DNA of 64,000 bases from Sphingobium sp. CCH11-B1. Its GTDB lineage: Bacteria > Pseudomonadota > Alphaproteobacteria > Sphingomonadales > Sphingomonadaceae. Below the pieces are notes generated by a model, which did no database searches, was not told the origin of the DNA, and saw only the letters and a program-made list of their open reading frames with translations. Below, piece after piece: positions 1 to 64,000 of the stretch (its first letter is position 1; each line of letters opens with the position of its first letter). The position numbers and the translations under genes are program-made. The stretch covers positions 41,821 to 105,820 of the forward strand of contig NZ_LSJY01000079.1 of assembly GCF_001556865.1 (NCBI RefSeq), in the 5' to 3' direction.

Positions 1-40
1 CTTCGTGCGATCCTATAGAACTTTGTGCGAAGCTCCTAGT
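1..40. repeat. Two iteron-like 20-bp repeats at the window edge
   Basis: Two imperfect direct repeats with a 20-bp period lie at the extreme left. One begins with CTTCGTGCGA at position 1 and the next with CTTTGTGCGA at position 21; both are followed by a TCCTA-containing tail. Such spacing resembles the iterons of plasmid replication initiators, but only two units are visible and no rep gene is in the window, so this may be the edge of an array or a coincidence. Confidence 0.3.
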
Positions 41-230
41 GCTGAACTCGCTGTCAGATTTGAGGAAATCCGGCGGGATGAGTGGGGATGGTTGCGGGCA
101 GCATAGACGCTGTGATGGCCAGATGACCGCCTCCAAGAAGCGGCTGATTTCGGTGCATTCCGCTGAAACGAGCGGCGGCCGCCGAGCCGCTCGTTTCTCG
201 AATGTCAGTCCGGTATGCCCATGCTATGCG

Positions 231-1052
231 ATGTCGATGACGGACGCAGGGAACTCCTTTTCAGAACGCTTCAACTACAACGCGCCAGACGCGGAGATCA
301 CAATCCGCGAGGATGCGCCTGACGTTCTCCGCGTCGGCCTCACGCAGCTCGCCTATGCCGCGGACTTTGGCGGCAAGGCATTGCGCGAACTCGTCTGCGC
401 CGTGCTACTGAAGCGGCCGGACTACGCGCATAACTGGGGCCCGGAGAATGTCGCGCGCGAGGTCGACGACCTCATGAGCGAGGCGCCTTGGTTCAAGGTC
501 TATGACATCGCCGAGCGGCTCCACACGGAGATCGGCAAGCACGATTATACGGGAACCCGGCAAGACGACTTTACGCGCCGGCTCAACCAGCTCTTCCGCG
601 AAAACGGTATTGGCTGGCAGATCGAGGACGGCAAGATCATGGCGCGCGGGTCAGAAGCCTTCGCCCTCTCAACGCGCGATGCCGTCGAGACGATGCGCGC
701 CGCAGGGACGCCGACCGCCGCCAACGAAGTCCATGAGGCGCTGCGCGACATCTCGCGGCGGCCCCACGCCGACACCACTGGCGCGATCCAGCACGCGATG
801 GCGGCCCTGGAGTGCGTCGCGCGCGAGGTTTCCGGCAGCTCGGACACGCTTGGTCCCATCATCAATCGGCTGCCCTTGCCGCCGCCACTCGACGCCGCGC
901 TACATAAGCTCTGGGGCTTCACCTCGCAGGAGGGCCGGCACCTCCAGGAAGGCCGCGATCCGCAGTTCGCCGAGGCCGAGCTGGTCGTAACGGTGGCGTC
1001 GGCCATCAGCGTGTATTTGCTCCGGCATCGGGCGCGGTCGCAACAGGGCTGA
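231..1052 (+). CDS. AbiJ-like abortive infection protein
   Basis: A 273-residue protein resembling AbiJ-family phage-resistance proteins. The first ~150 residues (opening SFSERFNYN, then a helical stretch and a WFKVYDIAERL segment) match the AbiJ N-terminal domain 4 pattern. The last ~110 residues carry the companion C-terminal region: ALEC...LGPIINRL, then a GFTSQEGRH segment. The start at 231 is chosen because the reading frame upstream (39-230) has no domain resemblance; 237 is an alternative ATG. The family is known as abortive infection; mechanism and target are not evident here. It converges with the next gene, the stop codons being about 30 bp apart. Confidence is good for the family, low for biological role. 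Confidence 0.7.
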   Translation: MSMTDAGNSFSERFNYNAPDAEITIREDAPDVLRVGLTQLAYAADFGGKALRELVCAVLLKRPDYAHNWGPENVAREVDDLMSEAPWFKVYDIAERLHTEIGKHDYTGTRQDDFTRRLNQLFRENGIGWQIEDGKIMARGSEAFALSTRDAVETMRAAGTPTAANEVHEALRDISRRPHADTTGAIQHAMAALECVAREVSGSSDTLGPIINRLPLPPPLDAALHKLWGFTSQEGRHLQEGRDPQFAEAELVVTVASAISVYLLRHRARSQQG

Positions 1053-1082
1053 TTTCGCCGGCTTGGCTCTCCGTGCCCAGGT

Positions 1083-1862
1083 TCACTTCGCCGGCGGCTC
1101 GACATCGGGTGGATTCATATATTGCCGAAAACTCTCCAAATCCTCGTCGCTGGGGTTGGGTGCCTCGGGGATGAAGCGGATCGTCTCGGCGAGGTCGCGA
1201 CGCGTGACAAAGCCGATGATCGCGCCGCCATTGCTCATCTCATACTCCATTGAGCCGCAATGCCGGTTTATCAACGCCAGGCCCGGCGCAAAGGCGATGG
1301 GCTTCTTGTTGCCCTTCTTGCTCACCTCATGCTTCGCGATCGCCACCCTGATGAATTCCAGTTGGGTGAAGCCCATTTCGGTCCGACGCAGGTCGATGCG
1401 CATCTGCTCGACCAATTCCGGTCGCTCTTCCGCATCGCGGAGCTGTTTGGCGCGTAGCTCGCGATCATAGTGCCGGTAGCCGAGATCGCGTTCGAGGTTG
1501 GTGGCCTTGAGATTGAAGCCGGCGTTCTCGGCCAGCTTGATCACTTCCTCGCAGCGCTGGCGCCAGGTCCGCAGCAACTCATAGGCGGTGAAGATCCACA
1601 TCGGCGAGAGCGACTGGATCAGCGCGATCTTCCCGCGCGGCGGATCATCATCGAGCTGGTGGGCCATCACCTCCTGCTCGATGCCGTTCAGCATATTGTC
1701 GACTAGGCAGAGCTGGCTGGCTTGCATGACCAGCATCGGGTTCTCGGAAGACCCGGCCAACGTCATCAGCGATAGGTAAAGGTCCGCCCGGCCTATTTCG
1801 GCGACGTCGCGGTAGCGCGGCGCGTCGGGATCGGCGTATCCATCGCTATCTTCGTCCGACAT
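1083..1862 (-). CDS. Hypothetical protein, second gene of a two-gene operon
   Basis: A 259-residue acidic, mainly helical protein that I do not recognise. It has no signal peptide and no membrane segment. The middle (residues ~70-150) is rich in Arg/Glu heptads consistent with coiled-coil or helical bundle structure; the C-terminal third is more globular and ends in a Pro-rich tail. It begins 3 bp after the stop of the upstream gene (1866-2501) on the same strand, so the two are almost certainly co-transcribed and may act together. The neighbourhood (AbiJ-like gene, HEPN pair) is defence-like, which is the only hint to a role. Confidence 0.6.
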   Translation of the reverse strand: MSDEDSDGYADPDAPRYRDVAEIGRADLYLSLMTLAGSSENPMLVMQASQLCLVDNMLNGIEQEVMAHQLDDDPPRGKIALIQSLSPMWIFTAYELLRTWRQRCEEVIKLAENAGFNLKATNLERDLGYRHYDRELRAKQLRDAEERPELVEQMRIDLRRTEMGFTQLEFIRVAIAKHEVSKKGNKKPIAFAPGLALINRHCGSMEYEMSNGGAIIGFVTRRDLAETIRFIPEAPNPSDEDLESFRQYMNPPDVEPPAK

Positions 1863-1865
1863 ACC

Positions 1866-2501
1866 TCAGTCCTCTCGATAGGGTGGATCGGCTACCGCCA
1901 TCGGCAACCGGTCGGCGAGGCCCCAGAAGCATGTGGCCGCGCGGATGTAGCGAATCAGGTCGCGTCTTCGCATCCTGAGATGCTCGCTGACCACCGCCTC
2001 GCCTGGCAGGAGATCGAGATAATCCGGCGCGTCCGTCTCCCAAAGCTCCGGCGCCGCGGCCCGGAGGGCCTCGCAGGAGCGGCCGTCACCATGCCGCACG
2101 ACATTGGCGACCAGGAACATCTGGCTGAGGTCCGACCCCAACCGATCCCGCTGCAGGTCAATCCCCGCCTGATCCGCGCAGGCGGTCAGGAGCGCTTCAA
2201 AGCCGCGAATCCGCGAGAAGTGGCCCCGGCCTTCGGTCTGGCGGGCGCGCGCCCACACGCTCAACTGGCGCTCGAACATGGCCGCCAGCGTCAAGACATA
2301 GGCCTTCGCCGCCTCGTTCGCGGTGTAGTTGTCGACCTGGGCCGCGGCACGGTCGAGAAACGCGTCCAGCGTCGCCGCCTCGCCGCGCTCGAGCCGGGGA
2401 TGGACGGCCAGCGCGTCAAGCCCGGGTAGAATGATGCGGTCGAACAGACGGGCGAGATTGGCCTGAAAGACGCGCGGCAACTGATCTGTATTCGAGCTCA
2501 A
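1866..2501 (-). CDS. Hypothetical helical protein, possible divergent HEPN
   Basis: A 211-residue helical protein, first gene of a two-gene minus-strand operon. Residues ~133-141 read NVVRHGDGR, which resembles the N...H-G-D/E-G-R/S signature seen in some HEPN-like and apoptotic-response proteins, but the canonical R-x4-6-H arrangement is not clear, so the assignment is weak. No membrane segment or signal peptide. Start at the ATG at 2501, 95 bp from the divergent HEPN gene that begins at 2596; the shared intergenic stretch probably holds both promoters. What the pair does cannot be told from sequence. Confidence 0.55.
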   Translation of the reverse strand: MSSNTDQLPRVFQANLARLFDRIILPGLDALAVHPRLERGEAATLDAFLDRAAAQVDNYTANEAAKAYVLTLAAMFERQLSVWARARQTEGRGHFSRIRGFEALLTACADQAGIDLQRDRLGSDLSQMFLVANVVRHGDGRSCEALRAAAPELWETDAPDYLDLLPGEAVVSEHLRMRRRDLIRYIRAATCFWGLADRLPMAVADPPYRED

Positions 2502-2595
2502 TCGTCCTTCTCCTCAAGCGCCATGCCATCGCCTCGCCGCTGCCGCTGAAATACTGTAGGGCGTTCAAGAGCGGAACAAGTTGAACGGGGGGCGC

Positions 2596-3135
2596 ATGAG
2601 CAAGTCGAAAAGCGATGCGCATCGCAAGACGTCGAAGAAGCCGTATAACGAGCGCACTGATCTCGAAAAGCTCCAATCCCAATGGACCAAGCTTTCCGGA
2701 CTTCACACCCGCGACGAACCTTCGGCCGCGATCGTGCGCTGCGCCACCGCGGCCGAAATCGCCGCGAATTACGCGGTGCGGACCGAATGGTCGCAAAAGA
2801 CACAGTTCGACGCCGCGACCGTCGACCAGTTCCTCCGTTGGGCCAACGGCCTGCCGTTGAAGGTCGAGCGCCTGTTCGTGCCGGTCTATTTCGCAACGCC
2901 CAAGACGAGCCCGACCGCCAAGGCCCTCATCAAATCGGCCGCGACGATCAACGCGGTCCGCAACGCCGTCGTCCACCAGGGCTCGTTCAGCAACACTAAG
3001 GAGGCCGAGGCGATCATCGCGGAGGCCAAGGCGTTCATCAACATGATCGTCGGCCTGTCGATCGACGGCTTCGACATTGATGACAAGACGCGTTCGGCCG
3101 AGGCGCCGGCGTCCCGCGAGGCGGCGGCGGAATGA
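2596..3135 (+). CDS. HEPN-type protein with RNxxxH motif
   Basis: A 179-residue protein with a lysine-rich N-terminus (residues 1-17) followed by helices and the motif VRNAVVHQG at residues 121-129. R122-N123-x3-H127 is the classic catalytic signature of HEPN ribonucleases and toxins. The ATG at 2596 is preceded by a run of six G bases at Shine-Dalgarno distance; a TTG at 2581 is a less likely start. The stop overlaps the start of the DUF4238 gene by 4 bp (ATGA), implying translational coupling. HEPN proteins are often RNases in toxin-antitoxin or abortive infection systems; here that function is inferred from motif and neighbours only. Confidence 0.65.
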   Translation: MSKSKSDAHRKTSKKPYNERTDLEKLQSQWTKLSGLHTRDEPSAAIVRCATAAEIAANYAVRTEWSQKTQFDAATVDQFLRWANGLPLKVERLFVPVYFATPKTSPTAKALIKSAATINAVRNAVVHQGSFSNTKEAEAIIAEAKAFINMIVGLSIDGFDIDDKTRSAEAPASREAAAE

Positions 3136-4037
3136 GCGAAGGCCACCCCAAGAGGCATCACTATGTCCCGCAATTCTACCTGCGGCGCTTTGCGTGCCCG
3201 GACGATCCGAACAAGGTCCGCATCCTCGAACGGCACGGGGATATTCTCGCCACCGATCGCAAGTCCATCGACCGTATCGGCTACGAGGAGTCGATGCACG
3301 ATTTCGTCGCGGAGGGCGTAGCCGGCTCGATCGAAGGTCCGATCAATCGGGTGATCGAGACGCCCTTCTCCAACAGCCCGACCTGGCAGAAGATCACCGA
3401 CGGCGCCTGCGCGCGCCTCGACGAGACGGACAAGATCCCGATTTACGGCTTTGCCCGCCACCTCCAGCGGCGCAATCTCGAGACACTGCGCTTCATCGAG
3501 GCGGAATCCTCGCGCTTCAAGGCCGGCGCGCTCGACGCTGATCTGAGCGAAGAGGAGCGCGAGATGCACGAATGGATCGCCGCAGCCGCCGACAACGCAC
3601 ATGCCCTCTTTCGCGATGGCGCGATGGACACGACCATCCCGGAGGATGCGGCCGCCATCAACGTGATGGTCTGCCAGTCACCGATCCCCCTGCGCACCTC
3701 GACCAGCCCGACGCTGCTGATTTTGGTGCCCGAACAGCAGGCCGCTTTCGGCGCCTTCTTCAACAATCTGAGGACCTGGTGGCTGACGCTCGATCGCCAT
3801 TGCGGCGCTTTCATCGTCGCCGGTGGGCCGCCCGGGTTCACCAACTCGGCCATGCCCGCGGACGCAGCCCGGATGGTCAACCGGCAATTTCTGGTTCAGC
3901 ACGGCAACAGCCTGACGGTCCGCTACATGATTGCCGACGATGCCCATCTCGACGGCGATCTCGAATGGGCCGGATTCAGTTTCGACCAACTTACCACGCA
4001 TGGAGCTCGCTGGCGGAAAACCGACGAAAACTCCTAG
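3132..4037 (+). CDS. DUF4238 domain protein
   Basis: A 301-residue protein whose N-terminus, HHYVPQFYLRRF at about residues 9-20, is the hallmark of the DUF4238 family; the downstream pattern (short helices, ...WQKITDGA..., a C-terminal block ending in GFSFDQLTTHGA) also fits. DUF4238 has no established biochemical activity; members are scattered on mobile DNA. The start codon overlaps the stop of the HEPN gene by 4 bp, so the two proteins are likely made in fixed ratio and may form a toxin-antitoxin-like or defence pair (inference). The 3' end converges with the chromate operon, leaving 2 bp between the stop codons. Confidence 0.75.
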   Translation: MSEGHPKRHHYVPQFYLRRFACPDDPNKVRILERHGDILATDRKSIDRIGYEESMHDFVAEGVAGSIEGPINRVIETPFSNSPTWQKITDGACARLDETDKIPIYGFARHLQRRNLETLRFIEAESSRFKAGALDADLSEEEREMHEWIAAAADNAHALFRDGAMDTTIPEDAAAINVMVCQSPIPLRTSTSPTLLILVPEQQAAFGAFFNNLRTWWLTLDRHCGAFIVAGGPPGFTNSAMPADAARMVNRQFLVQHGNSLTVRYMIADDAHLDGDLEWAGFSFDQLTTHGARWRKTDENS

Positions 4038-4039
4038 GT

Positions 4040-4489
4040 TCACGTAGGCGGCCAGTTGTGGGTTTCGCCCTGACAGGACTGACACCAGGCATAGAGCGCA
4101 TCGTAGATGACAAGACTGTGGCTCAGCATCTCGTGATCGTCGGAGTAGCGGGCTGACAGCCCGAGCGAGATGGCGAACAGGCCGGCCGACTGCGGGGCGA
4201 GGTCAAGCCGGGACGTATCGGCCCCGCGCACGATGACCGCAAGTTGCCGTAGCGCAGGATTATCGAGCGCATATTTGGCGAGAAATGCATCGAAACTGCA
4301 TAGCTCGCCGACGTGGCTGAACTCGACGTCCGGGATATCGTAGGGTGTCGCTCCCTCCTTGGCCGCGACAGAAAGAACCTCCTTGGCAGGAACATAGAGA
4401 AACTCTGCCTCGGCATCGATGCAGCGCAAAATCAGCCAAGGACATGCGATCCGGTCGATCTTGGGGCGTTCACGTGTGACCCATTTCAT
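4040..4489 (-). CDS. chrB: ChrB C-terminal domain protein (chromate resistance)
   Basis: A 149-residue protein matching only the C-terminal domain of the chromate sensor ChrB: it opens KWVTRERPKIDRIACPWLI and continues with AEFLYVP, YDIPDVEFSH and CSFDAFLAKY, all typical of that domain. Full ChrB is about 300 residues with an N-terminal part that regulates the operon; that part is missing here and is not in the flanking sequence. It is the third gene of a chrA - SOD - chrB' operon, 6 bp after the SOD gene. The stand-alone domain could still bind chromate or metal, but operon autoregulation by ChrB is doubtful. Symbol assigned by domain only. Confidence 0.8.
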   Translation of the reverse strand: MKWVTRERPKIDRIACPWLILRCIDAEAEFLYVPAKEVLSVAAKEGATPYDIPDVEFSHVGELCSFDAFLAKYALDNPALRQLAVIVRGADTSRLDLAPQSAGLFAISLGLSARYSDDHEMLSHSLVIYDALYAWCQSCQGETHNWPPT

Positions 4490-4495
4490 GGCGGG

Positions 4496-5230
4496 CTAAC
4501 CCTTCGCACTCACGATCGCACGGTAGCGGCTATCGATGACTTCCCAGTCGAGGTTGCGCATGATTGCATCGACATATTTCGCGACAGCGGCACCGTAGTC
4601 CATGTGGAATGCGTGCTCATACATATCGAGCACAAGCAGCGGGGTGCCGGTTGCAGGGCCGTTGGTATGATCCCAACACCAGTAATTGTGCAACGACGCC
4701 GTGTGGTGGTTCCAGGCCAGGATGCACCAGCCCGAACCACCTGCCAGCGCCATCGCGGTGCGGCGGAACTCCGCCTCCCATGCCTCGAGCGAACCGTGCG
4801 ACGCGGCCAGTGCCTGGCGGATGCTCCCCGCGGCCTGCCCGTTGCCGCCCAGCGCGTCGAAATAGAGTTCATGAAGCACCACCGATCCGGTGCGATGAAG
4901 CTCCTCACGCTTGAGGCCGCCATAAGCGACCGCCGGGAAGTCATTGTCGGCCATGGCGATGGCGAGCCGTCCCTCGATCATGTTGAGCGCGCGGATCGAG
5001 CCCTGATAGTTATTCTCCCAATGGGAGCGGATCAGCCGCTCGGACAGACCGTCGAGTTTGGCTGGATCGAAACGCAGCGCCTTGGGCTGGTGCTGGCCGG
5101 CGAATGCGGGCGAAGGGGCTGGGGGTGTCATGGTCTGGGCCTCACTGGCTGCTGCTGTATTGGCGATGGCAAGACCGGCCGCTCCAGCGGCAAGACTTCC
5201 CATCGCCGTGCGGCGTGAAACTTCACTCAT
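4496..5230 (-). CDS. chrC: Fe/Mn superoxide dismutase family protein, ChrC type, Tat-exported
   Basis: A 244-residue iron/manganese superoxide dismutase homologue. The ATG at 5230 gives a start with SRRTAMG followed by an alanine-rich hydrophobic stretch to about residue 30, which looks like a Tat signal peptide; longer reading of the frame would run into chrA. SOD motifs are visible: a His in LIRSHWENNY, VVLHELYFDALGG, and the DMYEHAFHMDYG metal-ligand segment near the end. ChrC of chrBACF operons is a SOD that counters superoxide made during chromate reduction. It lies 13 bp after chrA and 6 bp before the chrB-like gene, so all three are one operon. A periplasmic location is inferred from the signal. 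Confidence 0.85.
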   Translation of the reverse strand: MSEVSRRTAMGSLAAGAAGLAIANTAAASEAQTMTPPAPSPAFAGQHQPKALRFDPAKLDGLSERLIRSHWENNYQGSIRALNMIEGRLAIAMADNDFPAVAYGGLKREELHRTGSVVLHELYFDALGGNGQAAGSIRQALAASHGSLEAWEAEFRRTAMALAGGSGWCILAWNHHTASLHNYWCWDHTNGPATGTPLLVLDMYEHAFHMDYGAAVAKYVDAIMRNLDWEVIDSRYRAIVSAKG

Positions 5231-5243
5231 CGGGCATTTCCTT

Positions 5244-6575
5244 TCAGGCGATTCGGCCAAGCAGCAGTCCGCCAATGGCGGTGATGCCAAGCACTTTGAT
5301 GACATTCCATTTGAACCGAAAGAGGAGGACGGCGGACAAGGCCGCAAGCAGGCCTGCCCGCCAGTCGAGGCTCGTCCAGTCCGGAACGTAGAGCCGAAAG
5401 GGGCCGGTCTCGACTTCGCTGACGCGGGCGAACAGGACATGGATGAAGAACCAGACCGTGAGGTTGGCGATAACCCCGACGACGGCGGCGGTTAGTGCCG
5501 CGAGACCGCCCTTTAGGCGCTTTGCGTTCTCCATCCGCTCGATCCAGGGGGCGAAGGTGAAAATCCACAGAAAGCAGGGAGCGAACGTCACCCAGGTGGT
5601 CAGTGCCGCGCCGAGCAGGCCCGCGACCAGCGGAGTGAACGGTTCCGGGGCGCGGAAAGCGGCAAGGTAGCCGACGAACTGCGTCACCATGATGAGCGGT
5701 CCTGGGGTGGTCTCGGCAAGCCCGAGGCCGTCGGCCATTTCACCCGGCGAGAGCCAGCCGTAACTCTGCACGGCTTGCTGCGCCATGTAGGCAAGGACCG
5801 CATAGGCTCCGCCGAAGGTGACGACAGCGAGTTGGGAGAAAAAGCTGCCGATCTCCCACAGCACATGGCCGCGCCCAAGCGTTACAAGGACCACAGCCAT
5901 CGGCGCCGCCCAGATGGCGCCCCAGATCGCGATCGTCCGCATGGTCAGGCCCCACGGGCGAGGCCCGGAAACCGGTGTTGCGCCGCCAAGCTTGATTCCC
6001 AGCCAATCGGGTCTAGACGCGGCGACCAGCATACCGATCCCTCCCGCTCCAAGGACGACCAACGGAAAAGGCAGGTCGAGGAAGAAGAGGGCGGCGAAGG
6101 CGACTACTGCCAGCGCCTTCTTGAAGCCGGTATTGAGCGATCGTCCTGCTATGCGCAGAAGCGCCTGCACGACGATCGCCAGGACAGCGGCCTTGATTCC
6201 GAGGAACAGAGCCGCAAACCAGTCAAGGTTCGCAGCGAATGCATAGAGCATCGACAGGGCCAGCATCACCAGCGCGCCGGGAACGACGAATAGCAGCCCG
6301 GCGGCGAGCCCACCGCGTAGTCCGTGCAGTTTCCAGCCGATCCAGGTGGCAAGCTGCTGTGCCTCAGGGCCGGGAAGCAGGTGGCAGAAGTTCAGGGCAT
6401 GGAGATATTGGTCCTCGCTGACCCATTGGCGCTCATCCACCAGTTCGCGGTGCATGAGCGCGATCTGGCCGGCAGGCCCCCCGAAGCTCAGGAACCCGAT
6501 GCGCGTGAACACGCGGAGCAACTCGCCGAAATCAGGCCGGTTGGTCGAAACAGTCGATCCGGAAAATTCAGTCAC
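5244..6575 (-). CDS. chrA: Chromate transporter ChrA
   Basis: A 443-residue chromate efflux pump of the CHR superfamily, about the usual size (400-450). Two CHR domains are visible. The N-terminal copy has GFLSFGGPAGQIALM and LLPGPEAQQLA; the C-terminal copy has VTFGGAYAVLAYMAQQ and ETTPGPLIM. Between and after them are some ten hydrophobic helices. I place the start at a GTG (6575), preceded by GGGGA at Shine-Dalgarno distance; the frame is open upstream to 6728, but that part is non-hydrophobic and unlike ChrA. It is first in the operon with the SOD and ChrB domain genes. The promoter should lie in 6576-6802, shared with the divergent Toprim gene. Confidence 0.93.
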   Translation of the reverse strand: MTEFSGSTVSTNRPDFGELLRVFTRIGFLSFGGPAGQIALMHRELVDERQWVSEDQYLHALNFCHLLPGPEAQQLATWIGWKLHGLRGGLAAGLLFVVPGALVMLALSMLYAFAANLDWFAALFLGIKAAVLAIVVQALLRIAGRSLNTGFKKALAVVAFAALFFLDLPFPLVVLGAGGIGMLVAASRPDWLGIKLGGATPVSGPRPWGLTMRTIAIWGAIWAAPMAVVLVTLGRGHVLWEIGSFFSQLAVVTFGGAYAVLAYMAQQAVQSYGWLSPGEMADGLGLAETTPGPLIMVTQFVGYLAAFRAPEPFTPLVAGLLGAALTTWVTFAPCFLWIFTFAPWIERMENAKRLKGGLAALTAAVVGVIANLTVWFFIHVLFARVSEVETGPFRLYVPDWTSLDWRAGLLAALSAVLLFRFKWNVIKVLGITAIGGLLLGRIA

Positions 6576-6802
6576 TCGTCCCCATGCCTTTCCATCCGCG
6601 CGAGCGCGGACAAACAAGGCAACGCTTGGGCGGTGACGCCTGACCGGGAGGTTGCATTGCCCCGGCGCTGCCAGATTAGACGGCCGTCCCTGAAATCGCA
6701 ACGCCTGCCGAAGCAGTTCGGTGCACATTCTCGAAAATGGGAACGCAGATCGCCACGGCGCGAAGGGGAGGTGGCACTGGGTGGTGTTTCCAAGGAGGCA
6801 TC

Positions 6803-7729
6803 ATGCCTGCACCCCCCTGCTTACATCGCAATATCGATCTCGAAGCCCAGGCATCCGATCTGGTCAAACGCCTCGGCGGCTTGTGGTCGCCAAACGGCGC
6901 GATGTGCCACTGTCCCGCGCATGACGATCATACGCCCAGCCTCTCAGTTCGCGTGGGCGAGAAGGCATTGCTCTTCAAATGTTTTGCGGGCTGCGAGACG
7001 ATCGACGTGATCCGCGCGATCCATCGGCTTGATCACAACACCGCTCTGAGCGGTCCGTCAGAAGCACGTTCGCTCAACGCTACGCTCAGCCCCGCATGGT
7101 TGCGGCAACGGGCAGTAGATCTTTGGGACGACGCGCGCTCGCTGGTTGGAACACCTGCCGAACACTACTTGCAGCGACGCGCCATTGCTCTATTGCCTCC
7201 GACCTTGCGCTATCATTCGCGCGCACCTCTGGGCCGAGGCAAACTAGCTGTGTTCCGGCCAGCAATGATCGCGGCGCTGCATGAACGACAGCACCTTGTC
7301 GCGCTCCAGCGGACATTCCTGGATCCGCATCAACCGCGCCGCGCGCGCGACCTCGCCAACCCCCGGCGAATGCTGGGGCGTCCCGGTCAAGGCGCGGTCA
7401 TGCTCGCGCCGGCAACCGAGACGTTGGGCCTTGCCGAAGGCATCGAAACCGCCCTCTCGGCGATCCTCCTGCTCGACATCCCGGTCTGGGCGACGCTCGG
7501 CAACGAACGCCTCGCCCATATTGCCATTCCCGACACCGTCTCCCGCCTGATCCTGCTTCCCGACGACGACCGCGGCGGGCGGATCGGCGCCGCCAAGGCC
7601 ATGGACGCCTATGCGATGCCGGGCCGGACGATCGATGTGCTCTGGCCGCCCCGGGGCTTCAACGACTGGAACGACGTCCTGCGTGGGGAAGGAAAGGGGG
7701 TGGGGGACTGGATGCGGCAAGCGGCCTGA
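6803..7729 (+). CDS. CHC2-like zinc finger/Toprim protein (plasmid primase-type)
   Basis: A 308-residue protein with a DnaG-like zinc-binding region, C35-x-C37-x2-H40 and C60-x3-C64 (pattern CHCPAH ... KCFAGC), and a Toprim domain: acidic motif AEGIETA near residue 210 and LPDDDRGG near 252. Proteins of this layout are common on alphaproteobacterial plasmids and are presumed to act in replication priming or DNA repair; activity is not shown. The ATG at 6803 has a perfect AAGGAGG 5 bp upstream, which decides the start over ATGs further 5'. A G-rich run at 6762-6775 precedes it, as at other backbone genes. Confidence 0.8.
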   Translation: MPAPPCLHRNIDLEAQASDLVKRLGGLWSPNGAMCHCPAHDDHTPSLSVRVGEKALLFKCFAGCETIDVIRAIHRLDHNTALSGPSEARSLNATLSPAWLRQRAVDLWDDARSLVGTPAEHYLQRRAIALLPPTLRYHSRAPLGRGKLAVFRPAMIAALHERQHLVALQRTFLDPHQPRRARDLANPRRMLGRPGQGAVMLAPATETLGLAEGIETALSAILLLDIPVWATLGNERLAHIAIPDTVSRLILLPDDDRGGRIGAAKAMDAYAMPGRTIDVLWPPRGFNDWNDVLRGEGKGVGDWMRQAA

Positions 7730-7761
7730 ATGGTCGGGCCTCGTCCGCGCGGAGAATATCC

Positions 7762-9773
7762 ATGTCCCAGCCTATCATCCTTGTACCGGCCGGCAAGCTC
7801 GCCAAGTCGCCGAGCAATGTACGCAAGACCAGCGACGCCGAGGCCGATGCCCAGCTCGAAGCAAGCATCGTCGCGCACGGCGTGCTCCAGAATCTCATCG
7901 GGCTGCCGGTCGCGCGCAAGAAGGGGCAGTATCGCATCACCGCCGGCGGTCGCCGCCTCGATGCCGTCCATCGCGCGATCGAGAAGGGCGAACTGCCCGC
8001 CGACTACGAGCTGCCGGTCAAGGTCCTCGCCGACGCCAACGATGCGGTTGAGATCAGCCTGTCGGAGAATTTTTTCAAATTGGCGATGAATCCGGCTGAT
8101 GCCTGCCGGGCATTCCAGGACATCATCGACACCGAGAACAAGACGCCCGCCGACATCGCCAAGCGGTTCGGGCTCACCGAGCGCTTCGTGCTCGGTCGCC
8201 TGCGGCTCGCCAATCTCGCCGAACCGGTGTTCGAGGCGCTGCGCGAAGGCGCGATCACGCTCGACATAGCCATGGCCTATGCCAGCACATCCGACACCGC
8301 GCGCCAGGCTTCGGTGTTCGAGCAGCTCGGTCAGGGCTACTATCGCGCGAACGTCGGCGAGATCCGTCGCCAGCTCGCTTCCGGAGGTTATCGCGGCAGC
8401 GACCCGAAGGCACTGTTGGTCGGGCGTGACGCCTATGTCGCCGCCGGCGGCCGGATCGATGCCGATCTGTTCTCCGACGATGCCAGTGAGATGTGGATCG
8501 ACGGCGACATTCTCGATCACCTCGCCGAGGAACAGCTCGCCGCCGCCGCCGAAGCGATCCGCGAGCGCGAGGGCTATGCCCAGATCCGCACGGTTGTTGC
8601 GTCCCACATCCCCTACACCGAGACCTATGGCCTGCGGCAGGTGCAGGGCGATCTTCCGCCATCCAGGACGAGCTCGAAGCGATCGAAGAGACCGGCGAGG
8701 GCTACACCGAAGACGACGAAGCCCGGGTCCAGGCGCTCGAGGCCGAATACGATGCGATCCAGTCGCGCACGCCCGTGCTTACCGACGAACAGAAGGCCTC
8801 CGCGCTTGCCTATCTCGTGATCGGCCGTGACGGCCAGCCCCGCATCCACGAGCAGCTCTATGTCGCACCGGTCGAGACGCCTGACGACAATGATGAAGAC
8901 GGCGATGGTGAGGATGGCGACAATGGGTTCGACCAGACCGACGAGACCGATGGTCCGGCCAAGCCCGTCGTCAGTCAGCGTCTGGCCGACGAACTGGCGA
9001 TGATGAAGACCGAGCTCCTCGCGGTCCATGTCGCCAGCGATCCGCGTTTTGCGCTCGATGTCGGGACCTTCATCATGGCGGACGCGGCGACCCGGCATTA
9101 TGGCAGCATGGATCTCGCCAGTGACCTCCGCGCCCGTTCGCCCAGTCCGCGTGTCGCCAATTTCGAGAGCGGCACGCTGGCGGCGGAGGAATGGGCCAAG
9201 CTCGACGGCGGGCTCGACCGCAGCTGGATCGACCACGACGATGTGCGAGACCGTTACGATGCGTTCTGTGCGCTGTCCGACGAAGCGCGCGCCGCCTGGC
9301 TGGGCTGGGCGGTCGCAAGAACCTTCGATGCCGTGCCTGCCGGCAAGACGGGCAGCGCCTTCATCGATCATCTGGGCGACAAGCTTGCGATCGATGTTGC
9401 GGTCTGGTGGCGGCCGAGCGCGAAGAACTACTTCGACCGGATCACCAAGCCCGCGATTCTCGACCTGTTCGAGACGGTCGGCGGCGTCGAACTGCGGCAC
9501 CGCTACGGCGCGTCGAAGAAGCACGATCTCGCCGCGTCGGCGGAGAAGCTCTTCGCGGGCGACATCCTCGTCGAGGCCGAGACCAAGGAACGGGCGCTGA
9601 GCTGGCTGCCCGATGCCATGCGGTTCGTACCGCTCGATGACGCCGCGAGCCCGATGATCGAGCCGGACGGCGAGGCGGCGGACGAGTCCGACATCGTCGT
9701 CGATCTTGATGCCGATCCGGTGGCCGAACCTTTGGATGATAACGGCACAGGATCGCTCGCCGCCGCAGCCTGA
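7762..9773 (+). pseudogene. ParB/RepB/Spo0J-family protein split by a frameshift
   Basis: A plasmid-type ParB-like protein of about 670 residues in two frames. The 5' part (7762 to about 8650) holds the ParB N-terminal nuclease/CTP-binding-like fold (opening with VPAGKLAKSPSNVRKT; ITAGGRRLDAVHRA; ISLSENF) and the helix-turn-helix (PADIAKRFGLTERFVLGRLR, residues ~133-152). It then runs into an Arg/Ser-rich false tail ending at 8820. The acidic second half continues in another frame from about 8652 (IQDELEAIEETGEGYTED) to 9773. The change lies between 8643 and 8655. Either a sequencing error or a true frameshift is possible; the intact quality of both halves suggests it is recent. Such ParB-like proteins on sphingomonad plasmids often sit next to a strawberry-notch helicase, as here. 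Confidence 0.75.
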
Positions 9774-9792
9774 CCGACAAGCCAATCCTCCC

Positions 9793-9838
9793 GACGGGGC
9801 CGCGGCGCGCCTGCCGTGGCCCCGTTTCCTTGTGCTCG
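9793..9838 (+). terminator. GC-rich hairpin terminator after the parB-like gene
   Basis: A stem with arms ACGGGGCCGCGG (9794-9805) and CCGTGGCCCCGT (9824-9835), nearly perfect, with a GC-rich loop, followed by TTCCTTG. The T-tract is weak. It sits 20 bp after the stop of the parB-like gene and before the G-rich leader of the next gene, so it plausibly separates the two transcripts. Confidence 0.5.
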
Positions 9839-9912
9839 CCCAACGGGGAGCAAGGGGGAGGGCGATTGGCGACGGGGCGGAAGGCCGCCCGATTTCGCGA
9901 GGATCACCTGCT

Positions 9913-12900
9913 ATGAACATGCCGCTTCTCAAACTCGCCGAGCCGCTCTTCGACGCTGGCGCCACCAAGGCCGAAAAGCTGTTTTCGGTGGCCACGATCG
10001 TCGCGGAGGCGCTCGTCCGTTCCAACACCATTACCCGCCAGTTTCTCACTCGGCTGATGACGGAGACATTCGGCGCGTCCGATGCCAATGGGGCCTGGTC
10101 GTTGCGCGACGCCTATGACGCGCTGGAGACGGCGCAGGTGTTGCTGCTCGGCCGCGCCGACTGGCAGGGCGAGCATCCACAGACCACCTTCGCGGGGCTG
10201 GTCGCCTTCCAGAATAGCCTACCGACCCAGACCTACCGCTCCGAACGGCAGGTCGATCTCCAGCAGTTCAGCACGCCGCTGGCGCTCGCCTGGCTTGCTG
10301 CGCGGGCCGCCATGATCGCAGCATCTGATAGCATCCTTGAACCCTCGGCCGGGACCGGGATGCTGGCAGCCCATGCCGCGAGGGCGGGAGCGCGCCTGCT
10401 GCTCAACGAACGCGACAATCAGCGTGCCGCGCTGCTCGCACTCGCACTGCGTCATGACGTCACCACTCATGACGCCGAGTTCATCCACGACAAGCTGGCA
10501 ACTGGCGTCGCCCCGAGCGTGGTCCTGATCAACCCGCCCTTCAGCCGCAGCGAGGGGCGGGGCCGGGATCGTCATGCCGGTGCGCGCCATCTGCGCTCGG
10601 CGCTGCTCCGGCTCGCCCATGGCGGCCGCTGCGTCGCGATCATGTCGCCGGGCTTCGCCTCCGACGGCAGTGCGGCGACCGGATACACGGCGGTTGCCGA
10701 GGTGGTGCCGCCGCGCGCCGAAATCACCATCCTCGGCAATCCCTACGCCAAGCACGGCACCAGCATTGCGGTGCGGCTGATCGTCTACGACAAGGGCTGG
10801 GCGGGCCAGACGGCGCGCCATACGGTCGACAGCATCGAGGCGGCATTGCCGATTGTGCTCGGCCTGCCGGATCGCCTCGATCCCTCACAATCGCCGCCGC
10901 CCGCGCCTGCTATGGCGCAGCCGCATGTGCGGCTTGCTCCCAAGCCCTCGCCATCGGCACTGTTCGCGGGTCTGGCAGGTTCGCGCCTGGTTACGCCCAA
11001 GCGCGAACCGCGCGTCGACGATGTGCCGTGTCCGCTCGACTATAGCGTCCGCGACATGCCGCTGCCCGCAGGCGATCCCGTCGGCATCTATGTCCCCTGG
11101 CGGCTTTCACGTATCGAAATTTCCGGCGCCAAGCCCCATCCCGACCAACTGGTTGAATCGGTCGCGATGGCCTCGGTCTTGCCGCCGGCGCCGAGCTATC
11201 ACCCCTTGTTGCAGCAGCGCGCAATTGCGGCCCTATCCGATGCCCAGCTCGAAACAGTGATCCATGCTGGCGAGGCCTTCGAGCGCGATCTTCCCGGAAC
11301 CTTCCTCCCCAACGATGCTGGCGACCAACTGGGTGAGACGCCGGGCGGTCATGTCTACCGCACCGGCTATTTCATCGGCGACGGCACCGGCGTCGGCAAG
11401 GGGCGCGAGGTCGCCGCCTGCATCCTCGACCAGTGGAACCGGGGCCGCCGCAAGGCGGTGTGGATCTCGGTCGCCTCTGGCCTCGTCGAGGACGCGCGGC
11501 GCGACTGGGCGGCACTCGGCGGCCTTCCCATCGACATCCAACCGCTCGACGCTTTCCCGCTGGGCAGCCCCATCAGCATGGACAGCGGCATCCTGTTCCT
11601 GACCTATGCGACGCTGCGCTCGTCTCGGCACGACGAGGCCTCGCGGCTCCAGCAGATCCGCGCCTGGCTGGGTGAGGATTTCGATGGCATGCTGGTGTTC
11701 GACGAGGCCCATGCGCTCGCCAACGCCGCCGGCACCGAGACCGAATTCGGCGCAGCCAGGGGTTCCGAACAGGGCCTGGCAGGCGTGCGTCTGCAACATG
11801 CCCTGCCACGAGCGCGGGTGCTCTATGTCTCGGCGACGGGCGCCACCGATCCTGCCAACCTCTGTTATGCCGCGCGCCTGGGGCTATGGGGACCGGGCAC
11901 GGCGTTCCGCGACCGCGCGGCGTTCATGGCGGCGATGGACAATGGCGGTATCGCCGCGATGGAAATCGTCGCCCGCGATCTCAAGGCCATGGGACTTTAC
12001 ACCGCCCGGGCCCTGAGCTTCGCCGGCGTTGAATATGAGGCGCTCGAACATCGGCTGACCCCGGACCAGATCACCATCTATGACACCTATAGCGATGCGT
12101 GGAGCATTATACACGGGCGGCTCGAGGAGGCGCTGAAAGCGGCGAACATCGTCGATCGCATGTCGGGCGAGACGCTCAACGCGCAGGCGAAAGGATCGGC
12201 GCTGTCTCGGTTCGAGAGCTCGAAACAGCGCTTCTATTCAGGCGTCCTTCTATCGATGAAGATGCCGAGCCTGATCCGCGCGATCGAAGCGGAACTGGCG
12301 GCGGGCCACGCGGCAGTCGTGCAACTGGTCAGTACTGGCGAAGCGGTCCTCGGTCGCAGGCTTGCCGCTCTTTCCCCTCAGGAGCGGGCGCAACTGCTCG
12401 TGGACACCTCGCCTCTCGACGGACTCATCGATTACCTCAAGAACGCCTTTCCCACGCGGCAGATGCGTGCCTTTCGGGCGAGCGACGGGACGATGCGCTC
12501 GGAAATGATGATGGGCGATGACGGTAAGCCGGTTCATTGCCAGGAGGCGCTCGCCGCGCGCGATGCCCTCGTCGAACAGCTCTGCGGCATGCCGCCGATC
12601 CCCGCCGCGCTCGACGCGCTGATTGCGCATTTCGGCAGCGATGCGGTCGCCGAAGTCACCGGGCGGACCAAGCGCCTCGTGCTCGATCCACGCGGCAACC
12701 AGAAGCTCGAATCCCGCAGCGTGGGTGCCCGCAAGGCCGACAGCGACGATTTCATGGCGGGGCGCAAGACGATTCTCGCCTTCTCCGATGCGGGCGGGAC
12801 CGGGCGTTCCTACCATGCGGATCTGAACTGCGGCAGCGCCGACCGCCGTCGCATCCACTTCCTGCTCGAACCGGGCTGGAAGGCGGCAACCGCGATCCAG

Positions 12901-14214
12901 GGGCTGGGCCGCACCCATCGTACCAATCAGGCGAGCCCGCCAGTGTTCCGCCCGGTCACCACCGACTGCAAGGGAGAGCGCCGCTTCATCAGCACCATCG
13001 CGCGGCGGCTCGACAGCCTCGGCGCCCTGACCCGCGGTCAACGCCAGACTGGCGGGCAAAACCTGTTTGACCCCGCCGACAATCTGGAAAGCGACTATGC
13101 CCGCGAGGCGCTGACGCAGTGGTATCACCTGCTCCACGCCGGCAAGCTATCCAGCACGAACCTCGATTATTTCCAGGCGATGACAGGGCTAAAGCTGGTC
13201 GAGGATCAGGGCGGCGGCCTGCTCGAGCGGCTGCCGCCAATCCAGCGCTGGCTCAATCGTATCCTGGCGCTTCGGATCGCGACGCAAAATGCGATCTTCG
13301 AGGAATATATCGGCCTGATCCAGGCCCGCGTCGATGCCGCGCGCGAGGCGGGCACGCTCGATCTCGGCGTCGAGACCATCCGGGCCGAGCGGATCGTGCC
13401 GCTGTCCGACCAGGTCTTGCGCACCGATCCCCTGACAGGCGCCGAGACCCGGCTGCTTCGCCTCGAACTGCATATGCGCCCCTGGACGACCTCGTGGAAC
13501 CGGTTGGTGCATATCTGGGAGGGCACCGACGACATCGCCTTCCTGCGCAATGGCCGTTCGGGCCGGGTGGCACTGCGTGTGCCGTCCTGGTCGGTCACCG
13601 ATGATGAGGGCAAGCCGGTGCCGATGTGCCAGCTCGTCCGTCCGACCGGCACCGACCGCATGTCGATGGGCACGCTCTGGACCAGCCATTGGAAGCCGAT
13701 CGAGCGCGAGGATTTTCGCAAAGCTTGGGAAACCGAAGTGGCCGAAGCTTCCGCGAGGCTCGACGTCGAAACGATCAGCGTGGCGACCGGCCTGCTGCTG
13801 CCCGTGTGGCACAAACTCCCCGCTGACGATGTGCGGGTCTGGCGGATCGGCGATGCGTCGGGGGAGGCTCTGCTCGGCCGTATCGTCATGCCCGCCGCCG
13901 TCGAAAACCTCGAAGCCGAGTTCGGGCTCGCCGCTTCTGTCCGCTTGACCCCGTCCGAACTGATCGTGGCGGCGCGTAACGACGAGGGCGTGTCCGTGCC
14001 GGGCCTGGAGGGCGTGCGCCTGGTGTCGGTCTTCGTTAACAACAGTCGCCGCCTTGAACTGCGCGGGCAGAACCCGCTGGACCGCGAATGGCTGAAGGCG
14101 CGGGGCTGCTTTACCGAGGTCATCGCCTATTCGACGCGAACGTTTGTGCCGATGGACCGGGCTGAAATTGTTCTCGCGGCCATATCGTCAGCTTTGGTGG
14201 AGGGGCGAGCGTGA
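9913..14214 (+). CDS. Strawberry-notch-like helicase fused to a methyltransferase domain
   Basis: A 1433-residue cytoplasmic protein. The N-terminal third has a SAM-dependent methyltransferase signature: LEPSAGTGMLA near residue 142 (motif I) and LINPPFSR near 205 (motif IV, as in N6-adenine methylases). The rest is a superfamily-2 helicase of the strawberry-notch type: Walker A GDGTGVGKGRE near 491, DEAH near 596, SATGATDP near 640, and the family's C-terminal helicase module with GLGRTHRTNQ near 997. Such giants are typical of alphaproteobacterial plasmids and phages; proposed roles are anti-restriction or DNA modification during transfer, not proven. ATG 9913 is chosen over an upstream open stretch because it follows a GAGGATCACC leader and begins the conserved part. 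Confidence 0.85.
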   Translation: MNMPLLKLAEPLFDAGATKAEKLFSVATIVAEALVRSNTITRQFLTRLMTETFGASDANGAWSLRDAYDALETAQVLLLGRADWQGEHPQTTFAGLVAFQNSLPTQTYRSERQVDLQQFSTPLALAWLAARAAMIAASDSILEPSAGTGMLAAHAARAGARLLLNERDNQRAALLALALRHDVTTHDAEFIHDKLATGVAPSVVLINPPFSRSEGRGRDRHAGARHLRSALLRLAHGGRCVAIMSPGFASDGSAATGYTAVAEVVPPRAEITILGNPYAKHGTSIAVRLIVYDKGWAGQTARHTVDSIEAALPIVLGLPDRLDPSQSPPPAPAMAQPHVRLAPKPSPSALFAGLAGSRLVTPKREPRVDDVPCPLDYSVRDMPLPAGDPVGIYVPWRLSRIEISGAKPHPDQLVESVAMASVLPPAPSYHPLLQQRAIAALSDAQLETVIHAGEAFERDLPGTFLPNDAGDQLGETPGGHVYRTGYFIGDGTGVGKGREVAACILDQWNRGRRKAVWISVASGLVEDARRDWAALGGLPIDIQPLDAFPLGSPISMDSGILFLTYATLRSSRHDEASRLQQIRAWLGEDFDGMLVFDEAHALANAAGTETEFGAARGSEQGLAGVRLQHALPRARVLYVSATGATDPANLCYAARLGLWGPGTAFRDRAAFMAAMDNGGIAAMEIVARDLKAMGLYTARALSFAGVEYEALEHRLTPDQITIYDTYSDAWSIIHGRLEEALKAANIVDRMSGETLNAQAKGSALSRFESSKQRFYSGVLLSMKMPSLIRAIEAELAAGHAAVVQLVSTGEAVLGRRLAALSPQERAQLLVDTSPLDGLIDYLKNAFPTRQMRAFRASDGTMRSEMMMGDDGKPVHCQEALAARDALVEQLCGMPPIPAALDALIAHFGSDAVAEVTGRTKRLVLDPRGNQKLESRSVGARKADSDDFMAGRKTILAFSDAGGTGRSYHADLNCGSADRRRIHFLLEPGWKAATAIQGLGRTHRTNQASPPVFRPVTTDCKGERRFISTIARRLDSLGALTRGQRQTGGQNLFDPADNLESDYAREALTQWYHLLHAGKLSSTNLDYFQAMTGLKLVEDQGGGLLERLPPIQRWLNRILALRIATQNAIFEEYIGLIQARVDAAREAGTLDLGVETIRAERIVPLSDQVLRTDPLTGAETRLLRLELHMRPWTTSWNRLVHIWEGTDDIAFLRNGRSGRVALRVPSWSVTDDEGKPVPMCQLVRPTGTDRMSMGTLWTSHWKPIEREDFRKAWETEVAEASARLDVETISVATGLLLPVWHKLPADDVRVWRIGDASGEALLGRIVMPAAVENLEAEFGLAASVRLTPSELIVAARNDEGVSVPGLEGVRLVSVFVNNSRRLELRGQNPLDREWLKARGCFTEVIAYSTRTFVPMDRAEIVLAAISSALVEGRA

Positions 14215-14339
14215 GGCTTGCGGAACCCGCTGCCGCTGATACGTCGCTGTCCAGCTCAAATCGCTTGCCTTCCTCCGGGCCACTTGGCAATAATTGCGAG
14301 CCATTCGCAATAGTGGATGAGTCGCCCGGAGAGCGCCCG

Positions 14340-14735
14340 ATGACCACTCTATCAGCGCCCATTGAACATGGCGCGATCTCCGTTCTGGGTCTCATTCTGT
14401 CCTCCGCCCGGCGCTGGCGCGAGGCCCGCGATACGGGGCTCGCAGTCCAGCCTCACTTGTTCAGCGAGCTCGCGTTCGAAGGTTTCGACATCATGGCGCC
14501 GGTGCTCGATAGCCTGATGCACCTCTATGAGGTCGTCTTGCGCCGCCCAATGCGCGTGGGCCGCGGCGGGGGCGCTTCCCAGGACGAGGATCTGCTGCTC
14601 GATCTCCTCACAGGCACGAAGCAGAGCCGGGACTCCTTCGGGAACACCGGTGCCATGGGCCGCACGTTCGAGACGGCACTGCTGTCTACCCGGATCATGC
14701 TGCGCAAGGCCTTTCCGATTCCGGCCGCCTACTGA
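14340..14735 (+). CDS. Hypothetical protein downstream of the strawberry-notch gene
   Basis: A 131-residue protein of unknown function, helical, with no signal or membrane segment. A GTG at 14211 overlaps the stop of the helicase gene and would add 43 residues, but those are low-complexity; the ATG at 14340 with GGAGAG just upstream is preferred. The segment SELAFEGFDIMAPVLDSLMHLYEVVLRRP suggests a helical interaction surface. Closeness to the helicase gene suggests co-transcription. Confidence 0.5.
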   Translation: MTTLSAPIEHGAISVLGLILSSARRWREARDTGLAVQPHLFSELAFEGFDIMAPVLDSLMHLYEVVLRRPMRVGRGGGASQDEDLLLDLLTGTKQSRDSFGNTGAMGRTFETALLSTRIMLRKAFPIPAAY

Positions 14736-14761
14736 GCGGTGTGGCGGCATGGCAATCAAGC

Positions 14762-14944
14762 TCAGCGTCTGTCGAACGTCGAAGCTTTCTCGTACATTTC
14801 CTGCCAGGCCGCTGCGGCGCGCAAACAGCGTTCCCGTACCTGGGGCAGGGAGGTTTCCTCGGCTTCTGCCAGGCATTCCTTGAGGCGCTGCAGATAGAAT
14901 TCGCTGTTGCGCGGCGTGAGCCGAGGAGAACTGGATGAAAGCAT
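14762..14944 (-). CDS. Small conserved-looking helical protein
   Basis: A 60-residue protein with a Ser-rich start and two amphipathic helices (FYLQRLKECLAEAEET, VRERCLRAAAAWQEMYEKA). Small proteins with this two-helix pattern are common in sphingomonads and have no known function. The Shine-Dalgarno sequence is poor. It is downstream of the GNAT gene on the same strand (55 bp) and converges on 14340-14735. Confidence 0.5.
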   Translation of the reverse strand: MLSSSSPRLTPRNSEFYLQRLKECLAEAEETSLPQVRERCLRAAAAWQEMYEKASTFDRR

Positions 14945-14998
14945 GGCAATGACCTGTGGGGCGTTCTCTGGAGGTGCGACGGCGGGGCTTGGGACAGG

Positions 14999-15472
14999 TC
15001 AGGACTTACCCGATTTGGTGCCCCGTATCACCGCCGGTCGGATGCTTTGCGACCGTGATCGGCCAAGTCTGCGGTAGAATAGGCGAAAGCTGTCCTCTTC
15101 GTAGCCGATGGCCTCGTAGAAGCGTGCAGCGGCGTCGTTCTCGCTCCGCACCATCAGCTGGATCTTGGGCGCACCGAACTGCCCGAGCCATTCCTCGCAA
15201 TGCAGGATCAGCTTGCGCCCGATGCCCCAGCGCCGGAAATCCTTGTCGACCCCGAGGTAGTAGATCCACCCGCGATGGCCATCCCATCCGGTCATGGCGG
15301 TTCCGATCAGATGCCCGGCCGCGAAAGCTCCGATGATGGTCGAACACGGTCCACCGAGCGCACGCTCGGCATCCGCGACCGGATCGTTCCATGGCCGGGT
15401 TAGCTCGCACGCCTCCCAAAGCTTCACAGCCTCACCGATGTCGGACGAGACAAGCGGACGAAATTCGATCAC
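14999..15472 (-). CDS. GNAT family N-acetyltransferase
   Basis: A 157-residue GCN5-related acetyltransferase close to the YpeA/RimI-like group. The acetyl-CoA binding motif is visible as DFRRWGIGRKLI (R/Q-x2-G-x-G) at about residues 78-89, preceded by the beta strand IYYLGVDK; the C-terminal part has the usual AARFYEAIGYEED. Substrate unknown. It starts with GTG at 15472, overlapping the DUF983 stop (15469) by 4 bp. That overlap shows which frame of the damaged DUF983 gene was the original 3' end. Third gene of the pckA - DUF983 - GNAT operon. Confidence 0.85.
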   Translation of the reverse strand: MIEFRPLVSSDIGEAVKLWEACELTRPWNDPVADAERALGGPCSTIIGAFAAGHLIGTAMTGWDGHRGWIYYLGVDKDFRRWGIGRKLILHCEEWLGQFGAPKIQLMVRSENDAAARFYEAIGYEEDSFRLFYRRLGRSRSQSIRPAVIRGTKSGKS

Positions 15473-15950
15473 GTATCCGCCTCACTCTGCGTCATGTCGG
15501 GCCGTTCTTTGCGGAACCCGTGCATGCCGAACCACCACTGTAGGGCGATGATCGCGCCTGGAGCAACCCGATCATCAGGATCATCGCCAACGGCAGAATG
15601 ATCATCATCAGTGCGGGCACGGACAGTTGCGCATCCCGAAGCAAAGCGATGATCAGCGGCGCCATCAAATGGCCGGTCAGGAAGATCGAGACATAGGCAG
15701 GAAAATCGTCCGCCTGGTGATGCATCCAGTCCTGTCCGCAATGCGGGCAGGACTGGATGGGTTTGAGGAAGCGGAGAAACAGTTTCGCTTCGTTGCACCG
15801 CGGGCATCGACCGCACAGGCCGCGCAACATGGCCTTCCAACCTGAGGCGGGGAGCACAGGGCTCCCCGTCAGGTCGCCAGCCTCATGCGCGGGTATCGGA
15901 TCGGGACTGACCGGTATCCGGTCGAAGGGCGTCACCATGAAATCAGGCAT
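15469..15950 (-). pseudogene. DUF983 membrane protein with a C-terminal frameshift
   Basis: A DUF983 family protein. A zinc-ribbon-like start (CGRCPRC ... CPHCGQDW) is followed by two membrane helices (YVSIFLTGHLMAPLIIALL and LMMIILPLAMILMIGLL). The natural end, GAIIALQWWFGMHGF, is in a different frame and ends at 15469 in a 4-bp overlap with the GNAT start. The frame changes at about 15550-15560, right after GLLQ; without correction, translation ends in an unrelated Ser-rich tail at 15492. The start is the ATG at 15950, which overlaps the pckA stop (15943), or the ATG at 15938. The lesion removes only the end, so a sequencing error is possible. Function of DUF983 is unknown. Confidence 0.7.
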
Positions 15951-17541
15951 CGAGCATGCCGGGCGGGGCTGCGGCCCGGATGGCATCATCGACATGCGCG
16001 GCAAACTGCATGAAATTGCGCCGGAAGCGGTCGGCGAGGGAACGCGCGGTCAGGTCATATGCATCGCGGTCGACCCAGGTGGAGCGAGGATCGAGTATCC
16101 CCCTGTCGACGCCGTTCACCGCGACGGGGACTTCAAAGCCGAAATTCGGATCGGTGCGGAAGTCGGATTTCTTGAGCGTTCCGGACAAGGCGGCGTTCAG
16201 CAATGCCCGCGTCACCTTGATCGGCATGCGTGAGCCCGTGCCATACTGACCGCCAGTCCAGCCAGTATTGACCAGCCAGCAATCGACTCCGCCGCTCGCG
16301 ATGCGCTCACGCAGCAGATTGCCGTAGACGCTGGGGTGACGCGGCATGAAGGGTGCGCCGAAGCAGGTCGAGAAGGTCGCCTCGGGCTCGGTCACGCCAA
16401 TCTCCGTACCGGCCACGCGCGCCGTGTAGCCCGATAGGAAGTGATACATCGCCTGTTCGGGTGTGAGCCTGGCGATCGGGGGTAGCACGCCGAAGGCGTC
16501 GGCTGTCAGCATGATGATGTTCTTGGGGACCGGCCCCATGTTTTCGCCCGAAGCGTTGGGGATGAAGTGGATCGGATAGGCGCCGCGGCTATTCTCGGCG
16601 AGCGAGGCGTCGTCGAGATCGAGCGCGCGGGTTTCCGGATCCATCACGACATTTTCGAGTATTGTCCCGAAGCGCTGCGTGGTGGCATGGATTTCCGGCT
16701 CGGCCTCGGCCGAGAGTCGGATCATCTTGGCATAACAACCGCCTTCGAAATTGAAGACGGCGGTATCCGACCAGCCATGTTCGTCGTCACCGATCAGCGT
16801 GCGCGAGGCATCGGCCGAGAGCGTGGTCTTGCCGGTTCCCGAAAGCCCGAAGAAGATCGCGGTATCGCCGTCAGGGCCTATGTTGGCCGAGCAGTGCATC
16901 GGCATGACGCCTTTTTCGGGCAGGACGTAATTGAGAACCGAAAAAACGGCCTTCTTCATCTCGCCGGCATAGCCGGTGCCGCCGATCAGGATCAGGCGCT
17001 GCGTGAAATCGACTGCGACGACCGTCTCCGAACGGCAGCCGTGACGCTCGGGATCGGCGCGGAAGCTTGGCAGGTCGATGATCATATAGTCAGCGCCGAA
17101 GGCCGCCAGCTCGTCGGTGCTGGGACGAACGAGCATGGTGCGCACGAAAGCGGAGTGCCAGGCGAGTTCGGTGACCACCCGCACCCCGACGCGATATTCC
17201 GCCTGCGAGCCGCCAAACAGATCCTGCACGAACACCGTGTCGAGCGAGGCGAGATGCTTGAAGAAATCCTCGCGCAGGTTGGCGAAGGCTTCGCCGCTCA
17301 TCGGTTTGTTGGTCGCGCCCCACCAGACCGCCGTTTCGGTCTCGGCGTCCCTGACGATGAACTTGTCCTGGGCGGAGCGGCCCGTGTGCTTGCCTGTCTC
17401 GACTACCAGAGCGCCATGCTCGGACATGCGGCCTTCACTGCGGCGCAGTGCTATTTCGACGAGTTGGGGCGTGTTGAGGTTGCGATGCAGGGCACCGCCC
17501 GATTTGACAGCGATTTCGGGAAAGCTCGGGGTGAGCATCAT
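15943..17541 (-). CDS. pckA: Phosphoenolpyruvate carboxykinase (ATP)
   Basis: A 532-residue ATP-dependent PEP carboxykinase, full length for the family. It converts oxaloacetate and ATP to phosphoenolpyruvate, CO2 and ADP, the first committed step of gluconeogenesis, in the cytoplasm. Key motifs are present: [11 protein letters not shown] (kinase-1 P-loop, about residue 230), IGDDEHGW (metal and phosphate binding), ENSRGAYPI, and [12 protein letters not shown] near the C-terminus. It is a normal chromosomal housekeeping enzyme, so its place among conjugative genes is unusual. It is followed by DUF983 and GNAT genes in overlapping arrangement and preceded on the same strand by two small ORFs. 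Confidence 0.96.
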
Positions 17542-17581
17542 GGCATTGTCCTCTCAACGTCGGAATTTGAATTGAAACAGA

Positions 17582-17749
17582 TCAGCTTTCACGATCGTCC
17601 GGGGACGACCCGAACCTGAGCGAAAGCTTGCGGCGGTGCGGCTTCTCGGGTGCGAGCATGGGCGCCGGGGATGGAGCCGTCTCGTCTCGGCGTTTTCGGC
17701 GCGGCCGATATCGCTGCCGCTCGTTCGTGTTGCGATCGTCATCGCTCAT
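17582..17749 (-). CDS. Small very basic protein upstream of pckA
   Basis: A 55-residue Arg-rich protein (MSDDDRNTNERQRYRPRRKR, then a Pro/Lys stretch ending FGSSPDDRES). It overlaps the end of the preceding 93-residue ORF and lies 40 bp before pckA on the same strand. No recognised domain; it could be a nucleic-acid-binding or ribosome-associated small protein. Coding status is uncertain. Confidence 0.35.
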   Translation of the reverse strand: MSDDDRNTNERQRYRPRRKRRDETAPSPAPMLAPEKPHRRKLSLRFGSSPDDRES

Positions 17750-18020
17750 CGCCTGAACCTCTGGTCGAAGCGACGATCTGCCGGTCGCCTTCCGCCAGGG
17801 CGTTGGCAATTTCAGAAACCAGGATCGAAGCTTCAATCGGGGTAAGTGCGGCTTCGTAAAGCGAACCATCGGCCTCGTGGAGTGTCAGCACGACCCGGAA
17901 GTTCTGCAGAGCCTGCGAAATCGGGCTCAATTGGGCCGTCACCCTGCTGACGGGCAAGCGCGAATGCGCTTCGCCGACAGCGGGATCGCTCCCCACAGTA
18001 CCTGATTCAGCGGATGGCAT
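17739..18020 (-). CDS. Hypothetical 93-residue protein
   Basis: A small protein with an ordinary amino-acid mix and a convincing alternation of strands and helices in the second half (FRVVLTLHEADGSLYEAALT, then IEASILVSEIANALAEGDR). No family recognised. It begins the minus-strand run that leads to pckA and faces the divergent XRE-SulP operon across an AT-rich 72-bp intergenic region with dyads. Confidence 0.5.
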   Translation of the reverse strand: MPSAESGTVGSDPAVGEAHSRLPVSRVTAQLSPISQALQNFRVVLTLHEADGSLYEAALTPIEASILVSEIANALAEGDRQIVASTRGSGDER

Positions 18021-18032
18021 AAGTCATATATA

Positions 18033-18082
18033 CAAATAGCCTTCTGATTTGATAAGACTGCTATTTGATGTATTAAACATCA
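18033..18082. promoter_or_regulatory. Two dyads in the divergent XRE/93-residue-ORF intergenic region
   Basis: In this AT-rich stretch CAAATAGC (18033-18040) is mirrored by GCTATTTG (18060-18067) across 19 bp, and TGATGT (18066-18071) by ACATCA (18077-18082). They end 10 bp before the XRE start codon, a position fitting an autoregulatory operator. The site is inferred from symmetry only. Confidence 0.5.
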
Positions 18083-18092
18083 TGGAGTTCGC

Positions 18093-18428
18093 ATGATCAC
18101 TTCGCAGCAGATGCGGGCCGCGCGTGCCCTTCTTGGGCTGGACCAGCGCCAGCTGGCCGAACTGGCGGGGCTGTCGCTGCCCACGATCCAGCGGATGGAA
18201 TCCTCCGATGGGCAGGTGCGCGGCGTGGTCGACACGCTGGTCAAGGTGATCACCGCGTTCGAGAGCGCTGGCATCGAACTGCTTGGCGAAAATGCGCCGA
18301 GCACCGGCGTGGGACGCGGCGTGCGGCTGCGTGAAACTGCCAGCAGCCGATCGCGCAAACCTGTGCCGTCGATGCTCTACGACAAGGCTCCCATCGAGCA
18401 GGCAGCCTCCGAGGACGCCGAGCGGTGA
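18093..18428 (+). CDS. XRE-family helix-turn-helix regulator
   Basis: A 111-residue DNA-binding protein. The HTH lies at about residues 5-30 (QMRAARALLGLDQRQLAELA and GLSLPTIQRMES), the layout of short XRE regulators that accompany transporters. The C-terminal 45 residues are basic and probably flexible. Its stop overlaps the GTG start of the SulP gene (18425-18428), so it is translationally coupled to the transporter and is probably its local regulator, binding the dyads at 18033-18082 (inference). Confidence 0.8.
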   Translation: MITSQQMRAARALLGLDQRQLAELAGLSLPTIQRMESSDGQVRGVVDTLVKVITAFESAGIELLGENAPSTGVGRGVRLRETASSRSRKPVPSMLYDKAPIEQAASEDAER

Positions 18429-20086
18429 CGACGACGTCCTATACGCCCAAGCTCATCACGGCACTGCGCGAAGGCTATTCGGCGACGACGTTCCGCGCCG
18501 ACGCCATTGCCGGACTGACTGTCGCCATCGTTGCCCTGCCGCTCGCCATGGCGCTTGGCATTGCGAGCGGCGCATCGCCCGACAAGGGGCTGGTGACCGC
18601 CGTTGTCGCCGGTTTCCTGATCTCGGCGCTTGGCGGATCGCGGGTGCAAGTGGGCGGGCCCACGGGCGCCTTCGTCGTCGTCGTCTTCAACGTCATTGCC
18701 CAGCATGGCTATGACGGGTTGCTGATCGCAACATTGCTTGCCGGTGCAATCCTGATCGTGGCCGGGGCCGCCCGCCTCGGGCAGATGATCAAATATATCC
18801 CGCATCCGGTGGTCACCGGCTTTACCGCCGGGATCGCGGTGATCATCGCCTCGAGCCAGGTGAAGGACTTTCTCGGGCTGGCGATCAATTCGGTGCCTGC
18901 GGATTTCCTCCCCAAATGGCAGGCCTATTTCGGCGCCATTTCGACCATCCAGGGGACGACGGGTGCTGTCGGGACGGGGGCGCTAGCTATCATTGTCGGG
19001 CTTCGCCGTTACGCGCCGAAATTGCCTGGTTTCCTCATCGCGGTCGTCTTGAGTTCCGTCGTCGTGGCGCTCTTGAAGCTGCCGGTCGATACGATCGGCT
19101 CGCGCTTCCCGCATCTGCCCGCCGGACTGCCGATGCCGTCGCTTCCAGCATTTTCCCTCGCCAAGGTGAATGAGGTTCTGCCCTCGGCCTTCACCATAGC
19201 CTTTCTCGCAGGGATCGAGGCGCTGCTCTCGGCGGTCGTGGCCGATGGCATGGCGGGAACACGTCACCGGTCCAATCAGGAACTGATCGGGCAAGGCATC
19301 GCCAATGTCGCATCCGCGCTGTTCGGCGGCCTGCCCGCGACCGGCGCCATTGCTCGCACTGCGACCAATATCCGGTCCGGCGCGCGGACACCGATCGCGG
19401 GCATGATGCATGCCGCTTTCCTGTTGATCTTCGTTTTCTTCGCCACCGATCTCATGGCCTTTGTGCCGATGGCGGCGCTCGCCGCGATCCTGTTTATGGT
19501 CGCCTGGGGCATGAGCGAGTATGAACGCTTCCTTGCCCTGTTGCGCATGCCGGGAAGCGATCGGGCCGTATTGCTGTTGACCTTCGGCCTGACGGTGTTG
19601 GTCGATTTGACGGTTGCGATCGGGGTTGGGGTCACGCTTGCCTCCTTGTTGTTCATGGCGCGCATGGCCGAGGCGGTGGAGGTCGATGCCGGCGTGACGA
19701 ATGATCCCGAGCTTGATGCCGAGGACATGCACCAGCGCGATGCCTTGCCGCCCGGCGTCGAGGTCTTCCGAATCAACGGGCCGTTCTTCTTCGGTGTGGC
19801 CGGAGAACTGCTCGACACGCTGCGCCGCGTCGGCGAGCCGCCCAAGGCGATCATTCTGCGCATGCGTCTCGTACCGCTACTCGATACCAGCGGGGTGCAG
19901 GCGCTCGAAAAGTTCGTAGAGCAGGCCCGCATCGCGGGCGCTCGGGTTATCCTGTCGGGTATCAGGCCGCAGCCGTTCAGCATGCTCAAGCGTGCGCGCC
20001 TTGGCCGATCTTCGGGCAAGCTTACTTATGCGCCGAACTACGCCAAAGCGATTGCCGCCGCGGCAAAGGTCGTTGGAGAAGCCTGA
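18425..20086 (+). CDS. SulP family anion transporter with STAS domain
   Basis: A 553-residue inner-membrane SulP permease. Residues ~20-420 are hydrophobic with the family signature near the N-terminus (DAIAGLTVAIVALPLAMALG) and GLPATGAIARTATNIRSGA in the core. A C-terminal STAS domain follows (IILRMRLVPLLDTSGVQALE near residue 485). SulP proteins move sulfate, bicarbonate or other anions; the substrate cannot be told. GTG start in a 4-bp overlap with the XRE gene. The next gene (DUF1275) starts 1 bp after the stop, so all three form an operon. Confidence 0.92.
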   Translation: MTTTSYTPKLITALREGYSATTFRADAIAGLTVAIVALPLAMALGIASGASPDKGLVTAVVAGFLISALGGSRVQVGGPTGAFVVVVFNVIAQHGYDGLLIATLLAGAILIVAGAARLGQMIKYIPHPVVTGFTAGIAVIIASSQVKDFLGLAINSVPADFLPKWQAYFGAISTIQGTTGAVGTGALAIIVGLRRYAPKLPGFLIAVVLSSVVVALLKLPVDTIGSRFPHLPAGLPMPSLPAFSLAKVNEVLPSAFTIAFLAGIEALLSAVVADGMAGTRHRSNQELIGQGIANVASALFGGLPATGAIARTATNIRSGARTPIAGMMHAAFLLIFVFFATDLMAFVPMAALAAILFMVAWGMSEYERFLALLRMPGSDRAVLLLTFGLTVLVDLTVAIGVGVTLASLLFMARMAEAVEVDAGVTNDPELDAEDMHQRDALPPGVEVFRINGPFFFGVAGELLDTLRRVGEPPKAIILRMRLVPLLDTSGVQALEKFVEQARIAGARVILSGIRPQPFSMLKRARLGRSSGKLTYAPNYAKAIAAAAKVVGEA

Positions 20087-20087
20087 C

Positions 20088-20780
20088 ATGGCCGGATCGC
20101 CAAAATCGAGGCATTTACGCCTCCAAGTGGGTCGGGTCGCGGATCGCCGCATGTTCAGGCTCGCTCTCGGTCTGGCTTTTCTGGCGGGATTTATTGACGC
20201 GACCGGATTTATCCTTCTCGGCGGGATTTTCGTCGCTTCGCCCGAAACCTTTGCCACGATGTTCGCGGTGAACCTGGCAAATGGTTGGGGCAGGGCCGCC
20301 CAGATTGGCCTGCTGGTCATTGGCGTGGTGTCCGGCGCTATGGCGGGAACGCGCATCGTTCACCGCAGCGGCCGGAACCCCCGGACTGCCGTTGTCGTAA
20401 TCGTGGCTTGCCTGCTTGCCACCGCCTTTTATCTCAACCTATCGGATGTTGTCCTTTGGCCGGGCTTCCTGCTTTCCGCCGCCATCGGCATGGCGCACTG
20501 CACGCTCGATGGTTCCGATGACCTTGTCGCCCAAGCCATGTCGGCGACGCACCAACTGGTCCGGCTTGGTGAAGGACTGGCTGATCTGTGCCTGGGGCGT
20601 AAAGCGGCGAATATGGTCGCGCCGCTGTTGTTCGGCTTCGCATTCCTGGGCGGTGCCGTTGTAGCTGCGCTTGGCCACTTTGTCCTTGCGAGCGCCAGCC
20701 TCGGCCTGGGGACGGTCATCGCCGCAATTCTTATCCCGATTGCCCTTGCCGCGGATCGCGCAGGCAGTCGCAGAGCGTAA
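20088..20780 (+). CDS. DUF1275 (YoaK-like) membrane protein
   Basis: A 230-residue integral membrane protein of the DUF1275/YoaK family: LAFLAGFIDATGFILLGG near residue 30 is the family signature, and six or so hydrophobic helices follow. Function unknown. ATG 20088 lies one base after the SulP stop, hence co-transcribed and probably functionally tied to anion transport. Confidence 0.82.
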   Translation: MAGSPKSRHLRLQVGRVADRRMFRLALGLAFLAGFIDATGFILLGGIFVASPETFATMFAVNLANGWGRAAQIGLLVIGVVSGAMAGTRIVHRSGRNPRTAVVVIVACLLATAFYLNLSDVVLWPGFLLSAAIGMAHCTLDGSDDLVAQAMSATHQLVRLGEGLADLCLGRKAANMVAPLLFGFAFLGGAVVAALGHFVLASASLGLGTVIAAILIPIALAADRAGSRRA

Positions 20781-20800
20781 CTCACAGTCTGGAGAGCCAA

Positions 20801-21103
20801 GTGAACGACGAAGACTATGTCTATGACGACGAATCCGGCGAATGGATGCCGGCGGCCGAACTGGCTACGCGCCGCGCCGAGGCCGAACGGGTCGAGGTGC
20901 GCGATGCCGTGGGCAATGTGCTGGCCGATGGCGATCAGGTCACGCTGATCAAGGATCTCGAGGTCAAGGGGGCGGGGCAAACGCTGCGGCGCGGTACGCT
21001 CATCAAGTCGATCCGGCTCACCGGCGATCCCCAGGAAATCGATTGCAGATATGATGGCATCAAGGGCCTGGTGCTGCGAGCCGAATTTGTCCGAAAACGC
21101 TGA
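20801..21103 (+). CDS. PhnA/YjdM-like protein lacking the zinc ribbon cysteines
   Basis: A 100-residue protein whose C-terminal two-thirds match the PhnA (YjdM) domain: VEVRDAVGNVLADGDQVTLI, DLEVKGAG, LRRGTLIKSIRL, and DGIKGLVLRAEFVRK. In typical members the N-terminus has a four-cysteine zinc ribbon; here the equivalent part, YVYDDESGEWMPA, has no cysteine. GTG start with GGAGAG upstream. Despite the name, PhnA is not a proven phosphonoacetate hydrolase; role unknown. Confidence 0.8.
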   Translation: MNDEDYVYDDESGEWMPAAELATRRAEAERVEVRDAVGNVLADGDQVTLIKDLEVKGAGQTLRRGTLIKSIRLTGDPQEIDCRYDGIKGLVLRAEFVRKR

Positions 21104-21196
21104 ACCCTGAACTGCCGGATCTGAACCGCAACCTGGCTGACAGCCTGTCCATTGGCCCGGGTTTGTACGACCGCATTGGTCCATGTGCCATGGAGA

Positions 21197-21238
21197 AAGT
21201 GGGGGAGGGAGAGTGCGCCCGGATGATCGGGCGTTTTT
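21197..21238 (+). terminator. G-run followed by an intrinsic-terminator-like hairpin in a leader
   Basis: A purine run (GGGGGAGGG at 21201-21209) is followed by a hairpin CGCCCG (21216-21221) - GATGAT - CGGGCG (21228-21233) and TTTTT (21234-21238). This is a clear intrinsic terminator or attenuator 13 bp before the start codon at 21252, so it may control read-through into the downstream gene. Confidence 0.55.
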
Positions 21239-21251
21239 CCTGGAGGCCTCC

Positions 21252-21551
21252 ATGGCACAGAACGACCCCATTCTCGACCCTCTGTTCGTCGAAAGCTTCA
21301 ATGCCGACCTTGAGGCGTTGAACAGCCCGGCGCGCATCGCGATGACCAAATTGTCGTCCGGCGGTGATGTCTTTGAGCTGCTCGACGATGAAGGCCAATT
21401 CATCACCCTGTTTCCGGCCTCCGCCACTCCTGAAGTCACAGCGGCCGCCTACCGGCTTTACGGCCAGGGCCTCAATCGAGGCCTGCGCGCGGGCGAGGAT
21501 CTCGCCTGGTCCAAGTTGCGCCATCTGATCGGCGCGGCCGCCGAGCATTGA
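21252..21551 (+). CDS. Hypothetical backbone protein (99 aa)
   Basis: A 99-residue acidic soluble protein of unknown function (MAQNDPILDPLFVESFNADL onwards; C-terminal LYGQGLNRGLRAGEDLAW helix). ATG 21252 follows CTGGAGGCCTCC, a good ribosome site. It is the first of a run of small backbone genes reaching 25.1 kb, headed by the G-run leader and hairpin at 21197-21238. Confidence 0.55.
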   Translation: MAQNDPILDPLFVESFNADLEALNSPARIAMTKLSSGGDVFELLDDEGQFITLFPASATPEVTAAAYRLYGQGLNRGLRAGEDLAWSKLRHLIGAAAEH

Positions 21552-21590
21552 TCGCTCGGCTTCCTCAACTTCCGGACCAGGAGAAGAATC

Positions 21591-22079
21591 ATGGCTGACA
21601 GAGCCAGTGCGTCGATCATGATCGGCGGCACCATTCGCCGTTCCCATATTCTCGGCCTTATCGAGGCCATCGCCAGCGACGGCGGCCGCGCCGATTGGGA
21701 GGGCGAGCCGCTTGATTTCTCGTCGCTTCACGAGGGCTCGGCCCTGGAGGCATTCGCCTATGAACTGCCGGGCGGCACCTTCGAATCGACCGAAGAGTTT
21801 TGCGAAGAACAGGGCATTGCCTATGTTCGGTACTCCGGCAGTTGTGGCGGGGTTTTCGGACCCGAGCGCGTGGTCTTCACCGGCGCCGGAGCCGCCGTGC
21901 AGTTCGACATGACCGAGAATGACGAGATCGTCCTTGCCCGGAGCATGATCCGCGAACTCGGCTCCATGGAAGCAGTCTGGGCCTGGTTCGAGCAGGCCGA
22001 ATTCGTGCCGCCGCCATTCACGATCGTCGATGATGGCGATGCTGCCGTCGCTCCTGCCGAGGAGGCGGTCCATGGCTGA
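21591..22079 (+). CDS. Hypothetical acidic backbone protein (162 aa)
   Basis: A 162-residue acidic protein, no recognised family. Its pattern of strands and helices (SIMIGGTIRRSHILGLIEAI, FVPPPFTIVDDGDAAVAP) and acidity resemble the many uncharacterised plasmid proteins next to DUF932 genes. AGGAG before the ATG; the stop overlaps the next start (22072) by 8 bp. Confidence 0.6.
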   Translation: MADRASASIMIGGTIRRSHILGLIEAIASDGGRADWEGEPLDFSSLHEGSALEAFAYELPGGTFESTEEFCEEQGIAYVRYSGSCGGVFGPERVVFTGAGAAVQFDMTENDEIVLARSMIRELGSMEAVWAWFEQAEFVPPPFTIVDDGDAAVAPAEEAVHG

Positions 22080-22704
22080 CAGCTACGTCCAGGGCAGCTT
22101 CGCGTTCACCTGCACCCATGAGGAAATGGCGCTGATCGAGGAGGCGTTCCAGGCGAGCTATGACCTCGAGGCCGGCGACACGCCGACAGAGCCGACGCCG
22201 GAATTCCTCGCGGCGTTCCCGCCCGTATCGCCCGATAAACTCTGGAGTGGCTTCTTCGCGATCTTCCCCGATCCGGATTTTCCGAACTTCGGTGTCGACT
22301 TCGAAGGCGGAAATTCTCAGGAGCAGCCACAGATCAGCACGGTCATTTTCTATAGCACGACCGATTTCCAACCTGACCCGCTGGCCGCACTCATCCAGCG
22401 TTGCTGTCAGACCACACTGCATGATGCTCCCATCGGGTTCGAATGGGCTTGCAGTTGCTCAAAACCACGGATTGGTGAGTTCGGCGGTGGCGCCTGTGCG
22501 ATCTTTGCTGATCGCATCGTCTTCGACAACACCGCGCAGATGCTCGAACGGGCGCTGAGTAGCGTTCCGAACGATGCCCTGCCACCTGGGCAGGGGCATT
22601 GGGACGAGTTTCCAGAACATCCGCTCGCCGATTGGCAGGCCGAGGTCGCCAATGGCGATACACGCCTCGGCTATCACGCCTGGGCTGCCGTGCGCGCGGC
22701 CTGA
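22072..22704 (+). CDS. Hypothetical backbone protein (210 aa)
   Basis: A 210-residue acidic protein of unknown function. It contains GGNSQEQPQISTVIFYS and a Cys-rich patch around residues 120-140 (RCCQTTLHDA...WACSCSK). Start at 22072 inside the end of the upstream gene (8-bp overlap), with GGAGGCGG just before; an earlier ATG at 22030 is less likely. Co-transcribed with its neighbours. Confidence 0.6.
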   Translation: MADSYVQGSFAFTCTHEEMALIEEAFQASYDLEAGDTPTEPTPEFLAAFPPVSPDKLWSGFFAIFPDPDFPNFGVDFEGGNSQEQPQISTVIFYSTTDFQPDPLAALIQRCCQTTLHDAPIGFEWACSCSKPRIGEFGGGACAIFADRIVFDNTAQMLERALSSVPNDALPPGQGHWDEFPEHPLADWQAEVANGDTRLGYHAWAAVRAA

Positions 22705-22728
22705 CCCTTCAGACACAAGGACAGTACC

Positions 22729-23430
22729 ATGACCTTATCCGCACCGGCGGAGCCTTCGGCACGCCTGTACAGCCAGACCGATCACGACGAACGCGGCAAT
22801 TTTCACTATCAGGGCGATCTTTATTGCCCCGACGACGATTTGCCGGTGCTGTGCCGCCGGATCGAGCGGCATCTCGCCAGCCACTTCCCCGAAGTCCGCT
22901 TTGCCATTCGCAGCGAGCGATTTTCCGGCGGACGCAAGATCATTGCCGAGGTGCTCGATGCACCGGACGATTTGACCACCCGGGAGGCGCAGGAGGCCTT
23001 CATCGTTAGGGTGCGCGATCAGATCGAGCGTTTCGGTTACGCCCGTTCCAACTTCTACCAGGACTTCATGGCGGTCTCGTTCTACAACGAAGTGCGCATC
23101 GTCCCTGCCTATTGGGCGGCGCTCGCGGCCCGGCGCGGCAAAGCCAATTCCGTCGACAATCTGGTGTCCCTGGCGAGCTTTAAGAAGCGTCTGAAGCCCG
23201 GAGACAGCCTGACCCTGCTGCACGCCCCCTACAAGCATCGGGCACTGGGCACGGCCCGCAGGGTCATCCAGATCCGCTCGAAGGATTTCGTGTTCGAGGG
23301 GCGCAGCTATTGCGACTTTCCGCGCGCCGCCAACTTTGCCTGCGACGGACGCCTGGTGCGGATCGCAGTCGGTAACGAGCACGAACCAGACGCCCATTTG
23401 CTCTATGAATGGCAACCTATCGCGTCCTGA
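22729..23430 (+). CDS. Hypothetical protein, possibly LPD29-like
   Basis: A 233-residue protein. The pattern FAIRSERFSGGRKIIAEVLD with the preceding RIERHLASHFPEV recalls the large-polyvalent-protein-associated domain 29 found on plasmids and phages; this match is from memory of the pattern and tentative. The remainder (FYNEVRIVPAYWAALAARRG; C-terminal LLYEWQPIAS) is unrecognised. AAGGACAG precedes the ATG. Confidence 0.6.
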   Translation: MTLSAPAEPSARLYSQTDHDERGNFHYQGDLYCPDDDLPVLCRRIERHLASHFPEVRFAIRSERFSGGRKIIAEVLDAPDDLTTREAQEAFIVRVRDQIERFGYARSNFYQDFMAVSFYNEVRIVPAYWAALAARRGKANSVDNLVSLASFKKRLKPGDSLTLLHAPYKHRALGTARRVIQIRSKDFVFEGRSYCDFPRAANFACDGRLVRIAVGNEHEPDAHLLYEWQPIAS

Positions 23431-23524
23431 GAGATCGCGGCGCTGGAAGGAAGGGGGTGGGAGAGGGTGAGCGCGGATGCGGCGATGCACCGGCTCTTCC
23501 ACCTCAGTTCCCAGGAGCATCTTC

Positions 23525-24763
23525 ATGGCCAGTCTTGCCCGCGTAATCGACCACGATGTCCTCGACCATCCGGCGCCCGCCGGTTCCTCTCGCGACCGCC
23601 CAGTCAGCAGCGGCTACCGGGTCGATATTTCCCGTGGCCGCAATGTTAGCCGTGTCTCGTCCGAATGGTTCTCCAGGCCTGACGACGAACGGTTCCTGTC
23701 GCTATCGGATCTGCATGCAAGCGTCCGTAGGCGCGCCGACCACGCGACCACCCGCGTGGTCGAAAGCAAGTCGGTACGGGTCGAGGCGCGCAGCGACGAT
23801 CCTGAACGCCTGTCGCTGATCATACCCGGTGATGAACGGCCCGTCGCGCCGACCAACTGGTCGTTCGGCCAACTCGCCAGTCTGGTCGGCGCGCCGGCAT
23901 CCTATCTGCGCACGCTCCCCGCCGCGCTTGCTGGCATCAATATGCAGCACGGATTGCTGTCCCATCGCGGCGAGCAGGTCAAACTGCTCCAGACCGACGA
24001 TTGCCGCACCGAACTGCGCGCAGTGACGGGACCCGACTACGGCCGAATCTGGGATCACGAGCTTGTGAGCGCGGTGATGCGGATCGCGGGCAATGGTGTC
24101 GGCGATACCCGCTGGAAGGTCCCAGGCGTTTTGGACTGGGGCAGCATGGTCTACAATCCGCATGTCGATGTCAGCCTGGAGACGACCACCCTTTATGCCT
24201 CGGACCGTGACGTGTTTTTGTTCCTCGTCGATGACACCCATCCGATCGAGGCGGGCAAGCTCCCCAATGGCGAACCCGATCTCTACTTCCGCGGATTTTA
24301 CTGTTGGAACTCAGAAGTCGGTTCCAAGTCTTTGGGAATCGCGACATTCTATTTGCGCGCCGTGTGTATGAATCGCAATTTGTGGGGTGTCGAAAATTTC
24401 GAGGAAATCAATATCCGTCACTCGAAATTCGCGGCCAACCGCTTCGCGCATGAGGCCGCGCCCGCGCTCGAGCATTTCGCCGACTCCTCACCGCAGAGCT
24501 TCATCCACGGGATCAAACAAGCCCGCGAGCGGATCGTTGCCCGCAAGGACGATGACCGCGAGGATTTCCTGAGGAAGCGCGGCTTCTCCAAGGCCGAAAC
24601 CTCGAAGATCATTACGGCGGTGCTGGTCGAGGAAGGCCATCCACCGGAAAGCCTCTATGATTTCGTGCAGGGCATTACCGCCCATGCCCGGACGAAGACC
24701 AACCAGGACACGAGGCTGGAGCTGGAAGGCAAGGCGCGCAAGCTGCTCGAACGCGTCAACTAA
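23525..24763 (+). CDS. DUF932 phage/plasmid-like protein
   Basis: A 412-residue DUF932 protein. Landmarks: TNWSFGQLASLVGAPASYLR at about residues 110-130, LRAVTGPDYGRIWDHELV near 165, a hydrophobic strand FLFLVDD, RGFYCWNSEVGSKSLGIATF and CMNRNLWG near 280. The family is common on conjugative elements and prophages; its biochemical role is unknown, with proposed links to anti-defence or DNA processing. A purine-rich G-run (23446-23468) lies 60-80 bp before the start. ATG 23525 selected because conserved sequence begins soon after and CAGGAGC precedes it. Confidence 0.85.
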   Translation: MASLARVIDHDVLDHPAPAGSSRDRPVSSGYRVDISRGRNVSRVSSEWFSRPDDERFLSLSDLHASVRRRADHATTRVVESKSVRVEARSDDPERLSLIIPGDERPVAPTNWSFGQLASLVGAPASYLRTLPAALAGINMQHGLLSHRGEQVKLLQTDDCRTELRAVTGPDYGRIWDHELVSAVMRIAGNGVGDTRWKVPGVLDWGSMVYNPHVDVSLETTTLYASDRDVFLFLVDDTHPIEAGKLPNGEPDLYFRGFYCWNSEVGSKSLGIATFYLRAVCMNRNLWGVENFEEINIRHSKFAANRFAHEAAPALEHFADSSPQSFIHGIKQARERIVARKDDDREDFLRKRGFSKAETSKIITAVLVEEGHPPESLYDFVQGITAHARTKTNQDTRLELEGKARKLLERVN

Positions 24764-24841
24764 CCCCATCGACGCGGCGCCGGGTCGTCTCCTTGATGGC
24801 GACGGACCGGCGCGGCTCTGTGCAATATGAAAGGCGATCAC

Positions 24842-25129
24842 ATGGAATTCGGGCGCTATCTCGTGCTCGGCACCGTGCATGTGTGCATGAAGACCGCCGA
24901 TCTGCTCAACGCTTGGGCCGTGCTCGAACCATCCAGCCGTCCACTCGCCGTCGCCTCGACGCATTATGGCTGGTTCATCCCGACTCGCATGCCAGAGGAA
25001 CCAGACCGCCAGCAGATACCCAAGGAAGTGCTCGCCGCCATGCGGTTCGGACGCGAGCAGGGCTGCGACTATCTGTTGTTCGACTGCGATGCCGGCGAAA
25101 TCGACGGCCTGACGATATTCCCTTGGTAA
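24842..25129 (+). CDS. DUF5983-like protein
   Basis: A 95-residue protein resembling DUF5983: YLVLGTVHVCMKTADLLNAW at the start, HYGWFIPTRM in the middle and GCDYLLFDCDAGEIDGLTIF at the end. These are small proteins common beside DUF932 genes on plasmids; function unknown. ATG 24842 with GAAAGGC upstream is preferred to the ATG at 24827. A second gene of related shape lies at 32380-32754. Confidence 0.65.
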   Translation: MEFGRYLVLGTVHVCMKTADLLNAWAVLEPSSRPLAVASTHYGWFIPTRMPEEPDRQQIPKEVLAAMRFGREQGCDYLLFDCDAGEIDGLTIFPW

Positions 25130-25225
25130 CGTCGCATAGGGTTTCGTTGTTGCCGGCGGCGCCATGATGTCGCCGATGGCCGCGATGCGCTATGATCGAG
25201 TGACCATCGCGCAGGATATCATAGA

Positions 25226-26299
25226 GTGAACGATCGTCCAAAGATGCTGACGCCAGGGATAGGTCTGGCGATGCTGTCGGCGGTGCTGTTTGGCGCCTGC
25301 ACGCCGTTCGCCAAACTGGTGCTCGGGAACGGCGTGAACCCCTGGCTTCTTGCAAGCCTGCTATATCTGGGGTCAGGCCTCGGCCTTGCGCTTGTCCATC
25401 TCGTGCGGAAAGCCGCCGGTCACGGCGAAGCGGAAGCGCCGCTCGGCCGAGCCGATCTGCCCTGGCTGGCGCTTGTCATCCTGTCAGGCGGCGCCATCGC
25501 GCCGGTCCTGCTCATGGCAGGGCTTGCGACGACACCCGCATCCACCGCTTCCCTGCTTCTCAATCTCGAAGGTCTCGCGACCCTTGGGATCGCGTGGCTG
25601 GTGTTTCGGGAGAATGTCGACCGGCGCCTGCTAGTCGGAGCCGCGGCAATCCTGTCAGGCGCGGTGTTGTTGTCCTGGCGTGGTGGTCCTGCGGGTGGGG
25701 GCCTTGGCATGCTGGCGATTGCCGGCGCCTGTCTCGCTTGGGGGATCGACAACAACCTCACGCGAAAGCTTAGCAGCGCCGACCCGGTCCAGATCGCTAT
25801 GCTGAAAGGGTTGGCGGCAGGGACCGTCAACCTCGCGCTGGCGATGATGCTTGGCGCGTCGATGCCGGCGATGCCGGTGGTCGCCGGCGCAGCGCTAATC
25901 GGCTTTCTCGGATATGGCGTCAGCCTCGTGATGTTCGTGCTGGCGCTCCGACACCTCGGCACGGCCCGGTCAGGCGCCTATTTCTCGACCGCCCCGTTCC
26001 TCGGCGCGCTTCTGGCGGTGGCGATGTTCGGCGAAGCCGTCACCGTGCCGCTTGTCATCGCTGGGATCCTGATGGCGATCGGGATTTGGCTGCACCTGAC
26101 CGAATCGCACGGGCATGAGCATGTGCACGAGGCGCTCGAGCATGAGCATCGCCATGTCCATGACAGCCATCACCAGCATGAGCATCCGCCGGACGTCGCG
26201 CCGGGTGAGCCGCACAGCCACTGGCATCGGCACGCACCGATGGTTCATCGCCACGCTCATTACCCTGACCTGCACCACCGGCACAGCCATGTGTCCTGA
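25226..26299 (+). CDS. EamA/DMT-family transporter with histidine-rich tail
   Basis: A 357-residue inner-membrane transporter of the drug/metabolite superfamily: two EamA repeats (about 10-140 and 155-290) forming ten hydrophobic helices. Residues ~292-357 form a soluble tail with 23 histidines, many as HxH pairs, plus acidic residues. Such a tail is typical of metal-handling proteins (zinc or nickel binding), not of ordinary EamA transporters. GTG start at 25226. No metal regulator is adjacent. It is monocistronic and converges on the cupin operon. Confidence 0.88.
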   Translation: MNDRPKMLTPGIGLAMLSAVLFGACTPFAKLVLGNGVNPWLLASLLYLGSGLGLALVHLVRKAAGHGEAEAPLGRADLPWLALVILSGGAIAPVLLMAGLATTPASTASLLLNLEGLATLGIAWLVFRENVDRRLLVGAAAILSGAVLLSWRGGPAGGGLGMLAIAGACLAWGIDNNLTRKLSSADPVQIAMLKGLAAGTVNLALAMMLGASMPAMPVVAGAALIGFLGYGVSLVMFVLALRHLGTARSGAYFSTAPFLGALLAVAMFGEAVTVPLVIAGILMAIGIWLHLTESHGHEHVHEALEHEHRHVHDSHHQHEHPPDVAPGEPHSHWHRHAPMVHRHAHYPDLHHRHSHVS

Positions 26300-26357
26300 G
26301 CACCGGATTCAGGGTGTGAGGCTACGCCCGTGAGCCGAACGGTTCGTATGACTTCGC

Positions 26358-26831
26358 TCACCACGGGGTTCCATCCTTGCGGGTGAAGCGCCAGCCGCCT
26401 TCGGACCATGCTGCGGCGAGGTCATCCTCGGGATATTCGCCCTGGTCGGTGGCACTCCGGTCGCCCACTTCAAGATATTGGACGTCCTCCCCGGTAGGGT
26501 TGACCAGATGATGGGCCATGCCGCCCGCCGGGAACCCCGCGCACATGCCCGGTTCCAGTGGCACTTCGCCAGCGTCGGTTCGCAGAATGGGATGACCGGA
26601 GAGGATGTAGATGAACTCCTCCTGCTCTGTGTGCCTATGCAGCAGGGCGGACTGCGCGCCCGGCGGCAGCACCGTGAGGTTCACGCCAAAGCGCGACAGG
26701 CCAAACGCATCGCCAAGCTGGCGCTTGATCCGACCGGATACGCGCGCAGCAAATTGCGGCGGGTAATTGGAAGGCTTCGCGCGTGGCGCGATGTCCATGG
26801 CGCGGCGTGGCACCGGGGGAGAAGTGGTCAT
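26358..26831 (-). CDS. Cupin domain protein
   Basis: A 157-residue small cupin. The central barrel shows the metal-ligand motif 1 as LLHRHTEQEEFIYILSG (H-x-H-x4-E) and a later motif 2 with GMAHHLVN. Substrate unknown. The ATG at 26831 has GGAGG at 9-bp spacing; the frame is open further but without conserved sequence. It is the last gene of the minus-strand run MAPEG - monooxygenase-like - VOC - cupin, 22 bp after VOC. Confidence 0.8.
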   Translation of the reverse strand: MTTSPPVPRRAMDIAPRAKPSNYPPQFAARVSGRIKRQLGDAFGLSRFGVNLTVLPPGAQSALLHRHTEQEEFIYILSGHPILRTDAGEVPLEPGMCAGFPAGGMAHHLVNPTGEDVQYLEVGDRSATDQGEYPEDDLAAAWSEGGWRFTRKDGTPW

Positions 26832-26853
26832 GCGATATGCCTCCGCGTGATCG

Positions 26854-27252
26854 TCAAGAATTGTCGGCCTGATGACAGACAATGCATATCTTGTTGCCGT
26901 CGAGATCCCGGAAATAGGCACCGTAGTAATGGGCGTGATACTGTGGTCGTAAACCCGGGGCGCCCTCGCTCGTTGCGCCGGCTGCTATTGCGATTGCGTA
27001 GGTGCGGTCGACCGTGGCGCGATCAGGCGCCAGCAGGGCCACCATGCCGCCGTTGCCTGGATCGGCCGCTTGCCCGTCGAAAGGCGGACCAAGTGCGAAA
27101 AGCGGGCGGGTCGACTCCGCCGGGTTCCAGATCACCAGATGCGAAGGGACTTCGGAATGCCGGCGGCGCCACCCCAGTTCACGCATGATTGTGGCATAGA
27201 AGTCGCTCGCCCGGTCATGGTCATTCGTGCCGATAAAGACATGGGAAATCAT
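26854..27252 (-). CDS. VOC (glyoxalase/dioxygenase-like) family protein
   Basis: A 132-residue vicinal-oxygen-chelate protein. It opens ISHVFIGTNDHDRASDFYATI, the usual beta-alpha start with a His ligand, and ends with HYYGAYFRDLDGNKICIVCH, where the D-L-D-G-N-K motif is typical. It could be a glyoxalase, dioxygenase or thiol transferase-like enzyme; substrate unknown. Part of the detoxification-type operon. Confidence 0.82.
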   Translation of the reverse strand: MISHVFIGTNDHDRASDFYATIMRELGWRRRHSEVPSHLVIWNPAESTRPLFALGPPFDGQAADPGNGGMVALLAPDRATVDRTYAIAIAAGATSEGAPGLRPQYHAHYYGAYFRDLDGNKICIVCHQADNS

Positions 27253-27292
27253 CGCCGCACTCCCGGAAGAAAGATTGACTCGTTCACGCGCA

Positions 27293-27601
27293 TCAGAGGA
27301 TTTTTGCCTCGATCGCGTTGAGGTAGAGGAATTCCGGCGCGCGAACGCCCGCGACGCGCCTGATCTCGACCAGCCTCGGGGATTCGAAGAAGGCTCGTGC
27401 CGCGTCCAGTGAGGTCCAGCGCGAAAAGTGGACGACGTGCCTCGCATCCGTGTCATAGGCCAGAATCTGATAAGCTATCTCGCCCGCCTCCCGCCGGATC
27501 GTCGCGGCATCGTCGAAGATGGCCTTCCACGTCTCGTAGTCATCGACTTCATGGATGATGAGGACATGGTATCCATCTGCTCGTTCGATCGGGGCGCTCA
27601 T
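27293..27601 (-). CDS. Dimeric alpha-beta barrel (antibiotic-biosynthesis-monooxygenase-like) protein
   Basis: A 102-residue protein of ferredoxin-like alpha/beta fold: HVLIIHEVDDYETWKAIFDD, QILAYDTDARHVVHFSRWTS, AARAFFESPRL. This layout is shared by ABM and related stress-response proteins. The start at 27601 overlaps the MAPEG stop (27598) by 4 bp. Enzymatic activity unknown. Confidence 0.7.
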   Translation of the reverse strand: MSAPIERADGYHVLIIHEVDDYETWKAIFDDAATIRREAGEIAYQILAYDTDARHVVHFSRWTSLDAARAFFESPRLVEIRRVAGVRAPEFLYLNAIEAKIL

Positions 27602-28044
27602 GTCGAGGCTCCGGTGCGGACCAGAAGATCAATGGCGAAGCCAAGCCACATCGCGAACAACGCAATGCTCGAGGCGATGTAGACGCGAGCACGGGTCCTG
27701 ATCGTATTGGGGCCGATATGGATGACAGTATGCGCCAGCCGAAGGGCGACAAAGACCCACGCCAGCGCAACCTGTATGCCCGACGCGCTGCCTGTCATGA
27801 TCAGCAGGGGCACCAGGGTAAAATAGAGCACGGGCATCTCGAACAGATTGGCGAGGTTTTGTGCGGGCCGTTCGACGGGACGAAAGTAGCGGCCAACGGC
27901 TTCCCCGTTGGCGAAGTCGGCAACGGTCGGCTTATTGGCTGCGATATGAGCAAAGCGCTGCCGCAAAAGAATGCACCAGACCGAGAATATCATCGCGGCC
28001 ATGGCCACCGTTGGCCAGAGAATGGCCAGATTCATGTCCCTCAT
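27598..28044 (-). CDS. MAPEG family membrane protein
   Basis: A 148-residue integral membrane protein with four hydrophobic helices and the MAPEG pattern (RPVERPAQNLANLFEMPVLYF in helix 2, ALRLAHTVIHIGPNTIRTRA in the loop before helix 4). Bacterial MAPEG proteins have glutathione-dependent or unknown activities. ATG 28044 chosen; 28035 is also possible. First gene of the operon, 100 bp from the divergent HxlR regulator. Confidence 0.8.
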   Translation of the reverse strand: MRDMNLAILWPTVAMAAMIFSVWCILLRQRFAHIAANKPTVADFANGEAVGRYFRPVERPAQNLANLFEMPVLYFTLVPLLIMTGSASGIQVALAWVFVALRLAHTVIHIGPNTIRTRARVYIASSIALFAMWLGFAIDLLVRTGAST

Positions 28045-28074
28045 CGCTGCGCGCCTCCTCGCTATGGCCCGATA

Positions 28075-28129
28075 CTGAGTCCAAATTTCACACTTAGGCA
28101 TAGAAGCTGGATTTGTTTTTGCAACTCAG
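28075..28129. promoter_or_regulatory. Nested dyad between MAPEG and HxlR genes
   Basis: CTGAGT (28075-28080) and CAAAT (28082-28086) are mirrored by ATTTG (28111-28115) and ACTCAG (28124-28129). The symmetric arrangement in a 100-bp divergent intergenic region fits an operator for the HxlR protein acting on both promoters. Inferred from symmetry only. Confidence 0.4.
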
Positions 28130-28143
28130 ATATTCTCCAAGGC

Positions 28144-28638
28144 ATGGCCACACCCCCGTTTCGTCGTCAGTCCCCGATTCACATCAGTCACTGCACGCTC
28201 GCGGCAAGCTTCGATTTCCTGGGGGATCGCTGGTCATTGCTCATCCTGCGCAGCGCACTTTTCGGAGTACGGCGCTATGATGATTTCCACACCGAGATCG
28301 GCATACCGCGGACCGTGCTTGCCGACCGGCTCAAACGCCTCGTCGCCTCGGGACTGATGACCCGGCAGGACTACAAGGCGGATGGAAGCCGCCCGCGGAA
28401 GGAATATCTCCTGACCGAAATGGGCGAGGCGCTTCGCCTTCCATTTCTCGCGATGCGCCAGTGGTCGGACCGGTGGGTCGGCCAAGGCAGGACGCCGCCG
28501 ATGACCATCATACGCAAGTCGGACGGGGCGGAGATACGCGTCGGCTTTGTCGACACGAAGGCGCGCGTCGTTCCAGGAGACGACCTGGCCGCCCGGTTCG
28601 AGGATTGGGCCCCGGTTCCCATGAAAGGAGCCGAGTAG
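28144..28638 (+). CDS. HxlR-family transcriptional regulator
   Basis: A 164-residue winged-helix regulator. The HxlR pattern is clear: HCTLAASFDFLGDRWSLLIL, then a wing region RYDDFHTEIGIPRTVLADRLKRLVASGLM and the acidic/basic wing KEYLLTEMGEALR. It likely controls the divergent MAPEG-to-cupin operon, sensing an electrophile or redox signal as relatives do (inference). ATG 28144; the long open frame upstream lacks family features. Confidence 0.85.
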   Translation: MATPPFRRQSPIHISHCTLAASFDFLGDRWSLLILRSALFGVRRYDDFHTEIGIPRTVLADRLKRLVASGLMTRQDYKADGSRPRKEYLLTEMGEALRLPFLAMRQWSDRWVGQGRTPPMTIIRKSDGAEIRVGFVDTKARVVPGDDLAARFEDWAPVPMKGAE

Positions 28639-28910
28639 CGCTGGAATGCAGGTTGCACCGTAGCGAAGAATGCTGAAGTCCGGGCACCTACGTCAGGTCC
28701 AGGTCCGCGCCGCCAGCGATCCCTCCCGTTCCAACCGTTTGGCGGCGCTTGCAGCGACACGTACCCTCACGGCGAGACCTTCCTTCGCCAGGACTTCGGC
28801 GAGATCTTGGACCATTGCGATCAGCACCTCTTCGTGCTGGCCGTTTACCTCGAAGGGGAGGGGGAGGGCGGTGTGCGTGCCCGGAAATCGGGAGGTGACG
28901 GGAGGACTCC

Positions 28911-29387
28911 ATGAAAATCGAACTGCGCCGGATCAATCACAATCCCAAATTGTCGGAGGAGACCAACGCCTTTTCGGCGGAGATATGGATCGATGGCGAG
29001 CACGCATTCGACGCCCGCAATCAGGGGCAGGGGGGCTGCGATTTCTACCGCCAGACAGGGCGCTGGACCGAGGCTGAGGTCAATGCCTGGCTCAAGGCGC
29101 ATCGTCCGATCCGCCCGTTCCAGGGCCTCACTCTCGAACATGATCTCGAGGCTGAAGTCGGAGACCTACTGGCGCACGAACTCGAATATCGCCGGCTGAA
29201 GCGGTTGCTTCGCACCAATCTCATCACGATCGAGCGCGGCCAGATATTCCAGTATCCGCTGCGCAAGCGCCCGCTCGACCTTGTCACGCGGGCGGTTACC
29301 GTCACCAATCCCGCCGCCGTGATCGTCAACACCGGCGGCGAGGAGGTCATGCGCAAGGCGCTCGCCATTCTCCTGGCAGCAAACTGA
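28911..29387 (+). CDS. Hypothetical backbone protein (158 aa)
   Basis: A 158-residue protein of unknown function: AEIWIDGEHAFDARNQGQGG, then a helix-rich middle (VGDLLAHELEYRRLKRLLRT) and a short C-terminal strand-helix (VIVNTGGEEVMRKALA). GGGAGGACTCC precedes the ATG. A G-run leader (28852-28869) lies about 40 bp upstream. The 272 bp between HxlR and this gene shows no convincing gene. Confidence 0.6.
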   Translation: MKIELRRINHNPKLSEETNAFSAEIWIDGEHAFDARNQGQGGCDFYRQTGRWTEAEVNAWLKAHRPIRPFQGLTLEHDLEAEVGDLLAHELEYRRLKRLLRTNLITIERGQIFQYPLRKRPLDLVTRAVTVTNPAAVIVNTGGEEVMRKALAILLAAN

Positions 29388-29416
29388 CCGCAAAAGCCTG
29401 CATTGGAGAAACACAC

Positions 29417-30541
29417 GTGGGCCTTCCGCTCTCGTCAGTGCGCCCCTTGGGTGGCAGGGACCTTGACGTCGCCGTCGATGATCTGATCATCGATGCGATC
29501 GCGTGCGGCGCCTGGTTCGCCTTCAATCTGTCGGGCGGCAAGGACTCCACGGCGTCGGCACAGACCGTCATCGCCTTGCTGGATCATATGGGCCATCCTC
29601 GCGCACGGCGTATCGCAATCCACGCCGATCTCGGCCGCGCCGAATGGCGCTCGACGCCCGCGACCGTCGCCGTGATCGCCCGGCGTCTCGGCCTTCCGCT
29701 CGTCGTCGTGCGCCGCGGTGCCGGCGACATGGTCGCGCGCTGGGAGCAGCGCTTCGCCAATGGATGCCGGCGTTACGAGAATCTCGAACTTTATCATCTG
29801 ATCGGTCCCTGGAGTCAGGCCAACAAGCGCTTCTGCACCTCGGAACTAAAGGCGCAGGTGATCGGACCGGCGCTTGCCCGGCGGTTCAGGGGCGAGAAGG
29901 TCGTTTCAGTGATCGGCCTGCGCCGCGCCGAAAGCCATGGCCGCCGGGATACGCCAATATCGAGGCTAGACGTGCGCTTCGCCAAGCCGGGGAACGCCGC
30001 AGGCACCCGAATGATCAACTGGTATCCCGGCGTGGACTGGACAGCCGATGATGTTTTTGCGGTTCATGCCCACCACGACCTGCCGCTGCATGAGGCCTAT
30101 TGCCGCTTCGGCGCGACACGATTGTCCTGCGCCTTTTGCGTCCTTGCATCCGCCCACGATCTTGCCGCCGCTTCCGATGCCGACGACAATCGCGATCTCT
30201 ATCGTCATCTCGTCGGCATGGAGGCGGCTTCGACCTTCTCGTTCCAGCCTGGGCGCTGGCTTGCCGACGTAGCGCCGCGCCTGCTCACGCCGTCGCTGCA
30301 CCGGGATATAGTGCAGGCCAAAGCCGATGCCGTAGAGCGCCGTGCGATCGAGGCGGCAATGCCGCCCGGCCTGCGCTTCGTGAAGGGCAAGCCGCCACGG
30401 CTGCCGACGCTGGATGAGGCGAAGGCCGTTGCAGCGGCGCGGGCAGGCATCCTGAGCCGTCACGGCCTCGACAATCACTTCCCCGATGCCGCTTCAGTAC
30501 GCCGGAGGTTCGAGGAGCTCATCGATGCGCATGCGGCTTGA
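29417..30541 (+). CDS. PAPS-reductase-like PP-loop family protein
   Basis: A 374-residue enzyme of the adenine-nucleotide alpha-hydrolase superfamily. The PP-loop SGGKDST is at residues 39-45. Later features are NKRFCTSELKAQVI near 135 and the cysteine pair SCAFC near 236-239, as in PAPS-reductase-like and DndC-like proteins. Such enzymes activate a substrate by adenylation; cysteines often bind a cluster or carry sulfur. On plasmids these are frequent but uncharacterised. GTG start at 29417, after TTGGAGAAAC. Substrate and partner unknown. Confidence 0.8.
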   Translation: MGLPLSSVRPLGGRDLDVAVDDLIIDAIACGAWFAFNLSGGKDSTASAQTVIALLDHMGHPRARRIAIHADLGRAEWRSTPATVAVIARRLGLPLVVVRRGAGDMVARWEQRFANGCRRYENLELYHLIGPWSQANKRFCTSELKAQVIGPALARRFRGEKVVSVIGLRRAESHGRRDTPISRLDVRFAKPGNAAGTRMINWYPGVDWTADDVFAVHAHHDLPLHEAYCRFGATRLSCAFCVLASAHDLAAASDADDNRDLYRHLVGMEAASTFSFQPGRWLADVAPRLLTPSLHRDIVQAKADAVERRAIEAAMPPGLRFVKGKPPRLPTLDEAKAVAAARAGILSRHGLDNHFPDAASVRRRFEELIDAHAA

Positions 30542-30636
30542 AGGCTGAGCGGCCTGGTGACTGCGTGACAAAGGGGAGGCGGGGAGATCGGATGAGGCGA
30601 GCGGAATGATCCAACCGCCCCATCCGGAGTGCGCTC

Positions 30637-32328
30637 ATGTCCCTTCCCGCCACCATCCAGACTGCCGTCGGCCAGTCCATCCTCGGAAAAATCACAAGCC
30701 TCTATAATAATAGTGTCGCCGACGTTTTGAACGAGATTCTGCAAAATTGCCGCCGGGCCGGTGCGACGCGTGTCGATATCGACAGTTTCGAGCTGGCTGA
30801 CCGGCAGGTTCTGGTCATGCGCGACGATGGCAGCGGCATCGACGATCCCGCCAAGCTCGTGACGCTGGGCGATTCCGGCTGGGACAGCGCGATCGCGGAC
30901 CGCGAGGATCCTGCCGGCATGGGCGTGTTCAGCCTTGCCGGTCACCCCGTCGAAATCCGCTCCTTCTCGCCGGCAGCAGGCAAAGGCTGGTGCGTGACCA
31001 TCGCCCCCGATGCCTGGGAAAGGGCAACCCCGCTGGAAATCGAACCCTGTTCCATTGCGCGCGGCACCGAGATTCTTATCGATATGCCTGCGGCGTGGGC
31101 CAGCGCCCTGCCTGCTGCTGCGGCCACGGCGGCAACATTTTATCCGCTTCCCGTCCACTTCCAGGGAGAGCCGTGCGCCCAGCGGGATTTTCTCGCCGAG
31201 GCATACCGGACCGAGCAGTGGGACGGCTGCCGGATCGGTATCTTCCGGGGACGGAACTACCGTTCGTCAACCGAAGTCTCCATCAACTTCCACGGGCTTA
31301 CCGTGCCGTGCCCGATGCCCAGCGTGAGCGAGGTTGGCGGGGACGGGTGCTGGTATGTCCGGGTCGATATCGTGGACGCCCCCGCATTGCAGCTCGTCCT
31401 GCCGGCGCGCAAGGAAATGGTGCAGAATGCCGTCCTCGACACGCTACGCGAAGCCGCCGAAGCGGCGATCTACAGAGCTATCGCCGTCAGCGGCAGCCAT
31501 CGCCTTGCCCATGAGCAATGGCAGCGCGCCCATGCCTTGGGCGTGATCCTCCCCGAAGCTGCGCCCTGGCTATCGGGCTGGGTGCCACGCACTGCCGATT
31601 CCGACGGCACACTGCTCGGTGATCCTGTCGCCGGTACTGCCATGATACTGGTTCCATGCGAGGAGCCTCCTATCGAACAATGTGCGGGCCGTATCCTGTG
31701 CGAGGGGCTGCCGCTTGGCGGGACTCTCGTTCGCGAAGTCGCCGGGTTCGAAGGCTATGGATGGTATGACGCGCTGCCGCGTGTCTCGGATATCTCGTTC
31801 AACGTTGAGAGCGATGCCGGCATCTATGTCTATCGCGGCGGCGAGAGCCCTCCTCCCGGCATTGAATCGGGCCGGGTCACCCGCATCACCCTCGACGTTG
31901 CGGTCAAGCCGTCAGCAAGTGCGACCGGAGACGATAATCGCCATAGCTTTACGGCCGACGTTCTGATCGCACCGGATGATGGCTGGTACAGCGATCTCGA
32001 CCAGACGGTGATCCTGCTGACGCAGGACAGCGCCATTACGCCGCATGAACTGGCTTCGCTGATCGAGGATGCGTGCTTCACGCCGGGCGACGATAGCGGA
32101 GACGACAGCTGGGACACCCAGCACAGCAATTTCGAGAAGCGCGCACGCCATGTCGCCAATGAACTGCTGCTCGGGGAAGAGACCGCGATCCTCGAGCGTA
32201 TCCGCGATGTTCTCCTCGACGAGGTGAGCTGGCTTGTTCCCGAAGGGCGCCGCGTGACGATCCTCGCCGAACGCGGCCAAATGACCCTCTCCTATGTGCC
32301 GGGCGAAGATGCGGTCATGTCTGCCTGA
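30637..32328 (+). CDS. GHKL ATPase domain protein
   Basis: A 563-residue protein with an N-terminal Hsp90/MutL/histidine-kinase-like ATPase fold: N box VLNEILQNCRRAGAT (about residues 30-44), G1 box RDDGSGI (about 62-68) and G2-like AGMGVFSLAGH (about 90-100). The remaining ~400 residues are unknown, with an acidic patch (DSGDDSWD...) near residue 490. It could be an energy-driven chaperone or effector. It lies between the PP-loop genes; a G-run leader at 30571-30587 precedes it. ATG with GGAGTGCG upstream. Confidence 0.7.
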   Translation: MSLPATIQTAVGQSILGKITSLYNNSVADVLNEILQNCRRAGATRVDIDSFELADRQVLVMRDDGSGIDDPAKLVTLGDSGWDSAIADREDPAGMGVFSLAGHPVEIRSFSPAAGKGWCVTIAPDAWERATPLEIEPCSIARGTEILIDMPAAWASALPAAAATAATFYPLPVHFQGEPCAQRDFLAEAYRTEQWDGCRIGIFRGRNYRSSTEVSINFHGLTVPCPMPSVSEVGGDGCWYVRVDIVDAPALQLVLPARKEMVQNAVLDTLREAAEAAIYRAIAVSGSHRLAHEQWQRAHALGVILPEAAPWLSGWVPRTADSDGTLLGDPVAGTAMILVPCEEPPIEQCAGRILCEGLPLGGTLVREVAGFEGYGWYDALPRVSDISFNVESDAGIYVYRGGESPPPGIESGRVTRITLDVAVKPSASATGDDNRHSFTADVLIAPDDGWYSDLDQTVILLTQDSAITPHELASLIEDACFTPGDDSGDDSWDTQHSNFEKRARHVANELLLGEETAILERIRDVLLDEVSWLVPEGRRVTILAERGQMTLSYVPGEDAVMSA

Positions 32329-32379
32329 CGAGCGAGGCAAGCTATCTACCACCCCATTGCCAATGGAAGGAACCCTGCC

Positions 32380-32754
32380 ATGCGCCGGACCTCGCTGCAT
32401 ATCTACTCCACAGTGCATCTGCCCGAGGCGGAGCGCGAAGCCATCGACGCGCTGATCCTCACTGCGCCCCGCGACGTCGGGGGACGTCTGGTCGTGGAGC
32501 ATCTTGACCTTGTGATCGAGCCCTACCAGTTCGGCTTTTTCGTCCATACCGGGGTTTGTGAGGACGAGGCTGAGCGGCCGGAAAGCATCTCACCCGAATT
32601 CTGGGCGATCCTGCGCGCGGCCGCCATGGCTGGCGCTGCGTGGATGTTGTTCGACCGGGATGAGCCGCCGACGCAAGGCCTGCCGATGTTCGGTGCACGG
32701 CCGATCCCCGATCCTTGCCATAACCCTCGTCAACGGGAGTATCACCATGACTGA
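32380..32754 (+). CDS. Small DUF5983-like protein
   Basis: A 124-residue protein with FGFFVHTG and AGAAWMLFDRDEPPTQGLPMF, a pattern related to the DUF5983 gene at 24842 (YGWFI ... LLFDCDAGEIDGLTIF). AAGGAACC precedes the ATG. The function is unknown; similarity to the other DUF5983-like gene is by eye. Its stop overlaps the next start. Confidence 0.55.
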   Translation: MRRTSLHIYSTVHLPEAEREAIDALILTAPRDVGGRLVVEHLDLVIEPYQFGFFVHTGVCEDEAERPESISPEFWAILRAAAMAGAAWMLFDRDEPPTQGLPMFGARPIPDPCHNPRQREYHHD

Positions 32755-32953
32755 CCGATATCTGCCATCGGCCTTGTCACCCCGGCTCAGACACCTCTCG
32801 ACGTTCGAGAATGCCTACAGGGTTGCAGTCCAACGGCGACGAAGCAGCGGCCGGGATCAATTCATCGTCAGTACGGGCGATCCGGTCCAACCGTTTCGCG
32901 CGACCAGCCGCTGGCCCGAGTCGACGGAGCGGCTTCTCGCGCTGGTTGCCTGA
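32747..32953 (+). CDS. Small hypothetical protein (68 aa)
   Basis: A 68-residue basic protein (MTDRYLPSALSPRLRHLSTF, ending WPESTERLLALVA) whose ATG at 32747 overlaps the previous stop by 8 bp, with CGGGAG upstream. Unrecognised. Overlapping arrangement supports it being real. Confidence 0.45.
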   Translation: MTDRYLPSALSPRLRHLSTFENAYRVAVQRRRSSGRDQFIVSTGDPVQPFRATSRWPESTERLLALVA

Positions 32954-33038
32954 CCGCCCCGTCTTGGTTCGGAATCTGACTGGGCCGGATTGACCCGGCT
33001 CGGTCTACGACCTTCTCAATCCTGTTTCGGAGTGGCTC

Positions 33039-33452
33039 ATGGCAAGCCCTCAACAGAATGCGCGATTACGCGCTGTGCTTTCGCGCCCGCCGGTCGTTGC
33101 CGCCTGGCGCGCCGGCGTCGATTCCACCGCGATGGTCATCGAACTCGTCGAGCGCGGCGAAACCCCGGACATGGTACTGATTGCCCAGATGCCGAAAAAG
33201 CCGCAAACCCTGTCCTTCATTCCGATATTTCAGGCGTGGATGGATACCCATCGGGTTCCGTACGCCGTGGTTCGTTATGAACCGCGGCGCTTCAAGCATT
33301 GGCCGCCTTATGCGGATCTTCTCGAAAACTGCCTGACTAACGGCCCCCTGCCGTCGATCGCTTTTTCCAGGTCGAGCTGCTCCTTAGGTCCAGGCTCGCC
33401 GAATGTCTTCCATGCCGGAGTGGATGAAGTAGCAGGCCGGACGACGCGCTAA
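33039..33452 (+). pseudogene. Truncated PP-loop protein cut by the metal cassette
   Basis: The first ~115 residues belong to a plasmid PP-loop family: AAWRAGVDSTAMVIELVERG carries the nucleotide-binding loop (degenerate SGGVDS), followed by DMVLIAQMPKKPQT and YEPRRFKHWPPYADLLENCL, then FSRSSCSL. After that Cys-Ser-Leu (about 33384) the family resemblance stops and the frame runs 22 residues into unrelated sequence to 33452. The break lies 40 bp before the inverted repeats at the cassette boundary, so the gene was probably cut by an insertion or deletion there. GGAGTGGCTC before the ATG. Confidence 0.6.
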
Positions 33453-33489
33453 CCCAGAAAGCTGGCGGCGGCCGACCTACTACTTCATC
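33423..33489. repeat. Imperfect inverted repeat at the cassette left boundary
   Basis: GATGAAGTAG (33423-33432) is mirrored by CTACTTCATC (33480-33489), and inner bases (AGGCCGG against CCGACCT) continue the symmetry imperfectly. The outer copy points away from the cassette. A third copy, AGATGAAGTAG, is at 36757-36767. Confidence 0.5.
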
Positions 33490-33880
33490 TTGGAGCGAGT
33501 GCGTCGAGAATCTGGCACTCCGCAATCGTGCCGCCGTCGCACAAAGCGATCACGGCGCTGAGTTCGCGGCGCAGGGCCGCCAGGTCCGCGAGCTTGCGAT
33601 CGATTTCAGCAAGATGCGAATTAGCAATAGCATCGACCGAGCGACAGTCGCGCTGGTCCTGCGAGGAGAGGCTGAGCAGCTCGCGCACTTGGTCGAGCGA
33701 GAAACCGAGATCGCGCGCGCGGCGAATGAAGCTGAGCCGCGCCAGCGCGTCCTGGCCGTAGGCGCGATAGTTGCCGCCGGTTCGATCGGGCTTCGCGAGC
33801 AGGCCGATCCGCTCATAGTAGCGGATCGTCTCCACCTTGGTGTTCGTCGCCTTGCCGAGATTGCCGATCGTGAACGCCAT
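33485..33880 (-). CDS. MerR-family metal-responsive regulator
   Basis: A 131-residue MerR family regulator. The winged HTH is at residues 1-40 (IGNLGKATNTKVETIRYYER then IGLL), followed by the dimerisation helix and a C-terminal metal-binding region with Cys in RDCRSVDAI, His in NSHLAEID, and Cys in ALCDGG and AECQIL, a pattern close to Cd/Pb/Zn-type members. The ATG at 33880 abuts the promoter it controls. Its operators are at 33890-33906 and 36630-36644. The stop lies inside the left terminal repeat. Confidence 0.85.
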   Translation of the reverse strand: MAFTIGNLGKATNTKVETIRYYERIGLLAKPDRTGGNYRAYGQDALARLSFIRRARDLGFSLDQVRELLSLSSQDQRDCRSVDAIANSHLAEIDRKLADLAALRRELSAVIALCDGGTIAECQILDALAPR

Positions 33881-33884
33881 CGCC

Positions 33885-33915
33885 TTGACCCTGTAGTTGC
33901 TACAGGCCGTAGATA
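33885..33915 (+). promoter_or_regulatory. MerR-controlled promoter of the CDF gene
   Basis: A -35 TTGACC (33885-33890), a 19-bp spacer and a -10 TAGATA (33910-33915). The spacer holds a perfect 7-3-7 dyad, CCTGTAGTTGCTACAGG (33890-33906). The over-long spacer with a central dyad is diagnostic for MerR activators, which untwist the DNA on metal binding. It reads towards the CDF gene (33948). Confidence 0.85.
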
Positions 33916-33947
33916 GGACGTCACGACGAGCAAAGCGAGGTGACGAC

Positions 33948-34619
33948 ATGGCTGGCGGATGCTGCGGAGGCCACGAAACAACGGCGCCGACCCAGGACAA
34001 GGTATGGCGGCGCGTGCTCTGGATCGCGTTGGCGATCAACGTGGCCATGTTCGGCGTCGAGATCATGGCGGGTGTGATTGCCCACTCAGCGTCGCTCAAA
34101 GCCGATGCACTCGACTTTCTCGGCGATGCCGCCAACTATGCGATCAGCCTGGGCGTCGCCGGGCTGGCGCTCAAATGGCGCGCACGAGCGGCGCTCGCGA
34201 AGGGCGCATCGCTGCTTCTGCTGGGGCTGTGGATACTGGCGAGCACGGTGGGGATGGCGATCGCCGGAACGCTTCCGAAAGCCGAGACGATGGGCATCAT
34301 CGGCACGGTTGCGCTGCTCGCGAACCTCGCCTGCGCCGCCATGCTCTGGCGCTACCGCGAAGGCGACGCCAATCGGCGCTCGGTGTGGATCTGCTCGCGC
34401 AACGACGTTATCGGCAACCTTGCCGTGGTCGCTGCAGCGGCCGGCGTGTTCGGAACCGGCACAGGGTGGCCTGACATCACCGTCGCGGCGATCCTCGCCG
34501 GACTCGGCGTCAGCGGCGGGTGGCAGATCGTGCGACAAGCGCTCGGCGAAATGCGCGGCAACCGCGCGCCCGAGCGCGGGCTCACTCTCCGCCAAACCGC
34601 AGGCGTATCCCGCCATTAA
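33948..34619 (+). CDS. Cation diffusion facilitator family exporter
   Basis: A 223-residue inner-membrane cation transporter. The N-terminus has a metal-binding-like GGCCGGH. The membrane part has six hydrophobic helices; HSASLKADALDFLGDAANY in helix 2 matches the CDF metal-site pattern (S-x-A-D-x3-D), and the helix-5 counterpart is CSRNDVIGNL. It is shorter than CzcD because the C-terminal cytoplasmic domain is almost absent. It should export divalent metals into the periplasm. Under the MerR promoter at 33885-33915. Its 3' end overlaps the convergent TonB receptor gene by 38 bp. Confidence 0.82.
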   Translation: MAGGCCGGHETTAPTQDKVWRRVLWIALAINVAMFGVEIMAGVIAHSASLKADALDFLGDAANYAISLGVAGLALKWRARAALAKGASLLLLGLWILASTVGMAIAGTLPKAETMGIIGTVALLANLACAAMLWRYREGDANRRSVWICSRNDVIGNLAVVAAAAGVFGTGTGWPDITVAAILAGLGVSGGWQIVRQALGEMRGNRAPERGLTLRQTAGVSRH

Positions 34620-36552
34620 CCGTGAACCCATCGGTTGGCGCCCATGCATCGACCGTCCAGCGTCCGTCGGGCGCCCGCTGCGGCAGGAGCAGCGGATCGT
34701 ACTTGGTCTGGCGGATGTCGAGCAGGTTCTCGGCGTTGAGGAACAGGCTGACCCTTCCCAGCACAAGCTCGCCCATCGCGCCCAGTTCGAAATAGGGCCG
34801 GCTCCGGGTGCGATAGGGGTTGTCGTCGAGCTGCTGGCGGCCAGTGTAATAGGCCTCCAGGCCGAACCTGCCCCGCCCGTGCTTCTCCCACATGGCGACG
34901 AGCCCGGCGCTGTGGCGCGGCGTGATCGGCACCGTCCGGCGACCCATGCGGTCGGGATCGGGCTCGCTGGCGTCGACATAGACATAGCTGCCGGTGACCG
35001 TGAACGCCCGCCATCGATAGCGCAGGAACAGCTCGGCGCCCCGCGTGCGGGTGAGGCCGTCGGCGTTGACCAGCGCGACGCGGTCGGGAGCGATGGTCGT
35101 GAGCTGCACGGCGTTGTCGATGTTGGAGGCGAAGAAGGTGACGCTCGCTTCGATCGAACCGCGGGCATAGCCGAGATCGAGCGAGGCGGTGTCGGCGGTC
35201 TCGGCCCTCAGGTTGCCGATCGGCGCGAGCCGCGAGAGGCCTGCTTCCTCGATCTCCTCGACGAACGGCGTCGGCGCGTAGAAGCCGCGGCCGAGCGAAG
35301 CCCTCACGGTCCACGGGCCGGGCCGATAGAGCAGCGACAGCCGCGGGCTTACGCGCGAGCCATACTCGCTGTGGGCGTCCCACCTGGCGCTGCCCGCCAG
35401 CGTGACATCGCGCGCGACGTCGTACTCCACTTGCGCGAAAAGCGCCGGGACGGTGTAGCTGTAGTTGAAATCCGGGAAGGTCCGTGAACGGAATAGATCG
35501 GCCTGGAAGGCGGCGCCGGCGAGCCAGGAGGTCGTGCCCGAACGGCCCGAGAAGGAGGCCTCGCCGAAGAAGGTCCGGCGCCGGTTCTGCTCGATGGTGG
35601 CGCCGAAGCGGCGATCGTCGCGCTGGGTCATGCCCGAGGCGCGCAGGTGCAGCGTGCCCGGCGCGACGGGAATCTCGGCAACCAGCCCGCCGTCGAAGCG
35701 CGTGCTGTCCAGCGTCTGCGGGAATGGCTGGCCATCGGGCGCGGCGCCGCCCGGCAACGTGCCGCCTTGGCGCTGCTCGGTCATCGCGCCGGCGGTCAGA
35801 TAAACACTCGCGCCGTCTGCGCCAGTCCAGAACAGACGCGGCCGCACGGTCCAGCGTTCATAGGTAGGCATGTCAACCCAGCTATCGCCGTCCAAGTCCT
35901 GCCGGCTCTGGCGGTTGAACCCGCCGGTGACCGAGGTGCTCCAGTCGCCGCCGAGCGGGGTCGAGGCATAGGCGGTGACATCCTGCCCGTCGCGGCTCGT
36001 CGCGTTCAGCACGAGATCGCCTTCGAGCGCATCGCCCGGACGGCGCGAGACGAGGTTGATGACGCCGCCGAGAGCGGACGGGCCATACAGCGCCGAGGCG
36101 CTGCCCTTGATGACCTCGACTTGGCCGAGATCGGTGGGCGGGATCTGAAGCAGGCCGATGGCCGGTGCCTGCCCGCCGTAGAGCGGGAGGCCATCGGAGA
36201 GGAGCTGGGTGTAGCGCCCCTTCATGCCCTGCATGCGGATGTTCGCGGCGCCGAGCGAGGGGGATGTGACCTGGGTCCGGACGCCCGGCGTCTCGGCGAC
36301 GAGCATGGCGATGTTGCCCGGCGTCATCAGGAGCTTCTCTTCGATCTCCTCGCGGTTGATGACCTCGACGCGGATCGGCTCGTCCTGCACGCGGCGTCCG
36401 GTGCGGGTCGCCTGGACGACGATGTCCTCGCCTTCCTCGGCCTCGTCCTGACCGTGATCCTCGGCTTGCGCCGCCGTCTGTGCGCGCGCCGGCACGCTGC
36501 TCATGCCGAGCGCCAACAGCGACAGACCTGAAACGATGACACTGCGTCGCAC
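34582..36552 (-). CDS. TonB-dependent receptor in a metal cassette
   Basis: A 656-residue outer-membrane TonB-dependent receptor. A signal peptide ends near residue 24 (ARAQ), then an acidic stretch and IVVQATRTGRRVQDEPIRVEV, a TonB-box-like start. The plug follows (LLMTPGNIAMLVAETPGVRT, ASALYGPSALGGVINLVSRR) and then a barrel of ~480 residues ending in GGIRLRFGGE. Substrate not evident; a metal or metal chelate is likely because its promoter has the same MerR operator as the CDF exporter. Having a receptor induced together with an exporter is unusual. Convergent overlap with the CDF gene. Confidence 0.88.
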   Translation of the reverse strand: MRRSVIVSGLSLLALGMSSVPARAQTAAQAEDHGQDEAEEGEDIVVQATRTGRRVQDEPIRVEVINREEIEEKLLMTPGNIAMLVAETPGVRTQVTSPSLGAANIRMQGMKGRYTQLLSDGLPLYGGQAPAIGLLQIPPTDLGQVEVIKGSASALYGPSALGGVINLVSRRPGDALEGDLVLNATSRDGQDVTAYASTPLGGDWSTSVTGGFNRQSRQDLDGDSWVDMPTYERWTVRPRLFWTGADGASVYLTAGAMTEQRQGGTLPGGAAPDGQPFPQTLDSTRFDGGLVAEIPVAPGTLHLRASGMTQRDDRRFGATIEQNRRRTFFGEASFSGRSGTTSWLAGAAFQADLFRSRTFPDFNYSYTVPALFAQVEYDVARDVTLAGSARWDAHSEYGSRVSPRLSLLYRPGPWTVRASLGRGFYAPTPFVEEIEEAGLSRLAPIGNLRAETADTASLDLGYARGSIEASVTFFASNIDNAVQLTTIAPDRVALVNADGLTRTRGAELFLRYRWRAFTVTGSYVYVDASEPDPDRMGRRTVPITPRHSAGLVAMWEKHGRGRFGLEAYYTGRQQLDDNPYRTRSRPYFELGAMGELVLGRVSLFLNAENLLDIRQTKYDPLLLPQRAPDGRWTVDAWAPTDGFTVNGGIRLRFGGE

Positions 36553-36619
36553 CTGTTCTCTTTCTCCTTTTCAGAACGCGGCGGCGACCAATGGCCACGC
36601 TGCTCATAGCATGGAGGCG

Positions 36620-36650
36620 CGTCTACAGGCTGTAGCAGCTACAGGGTCAA
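36620..36650 (-). promoter_or_regulatory. MerR-controlled promoter of the TonB receptor gene
   Basis: Read on the minus strand: -35 TTGACC (36650-36645), 19-bp spacer, -10 TAGACG (36625-36620). The spacer holds the dyad CTGTAG-CTG-CTACAG (36644-36630), nearly identical to the CDF operator. It ends 68 bp before the receptor start codon at 36552. Confidence 0.8.
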
Positions 36651-36769
36651 GCGTAATGTCTTGCGATAGGCATGATCTGCCCAAACCCCGACCCGATGCG
36701 TTCCATGCATCCTGTAAGAACATCAATCTACCGAACGATCCCGGTTCCAGGCCCCTAGATGAAGTAGGG

Positions 36770-37110
36770 TTATCGCTGGCGAAGCTAGGACTTGACGATA
36801 TGGTATCGATCATCCGAGCCACGGCGGATGCACCGGGTATCCCGGTCGGCTCCCCGATCCTGTTCGACGCTGACATGGCGATCATCTAACACGCCTCCGC
36901 CTATCTGCTTGAACATGCCGAACTCAGTGGCCGCGCGCAGGCGTCGGAAACCGAGCGGACTTACGGCGAGCATCTTCACGTCTGGTTCGATGCGCTTGAG
37001 CAATCAGAAATCGGTTGGCGCGAGGCCGACGAGCGCGTCATCGCGGCCTATCGCAACCGGATGCTCGAAAACCCCAACGCACACGCCGGGCGTCGAAGGC
37101 CGCTTGCTCG
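36770..37110 (+). pseudogene. Remnant of a tyrosine-type site-specific integrase (N-terminal part)
   Basis: Read in one frame, this stretch gives GIPVGSPILFDADMAII, a stop at 36887-36889, then AYLLEHAELSGRAQASETER, TYGEHLHVWFDALEQSEIGW and EADERVIAAYRNRMLENPN. That matches the N-terminal SAM-like domain of plasmid tyrosine recombinases. After about 37090 similarity is lost and the catalytic domain is missing. The gene therefore has a nonsense codon and lacks its 3' part. It lies directly beyond the right terminal repeat of the metal cassette and downstream of the TcmP operon. Confidence 0.6.
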
Positions 37111-37216
37111 GCGATCTGGGATCGCATCGCCCCGTGCGGTTGGCAGCGCTGCCCGAGATCATGGGGCATGCCTGATCAGGTATTCGCCGGTGGCAATAGA
37201 TGCCTTGAGAGTGGGC

Positions 37217-38047
37217 CTACCCGAACGAATTTGCTGTTGCATCGAATTCCCTGATCGCGCCGATCTGCTCCTCGACCAGTGATTGCAGCGCCTCGAACGC
37301 CGTGTAGCAATGCTGGCATTCGGTAGTGAGGAGGCCGATAATATCCGCCAAGGCCAGCGGCTCCCGGCCGCCGAACCCATAGCAGAACCCGCCGGTTTTC
37401 TCATTCCTGTTGCGCGTGACCATGCCGGTCATGCCGATGACAAAACGCGGCGAAAACCGGTGATTATAGGCGTTGCGAAAATCCCCCGTCGCATCCCGAA
37501 ACGCTTTGGCGCCAATCGCTTCGACCGCCCGCTTGAAGCGATTGTATGTCTTGCCCCAACCCCGGCCGTAAATGCCGCTCGTGTTCAGATCGATCTCGAC
37601 ATCGAGCGGCAGATCGTCCTGCCATGACGCAAAATCGCGGGTCATATTGGCTTGGTGGCACAGATGAGCCGCAGCAAAGGCCAAGCGCGACTTGATCGCG
37701 TAGGGCAGGTTCACTGCGTTGGTCGCCAGAATGTCTATGAATTCATGGGTGGCCGCCATCTTCGCATCGTCATCCATCCTTTCGATGACAATGGCCCAGG
37801 CTTTGAGGCGCTGCACATGGTTGGTGAGATCGTTCAGTGTATTCGCCAGCTCGGTCGAGAACTCATCCAGCATCTGCGCGTAGGGCATCCAGACCGCGTT
37901 CAATTTGTCCGGCAATTCGTACCAACGATAGGGCATGAAGCGTCCGATCAGCGGCAGTCCGGCACGGGCCTCCCGATAGGCGCGATATAGCCGGACGTCG
38001 TCTTCAACCTCGTTGCCAGTGATCGCCGAAGAGTCCGACATGGTCAT
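37217..38047 (-). CDS. HEPN-like protein, last gene of the TcmP operon
   Basis: A 276-residue, mainly helical soluble protein I cannot place in a named family. Residues 190-197 read FRNAYNHR, giving R191-N192-x3-H196, the RNxxxH signature of HEPN ribonucleases, in a helical context as expected. Its ATG overlaps the stop of the upstream TcmP gene by 4 bp, so it belongs to the four-gene operon. A nucleolytic effector role is inferred from the motif; no toxin activity is shown. A start at 38041 is also possible. Confidence 0.6.
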   Translation of the reverse strand: MTMSDSSAITGNEVEDDVRLYRAYREARAGLPLIGRFMPYRWYELPDKLNAVWMPYAQMLDEFSTELANTLNDLTNHVQRLKAWAIVIERMDDDAKMAATHEFIDILATNAVNLPYAIKSRLAFAAAHLCHQANMTRDFASWQDDLPLDVEIDLNTSGIYGRGWGKTYNRFKRAVEAIGAKAFRDATGDFRNAYNHRFSPRFVIGMTGMVTRNRNEKTGGFCYGFGGREPLALADIIGLLTTECQHCYTAFEALQSLVEEQIGAIREFDATANSFG

Positions 38048-39306
38048 CCCAGCCTGCTGAACATGCTGCGCTGACGGGGCAGGATCAGCCGATCGTCCCA
38101 GGCGATGGTTTTGGCCCGCGGCTTCTCCTTGCCCTCGTTGGAGACGATCATGAGTTCGCCTTCGTCGCGCAGCAGCCGCAACTGGCTGGACAGGATTTCG
38201 GAGGTGACGGGCGTGTCGTTGCAGTTGCCGGCGAAGAGCTGCTCAACCACGAGTCCACCCAGGTCGCCCTGATTAGCCGCATGGATCATGCGCGGCAGTT
38301 GATCGATCACGGCCGCCTCGGACCTGGCACGCGCGTCGTCATCGAACATGAACTGCATCAGATCCTGCCGCAGATCCTTCGCCGGATTGAACCCGAGGGC
38401 ATGGAACCCCGCGCCACCATGATGCTGGAAGTGGTTATTGATCCGCCAATGGAGCTTGCCCATTTCGTCCCGCGCCTGGCGGTGGCCCGAAAGGTGGAGG
38501 AGCCAATAAGACCGATGGCTCTCCACAGAGTGGATGAAGAAGGGCGTATAGAACAGAGCGCCCGTGCGGGACTGGACATGGCGGTAGAGCCCGTTCTGGA
38601 TCAGAAATCGCCAGCCGTCCCCATTCTTGAGTTCGAGAAGCGCACGGACATCTTCCCGCTGAAGGTCGAGGCCGAGCAGGGCTTCCGATTCCGCGCGCTT
38701 TTCGGTCAGGAAGTCGATCAGCGCATCGACGGCGAAAGTCAGCAGGATTTCCGGGTTCTTGATCTCGTTCAGGATCGACCGGATCGTCGTGAAACGGACA
38801 TCACTCCAGCCATACTGGTCGAGGAAGAACAACGAGCGCTGCGCGGTTCCCTTGGCCCGTATCCGCGCGACAATGTCCGGGCATGCCTCCTCGAAGGTCG
38901 AACACTGCAGGAAGATGTCCGTGCCGAGGCGCGAGCCATAGCCACGCTTGATCAGGAGATCGCGCAGGAAGGCGATGTGATCGGCATTCTCGTCGACGAA
39001 AACGAAATCGGCGCGAACCTCAAATCCCTTGATCCGCGCGGCATTGAGGGTCTTGTCTGCCTCCTCGACCGCGCGGAGCAACCGCAAGGGGGAGCCCTCG
39101 GCATCGCCGCCGCGGTGCCGATAGAGGCCGCCGCCGCAAAACCCGTCGACTATCGTCAGGTTCAACATCGTCTGGCTGAACGTGCGCGTCAGCCGTTCGA
39201 CGTAGATGCCGAGATACTGCTCGAAGATCTCGTGCTTGGCGACGCTGTGGTCGCCGAGGATCGGCAGCGCTTCGCCAAGGCGCCAGTCGTAGTGCTTCCT
39301 CGTCAC
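38044..39306 (-). CDS. tcmP: Three-Cys-motif partner protein TcmP (first copy, 420 aa)
   Basis: A 420-residue TcmP family protein. Residues 51-60, TIVDGFCGGG, resemble methyltransferase motif I; FVFVDENADHIAFLRDLL resembles motif II; and SLFFLDQYGW sits where motif IV would be. The family name comes from genome neighbours that carry a three-cysteine motif (DUF5131), as here. SAM-dependent activity is inferred from these motifs. It overlaps both neighbours by 4 bp. The C-terminal ~90 residues, ending PRQRSMFSRLG, resemble a winged-helix tail (inference). Confidence 0.78.
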   Translation of the reverse strand: MTRKHYDWRLGEALPILGDHSVAKHEIFEQYLGIYVERLTRTFSQTMLNLTIVDGFCGGGLYRHRGGDAEGSPLRLLRAVEEADKTLNAARIKGFEVRADFVFVDENADHIAFLRDLLIKRGYGSRLGTDIFLQCSTFEEACPDIVARIRAKGTAQRSLFFLDQYGWSDVRFTTIRSILNEIKNPEILLTFAVDALIDFLTEKRAESEALLGLDLQREDVRALLELKNGDGWRFLIQNGLYRHVQSRTGALFYTPFFIHSVESHRSYWLLHLSGHRQARDEMGKLHWRINNHFQHHGGAGFHALGFNPAKDLRQDLMQFMFDDDARARSEAAVIDQLPRMIHAANQGDLGGLVVEQLFAGNCNDTPVTSEILSSQLRLLRDEGELMIVSNEGKEKPRAKTIAWDDRLILPRQRSMFSRLG

Positions 39307-40217
39307 GAAGCGGCGGACTTTCGTCGCTTGGGGCCGAGATTCTCGCCCATGCTCAGGATATAGTCGGCGCCCTGCAGCCCTTTGGAATGCGGCCCCGCCC
39401 AGAGCAGATAATAGAGCGGCGCGCCTTTCGAATTGCGGATCAGCCGCGGGGTGGAAACGTGACCGAACGCGGATTTGAGCCGTGCCCGGTAGAGCTGCAG
39501 CAGACGCTCGGCATAATCCTCGCGCTTCTCGTAGCCCCCGCTGTTGAAAAGGCCGCGACTGCGTTCGCGGTACACCTCGTCAAACCATGCACGCGATCCG
39601 AAATAGGCATCCAGCGTCTTCGCCCAGGCGTCGGGGATTTCGCCCGAATTGGGCAACATCCGCTGGATCGCCATGCTCAGCGCGAAATTGACGACCACCT
39701 CGAAAATGCCCGTGTCGGCAAGTTTCTCGACGCTGGCCCATTCCAGATGCGCGCCGAAGGGATCGAGGAAAGCGACGCCGCGATGGCTCGATCGGGAGAT
39801 CGGCTTGGCCGCTACCCACTCGATGCCTTCGGCAGCGCCCATGGGAAGGATATCGATTTCACGGGATCCCTCGAACTCTCGCCTGACCGCCTCCAGTTCC
39901 GCGCATCGCTTCGGATCGTTTTCGATGAAGACATAGCGCGAGAACGGATTGGCGACGTTGAGCGCGATCCGGGGCGAGCCGTCGATCAGCTCGGCCTGGT
40001 CCGCGTCCGCCTCGGTATCCAGCTCGAACAGCGGGATGACCTCGCTGGCCGGCGCGGCATCCTTGCGGATCCGCGCCTGGCCGCCGCCCGCGAAGGCATC
40101 GACATAGATCGTGCGCCAGGGCTGGTTCTTGAGAACCTTGGTGTAGAAGTCGAGATAGCGGGCGAGGGCATCCAGCTTCTCCCGGGCCCAGGGGCCGACA
40201 ACCGCAATGTCCGGCAT
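39303..40217 (-). CDS. tcmP: Three-Cys-motif partner protein TcmP (second copy, 304 aa)
   Basis: A 304-residue paralogue of the neighbouring TcmP protein: YVDAFAGGGQARIRK at about 39-53, YVFIENDPKRCAELEAVR near 115, AFLDPFGAHLEW near 165. The order matches Rossmann-type methyltransferase motifs I, II and IV, with a DPFG in place of DPPY. It lacks the long C-terminal part of the 420-residue copy. Its start codon shares one base with the stop of the DUF5131 gene (TAATG at 40219-40215), and it overlaps the next gene by 4 bp. The nature of the substrate (DNA, RNA or protein) is unknown. Confidence 0.78.
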   Translation of the reverse strand: MPDIAVVGPWAREKLDALARYLDFYTKVLKNQPWRTIYVDAFAGGGQARIRKDAAPASEVIPLFELDTEADADQAELIDGSPRIALNVANPFSRYVFIENDPKRCAELEAVRREFEGSREIDILPMGAAEGIEWVAAKPISRSSHRGVAFLDPFGAHLEWASVEKLADTGIFEVVVNFALSMAIQRMLPNSGEIPDAWAKTLDAYFGSRAWFDEVYRERSRGLFNSGGYEKREDYAERLLQLYRARLKSAFGHVSTPRLIRNSKGAPLYYLLWAGPHSKGLQGADYILSMGENLGPKRRKSAAS

Positions 40218-40954
40218 TACAGCGCCTCCAACCGCGTTTCGGGGAACTGGTTCCATTCCTGACCGTCAAGTTCCCGGCCTCCGGACTTGGGCCGCAGCCC
40301 GCCCCATTGCTTGAAGAAGAAGGCGACATTTTGCGCGAGGCACTGATCGCGCACTTCGCGGACCCATTCGAGATGAATCGGCCTGGCGCCGGGGCCGGAT
40401 TCGCCGCCGGCGATGACCCAGTCGATGCCAGTCAGATCCATCTCGCCGACAGCCCCGATGAGCGGCTCGACTGAAAGGAACCGGACTCCGGCGGGGCTGT
40501 CGCGCAGATGGGTTATCCGGGGGACGCCGCTGGCGTCTTCGACCGACACGCCGCACCAGATGTGGCTGGGGCCGCGCTCTTCGCCATATCGCGCGCGCAG
40601 GTAATTGCGCATCGGCGAACTGCGCTTGGTCAGGACCTGGAACGTGTGCCAGTGCGCCGCTTCCATGGTGTCGAACACGCTGTCGATGAAATGGCGCGGC
40701 ACCTTTTTGTGAAAGAGGTCGCTCATGGAATTCACGAAGATCATGCGCGGACGCTTCCAGCGCAGCGGCTGTCCCACCCGCTCTGGCCGCAACGTCAGGT
40801 CGAAGCCGTTCTCGAACGGGTGGCCGGGTACTCCCCGCCAGCGCTCCGCAAAACGGGCAGCGTAGCAATTATCGCAACCGCGTGTGATCTTCGTGCAGCC
40901 CGTAACCGGATTCCACGTTGCATCCGTCCATTCGATTGCCGTTCCGTCAGACAT
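40217..40954 (-). CDS. DUF5131 (Gp37/Gp68-like) protein with three-Cys motif
   Basis: A 245-residue protein of the phage Gp37/Gp68 (DUF5131) family. C20-x6-C27-x2-C30 (GCTKITRGCDNCYAARFAERW without its last residues is the core) follows the IEWTDATWNPVTG opening; later MIFVNSMSDLFH, VLTKRS and FLSVEPLIG are typical. The cysteines suggest an iron-sulfur cluster, possibly radical-SAM-like, but the spacing is not the classic C-x3-C-x2-C. It is the first gene of the operon with two TcmP proteins and the HEPN protein, 69 bp downstream of hipA on the same strand. Confidence 0.85.
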   Translation of the reverse strand: MSDGTAIEWTDATWNPVTGCTKITRGCDNCYAARFAERWRGVPGHPFENGFDLTLRPERVGQPLRWKRPRMIFVNSMSDLFHKKVPRHFIDSVFDTMEAAHWHTFQVLTKRSSPMRNYLRARYGEERGPSHIWCGVSVEDASGVPRITHLRDSPAGVRFLSVEPLIGAVGEMDLTGIDWVIAGGESGPGARPIHLEWVREVRDQCLAQNVAFFFKQWGGLRPKSGGRELDGQEWNQFPETRLEAL

Positions 40955-41023
40955 TGCGCAGCCTAATATGAGGCCTGCACACTAGCAATGGAACGAATGG
41001 AGAACAATCCTCGGCCATCAATT

Positions 41024-42319
41024 TCAATTCTCTCTTCCGATCGCTTTTTGTGCGGCTTCGCGCTCCTCGTGCTCGAACGCGTCGGCAAAATCATCCAGTT
41101 CGGCCGCGCTGATGCCAAGCCGGGCGCCTTCTTCGCGCCAGGCCGCGACCGCGGCCTCGACTTCGGCGAGAATGGCACGCGCCTGATCCGCCGCTATCCT
41201 GAAATAGGGTATCACCGAGAGGAGCGCTTCGATCGTCGCTTCCGGCCCGGTGTCTTCCGATATCCAGGTCTTGAGCTCGCGCAGGCGCTCCGGGAACGGA
41301 TTGATGTCGAACGCTGGCGCCAGCCGCCATAGTCCGCGCTCGACATGCAGGAAGCCATGGTTGAGCAGATGATCGTCGACGTTGGTGATGAGGATCGAGA
41401 ATGCCATCCGGCGCCACAGCTCCTCGCTGTCAGCCTGCGGTGCCGCGCCGTTCTGGCGCAACGCATCGACGATTTCCGTATAGGCATGTTCGCCATGATC
41501 GCCGGGCTCAGCCCCCAGCATTGTCGCTGCTGAAATATACATGAGCCGCCCGCCTGTCGCAGGACGGTCGAACCGCCGGATCAACGCAACGGGTGTCCCG
41601 TCGCTGTCGATGATGCGCGCGTGCGCAGCATCGATGCCAGCGCGGCGAGCCAGACGCATGGCCAGCACCTCACCCTTGGTCACCGCACGTTCGTCGCTGA
41701 TGCTCGGAAACTTGCCGATAGCCAGCCGGCCATCCTCGTCGAGCACCGTGCACTTTGGGCGCAGGCCTCCGAGAGAAGTTCCACGCCCGCGCAAATAGGC
41801 AAGGTCGGCTTCGGTTTCCGTACCGCGCTCGACCGCATGGCTGGCAGCAAGCAGTTGTCCGATTTCGATCAGGGGCGGCGTCGTTCGTCGCCCGTCCTCC
41901 TGTGCCCGCTGAAAGACCCCGTCTTCATCCTGGAGCCGCAGCGCGCCGACACGGCTGACGTCATCGACCGCGAGCAGATAGTCGAGCGAATTGAGCGCCT
42001 GTCCGGCGACAGGCGCGCCGCGCCGCCTTGCCTCCTGCCGGCGCTTGGCGTGATCGCGCTGGATCACGCGTCGCCCCCATCCATCGGGCTCGGTGTCCGC
42101 TATGGCGGGATGGAAGACCGAGCCGTTGCCCTGCTTGCGATGAAACTGTGGACCCGCGACGAGTCGCAGCCCCGGCTCGATGGCGAACCTGTCCGGGCTG
42201 GTAAGCCAGGCCTCGTCATATTCGAACGAGGCGCTTTCGCGGGCGCCCTGCTGATCATAACGCAGAACGCCGACGGGACGGGCCTCGTCGCCCATGAATA
42301 TACGGATGGTGCGGTTCAC
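41024..42319 (-). CDS. hipA: HipA-like serine/threonine kinase toxin
   Basis: A 431-residue HipA kinase. Landmarks: TSLGGLRPKC near 185 (the Gly-rich regulatory loop equivalent), ITNVDDHLLNHGFL near 315 (catalytic loop with D and N) and LAPAFDINPFP near 335 (the DFG-equivalent). Relatives phosphorylate tRNA synthetases and cause growth arrest. Its start overlaps the HipB-like gene by 4 bp, the usual antitoxin-toxin order. The N-terminal subdomain with YDQQGARESASFEYDEAWL is standard for HipA. Confidence 0.9.
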   Translation of the reverse strand: MNRTIRIFMGDEARPVGVLRYDQQGARESASFEYDEAWLTSPDRFAIEPGLRLVAGPQFHRKQGNGSVFHPAIADTEPDGWGRRVIQRDHAKRRQEARRRGAPVAGQALNSLDYLLAVDDVSRVGALRLQDEDGVFQRAQEDGRRTTPPLIEIGQLLAASHAVERGTETEADLAYLRGRGTSLGGLRPKCTVLDEDGRLAIGKFPSISDERAVTKGEVLAMRLARRAGIDAAHARIIDSDGTPVALIRRFDRPATGGRLMYISAATMLGAEPGDHGEHAYTEIVDALRQNGAAPQADSEELWRRMAFSILITNVDDHLLNHGFLHVERGLWRLAPAFDINPFPERLRELKTWISEDTGPEATIEALLSVIPYFRIAADQARAILAEVEAAVAAWREEGARLGISAAELDDFADAFEHEEREAAQKAIGREN

Positions 42320-42648
42320 AGGGGTCTCGCGGTCTTGGGCGGACGCACGCGCTTCGGGATGCGCTGCTGGTCGAGCAGCAGTCCCTGCTCGTCGTGGCGC
42401 GCATCGAGCACGTCGCCGAGCACGTCGTTGAAGCCGAGCACGAAAAAGGCCATGGCATAAGTGCCGAGTGCCACCGAAGGATCGCCCTTTTCGATCTTGA
42501 GATATGTGCTCTTGGCGACGCCCAGACGCTCCGCCATCATCTGAACCGTGAGGCTGCGCTTGCGCCGGGCGAGCGCAATGTCCGCCCCTAGCTTGGCAAG
42601 GGAGCGCCTGACACGCATCGGCAGAGTTTCAGCGACAGTCGACTTCAC
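42316..42648 (-). CDS. hipB: HipB-like antitoxin with XRE helix-turn-helix
   Basis: A 110-residue protein with an XRE HTH at about residues 22-55 (GADIALARRKRSLTVQMMAE, then GVAKSTYLKIEKG). The C-terminal tail is basic, as in HipB proteins that bind HipA and DNA. GTG at 42648 is chosen because GAGG sits 8 bp upstream; the ATG at 42618 (MRVRRSL) is an alternative. It should repress hipBA from the dyad at 42661-42697. Confidence 0.82.
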   Translation of the reverse strand: MKSTVAETLPMRVRRSLAKLGADIALARRKRSLTVQMMAERLGVAKSTYLKIEKGDPSVALGTYAMAFFVLGFNDVLGDVLDARHDEQGLLLDQQRIPKRVRPPKTARPL

Positions 42649-42660
42649 TTCAAGGCCTCA

Positions 42661-42697
42661 TATATACGACCATAATCATAATTTGGTAGCGTATATA
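42661..42697. promoter_or_regulatory. Candidate hipBA operator
   Basis: TATATACG (42661-42668) is mirrored by CGTATATA (42690-42697) across 21 AT-rich bases. It lies 12-49 bp upstream of the hipB start, the expected place for an autoregulatory operator and overlapping promoter elements. Upstream (42698-42898) I see no convincing gene. Confidence 0.6.
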
Positions 42698-42898
42698 AGC
42701 CCTAAAGATGAGGATGTCGATGCATCTTCTCCCTATGCCGACCTGTCGAACCTTCATTTGCGTCCGCGCTCGCGGTGTAATTTCCGATGTGGACTGAGGT
42801 TCCGCAGGGGGTGGAGCTTGATAGCTGCGCTGAGCAGTGGACGGTTCAGGCGAGGGGCGATAACCGGTGGAGGCAATCGTCGATCAGCCTGTCCAAGT

Positions 42899-43543
42899 TC
42901 ACCAACGTAGTAGCTGCGGAACTACAATACGACCGATCAGGCCGCCCACCAACACCGGAAGCGCGTGCCAGATGCCGAGGTGGTAGATGGTTTCCGCCGG
43001 GCAGGACAGCCCATAGACGGCGGTTCCCAGCGCGGTCGCGGCGACCCCGAGGTGTATCCCAGCGGTTCGCGGTGAAACCGGCGCCCCGCGCCTGAGCCAC
43101 AGCAGGAGTGCGCCTGCCACGACAAGCGAGGATAGCAGCGCTTCGGCCAGGCAGTGCCAGCCCGCGGCGACGTCGAGCAGATGGGGCAGGTCCGCACGGT
43201 GGGCCGCGAGCAGCGCCAGGGTAACCGCGGGAAAGACGGCCGCCATGGCCAGGGCCCAGCCGGTACCGTCATGCCGGTTGCCCACGCGCGGGCTTGCCAT
43301 GGCGATCGTGCTCGCGCTGGCCGCCACACCCAACAGCAGAAGAAGGCCGTTCGCCAGCAGGAACATCGGCGAGACGGCGCCAGCCAGCACATTGCCGGCA
43401 ATCCCGTTGATGGCCAGAACCAACAGCCCGGTCAGCACTGTGGCCGCCAGAACCAGCGCGCCGCCTTCGGCGCGGCGCAGCGGACGCACGGGAACGAGCT
43501 CGTCCACCAGCGCATCGATGAGACTGTTGCTGTCGTGCTTCAT
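42899..43543 (-). CDS. nrsF: NrsF-family anti-sigma factor (DUF1109)
   Basis: A 214-residue inner-membrane protein with six hydrophobic helices after a cytoplasmic N-terminus (SNSLIDALVDELVPVRPLRR). That opening and GLSCPAETIYHLGIWHALPV near the end are typical of NrsF/DUF1109 anti-sigma factors. In Caulobacter, NrsF holds SigF under unstressed conditions and releases it under heavy-metal stress. It starts 1 bp after the sigma-factor gene on the same strand, matching that pairing. Confidence 0.88.
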   Translation of the reverse strand: MKHDSNSLIDALVDELVPVRPLRRAEGGALVLAATVLTGLLVLAINGIAGNVLAGAVSPMFLLANGLLLLLGVAASASTIAMASPRVGNRHDGTGWALAMAAVFPAVTLALLAAHRADLPHLLDVAAGWHCLAEALLSSLVVAGALLLWLRRGAPVSPRTAGIHLGVAATALGTAVYGLSCPAETIYHLGIWHALPVLVGGLIGRIVVPQLLRW

Positions 43544-43544
43544 G

Positions 43545-44075
43545 TCAGTCCGCTTTCTCGATCAGCGCGGCCAGCCTCTTGAGGCCGCGATGGATATTCA
43601 CCTTTACCGAGGGCTCGCTCTGCCCGCAGCGGGCGGCGGCCTCGCTGATCGAATGGCCTTCGATCTTCACCAGCTCGATAGCCCGCGCCTGTGCGCGTGG
43701 CAGGCTGTCGAACAGCCGATCGAGGCTGGTCCGCGCCATGACGGCATCGGCGTCGCCTTCATGCGCGGCGTCGGACTCGCCCAGTTCGACTTCCGCTCGC
43801 CGGTAGCTGCGGCGCAGGTGATCCACCCAGCGATAGCGTGCGATCGCGGCAAGCCAGGGCAGAAAGGGCCGGCCCGGATCATATCTGGCGCGCTTGGCGT
43901 GGAGCGAGACCAGCACTTCCTGCACGAGATCGTCGAGGTGGGCGGGCGGCACCTTGCGCGCAAGGTAGCGCAGCAGCCAGCGCCGCGCCTCGGCGAGCAG
44001 CACCGCATAGGCCTGCCGGTCGCCGGCCTGCGCGGCGGCCATCAGGCGGGAAAGGGTCTGCTCGTCGGCCATCAT
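43545..44075 (-). CDS. sigF: ECF sigma factor, SigF-like
   Basis: A 176-residue extracytoplasmic-function sigma factor. Region 2 is seen as LDDLVQEVLVSLHAKRARYD, with FLPWLAAIARYRWVDHLRR; region 4 as LPRAQARAIELVKIEGHSIS and SEPSVKVNIHRGLKRL. It overlaps the doxX stop by 4 bp and is followed by nrsF. It should direct RNA polymerase to the promoters at 44908-44933 and 44957-44982. Confidence 0.88.
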   Translation of the reverse strand: MMADEQTLSRLMAAAQAGDRQAYAVLLAEARRWLLRYLARKVPPAHLDDLVQEVLVSLHAKRARYDPGRPFLPWLAAIARYRWVDHLRRSYRRAEVELGESDAAHEGDADAVMARTSLDRLFDSLPRAQARAIELVKIEGHSISEAAARCGQSEPSVKVNIHRGLKRLAALIEKAD

Positions 44076-44545
44076 GCGGATTTGCTCGCTCGAGGGATCA
44101 TCCTGCCAGCTGCCGCATCAAGCGAAAAGAGCCCGCCGCCCCGCGCGATCAGGACAAGGCACAGCGCCACCCAGATGCTGTGGACACTCCACCAGGCTTC
44201 GGGAAACACGAAGATCTGGATCACCATCGTCATGCCCAGCAGCGCCAGCGCCGAAAGCCGCGTCGCCAGCCCCAGGACCAGCAATATCGGGAACAGGTGC
44301 TCAGACCATGCCGCCAGCGGCGCTGCCAGTTCGGGCGGCAACGGTACGCCCTTATAGTCCTCGGCGAAGAGGAAACGCGTGGCGTCGCTGATCTCCAGCC
44401 AGGTTCCTTCGACCACCTTGCTGCGGCCCGATCGCCAGAAGATGCCGGCAAGCGCGATGCGCGTGGCGAGCAGAGCGACAGCTCCCGGGATGCGGCCGGA
44501 AAGCAGGCGAACGATCCGGTCGTGCCAGTCGATCAGACGGCGCAT
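44072..44545 (-). CDS. DoxX-family membrane protein
   Basis: A 157-residue inner-membrane DoxX family protein with about four helices: ALLATRIALAGIFWRSGRSK with a basic loop, then PILLVLGLATRLSALALLG and VALCLVLIARGGG. DoxX proteins are common in bufferin and other stress operons; activity unclear (redox or quinone-linked). Start at 44545, 20 bp after bufA1; its stop overlaps the sigma gene. Confidence 0.82.
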   Translation of the reverse strand: MRRLIDWHDRIVRLLSGRIPGAVALLATRIALAGIFWRSGRSKVVEGTWLEISDATRFLFAEDYKGVPLPPELAAPLAAWSEHLFPILLVLGLATRLSALALLGMTMVIQIFVFPEAWWSVHSIWVALCLVLIARGGGLFSLDAAAGRMIPRASKSA

Positions 44546-44565
44546 GGCGTTACCCTCCCGAAGGA

Positions 44566-44850
44566 TCAGCGGTTGATCGGCGTCAGCGAGCCTGGCCCCT
44601 TCGGCGTTTGGGTGCGGACGCAGCTGCCCTTGGGCACCAACTTCCAGGCGTTGCCCTGGTAATCGCGGGTTGCGGTGCCGGCGCAGCTTGTGCCCGGTCC
44701 GGCGGCGCATTCGTTCTTCCCGGCCTTGGCCACGCCATAGCATTTTTCCATTTCGGGCTTGGCGGCATCGGCAGGAGTGGCGGCAAGGCTGGCGGCGATG
44801 CCCGCCGACAGGGCGATACCGGCGATTGCCAGCGATGCGTTTCTGTTCAT
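44566..44850 (-). CDS. bufA1: BufA1-type bufferin precursor (DUF2282)
   Basis: A 94-residue precursor with a Sec signal peptide (about residues 1-30, [20 protein letters not shown], cleavage after ADA). The mature part has four cysteines: EKCYGV, NECAAG, TSCAGT and GSCVRT, the DUF2282/BufA1 pattern. In described bufferins a MNIO enzyme converts cysteines to thiooxazole-type heterocycles that bind copper. It is the first gene of the minus-strand half of the locus. Maturation here is inferred from BufB/BufC encoded on the other strand. Confidence 0.85.
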
Positions 44851-44907
44851 CGTGAACGTCCTTTCGTCATGGCGTTGCGCCACGGCCTGGCCATGGCTGC
44901 CCTGTGG

Positions 44908-44933
44908 TTCGCGAAAATCGGGGCAATGGTTAC
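44908..44933 (-). promoter_or_regulatory. SigF-type promoter for bufA1-doxX-sigF-nrsF
   Basis: On the minus strand GTAACC (44933-44928), a 16-bp spacer and CGAA (44911-44908). This matches the SigF promoter form GTAACC-N16-CGAA reported for Caulobacter (as I recall it). It ends about 58 bp before the bufA1 start, and would make the sigma factor self-activating. Confidence 0.8.
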
Positions 44934-44956
44934 ACGTCCATGAATTTTCGGGCGAT

Positions 44957-44982
44957 GTAACCTCGCACGGCGTTCCGGCGAA
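44957..44982 (+). promoter_or_regulatory. SigF-type promoter for bufA2-bufB-bufC
   Basis: On the plus strand GTAACC (44957-44962), a 16-bp spacer and CGAA (44979-44982), the same form as the divergent site 24 bp away. It ends 47 bp before the bufA2 start codon at 45030. Confidence 0.8.
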
Positions 44983-45029
44983 CCCTGTCATGCCCAGCGG
45001 GCAAGACCATTCGCTTGAAAGGACATTCC

Positions 45030-45317
45030 ATGACGATCACCCGCAAGACCGCCAGCATCGCTTCGGCCGCCGCCGCGCTCGCGCTTTCGGCCGCCAGCGC
45101 CTTTGCGGCCGAGCCGCCCGCCGGCAGCACCGGCCGCGCCATCGGCAAGGACGATGCCGTCCATTGTTATGGCGTCAACAGTTGCAAGGGCAGCGCTGAC
45201 TGCAAGACCACCACGCACGAATGCAAGGGCATGAACAGCTGCAAGGGGCAGGGCTTCAAGGCTATGGCGGCGGGGCAGTGCCTGACGCGCGGCGGCACCA
45301 TCGGCGACCTCGGCTAA
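45030..45317 (+). CDS. bufA2: BufA2-type bufferin precursor
   Basis: A 95-residue precursor with a signal peptide ([20 protein letters not shown], cleavage near SAFAAE) and six cysteines in the mature part: [27 protein letters not shown] and GQCLTRGG. The paired CKG motifs are those of the second bufferin type, proposed to bind copper after modification by BufB with BufC. GAAAGGAC precedes the ATG. The hairpin at 45322-45352 follows the stop. Confidence 0.88.
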
Positions 45318-45321
45318 GCAG

Positions 45322-45352
45322 AGCGGGCCGGTTCCAGCTGGAGCCGGCCCGC
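45322..45352 (+). terminator. Strong GC hairpin between bufA2 and bufB
   Basis: AGCGGGCCGG (45322-45331) pairs with CCGGCCCGCT (45343-45352); the inner GTTCCAG/CTGGAG also pairs, so the structure is almost a single long stem. No T-tract. It lies 5 bp after the bufA2 stop and 16 bp before bufB. It may cause partial termination or stabilise the bufA2 RNA 3' end, giving more precursor than enzyme. Confidence 0.6.
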
Positions 45353-45368
45353 TGCCACGGAGTATCGC

Positions 45369-46202
45369 ATGAGCGGGATCCCTTCCTTTCACGGCTTCGG
45401 GCTCGGCCTTCGCCGTCCCCATTATTCCGCCTTCATGGCAGGCGATGTGCCGGTCGATTTCATCGAGATCATCTCGGAAAACTACATGGTCGACGGCGGC
45501 CGCCCGCTCGCGGTGCTTGATGCCGTGCGTGAGCGCTATCCGGTAGCGATGCATGGGGTTTCGCTGTCCGTAGGTTCGGCGCAGGGGGTAGATTGGGACT
45601 ACCTTGCCCGGTTGAAGGCGCTGGCAGAGCGGATCGAGCCGCTATGGATGTCCGACCACCTGTGCTGGACGCGCACCAGCGCCCACAACAGCCACGACTT
45701 GCTGCCGCTTCCCTATACGGCGGAAGCACTCGACGTGGTCTGCGCCAACCTCGCTCGCGCGCAGGATGCACTGGGGCGGGAACTGTTGCTGGAGAACCCC
45801 TCCAGCTATTGCAGCTTTCCCGATGACGAGATGGCCGAATGGGAGTTCCTCTCCGAAGTCTGCCGCCGCACCGGCTGCCATCTGCTGCTCGACGTGAACA
45901 ACGTCTATGTCAGCGCGCGAAACCACGGCTTTGCCGCGGATGACTTTCTCGCCGGCATACCGATGGAGCGCGTGCGCCAGATCCATCTTGCCGGCCACAC
46001 GCCGGGCGCCATCCTGATCGACACGCATGATCGGGAAGTCTGCGACGATGTCTGGGCGCTCTATGCCGAGGCCATCGCCATGACGGGGCCGGTCGCCACC
46101 ATGATCGAGCGGGACGATGCGATCCCGCCGCTTCCCGTACTGCTGGCGGAACTGGACGTCGCGCGGGACATCGCCGCCCAGACGGAAAGGCGGGCGGCAT
46201 GA
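45369..46202 (+). CDS. bufB: BufB, DUF692/MNIO family oxidative enzyme
   Basis: A 277-residue protein of the multinuclear non-heme iron oxidase (DUF692) family. Likely metal ligands sit in MHGVSLSVGS, SENY (E and N), WMSDHLCW, LLLENPSSYC, LLLDVNNVYVSARNHG and IHLAGHTPGA, in family order. BufB modifies bufferin cysteines with BufC as leader-peptide partner. The 4-bp overlap with bufC supports a complex. Full length. Confidence 0.9.
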   Translation: MSGIPSFHGFGLGLRRPHYSAFMAGDVPVDFIEIISENYMVDGGRPLAVLDAVRERYPVAMHGVSLSVGSAQGVDWDYLARLKALAERIEPLWMSDHLCWTRTSAHNSHDLLPLPYTAEALDVVCANLARAQDALGRELLLENPSSYCSFPDDEMAEWEFLSEVCRRTGCHLLLDVNNVYVSARNHGFAADDFLAGIPMERVRQIHLAGHTPGAILIDTHDREVCDDVWALYAEAIAMTGPVATMIERDDAIPPLPVLLAELDVARDIAAQTERRAA

Positions 46203-46987
46203 GCCTCGCCGCGCTCCAGCAGGAGTTCATGGGCCATGTGCTCGACGAGGAGCGCCCGCTGCCGCGGCATTGGGATGCGCGCATGGGCGAGGGGCTTGCG
46301 ATCTATCGCAACGCCTATCGCACCCGGCTGATCGATGCCCTGCGCGAAACCTCCCCAAAGACGGCGCTATGGGTTGGCGACGAGGCCTTCGCGCAGGCCG
46401 CCGCGCACCGCCTGATCCTCCATCCGCCGCAGGGCTGGACCTTGGACCTGATCGGCGAGGGCTTCGTCGAAACGCTGGAGGAACTGTTCGCCGCCGATCC
46501 CGACGTGGCCGATCTCGCCTGGCTTGAATGGGCGATGCATCTGGCCTTCACCGCGCCCGATTGCCCGCCGATGGACGCGGCCGGCTTTGCCGAAGCGACG
46601 AGCGATTTCGGCGAGGAGGATTGGGCGACGATGCGGCTCGCCTTCATGCCCTCGCTCCATGTGCGAGCGGTGTCGCGCGACTGCGGCGCCCTGTGGCGGG
46701 CGCTGGAGCGTGAGGAACCGCCGGCCAATGCTCCTCTGCCAGAATCTCCGATGCATTGCATCGTCTGGCGCGAGGGGCTGGAACCCGTGTTTGCCCAAGT
46801 TCCGGCGCGCGACGGCAACCACCTCGCCGCGATGCGGGCCGGTTCCTCGTTCGGAGAGATCTGCGCCGCGTTGGCGGAGGAACTGCCGGCCGATCAGGCG
46901 GCCGCCGAAGCCGGAGCCATGCTCGGTGACTGGATCGGGAGAGGCATCGTGCAGGGCGTCTCGTCCGGCTTGCCGGTAGCCGGATAA
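46199..46987 (+). CDS. bufC: BufC, DUF2063 partner of BufB
   Basis: A 262-residue DUF2063-type protein: ALQQEFMGHVLDEERPLP at the start, LAIYRNAYRTRLIDALRETS and HRLILHPPQGWTLDLIGEGF, then DLAWLEWAMHLAF. In RiPP systems this family acts as precursor-recognition partner of MNIO enzymes. Start overlaps bufB by 4 bp. End of the bufA2-bufB-bufC operon; it converges on the DUF1905 gene (9 bp). Confidence 0.88.
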   Translation: MSLAALQQEFMGHVLDEERPLPRHWDARMGEGLAIYRNAYRTRLIDALRETSPKTALWVGDEAFAQAAAHRLILHPPQGWTLDLIGEGFVETLEELFAADPDVADLAWLEWAMHLAFTAPDCPPMDAAGFAEATSDFGEEDWATMRLAFMPSLHVRAVSRDCGALWRALEREEPPANAPLPESPMHCIVWREGLEPVFAQVPARDGNHLAAMRAGSSFGEICAALAEELPADQAAAEAGAMLGDWIGRGIVQGVSSGLPVAG

Positions 46988-46995
46988 TCCGCGTG

Positions 46996-47313
46996 TCAGA
47001 ATTCCAAGGCCAATTCCACCCTGTCCCCTTCGCCGATCTCTTCGGCGCACCGGATCGAGGCCTTCACGGGCAGCAGCCAGCCGCCCTCCTTCTGCGGGAA
47101 GACGGATGTGCTCCAACGGCTTTCGCCGATCCGGGCGAATACCCTCATCGAACCGAAGCCGCGCACGGTCCCGGTTTCGAGCCGCCGCATCAGCCTGGTC
47201 GCCGAAAGCATCTCGCCCGCTTCGCCGTCGATAGTGATAAAGAACCAGTTTCCGCCGCTACTGCCCGACCAGCGCCACAGCGGCGCGGTATGTCGTATCG
47301 TTTCCATTCGCAT
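46996..47313 (-). CDS. DUF1905 domain protein
   Basis: A 105-residue beta-rich protein of the DUF1905 type (TAPLWRWSGSSGGNWFFITI; SMRVFARIGESRWSTSVFPQ, then PVKASIRCAEEIGEGDRVEL). The family occurs alone or fused to YdeI-like domains; function unknown. The ATG at 47313 is used; 47307 is also possible. Confidence 0.75.
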   Translation of the reverse strand: MRMETIRHTAPLWRWSGSSGGNWFFITIDGEAGEMLSATRLMRRLETGTVRGFGSMRVFARIGESRWSTSVFPQKEGGWLLPVKASIRCAEEIGEGDRVELALEF

Positions 47314-47439
47314 TCCATGCCCGCCTGCGATGAGGAAGGGCAAGGGTCAAGCTCGACGCAGCTCGATCATCCTGACATAATGCTGTCAGGAGCCTTGCGC
47401 TAATCCAGGGATGCCCAATCCGACAAAAGGACAACGCCA

Positions 47440-48066
47440 ATGTACACGCTCCACATGAATCCCTGGTCGTTCTATGCGCGCCGCGTGATCGCGCTGCTGG
47501 CCCAGTGTGATCTGCCCCACGATCTGCGCGAGGTGAACATGATGGCGGGCGAGCATCGCAGTGACGCCTTCCTCGCGCTCAACCCCAACGGGCAGGTGCC
47601 CGTGCTGGTCGACGGCGACCTGGCGCTGGCTGAAAGCAACGCGATCCTGCGTTACCTGTGCAACAGGCATGGCCTCGACGACTGGTATCCCGGCGACCCG
47701 TGGGCACGCGCCGAGGTAGACCGCTGGCTGGACTGGACGCAATGCAGGCTTGCGCCCGCGACCCGCGACATCGTGTTCAACACCGTGTTTCTGAGGGAAC
47801 AAGGAAACAAAGCGGAGGTTGCGAAAGGGCACGAAACGCTCGCCGGCCTAGCGCCCATCCTTGAGGAGCGGCTGAGCAAGTCCGCTCATGTCGCCGGCCC
47901 AACGCCCACCATCGCCGATCTCGCGGTCTTCTCCTGTCTGTCGCAATTGGTGCTTGCGCAGGCACGCCCAGCGACGCCCTCGATTTCCGCATGGTATGAT
48001 GGCATGGGGGCGATGAAGGGCGTGGCCGTTGCTGAAGGACTGATGGCGCACGCCATGGCGACCTGA
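47440..48066 (+). CDS. Glutathione S-transferase family protein
   Basis: A 208-residue cytoplasmic GST. The N-terminal thioredoxin-like domain has NPWSFYARRVIALLAQC and the glutathione-site motif NPNGQVPVLVDGDLALAESN (P-V and E-S-N). The helical C-terminal domain has PTPTIADLAVFSCLSQL, the usual N-cap/ADL motif. Substrate unknown. Followed 11 bp later by a WYL regulator gene that may control it. Confidence 0.88.
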   Translation: MYTLHMNPWSFYARRVIALLAQCDLPHDLREVNMMAGEHRSDAFLALNPNGQVPVLVDGDLALAESNAILRYLCNRHGLDDWYPGDPWARAEVDRWLDWTQCRLAPATRDIVFNTVFLREQGNKAEVAKGHETLAGLAPILEERLSKSAHVAGPTPTIADLAVFSCLSQLVLAQARPATPSISAWYDGMGAMKGVAVAEGLMAHAMAT

Positions 48067-48077
48067 CGGGAGACGCA

Positions 48078-48782
48078 ATGCGCCGGGCCGACCGCCTGTT
48101 CCAGATCATCCAGATCCTGCGCGGCGCCCGGCGGCCCCTGACCGCGCGGGAACTGGCCGACGAGCTGGAGCGCGATCCGCGCACCATCTACCGCGACATG
48201 GCCGACCTTGTCGCCAGCGGCGTGCCGGTGCGCGGCGAGGCCGGGGTCGGCTATGTCCTGGAGGCGGGCTACGATCTTCCCCCGCTGATGCTGACAGCGG
48301 ACGAACTGGAAGCCGCGCTGCTCGGCGCGCAATGGGTGATGGAGCGGGGGGACCCGGCGCTCGTCCGTGGCGCTCGCGACCTTCTTGCCAAGCTCGATGC
48401 GGTCCTGCCCGGCGACATGCGGCATCTGACCGACAGTTCCGGGCTGCTCGCGGCGGGCTGCGTGCGGGATATGGTGCCCGACACCATCGACATGCAGGCC
48501 CTGCGCCGTGCGATCCCCGAACGGCGCAAGCTCGCCATCGTCTATGGCGACGAACAGGGCCGGACGAGCGAACGGATCGTCTGGCCGATCCATATCGGCT
48601 ATTTCGAGCGGGTACGCCTCATCGTCGGCTGGTGCGAACTGCGCGGTGCGTTCCGCAACTTTCGATCCGACCGGATCATCGAGGGGAACCTCCTTTCCGA
48701 GCGCTTCGCGCCGTCGCTTCGCCAACTTCGGCGCGCGTGGCGCGAGCAGGAGTCTTGTCCAATCATACCTGCTCCTCGTTAG
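48078..48782 (+). CDS. YafY-type HTH/WYL transcriptional regulator
   Basis: A 234-residue regulator: an N-terminal winged HTH (RRADRLFQIIQILRGARRPL; ARELADELERDPRTIYRDM) and a C-terminal WYL-like ligand domain (AIPERRKLAIVYGDEQGRTS; WPIHIGYFERVRLIVGWCEL, where the usual W-Y-L triad is altered to VRLIVGW). It lies in the same direction after the GST gene. The signal sensed is unknown. Confidence 0.87.
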   Translation: MRRADRLFQIIQILRGARRPLTARELADELERDPRTIYRDMADLVASGVPVRGEAGVGYVLEAGYDLPPLMLTADELEAALLGAQWVMERGDPALVRGARDLLAKLDAVLPGDMRHLTDSSGLLAAGCVRDMVPDTIDMQALRRAIPERRKLAIVYGDEQGRTSERIVWPIHIGYFERVRLIVGWCELRGAFRNFRSDRIIEGNLLSERFAPSLRQLRRAWREQESCPIIPAPR

Positions 48783-48849
48783 CGTCGATCGACCACTTCA
48801 GCGCATAAACGCGCGGCACCAGATGAGTGCGGGCAGCGTAGCCGCCGAC

Positions 48850-49158
48850 TCAACCCAAGGCCGCGAGAAGGTCAATGATGGGCCGGAGGCGCCACATGCT
48901 CTGCACGCAGTTGGCCGGTCCCGAATCGCCGAATGCCAATGCCGCATCGTGCAAATCGATCCAGGTCGTCAAACCCTTGCGGCGCAGCAGGTCACCATGG
49001 GGGTGATCGGCAGGAAAGGGTGCAGGAACCCGTTTGAGTCCCGGCTCCGAAATCCGAACCGCTTCTGCGGTCAGGTCAGCCACAAGGCTTTCGATGGACT
49101 TTCCGTCTTCGCCGACGCCACTCGTCCAGTCGCCTGGGCGTAGGCCTGAGGTGAGCAC
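48850..49158 (-). pseudogene. C-terminal remnant of a DUF2461 protein
   Basis: Reading about 100 residues, the second half matches the end of DUF2461 (TIGR02453) proteins: EPGLKRVPAPFPADHPHGDL and LRRKGLTTWIDLHD, ending LRPIIDLLAALG. A full protein has about 220 residues; the N-terminal half is missing and the first ~15 residues (LTSGLRPGDWTSG) are unrelated. It therefore marks a recombination junction near 49120-49160, at the border between cargo and the conjugation backbone. Confidence 0.6.
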
Positions 49159-49825
49159 GGCCGTTGCACGATGGGGAATGTGGTGCCGAAGGGGAGATCT
49201 CGGCGTGTGGCGGCTGCCCGCTTCGCGGGCACCGGGCTAACGGGCTGCGCCTCGAGCCCCGCTGTCGCGGGTCTCGCTCCCTGGCGGGACTTATATTCCT
49301 GCCGCGGGAAGGCTCGTGTGTCGGTTGTGGGACCGGATGGCGGTGCTGTGCGGCGACCGGTTCAGGCGCGGGAGCGGCGGGAGCTGGACGACTTCGCAGA
49401 GGAGAGCAACGCGGTGCGGCGACCGGTTCAGGCGCGGGAGCGGCGGGAGGAGGGGCGGTGCTCGCATGCGGTCGCGCTCGCTTCAAGGTCGGCAGCGAGC
49501 TGGTTGAGGGCGCGCGCAGCGCCCAGCCGCATCATGCCATCGCCTTGCGCCCCGGAGCAGCCGCGCGCGGCACGCTTGCGCGCGAGTTCGGCCACGGTGC
49601 GGAGCGTCGTCGAGTCCATGCCCGCATCATAGCCATGACGATGTTCGGACGCCAGCCAATCGCGGCCCGCGCGGGCGGGCGATGGGGAGTGGCGCAGGCG
49701 GAAAGGGGAGCGCGCCAGTCGATGCTCGGTGCGGGCCGCGACGGCGGGACACCAGAGAAGAGGAGGTTCGAAGAGGGTGTCGCGAAGAAATGGTTCGAGA
49801 GCGACATCGTCTAGGAGTGAAGATC
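49159..49825. other. GC-rich spacer with short inverted repeats and no secure gene
   Basis: This 667-bp stretch separates the DUF2461 remnant from DUF736. It has several short GC hairpins (for example TGCCCGC-TTC-GCGGGCA at about 49214-49230), a 36-bp direct repeat (49348-49449) and only low-complexity reading frames. One small minus-strand frame (49428-49619, 63 residues, MDSTTLRTVAELARKRAARG at its start) has a more protein-like composition but no good ribosome site. A purine run occurs at 49699-49707. I see no secure gene. Confidence 0.5.
49348..49449. repeat. 36-bp perfect direct repeat, 66-bp period
   Basis: The segments 49348-49383 and 49414-49449 are identical over 36 bp, beginning GTGCGGCGACCGGTTCAGGC, with 30 bp between. 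The 66-bp period is a multiple of three. There are only two units and no cas genes, so this is not taken as a CRISPR array. Confidence 0.7.
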
Positions 49826-50287
49826 ATGAACATTGGTGAAATCCGCAACGTCAACGGCCGCCTCACGGGCTCGATCGCCACGCGCACCATCGACCTGCCG
49901 CGCATCGGCCTGCGCAAGGTCGACAGCACGAGCGACCGCGCGCCGGTCTATGAGATCCTCGCGCTCAACGTCGCCCGGCGCTGGGTGCAGATCGGGGCGC
50001 TGTGGGAGGCCTTCTCGAAGAAGACCGGCGAAGCCTTCCTGGCGGGCTCGGTTGACGATCCGGGCCTGCCCGAGCCGCTGCCCGTCGCGCTCTTCCCCAC
50101 CGAGGATGGCGGCTATACCATCGCCTGGCGGCGCGAGACCGTTCGCGCCGAGTTCGCGGGCGGGTTCGGCACCTCGCAGCGTTCGTATGACGAGCGCACG
50201 CAGGAAGGCTTTGGCGGCAGCACCGCAGGCGCCGATGGCGCGCTGATGGGCGCGGGAGCCGAGGAAGGCGAAGACCTGCCGTTCTGA
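49826..50287 (+). CDS. DUF736 family protein
   Basis: A 153-residue DUF736 protein: the N-terminal 60 residues (IGEIRNVNGRLTGSIATRTI ... VYEILALNVARRWVQIGAL) are the family core. The C-terminal part is Gly/Ala/Glu-rich, ending GEDLPF, an acidic tail like that of single-strand-binding proteins. DUF736 is frequent on conjugative elements of alphaproteobacteria, next to DUF2493 genes as here; its role is unknown. AGGAG before the ATG. Confidence 0.88.
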   Translation: MNIGEIRNVNGRLTGSIATRTIDLPRIGLRKVDSTSDRAPVYEILALNVARRWVQIGALWEAFSKKTGEAFLAGSVDDPGLPEPLPVALFPTEDGGYTIAWRRETVRAEFAGGFGTSQRSYDERTQEGFGGSTAGADGALMGAGAEEGEDLPF

Positions 50288-50307
50288 TCCGCAACGGCAA
50301 GCCGGGA

Positions 50308-50346
50308 AGGGCCGGGGGTGCGCATGCGCCTCCGGCCTTTTTCTTT
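50308..50346 (+). terminator. Intrinsic terminator after DUF736
   Basis: GGCCGG (50310-50315) and CCGGCC (50332-50337) flank an inner stem GCGC/GCGC, followed at once by TTTTTCTTTTCTT. A clear rho-independent terminator 20 bp after the DUF736 stop, though the next gene starts only 30 bp later and may rely on read-through. Confidence 0.75.
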
Positions 50347-50376
50347 TCTTCTCCCAGATTCTGAAAGGCCGTCACC

Positions 50377-51375
50377 GTGACCAGCACCGTCAAATCCCCC
50401 AGCGTCGGGCGCTTCGCCGACCTCAAGACCCTCTATGCCGAAATGACCGCCACCCCTGAATTCCAGGCCGCGTTCGGCGATCCGCTCGCCCTCTCCATCG
50501 TCGAGCCGGGTGAACAGCCCGGCGAATATGAGATGCCCGAGCCTTTCGCCGCACAGGCCGAATGCGGCGGCATTATTGCCACCATCTTCGACCTGTTCGC
50601 CGACACGCGGCTCGAACCGCTCGCTGCAGAAATCGCCTGGGGCTTCGTCAACAGCTTCCACTTCGTCGCCGGCAAACTCGAGCGGCGCGAAGACTCGCTG
50701 GCGATGGAAGTCGGCGATCTGGCGCGCAATCCCGACATGAGCGAGATCTACAACAACGAACTGGAGGAGAAGCAACTCCTCTGTCAGTCGACCGCCGAAC
50801 AGCGGGAAGCGATCGAATGCATGCGCGACTATGCGGCCGAGATGTACCGGGTGCAGTCGGGCTGGCCCTGGTCGCCGGCGCGCGGCAGCAAGGCGTCTTC
50901 GGCGTCGAGTGCCAGCCAGATCGCCGCGCTCGATTTCCTGCGGGCGCGGGAACTCTCCGCCCGTGAGAAGCATCTGCCGCGCGGACCTGTGGTGGTCTTT
51001 TCGGGGCCTGCCCAATGGCACGACTGGGAAACGCTCTGGGCCAAGCTCGACGAGATCAAGGCGCGCATTCCGCACATGACATTGGTCACGACCGGCCAGC
51101 GCAAGGGGGCGGATGCGATCGCGGCGGCCTGGGCGGCGCGCGCGGAGAACAATGTGCCGCTGGTCGCCTATGGGCTTTACGGCAACGGCCGCAAGACTGC
51201 CTTTACCCGTAATCGCAAGCTCGCCGAGCTGCAGCCGGTCGAGGCCCTGCTGTGCGAGGGGTCGGGATTGCAGGCCAATCTCTATCAGATGCTGCGGCAG
51301 GCCAATGTCCCGATTCATGCCTTCCGCAAGGTCGATCAGGTGGCCGATACCGCCGTGCGGCGAATGCGAGCCTGA
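50377..51375 (+). CDS. DUF2493 (SLOG-like) protein, copy 1
   Basis: A 332-residue protein. The C-terminal half is a DUF2493/SLOG-type Rossmann domain: GPVVVFSGPAQWHDWETLW, LVTTGQRKGADAIAAAWAAR, AFTRNRKLAEL and VEALLCEGSG. The N-terminal ~170 residues are helical and particular to plasmid members. SLOG domains bind nucleotides, and some act in nucleotide-signal defence systems; here no effector is seen. GTG start (50377). It shares layout with 51850-52833, so the two arose by duplication. Confidence 0.82.
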   Translation: MTSTVKSPSVGRFADLKTLYAEMTATPEFQAAFGDPLALSIVEPGEQPGEYEMPEPFAAQAECGGIIATIFDLFADTRLEPLAAEIAWGFVNSFHFVAGKLERREDSLAMEVGDLARNPDMSEIYNNELEEKQLLCQSTAEQREAIECMRDYAAEMYRVQSGWPWSPARGSKASSASSASQIAALDFLRARELSAREKHLPRGPVVVFSGPAQWHDWETLWAKLDEIKARIPHMTLVTTGQRKGADAIAAAWAARAENNVPLVAYGLYGNGRKTAFTRNRKLAELQPVEALLCEGSGLQANLYQMLRQANVPIHAFRKVDQVADTAVRRMRA

Positions 51376-51849
51376 TCCTTCTTTCCGCACAACCATCGAC
51401 ACAATCGGGCCGGACGCATCCCCCCGCGTTCCGGCCCATTTTTGTGCTGTGAGGGAAACTCGCCGACCCCACCGTTTGCATCAGCGGCGACGTGGTCAGT
51501 GGACGAGTTCCTGGCGCTGCGGGCCCTCTCTCCCGTCGCGAAAAAGGGACAACACGGGCATCGAGCCCGCGTTGTCCCTTGGGTGCGTGGGGCGAGGGTG
51601 GTGTATAATTCTCTCTACAACAAGTCCAAGTATGGCACGGGGACAGCACCGGCCTCAAGGACGACGGGGCCCCACCATTTTCTTTGGCGGAGCGAGCGTC
51701 GGCGCTTCCTCTCTCGCCTTGGTGGCCGCCAAAGAAAATCGTGCCCCCCATCGCCGCTGCGCGGTCGGGCTGCGCCCGATCCTTGACCCCGGCGCTCACA
51801 GCCCGTGCCTTTGAAAATGCCTCTTTTCATTCAATTCAAGGAGGCAGAC
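51376..51849. other. Intergenic region with two strong inverted repeats and a promoter candidate
   Basis: A 474-bp gap between the two DUF2493 genes. First, a hairpin at 51544-51580: AAGGGACAAC/GTTGTCCCTT plus CGGGC/GCCCG around a five-base loop. Second, a -10-like TATAAT (51604-51609) with TTGGGT (51580-51585) 18 bp upstream. Third, a perfect 14-bp inverted repeat ATTTTCTTTGGCGG (51677-51690) / CCGCCAAAGAAAAT (51726-51739) 35 bp apart, flanked by GGGGC/GCCCC. No secure gene. The promoter would serve the second DUF2493 gene, whose leader would then contain the larger stem. Confidence 0.55.
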
Positions 51850-52833
51850 ATGACCAAGGTAACCCGCACGATCCGTGACTTTTCAGAAATCGCCGACCTC
51901 ATCGCGGCCGAGACGATGACGACCAGCGACAGCTTCAGCGCGGCCTTCGAGGCAGGGCAGGATGTCAGCCGGATCGGGTTCGGCGAGGAGGAGCTGACCT
52001 CGGACATGCCCGACGCGACGGAAGCTCAGCTCGCGACAGAGATGCTGGTGCGCACGATGTTCGACGTGCTCCGCGATACCCGGATGGAAAGCATCGCCGG
52101 ACGGCTCGCCTGGGGGATCGTCCACAGCTTCCACAAGGTCGCGGGCCAACTCGATGGCGAGGCCGACAAGGCGACGCTCAAGATCAAGGAGCTGATCCGC
52201 AGCGCTGACGGGAGCGAGGTGATGATGGGGGAACTCGAAGAAGCCCAGCTCCTCTGCCAGTCGCTCGACGAAGCGCGCGAGGCGGTTGCCTGCATGCGCG
52301 ACCATGCGGCCCAGACCTACCTTGCCGAAACCGGGCGGCCCTGGTCTTCCCCTCGCGGATCGCTGGTCTCCTCCAAGCGCACGGCCTCGGTGATCGCGGC
52401 GCAGGACTTCCTCGCAGCGCGCAGGCAACGCCGGGCGGAAGCGCACAGCCCGCAAGGCCCGGTGGTAATCTTTTCGGGCGGACAGGTCTGGGAAGATCAT
52501 GCGCTGCTGACCGAACGGCTGGATGCGGTGAAGGCGCGGATCCCGGCGATGGTGCTGGCAACGACCGCGCAGGACAAGGGGTGCGACGCGATCGCGGCGG
52601 CCTGGGCGGCACGGAGCGGTACCATGCTCATCGCCTTCATGCTCGACCGGCGCCTGGGCAAGCGGGCTGGGTTCGCGCGCAACGAACAGCTCCTCGCGCT
52701 GCGTCCGGTCGAGGCGATCGTTTGCGAAGGTTCGGGGCTTCAGTCTCATCTTGCCCGTGAGGTGAGGGCGAAGGGTGTGCCGGCGCATTTCTTCGCCCTG
52801 AAGGATCAGCACGGGGGACAAGCGGCGGCGTGA
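51850..52833 (+). CDS. DUF2493 (SLOG-like) protein, copy 2
   Basis: A 327-residue paralogue of 50377-51375, with the same two-part plan: helical N-terminal half (RLAWGIVHSFHKVAGQLDGE; MGELEEAQLLCQSLDEAREA) and DUF2493 domain (GPVVIFSGGQVWEDHALLTE; LATTAQDKGCDAIAAAWAAR; FARNEQLLAL; VEAIVCEGSG). Strong AAGGAGG lies 5 bp before the ATG at 51850. Divergence from copy 1 is considerable, so this is not a recent duplication. Confidence 0.82.
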   Translation: MTKVTRTIRDFSEIADLIAAETMTTSDSFSAAFEAGQDVSRIGFGEEELTSDMPDATEAQLATEMLVRTMFDVLRDTRMESIAGRLAWGIVHSFHKVAGQLDGEADKATLKIKELIRSADGSEVMMGELEEAQLLCQSLDEAREAVACMRDHAAQTYLAETGRPWSSPRGSLVSSKRTASVIAAQDFLAARRQRRAEAHSPQGPVVIFSGGQVWEDHALLTERLDAVKARIPAMVLATTAQDKGCDAIAAAWAARSGTMLIAFMLDRRLGKRAGFARNEQLLALRPVEAIVCEGSGLQSHLAREVRAKGVPAHFFALKDQHGGQAAA

Positions 52834-52845
52834 GCAGGTGAGGCG

Positions 52846-52888
52846 AGGGGGACCGGTCGGGCTTCGGCTCGGCCGGTCCTCCTTTTTT
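52846..52888 (+). terminator. Intrinsic terminator after the second DUF2493 gene
   Basis: GGACCGG (52850-52856) pairs with CCGGTCC (52873-52879), with inner CGG/CGG partly mismatched, followed by TCCTTTTTT (to 52888). It is 13 bp after the stop codon. Confidence 0.75.
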
Positions 52889-52992
52889 GCTGGCGTAGAG
52901 GTCGCCCCCGCTCGGGAGCCCGGACCTTCGGCCCGGGTCCGTCGCGGCGGCGATGCGCAGCCGCAAGAGCGGCTCCGGCCTCCTGCGCGTGG

Positions 52993-53277
52993 CTACGCCA
53001 TGCTCGTCGCAGGGACCCGCTTCGCGGGCGGTTTTGGATTGTCGCTACTCTCGGGCAGGGGTTTGAGCGCGGCAACCGCGGCACCGCCTCCCACTCGGAT
53101 CGCGGCCGCCAGAACATCGCGAAATTCGCGCTCGGTGAGGGTCTCCACCGCTAGCTCGGGCACGATCGCGGCATATTTGCCGCGCAGCGCGCGGCGGGTC
53201 TTTTCCACCTCTTCGACCATCTTGCGCTGGCGCGCTTCGAGGTCGGCGAGGCGTTCTCTGTCGGTCATCTTGGGCAT
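52993..53277 (-). CDS. Small TraD/TraC-like conjugation accessory protein
   Basis: A 94-residue protein. Residues ~4-35 form a charged coiled-coil-like helix (MTDRERLADLEARQRKMVEE), followed by LTEREFRDVLAAAIRVGGGA and a basic tail. Small coiled-coil proteins transcribed away from traD/traI are usual near the oriT of related plasmids, where they assist the relaxase; this is inferred from place and shape. Start ATG at 53277 with AGGAAG upstream; 53283 and 53268 are possible. Confidence 0.6.
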   Translation of the reverse strand: MPKMTDRERLADLEARQRKMVEEVEKTRRALRGKYAAIVPELAVETLTEREFRDVLAAAIRVGGGAAVAALKPLPESSDNPKPPAKRVPATSMA

Positions 53278-53810
53278 GTCCATCTTCCTGGTCGATGGTC
53301 TGCCCGCCGCCCCCAATATCGGGGAACAGGAAGTCGTTCGCAATCCCCGGATCGGGGCGCAAATCGAGGAGGCACCATGACGTCATCGCGCACAATTTTG
53401 CCGCGCTGGAATGAGCTCACCTGCGTGCCGCCGGCGGGAAGAACAGAGCCTTCCCCGTGCCGGGAAAGGGCCGCGCCCCTTCCGGTGCGAGGCGACGCAG
53501 CGATGAAGTCGCTGCGCAAGAAAGGACGCACGGCCGTGGCCGTATTGTAATGCACCGTACGCACGGGTGCTGCGGCGATAAACTGCCGTAAATCATGGGG
53601 TTGCGTTGGGTGCCATGGCACCCGCCGGACACACCTTCTGGCACCCATGGCTTCCGAGCGATGTCGTGACCCGCGCCGCGTGGCGGTTTTCCGCCATTGT
53701 GGCGCGGGTGCCATGGAAGACAGCCATTTTTCTTGAGTTTTCCGCCGGTTCGCGCTAATAAGTCACTGCTTCATGACTCTCATCGTCGGGCTTCTCCTTG
53801 GGAAGCTGAC
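53278..53810. other. Candidate oriT region with multiple inverted repeats
   Basis: A 533-bp region without a secure gene, between divergent mobilisation genes. It has CGCAGCGA/TCGCTGCG around a five-base loop (53496-53516). A perfect palindrome GGGTGCCATGGCACCC (53608-53623) is followed by related half-sites GGCACCCATGG (53640-53650) and GGGTGCCATGG (53706-53716). A long imperfect hairpin pairs CCGCGCC and TGGCGG (53671-53686) with CCGCCA and GGCGCGG (53691-53707). Clustered palindromes beside relaxase and ribbon-helix-helix genes are typical of transfer origins. No nic site is identified. The promoter for 53811 must lie at the right end. Confidence 0.5.
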
Positions 53811-54110
53811 ATGCACAGAGTTAGCGTGCGGGTGGACGACACCCTCTACGACCGCCTCAACCGCCGCGCGGTGGGCGCCGATCTCTCCTTTTCAACCTTC
53901 ATTCGCTCCATCCTTGCGCAGGCCGCTGACCCGCGCGGGCGCTATATCTATTCCTCGCAAGACGAGGTGCTTGGCATCAGCATCCAGATACTGACGCTGC
54001 TTGCCACATCGATCGGTGCAGGCTCACCCGAGATACTCGAACGGGGGATGGGCGATGCGCGCGCTATCCTGCGCGAGCGGGGCCTGCTCGATCCAGAGCA
54101 GGACCGGTGA
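53811..54110 (+). CDS. Ribbon-helix-helix accessory DNA-binding protein
   Basis: A 99-residue protein whose N-terminus, HRVSVRVDDTLYDRLNRRAV with FSTFIRSIL, is a ribbon-helix-helix fold as in relaxosome proteins (TrwA/TraY/MobC type). The C-terminal half is helical (LGISIQILTLLATSIGAGSP) and may form tetramers. Directly upstream of the coupling protein and relaxase genes and next to palindromes it may bind. ATG 53811 with GGGAAGC upstream. Confidence 0.75.
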   Translation: MHRVSVRVDDTLYDRLNRRAVGADLSFSTFIRSILAQAADPRGRYIYSSQDEVLGISIQILTLLATSIGAGSPEILERGMGDARAILRERGLLDPEQDR

Positions 54111-54266
54111 GCGGGGCTCCTGACAGCAGAGCCGATGCGGCATGCCCGGAAGGCTACGTTCTGCCGCCATATCCCGTCATCCCTGGGACCTTGGCTTCAC
54201 GCCGCTCCTGGTCCTGGGGATCTGCGTCCGCCTCCGGGTGCGCCGCCTGGCCAGGGAGCAGCAGTC

Positions 54267-56345
54267 ATGAGCATTTTCCGCAACGACACATTGGGATCCT
54301 GGACGAGGGGCGGCCAGTCGATCGTTCACAATGTCCGCATGACCACCCAGGTCTTCTTCCAAACCGTGATCGCCTGCTTCGTGCTCTGGGTGATGGGGGT
54401 AGGCTGGTATGCGATGGAGAAGTCCACCGGCTATGAGCGCTTCGTCCTCACCAAGCTGGCCGAAGCCAGTTTCAAGTCGAATGCCGCACCCGGCACCAAT
54501 GATCCGATCCTGTTTAAGACCCCAGCCGGGCAGCAATACTGGACCTCGGCGGACTGGCTGCTGGCTTCGGGCCTGGCGAAGAAGACCTTGCACAGCTTCG
54601 AGCTTTACCTGATCCACGGCGCGCTGCTCTCCGGTGTGTTCGCGCTCGCCGCGCTCGCCTTCGCCTGGTTCAGCTTTACCCGGACGGGCAGGGGCCTCGG
54701 CTCCAACGAATATATTCGCGGTGCCCGTTTCGGCACGGTCAGGCAGATCAAGCGGGCGCTCTGGCGGCAGCGACGAGGGAGTTTTTCCATCGGGGGCGTC
54801 CCCGTGCCCGATGCCTTCGAGCCCGAACATATCCTGCTGTGCGGAGCACCCGGCACCGGCAAGACCAACCTCATCGTCAAGATGCTCGAGGGCATCCGCA
54901 AGGAGGGTAAGCGGGCGATCATCTATGACACCGCCGGCACCTTCGTCGAAAAATTCTACCGGCCGGGGAAGGACATCATCCTCAACCCGCTCGACAAGCG
55001 CACCGCTTGCTGGTCGCCCTGGGGGGATGTCCCGCGCGAATATCATTACGACCAGATCGCGGAATCGACGATCCCCGACAAGACCGGCGATCCCTTCTGG
55101 GCCAAGGCTGCGCGCGGGACGCTGGTGGCGGTGCTGCGCAAGCTTGCGCGCGAGGGCGAGATGCTGGTCTCGGTGCTATTGGACCGGCTGCTGCGCTCCA
55201 AGCTGAAGGACCTTGCCGCCTATGCTGCGGGCACCGATGCCGCCGCATTCATCAGCATGGAAGGGGAACGAACCTCGGCGGGCATCCAGGCTGAACTGGC
55301 TTCGGTGATGCGCAGCTTCTCCTATCTGGATGACACGAGGAAGGGGCTGTCGATCCGCGAATGGGTGCAGAATGAGGAGGGCGACAACTGGCTGTTCATC
55401 ACGGTCAAGGCCGACCAACTGCCCTCGCTCCGTCCCCTGATCACGGTCTGGCTCGACATCGCGATTTCGGCGATCATGAGTCTGACGCCGGACCGCAAAC
55501 GCCGCCTCTATTGCGTCATCGACGAACTGCCGACCTTGCAGAAACTGCCCTCGCTCTCCGACTTCCTCGCCCGTGCCCGCAAATATGGCGGCTGCGGCAT
55601 ATTGGGGTTCCAGTCCTACCCGCAGCTCGAAGCGACCTACGGTATCCAGGATGCGGCCGCGATCACCGGCTATTGTTCGACCTGGGTGGCGCTCAGGGCC
55701 AACGACACCCCCACCGCCAAGCATGTCTCGGAAAACCTCGGCCAGGTCGAACAGGTCGAGGCCAATGAGGGTATGAGCTACGGCGTCAACGACATGCGCG
55801 ATGGGGTCAACCTCTCGCGCATGCAGGTTACACGCCCTCTGGTCATGCACACCGAGGTCACCAATCTCCCCAACTTGTCGGGTTATTTGCGGTTCGGGCG
55901 CAATCTGCCGGTGGTGCGGTTCGACGATCGGTTCAATACGGTGGCTACCATCGCCGAAGCCTTTGTCGAGCGGACGGAACCCCCGGTGCGCGATACCGAT
56001 GGCAAGGCGATTATCGACGCCGTCCATGCGGACTCGGATGCCCGCGAGGCCGAAGAACGCCAGCGTGCGGATCAGAAAATGCCGGTAAGAGCTGCCAAAG
56101 CCGCGCCCAAAGCCAAGCAAAAGCCCTTGGACCGGCCCGACCTCTTTACCCGAACCCCTCTGGAAGAACCGTCGCCTGTGGCAGGCGAGAAGCCATCTTC
56201 CGGGGGGGCGACTGGTAACGAGCCGGACACGCCCAACATGTCGCCGCAGGACTTCACACTGGCACCGCGCCGGGGCAACCAGCGCATCGAGATCGATGTC
56301 TATGACCGCGAGAATGGCCCCGCGAAGAAGGCCCGGCCGGCATGA
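54267..56345 (+). CDS. traD: Type IV coupling protein TraD
   Basis: A 692-residue inner-membrane ATPase that links the relaxosome to the type IV secretion channel. Two membrane helices lie at about 28-50 and 110-135. Walker A is ILLCGAPGTGKTNLIV near 192; Walker B/VirD4-like YCVIDELPTLQKLPSLSDFL near 415; a later GFQSYPQLEATYG motif is typical. The C-terminal tail (about 610-692) is charged and Pro-rich. ATG 54267, after AGGGAGCAGCAGTC, begins the recognisable N-terminus. The stop overlaps the relaxase start by 4 bp. Confidence 0.92.
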   Translation: MSIFRNDTLGSWTRGGQSIVHNVRMTTQVFFQTVIACFVLWVMGVGWYAMEKSTGYERFVLTKLAEASFKSNAAPGTNDPILFKTPAGQQYWTSADWLLASGLAKKTLHSFELYLIHGALLSGVFALAALAFAWFSFTRTGRGLGSNEYIRGARFGTVRQIKRALWRQRRGSFSIGGVPVPDAFEPEHILLCGAPGTGKTNLIVKMLEGIRKEGKRAIIYDTAGTFVEKFYRPGKDIILNPLDKRTACWSPWGDVPREYHYDQIAESTIPDKTGDPFWAKAARGTLVAVLRKLAREGEMLVSVLLDRLLRSKLKDLAAYAAGTDAAAFISMEGERTSAGIQAELASVMRSFSYLDDTRKGLSIREWVQNEEGDNWLFITVKADQLPSLRPLITVWLDIAISAIMSLTPDRKRRLYCVIDELPTLQKLPSLSDFLARARKYGGCGILGFQSYPQLEATYGIQDAAAITGYCSTWVALRANDTPTAKHVSENLGQVEQVEANEGMSYGVNDMRDGVNLSRMQVTRPLVMHTEVTNLPNLSGYLRFGRNLPVVRFDDRFNTVATIAEAFVERTEPPVRDTDGKAIIDAVHADSDAREAEERQRADQKMPVRAAKAAPKAKQKPLDRPDLFTRTPLEEPSPVAGEKPSSGGATGNEPDTPNMSPQDFTLAPRRGNQRIEIDVYDRENGPAKKARPA

Positions 56346-59323
56346 TCCATCCCCGTCGCCTGAAAGGTACGTCCGGCAATATCGCCCGTTATTATACGGT
56401 GGGCGATTATTACACCAAGGGCGGTGAGGAACCCAGCGAATGGGGCGGTAGGCTTGCCCCGGAGCTGGGTCTTGCAGGCAAGGTCGACCCGGCTGTCTTC
56501 CAGGAACTGCTCGCCGGTAAGGTTGCCGGGCAGCAACTCGGTCGCCACCGCGTGGGCGGCGAAATCCAGCATCACCCCGGATGGGACTTTGCCGTCAATG
56601 CCCCTAAGTCGGTGTCGATCATGGCATTGGTGGCGGGGGATGAGCGGATCATTGCTGCGCACGAGCAGGCCGTCACCACCGCGCTCTCCTACATGGAAGA
56701 ACATGCCGCGCTGCGCCGCCGCGAAAATGGTGAGATCGTCCACGAGACCACCGGGCGGCTGCTCTTCGCGCGGTTCACCGAACATGCCAGCCGCGAGCTT
56801 GATCCCCACCTCCACACCCACGTCGTCGTCCTCAACATGACCAACGGGCAAGAGGGCGCACCCATGGCCAGCCTCGAAAGCCGGGCCATGTACGGCGAGC
56901 AGATGGTCGCGGGCCAGATCTATCGAAATGACCTGGCACATTCCCTGCGCGAGAAGGGGTTCGAGATCGACTTCGATCCCAGGCGTGGCCTGTTCGAGAT
57001 TACCGGTGTACCGCAGGATTTTATCCATGAGACCTCGCAGCGCGCGCAGCAGATCAATGCCCATGCGCAAGAACATGGCCTGACCGGCCAGGCTGCGCGA
57101 CGGGCGTCCTTCTATCAGACCAGAGGTCCCAAGGCGAAGGTCGGGCTTGAAGCTCTGCACGAACAATGGAGCGCGCGGGCGGCGCCCTATGCCCGTGATC
57201 TTGCCCAAGTCACAGCCAGAGCCGGGGAGCGGGGAGAACGGGCGATCGAACCGGAACGGCAGACGGCCAGCCGGGCCGCCCTGTTCGGCATCCGCCAGGC
57301 TGAAACGCGCGAGGCCGTCAGCAACCTTGGGACCCTGTACCGTCATGCGCTCGCGTCCCATGTCGGGGAGGTCCGCTTCTCTGATATCCGCCCGCTGATC
57401 GCAGGGCATGAGGAGCGGCGCAAGCTGCTCGCGACCCGGGCGCAGACCGGCGACCAGACATTGACGCGGGGGCGCACGACGCGGCGCAGCGCCCGGCTCG
57501 AACAGGCGATTGTCCAGCACCTGGCGCTTGCCCTTGATGACGCCCGGCCGATCGCCTCGTCAGATCGGCTTCTGGCGGTTCTGGATGGTGCAGGGCTCAC
57601 TCCGGCGCAGGAACAAGCGCTGGTGGCGGCCGCTACCTCGCGCGACCGCGTGACCGGTATCCACGGCGTCGGCGGTGCGGGTAAATCGACCCTGATGAAG
57701 AGTTTGAATGAGGCGGCGGAACCGGGGACGACGCTCATTGCGTTGGCGCCAACATCGTCTGCCGTCGCAAATCTTGGCCAGATCGCCGGGATCGAGGCGC
57801 GTACTGTCGCCAGTCTGCTGGCAGGGGGCGGGCACGGCATTACCGACCGCCATGTTCTGGTGCTCGATGAGGCCGGGCAACTGGGCAACCGGCAGGCACT
57901 GCGTATGCTCGAGATCAGCCGCGAGACCGGGGCTCGGCTGATCCTGCTGGGTGACAACAAGCAGACCGGCGCGATCGAGCAGGGCAAGCCGTTCTGGCTG
58001 CTTCAGAAGCTCGGGCTTCCCACCGCCCAACTCACCGAATCCATGCGCCAGGAAACCAGAGCCATGAAGGGGGCCGTCACCGCGGCGCGTTCGGGCGACT
58101 ATGCGGGCTCGCTTGCTCGCCTCGACAAGGTTGTGAGCGGGGGGGATGCGGAAGCACTTGCGCGCGGACTGGTCGCCGAATGGACGCGCCTCAGCCCCGG
58201 GAGCCGGGCTTCCACCAATATCCTCGTGCTCGAAAATGCCACCCGCCTGCTCGTCAATGCCACGATCCGCGAGACCCTCAAATCCGAAGGCGCGATCGCC
58301 GCCGAGGATGCACGACTGCAAGTGCTCACCTCATCGGGTATGAGCGATCAGGAGAAGCATTATGCTCGCTTCTATTCAGGCGGGCAGGTGGTGACGTTCG
58401 CGCGCGACGTCACCGGCGCCGGGATTGCGCGCGATGCCGAATATCGTGTGGCAGGCGTCGGGCGCGAGGCCAATGGCCGCCAGGTTGTACGCCTTGTCGA
58501 TGAGCATGGCCGGGTGATCCGTTGGGATCCAAGGCTGGGGCAGGCCCGCCACATCAATGTGTTCAACCGCGAGGAACGCGAGCTATCCGAAGGCGACCGC
58601 ATCCAGTGGCGGCTGGCCAACAAGACGCTCGATCTCAAAAATGCCGAACGCGGCACGGTCGAGAAGCTGGAGGGCGCACAGGCGACGATCCGCTGGGATC
58701 GCACCGACAAGGTGCAGACGATCGACCTCGCTAGCCACAAGACCTGGGATCATGGCTATGCCGAAACCGTCTATTCGGCGCAGTCGAAAACCTACGCCCG
58801 CGTCTATGTGCTGGCACCGGTCGGCTCCCCCCTCGTCAACGGCCAGAATTACTACACCGCCATCACCCGCGCCCGGTTCGGGGTGAAGCTCTGGACCGAG
58901 GACGAGAAGCGTCTCATCGAAAAGCTGGAACAGCGGTCGGGCGAGAAGACCTCGGCGCTCGAAGGGCTGGGGCGGCTGCAGAAGGATTCTGCGCGCTCCT
59001 ATGCTGACCGCCATGCCGATCGCCTGGCGCAGGCCCGCGACGAGCAGACACGTATGCGACAGGAGCGACGAGACGGAGCCTTGGAGCGGCAACTTGATCG
59101 TGGCCGCTCACCTGAAGGTTTGGGTGAGCGGCTGGCCGAAGGCGCGCGCGGGATTGCCGATATTCTTGATCGCATCCTGCAGTCCGCGCTCGATCGCCGA
59201 TCCGGACCGGAGCGGGATCCTGGGCGCACGGCCCAGTCCGTTCCCGAAGCGCGGCCCGAACAGCATCAGCCTCACCACCAGCCCCAGTCTCAACCTCAGC
59301 CCGACCACGGCCCCGATCGATGA
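56342..59323 (+). CDS. traI: MobF-family relaxase/helicase (TraI/TrwC-like)
   Basis: A 993-residue conjugative relaxase. The relaxase domain (about 1-290) has tyrosine pairs at Y17/Y18 and Y23/Y24 (IARYYTVGDYYTKGG) and the three-histidine metal site TEHASRELDPHLHTHVVV near 155. The RecD-like helicase part has Walker A IHGVGGAGKSTLMK near 443, Walker B VLVLDEAGQLGNRQ near 505, and motif YTAITRARFGVKLW near 840. The last ~100 residues are Arg/Gln/Pro-rich. It nicks oriT and unwinds the transferred strand. Size is typical for TrwC. Coupled by 4-bp overlap to traD. Confidence 0.94.
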   Translation: MIHPRRLKGTSGNIARYYTVGDYYTKGGEEPSEWGGRLAPELGLAGKVDPAVFQELLAGKVAGQQLGRHRVGGEIQHHPGWDFAVNAPKSVSIMALVAGDERIIAAHEQAVTTALSYMEEHAALRRRENGEIVHETTGRLLFARFTEHASRELDPHLHTHVVVLNMTNGQEGAPMASLESRAMYGEQMVAGQIYRNDLAHSLREKGFEIDFDPRRGLFEITGVPQDFIHETSQRAQQINAHAQEHGLTGQAARRASFYQTRGPKAKVGLEALHEQWSARAAPYARDLAQVTARAGERGERAIEPERQTASRAALFGIRQAETREAVSNLGTLYRHALASHVGEVRFSDIRPLIAGHEERRKLLATRAQTGDQTLTRGRTTRRSARLEQAIVQHLALALDDARPIASSDRLLAVLDGAGLTPAQEQALVAAATSRDRVTGIHGVGGAGKSTLMKSLNEAAEPGTTLIALAPTSSAVANLGQIAGIEARTVASLLAGGGHGITDRHVLVLDEAGQLGNRQALRMLEISRETGARLILLGDNKQTGAIEQGKPFWLLQKLGLPTAQLTESMRQETRAMKGAVTAARSGDYAGSLARLDKVVSGGDAEALARGLVAEWTRLSPGSRASTNILVLENATRLLVNATIRETLKSEGAIAAEDARLQVLTSSGMSDQEKHYARFYSGGQVVTFARDVTGAGIARDAEYRVAGVGREANGRQVVRLVDEHGRVIRWDPRLGQARHINVFNREERELSEGDRIQWRLANKTLDLKNAERGTVEKLEGAQATIRWDRTDKVQTIDLASHKTWDHGYAETVYSAQSKTYARVYVLAPVGSPLVNGQNYYTAITRARFGVKLWTEDEKRLIEKLEQRSGEKTSALEGLGRLQKDSARSYADRHADRLAQARDEQTRMRQERRDGALERQLDRGRSPEGLGERLAEGARGIADILDRILQSALDRRSGPERDPGRTAQSVPEARPEQHQPHHQPQSQPQPDHGPDR

Positions 59324-59353
59324 TCGGGAAATTCTCAGCCAAGGATACTCAAT

Positions 59354-60007
59354 ATGCCCAATCCCAACTGGATCAGCATTTCCCGCTCCCGCATTGTCAA
59401 CATGATCTTGCCAATGTGTGCGGGGATAGCCCTCCTTGCCGCAATCCCGGGACAGGCCCGCGCCGAAGGAGAGGGCGAGACCCGTATCGCCCACTGCATT
59501 CGACAGGCTGCTGGCGACAAGCCCTGGCTGGAAAAGACGCTCTGGGGCCTGCGTGACCAGGAAGGCGGTTGGATCGGTGCCGAGGTGCGCAACACCAATG
59601 GCAGCCATGATCTGGGGCCGCTGCAGATCAACAGCTGGTGGGTGCCCAAATTGGCCGGGCTCATTGAGCGGCCTGAATGGCAGGTGCGACATTGGTTGAG
59701 GTTTGATCCTTGTTTCAATGCCGATGCCGCCCGGTGGATATTCCTGGCGGCGTTGCATTCAACCGGGGATTTCTGGGAGGCCGTCGGGGTTTATCACAGT
59801 CCGACCGCCTGGCGGCAACGGCGCTATGCGCAGAGCGTAGCGCGCCACATGCAGCGCCGGTTTGGGCGGGATCTTTTTGCCGCGCGGACTCAGGCCGAAC
59901 CGACCGCTACACCCGTTGCGGCAGAGGCGAGCGCCACTGGTGGGCAGACCGCAACTCCGGCGGTAAGGACGCTTGGCTTTGGGGTCGTTCGCCGACCGCC
60001 GAGCTGA
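59354..60007 (+). CDS. VirB1-like lytic transglycosylase
   Basis: A 217-residue exported transglycosylase. An N-terminal hydrophobic signal (IVNMILPMCAGIALLAAIPG) leads to a lysozyme-like domain: catalytic Glu in GLRDQEGGWIGAEVRNTNGS and the HDLGPLQINSWW motif, and later YHSPTAWRQRRYAQSVARHM. The tail is Ala/Thr/Pro-rich. It would locally open peptidoglycan for the type IV secretion channel. It is 30 bp after traI, in the transfer operon. Confidence 0.85.
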   Translation: MPNPNWISISRSRIVNMILPMCAGIALLAAIPGQARAEGEGETRIAHCIRQAAGDKPWLEKTLWGLRDQEGGWIGAEVRNTNGSHDLGPLQINSWWVPKLAGLIERPEWQVRHWLRFDPCFNADAARWIFLAALHSTGDFWEAVGVYHSPTAWRQRRYAQSVARHMQRRFGRDLFAARTQAEPTATPVAAEASATGGQTATPAVRTLGFGVVRRPPS

Positions 60008-60069
60008 TCCGCGACCGGCACCGCAAATTCAGGTCGAACGAAATGAGGGACGCGGGAGCCATCGCTGGT

Positions 60070-61890
60070 TCAAGAGTGGCGCTGCTTGAGCGGGGTAATA
60101 TTGCTGGACTTGCGGGATAGCAGCAGGCTTGTCGCAGCTTCACGATCGAGCGGCCTGGAGAAGAAATAGCCCTGGCCAAGCTTGCAACCGAGTTCGGCAA
60201 GATGGGTTGCCTGTACCGCGCTCTCGATCCCCTCGGCAACGACAGCAATGCCGAGTCTTTGGGCGGTGTGCAGCAGTCCGCCGATAACCGCCGCGCCAGC
60301 TCCTTCCGGCGCGAGCCTGTCTACCAGTATTTTGTCGATCTTGATCATGTCGACCGGCATCGTCAGCAGGGGCATGAGTAGTCCCCCGCCGGTTCCGAAA
60401 TCGTCGAGCGCAAGGCGCAGACCTTTTGCCCGCAGCGTTTCGATAGCCTCAAGGACAGCCTTGTCCCGAAGGGCCGGATAGGCGCTCTCCGTTATCTCGA
60501 TCACCAGATGTTCGAGCGGCAACCCGTGTCCGGCGAGGGCAGAAGAAATCTGCTGGTCGAGTTTACCGCCATGGAAATCGGCCAGTGAGACATTGAGCCC
60601 GATATGCTCGACGGGAACCGACCAGTCGGTCCAGCGCCGCAAATCGCCAGTAACAATCTCAAGCATGCGCCCGGTCATTTCCATGGCGATATGGACATCG
60701 GCCGTGGCTTCACGGAAGGCGGCCGCGGCAAGAAGGCCGCCATTGCCCATCCGTATACGGCACAGAGCTTCCATCGCGACGACCTCGCCTGTGTCGATAC
60801 GGACGATCGGTTGGTAATGTGCCTCGATCCGGCCTTCGCGCAACGCTGCATCGACATCGCGAATGGCGGAAATGCGATGGATGATACGGGTGTCGATGCC
60901 TGGCCAGTAGCGAACGAACCCGCCGCGCCCGGTCTCCTTGGCGTGATAGAGCGCAAAATCCGCATTTTGCCGTACAGTATCGGCGGTGCGGTCGCCAGGT
61001 GCCAGCACGGCGCAGCCGATGGTGGCTTTGGGCACGACCATGTGGCCGTTGCAGTTCAGAGGCTCGGTCAGGCTTTCGAGGATTTTTGCCGCAAACAGGT
61101 CGAGATCGCGCAACGCTTCTGGTGACTGGGCGAGGATTGCGAATTCATCGCCGCCGATGCGAAATGCCTTGTCGGGTGACGCGGCGGCTTCGGCGCGGAC
61201 TGCTGCTGCCCGGATCAGCGAGTCACCAGCATGATGTCCGAAGCCATCATTGATGACTTTGAGATTGTCCAGATCGAGGATGAGCAGCGCCCATGCTCCG
61301 GGTGCATCACACGATAGCTCTGAAAGCGCCGTGCTGAACGCTGTCCGGTTTCCCAGTCCGGTCAACAGATCGATATTTGCCCGCCGCTCGCGCTCCAGAA
61401 CCCGTCCATGGCGTTCAAGCGCAATGGAACAGAGATGGATGCACGCATCCACAAGGGCCCGTTCGCCTTCGGTCGGCGATCGCGCTTCCCGGTAATAGAG
61501 CGCGAACGTGCCGATGACTCGGCCTGCTTCACCGAATATGGGTGTCGACCAGCAGGCCAGCAGACCAAGGGGGAGCGCAGCGTTCCGAAAATCTGCCCAG
61601 CGTGGATCGCTGGCGATATCGGTAACGGTCACGGGTTCGCGAAGGTAAGCGGCACTGCCGCACGAGCCCACTTCCGGACCGATCAGCAAGCCGTCGAGCG
61701 CTGCGCAATATTCATCAGGCAGGCTCGGCGCGGAAAGGGGGTGGAGGAAACCTTCAGGATCAACGGTGAGTACCGAGCAGATGACGCCGGGCGTTAATGC
61801 CTCGATTTCAGCGCACAGTCGGTCAACCGTCCCCTGAAGGTCGGCGCCTGTGGCGATCATTTCGAGGATGGTGTTTCGCAAGCCGAGCAA
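60070..61890 (-). CDS. GAF-GGDEF-EAL cyclic-di-GMP protein
   Basis: A 606-residue soluble signalling protein. GAF sensor at about 15-160 (RLCAEIEALTPGVICSVLTV; VGSCGSAAYLREPVTVTDIA). GGDEF domain at about 170-330 with an intact RIGGDEFAI active site near 247. EAL domain at about 350-595 with VAMEALCRIR, GLNVSLADF, VIEITES, LALDDFGTGGG, KIDK and VVAEGIE, so both diguanylate cyclase and phosphodiesterase residues look intact. No membrane segment. It is transcribed opposite to the transfer genes and could link conjugation or lifestyle to c-di-GMP; this is context only. Confidence 0.92.
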   Translation of the reverse strand: MLGLRNTILEMIATGADLQGTVDRLCAEIEALTPGVICSVLTVDPEGFLHPLSAPSLPDEYCAALDGLLIGPEVGSCGSAAYLREPVTVTDIASDPRWADFRNAALPLGLLACWSTPIFGEAGRVIGTFALYYREARSPTEGERALVDACIHLCSIALERHGRVLERERRANIDLLTGLGNRTAFSTALSELSCDAPGAWALLILDLDNLKVINDGFGHHAGDSLIRAAAVRAEAAASPDKAFRIGGDEFAILAQSPEALRDLDLFAAKILESLTEPLNCNGHMVVPKATIGCAVLAPGDRTADTVRQNADFALYHAKETGRGGFVRYWPGIDTRIIHRISAIRDVDAALREGRIEAHYQPIVRIDTGEVVAMEALCRIRMGNGGLLAAAAFREATADVHIAMEMTGRMLEIVTGDLRRWTDWSVPVEHIGLNVSLADFHGGKLDQQISSALAGHGLPLEHLVIEITESAYPALRDKAVLEAIETLRAKGLRLALDDFGTGGGLLMPLLTMPVDMIKIDKILVDRLAPEGAGAAVIGGLLHTAQRLGIAVVAEGIESAVQATHLAELGCKLGQGYFFSRPLDREAATSLLLSRKSSNITPLKQRHS

Positions 61891-62213
61891 GTCTGTTCCT
61901 GTTCCCGTGAATTTGACGCCCGATTGAGACGAGACGGCTCTGAAACGGCCATATCATCATGTGTTTAAGCGTTTGCTAAACGATAGGTTTTCACTTTCCC
62001 TAGTTGATGTGCTTCGGTGACATGGTGATCATGCCCAAGTTGATTTACAGAGCGCGGCCTGTTACAAAGCGTGCACCGCGTTTTTGAACGCGAGGTTGGC
62101 CATACAGGCCCTGCAATAGTAAGGCTGTTGTTGCACCGCTGTTTTATGCGGTTCGGGTTAAATGATACTTAAAACCCGTCGCCTTAAAACCATCTTGGGC
62201 AGATTTATGCGGA
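61891..62213. other. Intergenic region between the c-di-GMP gene and an XRE gene
   Basis: A 323-bp region with no gene I can support; its middle and right part are more AT-rich than the surroundings and must hold divergent promoters. A short hairpin CCGCG-TTTTTGAA-CGCGAG is at about 62077-62095. No clear operator for the XRE protein was identified. Confidence 0.4.
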
Positions 62214-62444
62214 GTGAAACGCACCCATCCCGGATTGCTTCGAAACATTCTGGCGACGAATGTTCGCCGGTTTCGTATGGCGCGCGGCCTCAGCCAGCAG
62301 GATTTCGCGCTCGAAATCGAAATGGATCGGACATACTACGGCGGCGTTGAACGCGGCGAGCGTAATGTCTCGGTCGATAATATCGAGAGGATCGCCAATG
62401 GGCTTGGGATCAGTCCTGATCTCCTCTTTCGAGAAGCAGATTAG
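62214..62444 (+). CDS. XRE-family small regulator
   Basis: A 76-residue protein, nearly all [23 protein letters not shown], then [20 protein letters not shown] and a third helix [13 protein letters not shown]. It is similar to widespread short XRE regulators. GTG start at 62214. The targets may include itself or the following GNAT gene (85 bp downstream). Confidence 0.75.
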
Positions 62445-62528
62445 GCGGCGTGGACAATTTCTGCTAATGACAGCCCGTTTCCACAGCGTTTCCGTGAATC
62501 ATAAAATACAGTACAGCAGGGCGGCGAA

Positions 62529-62936
62529 ATGCAATTTCGATATGAGCGCGAACGCGTAATGGTTTCGGAGTTTGCCGATTTACTTGATAAATCTGGCCTT
62601 GCTTCAAGGAGGCCTGCGAACGACGTTCGCCGCCTTCAGCGGATGCTCGACAATGCTAATCTGATTGTTACTGCAAGGATAGCCGAGACAGGGCGACTGG
62701 TGGGAATAGCTCGCTCACTCACTGATTGGTCTTATGCCACTTATCTCTCTGACTTGGCTGTCGATGCTGCTTTCAAAGGTCGCGGAATCGGCAGGCAACT
62801 GATCGAGGAAACGCGAGTTCTGGCTGGCGAAGAAGCAACGTTGCTGCTTGTCTCTGCACCTGATGCGGTTGGCTTTTACCAAAAACTTGGAATGCCGGTT
62901 TCTGATCGGGCGTTTCTTTATCCTCGAACGCGTTGA
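62529..62936 (+). CDS. GNAT family N-acetyltransferase
   Basis: A 135-residue acetyltransferase with LSDLAVDAAFKGRGIGRQLI (acetyl-CoA motif R-G-x-G-I-G) at about residues 73-92 and VSAPDAVGFYQKLGMPVSD at the end. It fits the YjdJ/YhbS-like group; substrate unknown. The ATG at 62529 gives MQFRYERERVMVSEFADLL; the ATG at 62559 would trim ten residues. Codon use is a little less GC-rich than in the backbone. Confidence 0.82.
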   Translation: MQFRYERERVMVSEFADLLDKSGLASRRPANDVRRLQRMLDNANLIVTARIAETGRLVGIARSLTDWSYATYLSDLAVDAAFKGRGIGRQLIEETRVLAGEEATLLLVSAPDAVGFYQKLGMPVSDRAFLYPRTR

Positions 62937-63230
62937 GTTCATATCCCGTCAGCTTCCGTGGAAGGGGCCATTTCGCCATCGCCAGATACTGGCTTAAATT
63001 TGTTCACGCCGCCTGAACTCGGTGTAGCATTCTGCTGATTCAACGCGGTTTGTAGGGGCGGTGTAAAGGATGCAGCATAGGGTCATTGCCGTCGACCGAT
63101 TCGGCGTGATTCCGCGCAGATGATTGAACAGGAATGACGAGGCGTCGTTCGCCGCCTTCCACGGACAAACGCCATTCATGGGTGGCGGTTGCAATTCCTG
63201 GGGCTTTTGCCCTACCATGACCCTGCTCGC

Positions 63231-63404
63231 GGAGACGCGGGCGGAGGCGTGGAAACCTTCTGAAGATAGAGCCGGCAGCTTAGGCTACCGGGTGGCGGAC
63301 GCGCATGTCCAAGGCCACCCGGCCCAAAGGCGTTCGCGCCTGACTATCTTCAGGTTTCCAACACCCGGTTCCAGGGCTGGCACGTCTCCTTGCGGAGACG
63401 TGCC
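63231..63404 (+). promoter_or_regulatory. Candidate cis-regulatory RNA: four-way junction plus hairpin
   Basis: P1 pairs GGAAACC and TGAAGATAG (63251-63269, 3-nt bulge) with CTATCTTCA and GGTTTCC (63344-63359). Inside are P2 AGCC/GGCT (63270-63286), P3 CCGGGTGG/CCACCCGG with inner GGAC/GTCC (63288-63322) and P4 AGGCG-TTCG-CGCCT (63328-63341). A separate 11-bp hairpin P5 follows, arms 63379-63389 and 63394-63404 around TTGC. The P5 left arm (CGTCTCC) could instead pair with GGAGACG at 63231-63237, which would close the whole element. It ends 27 nt before a small gene with GGAGG at 63416. Function unknown. Confidence 0.55.
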
Positions 63405-63431
63405 GTCGGCTGCCTGGAGGGGCGGTGCACA

Positions 63432-63578
63432 ATGCTGGAGCAAAGGGCCGATATGTGTTCACCTCTTCTGGACAAGCTGTTGGCGCAAGATCGTGATGCC
63501 AGGTCGAGGCCAAGAGTGCTGTGGTCGTTTCTGGCCCGGTTCCCTCCCAAAGCGTTTGGTCTGAGCGGTGCCCTGTGA
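63432..63578 (+). CDS. Small hypothetical protein downstream of the structured RNA
   Basis: A 48-residue protein (MLEQRADMCSPLLDKLLAQD ... KAFGLSGAL). GGAGG lies 11 bp upstream. Its stop overlaps the next GTG by 4 bp, supporting a coupled pair. No recognised family. Position behind the structured RNA suggests leader-controlled expression. Confidence 0.45.
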   Translation: MLEQRADMCSPLLDKLLAQDRDARSRPRVLWSFLARFPPKAFGLSGAL

Positions 63579-63760
63579 CCGATCGCGACCCAAGCCGTGA
63601 CCGGGCCATCCTGCTGATGCGCGAGGTTCTGCTGTTGCTGGATGCTGGGCACGAGGACATGGCGGCCGTCCATGTGCAGTGGGCGATCGATCTTCTCGAA
63701 AAAGGCGCTGGCCGTTCGTGTGGTAGCGGCGAGGCAGTTGTTGAAATCCTGGACTGGTGA
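63575..63760 (+). CDS. Small helical protein (61 aa)
   Basis: A 61-residue protein with two helices (RDRAILLMREVLLLLDAGHE, then AAVHVQWAIDLLEKGAG), starting at GTG 63575 in a GTGA overlap with the preceding gene. Similar small two-helix proteins are frequent in sphingomonads and have no known function. Coding is supported by the overlap and normal composition. Confidence 0.6.
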   Translation: MTDRDPSRDRAILLMREVLLLLDAGHEDMAAVHVQWAIDLLEKGAGRSCGSGEAVVEILDW

Positions 63761-64000
63761 TCCGTTTCAGGCGGATCAATCCTGCCTCGGTAAGAAGCGA
63801 TCTGGCAGGGCGTGCTATTCTGCCCGCCGGCTTTCGGTTGTCATGTGTGGCAGGATGCAGCTTCAGTCGACGAAAGCACGCTCAATCACGAAATGCCCCG
63901 GTTTGGCGTTCGAGCCTTCGGCAAAGCCCAGCGCAGCGAGCCGGGCTGAGGATCAGCGTGCAATAGGCACCCCCTTCGTGGGGTGATCGGCGTGCAAAAA
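63761..64000. other. Right edge, no secure gene
   Basis: A frame with a GTG at 63757 overlaps the preceding stop and is open to 63966, but it is Arg/Ser-rich without helix pattern, so I do not accept it. A short hairpin CACCCC/GGGGTG sits at 63968-63985. The window ends in AAAAA. Confidence 0.4.

What the first reader, a model, noticed from the sequence alone, without database searches (positions are those of the whole stretch)
37217..40954. Fully coupled DUF5131 - TcmP - TcmP - HEPN operon
Four genes overlap by 1, 4 and 4 bp, so they are made as one unit. Seen: two divergent TcmP proteins with methyltransferase-like motifs I, II and IV (VDGFCGGG/VDAFAGGG; DENADH/ENDPKR; DQYG/DPFG), a three-Cys DUF5131 protein (C20, C27, C30) and a helical protein with an intact RNxxxH (R191, N192, H196). 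Known: TcmP is named for neighbouring DUF5131-like genes; HEPN proteins with RNxxxH are often RNases. Inference: a modification plus RNase system, possibly anti-phage or anti-plasmid, in which the HEPN protein is the effector. I know of no described system with exactly this set.
Basis: partly seen in the sequence, partly recalled or inferred. Interest (0 to 1): 0.78.

Follow-up and report, generated by a model that had tools for sequence, protein, structure and literature searches.

The report
TcmP modification operon plus roaming HEPN-like gene
Four tightly coupled genes on a conjugative DNA element encode what looks like a three-gene nucleic-acid modification module that is already listed as an anti-phage candidate, with a likely RNA-cutting protein added behind it that in other sampled bacteria mostly occurs without the module.

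The parts
40217..40954 (-). DUF5131 (Gp37/Gp68) protein, 245 aa, first gene; matches PADLOC PDC-M41B and PDC-M30B
   Evidence: PF07505 E 4.2e-96; PDLC04639 6e-100, PDLC04569 4e-99; TIGR04471 rSAM_mob_pairA 3.7e-19 but below its cut-off
40865..40897 (-). three-Cys motif C20-x6-C27-x2-C30 of DUF5131
   Evidence: invariant in 118 of 118 ungapped of 121 aligned
39303..40217 (-). TcmP1, 304 aa, PDC-M41A type; VDAFAGGG and FLDPFG motifs; start overlaps DUF5131 stop by 1 base (TAATG)
   Evidence: TIGR04474 189.7 bits; PDLC04635 8.9e-65
38044..39306 (-). TcmP2, 420 aa, PDC-M30A type; predicted RlmJ-like methyltransferase fold; GTG start overlaps TcmP1 by 4 bases (GTGA)
38131..38394 (-). GMT-like winged-helix domain of TcmP2 (residues 305-392)
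   Evidence: PF22560 33.3 bits against cut-off 27; residues 295-323 of the model have pLDDT below 50
37217..38047 (-). HEPN-like protein, 276 aa, last gene; ATG overlaps TcmP2 stop by 4 bases (ATGA)
   Evidence: no Pfam/NCBIfam/PADLOC hit; no consistent Pfam hit among 40 relatives; 226 relatives; mostly helical model pLDDT 87.7
37460..37477 (-). R191-N192-A-Y-N-H196 motif
   Evidence: R and H in 119/119 ungapped listed relatives; N/H/D at 192

Best explanation
The operon is a mosaic on a conjugative element. Genes 1-3 (DUF5131, TcmP1, TcmP2) are a nucleic-acid modification module. DUF5131 is an iron-sulphur, probably radical-SAM-like enzyme. The two TcmP are SAM-dependent methyltransferases of RlmJ-like fold, the second carrying a winged helix for target or partner binding. 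The module most likely marks RNA (DNA is the alternative) and most likely serves defence against phages or other elements. Gene 4 is a separate, itinerant HEPN-like RNase of defence islands. It has been recruited behind the module and is translated coupled to TcmP2; on infection or loss of control it would cleave RNA and stop growth. Shown: gene order, overlaps, family matches, predicted methyltransferase fold of TcmP2, conserved motif, co-divergence, occurrence of gene 4 without the module. Inferred: radical-SAM chemistry, RNA as substrate, TcmP1 fold, RNase activity, defence, any dialogue between module and HEPN.
Confidence: 0.55

Rival explanations
1. One integrated four-gene system: the module marks self RNA or DNA, and the HEPN protein is the dedicated effector, released when the mark is missing or foreign.
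For: Overlaps of 1, 4 and 4 bases. Window and Sphingobium sp. D43FB (L006) share all four genes, each with dN/dS 0.04-0.09 at similar dS 1.7-2.0. The three most similar HEPN-like loci (about 74% or more) all carry DUF5131/TcmP or remnants.
Against: HEPN-like gene without the others in 31 of 34 loci; module without HEPN-like gene in 28 of 29 Sphingomonadales genomes. L002 keeps an intact HEPN-like frame after losing the module. In L006 about 1.2 kb with an unrelated 328-aa gene lies between TcmP2 and HEPN.
Confidence: 0.2
2. Toxin-antitoxin-like pair: gene 4 is a toxin held in check by TcmP2 (or by its modification), as the MNT nucleotidyltransferase holds HepT.
For: ATGA coupling. In L011 a conflict-type nucleotidyltransferase (PF20697, E 1.1e-71) lies about 127 bp upstream of the homologue. 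HepT-type toxins are among the fold matches.
Against: No fixed partner gene across loci. L002 keeps an intact HEPN-like frame without a TcmP gene. No nucleotidyltransferase among the four genes.
Confidence: 0.12
3. Gene 4 is not a HEPN RNase but a helical protein of other function (for example DNA- or protein-binding); the RNxxxH is a coincidence of a conserved loop.
For: No profile match; no significant Foldseek match; motif loop 196-210 has pLDDT below 50.
Against: R and H in 119 of 119 ungapped listed relatives; the residue after R is N, H or D in that set, the three residues named for HEPN; position near the end of helix 3 with a beta-hairpin following, as described for Csx1.
Confidence: 0.22

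Closest known systems
PADLOC candidates PDC-M30 and PDC-M41 (TcmP + DUF5131)
   Same: TcmP2 and TcmP1 match the A components, DUF5131 both B components; same neighbourhood
   Different: here one DUF5131 is shared by one TcmP of each type, and a HEPN-like gene is coupled behind them; I saw no experimental test of either candidate
RlmJ, 23S rRNA A2030 m6A methyltransferase
   Different: motif IV DQYG/DPFG instead of DPPY; extra C-terminal winged helix in TcmP2; on mobile DNA beside a DUF5131 gene
Hna (PADLOC PDC-S28) loci of rhizobia
   Same: in S. meliloti 1021 pSymA (L222) and R. rhizogenes (L224) an 845-aa helicase gene is followed by TcmP1, with TcmP2 and DUF5131 facing it; Hna has 845 residues (PMC13381803, passages); SMa2245 (Hna) and SMa2243 (TcmP) are consecutive rows in Table 1 of PMC12445080 (passages)
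   Different: no relative of this helicase in the window (tblastn); the paper passages seen do not speak of a role for TcmP
HEPN-MNT (HepT-MntA) type VII toxin-antitoxin
   Different: twice as long, no nucleotidyltransferase partner, no profile similarity

Membership tests
PADLOC PDC-M30 / PDC-M41 | TcmP (A) component matches | tested here: met
   TcmP2 PDC-M30A 8.3e-26, TcmP1 PDC-M41A 8.9e-65
PADLOC PDC-M30 / PDC-M41 | adjacent DUF5131 (B) component | tested here: met
   6e-100 and 4e-99, overlapping gene
PADLOC PDC-M30 / PDC-M41 | anti-phage activity | not testable with these tools
   only a published correlation for PDC-M30
TcmP (TIGR04474) | score over the curated cut-off | tested here: met
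   205.7 and 189.7 bits against 53
RlmJ-type m6A methyltransferase | variant Rossmann methyltransferase fold of RlmJ | tested here: met
RlmJ-type m6A methyltransferase | catalytic Lys (motif X) and Asp (motif IV) | tested here: inconclusive
   K24 and D163 invariant in 13 sequences; equivalence to K18/D164 inferred from spacing and alignment ends, not superposed; Y4 and H6 not tested
RlmJ-type m6A methyltransferase | motif IV (N/D)PP(Y/F/W) | tested here: not met
   DQYG in TcmP2, DPFG in TcmP1; so it is not filed as an RlmJ or m6A enzyme
radical SAM | CX3CX2C cluster motif (recalled) | tested here: not met
   CX6CX2C, invariant
radical SAM | match to a radical-SAM model | tested here: inconclusive
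   TIGR04471 E 3.7e-19 but 69 bits against cut-off 355
HEPN superfamily | Rx4-6H with polar N/D/H after R | tested here: met
   definition in PMC3710099
[quoted passage not shown]
   H154-176, short helices 181-187 and 190-196 carrying the motif, final helix 233-275; loop confidence low
HEPN superfamily | four-helix HEPN fold | tested here: inconclusive
HEPN superfamily | profile-profile similarity to known families | tested here: inconclusive
   probability 0.1% against HepT and Abi_2 only, small profiles
HEPN superfamily | endoRNase activity | not testable with these tools
   needs an assay
HEPN-MNT toxin-antitoxin | adjacent MNT nucleotidyltransferase | tested here: not met
   no such gene among the four or the HipA/HTH pair upstream

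The most novel reading that the evidence does not exclude
An RNA-level analogue of restriction-modification: DUF5131 and two RlmJ-like TcmP enzymes write a composite mark on RNA (tRNA or rRNA), and the co-translated HEPN protein cleaves RNA lacking the mark, so that phage interference with the mark or its enzymes triggers RNA cleavage and growth arrest. In other genomes the same HEPN-like family would plug into other sensors.
Probability: 0.1. Interest if true: 0.88.

Novelty: new variant of a known kind. Interest (0 to 1): 0.5.

Why it matters
TcmP is named for its three-Cys neighbour, not for an activity. A predicted RlmJ-like fold with a matching Lys and Asp gives a testable activity for a family present in about a tenth of sampled Sphingomonadales genomes (29 of 296), in viral contigs and on plasmids, and correlated in print with phage resistance. 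The neighbouring hna genes in rhizobia offer a laboratory system to test it. The HEPN-like family matches no model in Pfam, NCBIfam or PADLOC and recurs near defence genes, so it is a candidate effector that finders built on these libraries would miss.

Tried and rejected
Integrase idea: some homologues are named 'integrase' in public records. Neighbour lists show no recombinase fixed beside the gene and neither fold search listed one, so I treat the name as an annotation error.

'Appended specifically behind defence genes': of 13 nearest same-strand upstream genes, 7 match PADLOC at E <= 1e-3 and 4 at E < 1e-10. The control of 20 genes drawn at random from 85, leaving out the two nearest genes on each side, gave 7 of 20 and 3 of 20. 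The 13 were chosen by me from loci with a same-strand upstream gene. So 'found near defence genes' stands; 'prefers to sit behind defence genes' does not. I had no background from ordinary genome regions.

Tight coupling as a special trait of the HEPN family: an upstream same-strand gene ends within 120 bases of the residue-21 codon in 15 of 41 loci. L027 looks coupled by eye but the gene caller took an antisense frame. In the same loci 109 of 421 adjacent gene pairs lie 20 bases or less apart, so coupling is not unusual. Gene calls were a simple GC-frame method.

Gene picking: the ORF picker missed genes hidden by longer antisense frames (TcmP in L039 and L071; DUF5131 in L062 and L071). I therefore repeated the count on all six frames; it left the 31 of 34 unchanged and raised DUF5131 beside TcmP from 26 to 28 of 29.

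A third hna neighbour: the annotated DEAD/DEAH helicase near TcmP1 in A. tumefaciens pAt (L223) shows no similarity to the S. meliloti 845-residue helicase (tblastn), so I do not count it.

Profile-profile test of HEPN membership with HepT and Abi_2: negative. HEPN_Cthe2314 (PF18730) gave one sub-cut-off match in 115 genomes and was not used. Foldseek in PDB and BFVD: no hit at E <= 0.001. Among the 50 VIA rows shown the only HEPN entries I recognise are the HepT-type toxins. The Ex3[KR] motif of many HEPN families I did not find by reading the sequence. PHROGs was not searched.

TcmP1 in viral contigs: none found with the six patterns used. Operon DNA in plasmids: two records with matches to 1% of the query only. 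Shared contig lengths show co-location on one contig, not gene order. The order DUF5131-TcmP1-TcmP2 I saw only in the window, L001/G001 and L006.

The S. meliloti 1021 record has no annotation in the collection; its helicase, TcmP and DUF5131 frames were read from ORFs and PADLOC.
Full report
What is there. Four minus-strand genes run from 40954 to 37217. Their junctions read TAATG, GTGA and ATGA, so the overlaps of 1, 4 and 4 bases are real. In order they encode DUF5131 (PF07505), two proteins over the TcmP cut-off (TIGR04474), and a 276-residue protein without any family match. Forty relatives gave only scattered weak Pfam matches. A HipA-like gene and an HTH gene lie 69 bases upstream in the same direction (41024-42648), so the transcript may be longer; L006 has no HipA match. 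The window carries a TrwB-type coupling protein and a TrwC relaxase at 54-59 kb, so it looks like a conjugative element. The operon region is 99.7% identical over 8,954 bases to a Sphingobium fluviale contig (L001).

The core is known as a candidate. PADLOC lists TcmP plus DUF5131 as phage-defence candidates: TcmP1 matches PDC-M41A, TcmP2 PDC-M30A, and DUF5131 both B components. Such candidates come from guilt-by-embedding (PMC10855318, passages). The same paper counts PDC-M30 in 32 of 100 P. aeruginosa strains, 68.8% of them phage-resistant. In Sphingomonadales 29 of 296 genomes have TcmP over the cut-off, and 28 of the 29 loci hold DUF5131; the exception, L051, is 2.3 kb long. Of 80 viral DUF5131 loci, 23 hold a TcmP too, 50 hold DUF5131 alone, and in 7 neither was called. 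A TcmP2 relative is fused to DUF5131 (P0217). The lists of the 120 best relatives of TcmP1 and TcmP2 share 21 contig lengths, against a mean of 0.8 and a maximum of 3 when lengths are shifted. TcmP1 and TcmP2 therefore tend to travel together. The same test for the HEPN-like list and TcmP2 gives 3, within its control (mean 0.7, maximum 3).

What DUF5131 is. C20, C27 and C30 are invariant in 118 of 118 ungapped relatives of 121. There is a match to a radical-SAM model below its cut-off. The spacing is not that of ordinary radical-SAM enzymes (recalled). Radical-SAM chemistry is an inference. No solved relative of the three core proteins turned up by sequence.

Is it one system? Among 34 genome loci of the HEPN-like family only L001 and L006 hold intact DUF5131 and TcmP, and L002 holds remnants. 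The other 31 hold none in up to 8 kb each side, several cut by contig ends. Five of seven plasmid records with the gene were read and none has them; nor do L077 and L079 (about 1.5 kb flanks) and viral L095. In 296 Sphingomonadales genomes the gene is in 3 and TcmP over the cut-off in 29, with one genome in common, G001, whose contig coordinates match L001. In L002 the end of DUF5131, TcmP1 and all but the last 28 residues of TcmP2 are missing, yet the HEPN-like frame is intact and 260 of 276 residues match L006 (a 4.7-kb metagenome contig). In L006 about 1.2 kb with an unrelated 328-residue gene and a decayed second copy of the TcmP2 3' end lies between TcmP2 and gene 4.

What speaks for cooperation. 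Window and L006 have all four genes at dS 1.7-2.0, each with dN/dS 0.04-0.09 (near saturation, so approximate). The linkage has been kept for a long time in this lineage, and gene 4 evolves fastest (73.7% identity against 78-88%).

Where gene 4 lives elsewhere. Upstream neighbours include Dsr1 (L019), IetS-like (L013), AbiJ_NTD4/PDC-S32 (L021), Fic (L008) and a conflict-type nucleotidyltransferase (L011); a type IIG restriction enzyme lies downstream in L015. Of the 13 upstream genes scanned against PADLOC, 6 gave no match at E <= 1e-3. The control of 20 more distant genes also holds AbiEii, GajA and PDC-S52, so defence genes are common around it but the nearest upstream gene is not demonstrably richer.

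A side result. In S. meliloti 1021 pSymA (L222) and R. rhizogenes (L224) an 845-residue helicase (PADLOC PDC-S28, the two 94% identical) lies just upstream of TcmP1, with TcmP2 and DUF5131 facing it; in L224 an IS element lies between the two TcmP genes. Hna has 845 residues (PMC13381803, passages), and PMC12445080 (passages) names SMa2245 as Hna and, in the next table row, SMa2243 as TcmP. I take the L222 helicase to be Hna from this. The text held does not show whether the two rows are grouped as one unit. The passages of PMC13381803 for six terms do not mention methyltransferases. Abstracts describe Hna as an anti-phage system.

Novelty. Searches for TcmP, DUF5131, PDC-M30/M41 and related names listed no paper whose title or abstract start studies the module, and no report of the four-gene set. 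Of the papers that name TcmP or PDC-M30 I looked at passages of PMC12445080, PMC12429752 and PMC10855318; PMC11878078 I saw only in the listing. Most subscription papers are not in that library.

Verdict. Observation confirmed. Interpretation partly supported. The core is a new arrangement of a listed candidate, with a better idea of what TcmP is. Gene 4 is an unmodelled, itinerant HEPN-like family recruited in one lineage.

Noticed in passing
L222 4355-10016, L224 1848-8751: The 845-aa Hna-type helicase gene (PDC-S28) lies beside TcmP1, TcmP2 and DUF5131 in two rhizobial plasmids.
   Followed up: partly
window 33380-37094: About 3.7 kb with a MerR-like regulator (by reading), a cation-efflux gene and a TonB-type receptor (by reading) interrupts DNA that is collinear in S. 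fluviale, where 1.1 kb lies instead; a fragment near 36900-37100 read to me like a tyrosine-recombinase N-terminus (not tested).
   Followed up: partly
L006 6793-8000; L002 2295-3286: A 328-aa gene without Pfam or PADLOC match, and a decayed TcmP2 3' end, lie between TcmP2 and the HEPN-like gene.
   Followed up: partly
P0089, P0104 (459 aa); also L016, L018: HEPN-like relatives with a C-terminal extension of about 190 residues of unknown kind.
   Followed up: no
viral contigs L103-L182: DUF5131 is very common in viral contigs (at least 595 matches) and in 50 of the 80 fetched loci no TcmP was called beside it.
   Followed up: no
window 54135-59323: TrwB-type coupling protein and TrwC relaxase: the window looks like a conjugative element.
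   Followed up: no
window 41024-42648: HipA-like and HTH genes lie 69 bases upstream of the operon on the same strand.
   Followed up: no
window 29417-32328: PAPS-reductase-like protein with weak BrxP/DndC matches next to a protein with weak HSP90-type ATPase matches, possibly another conflict gene pair.
   Followed up: no
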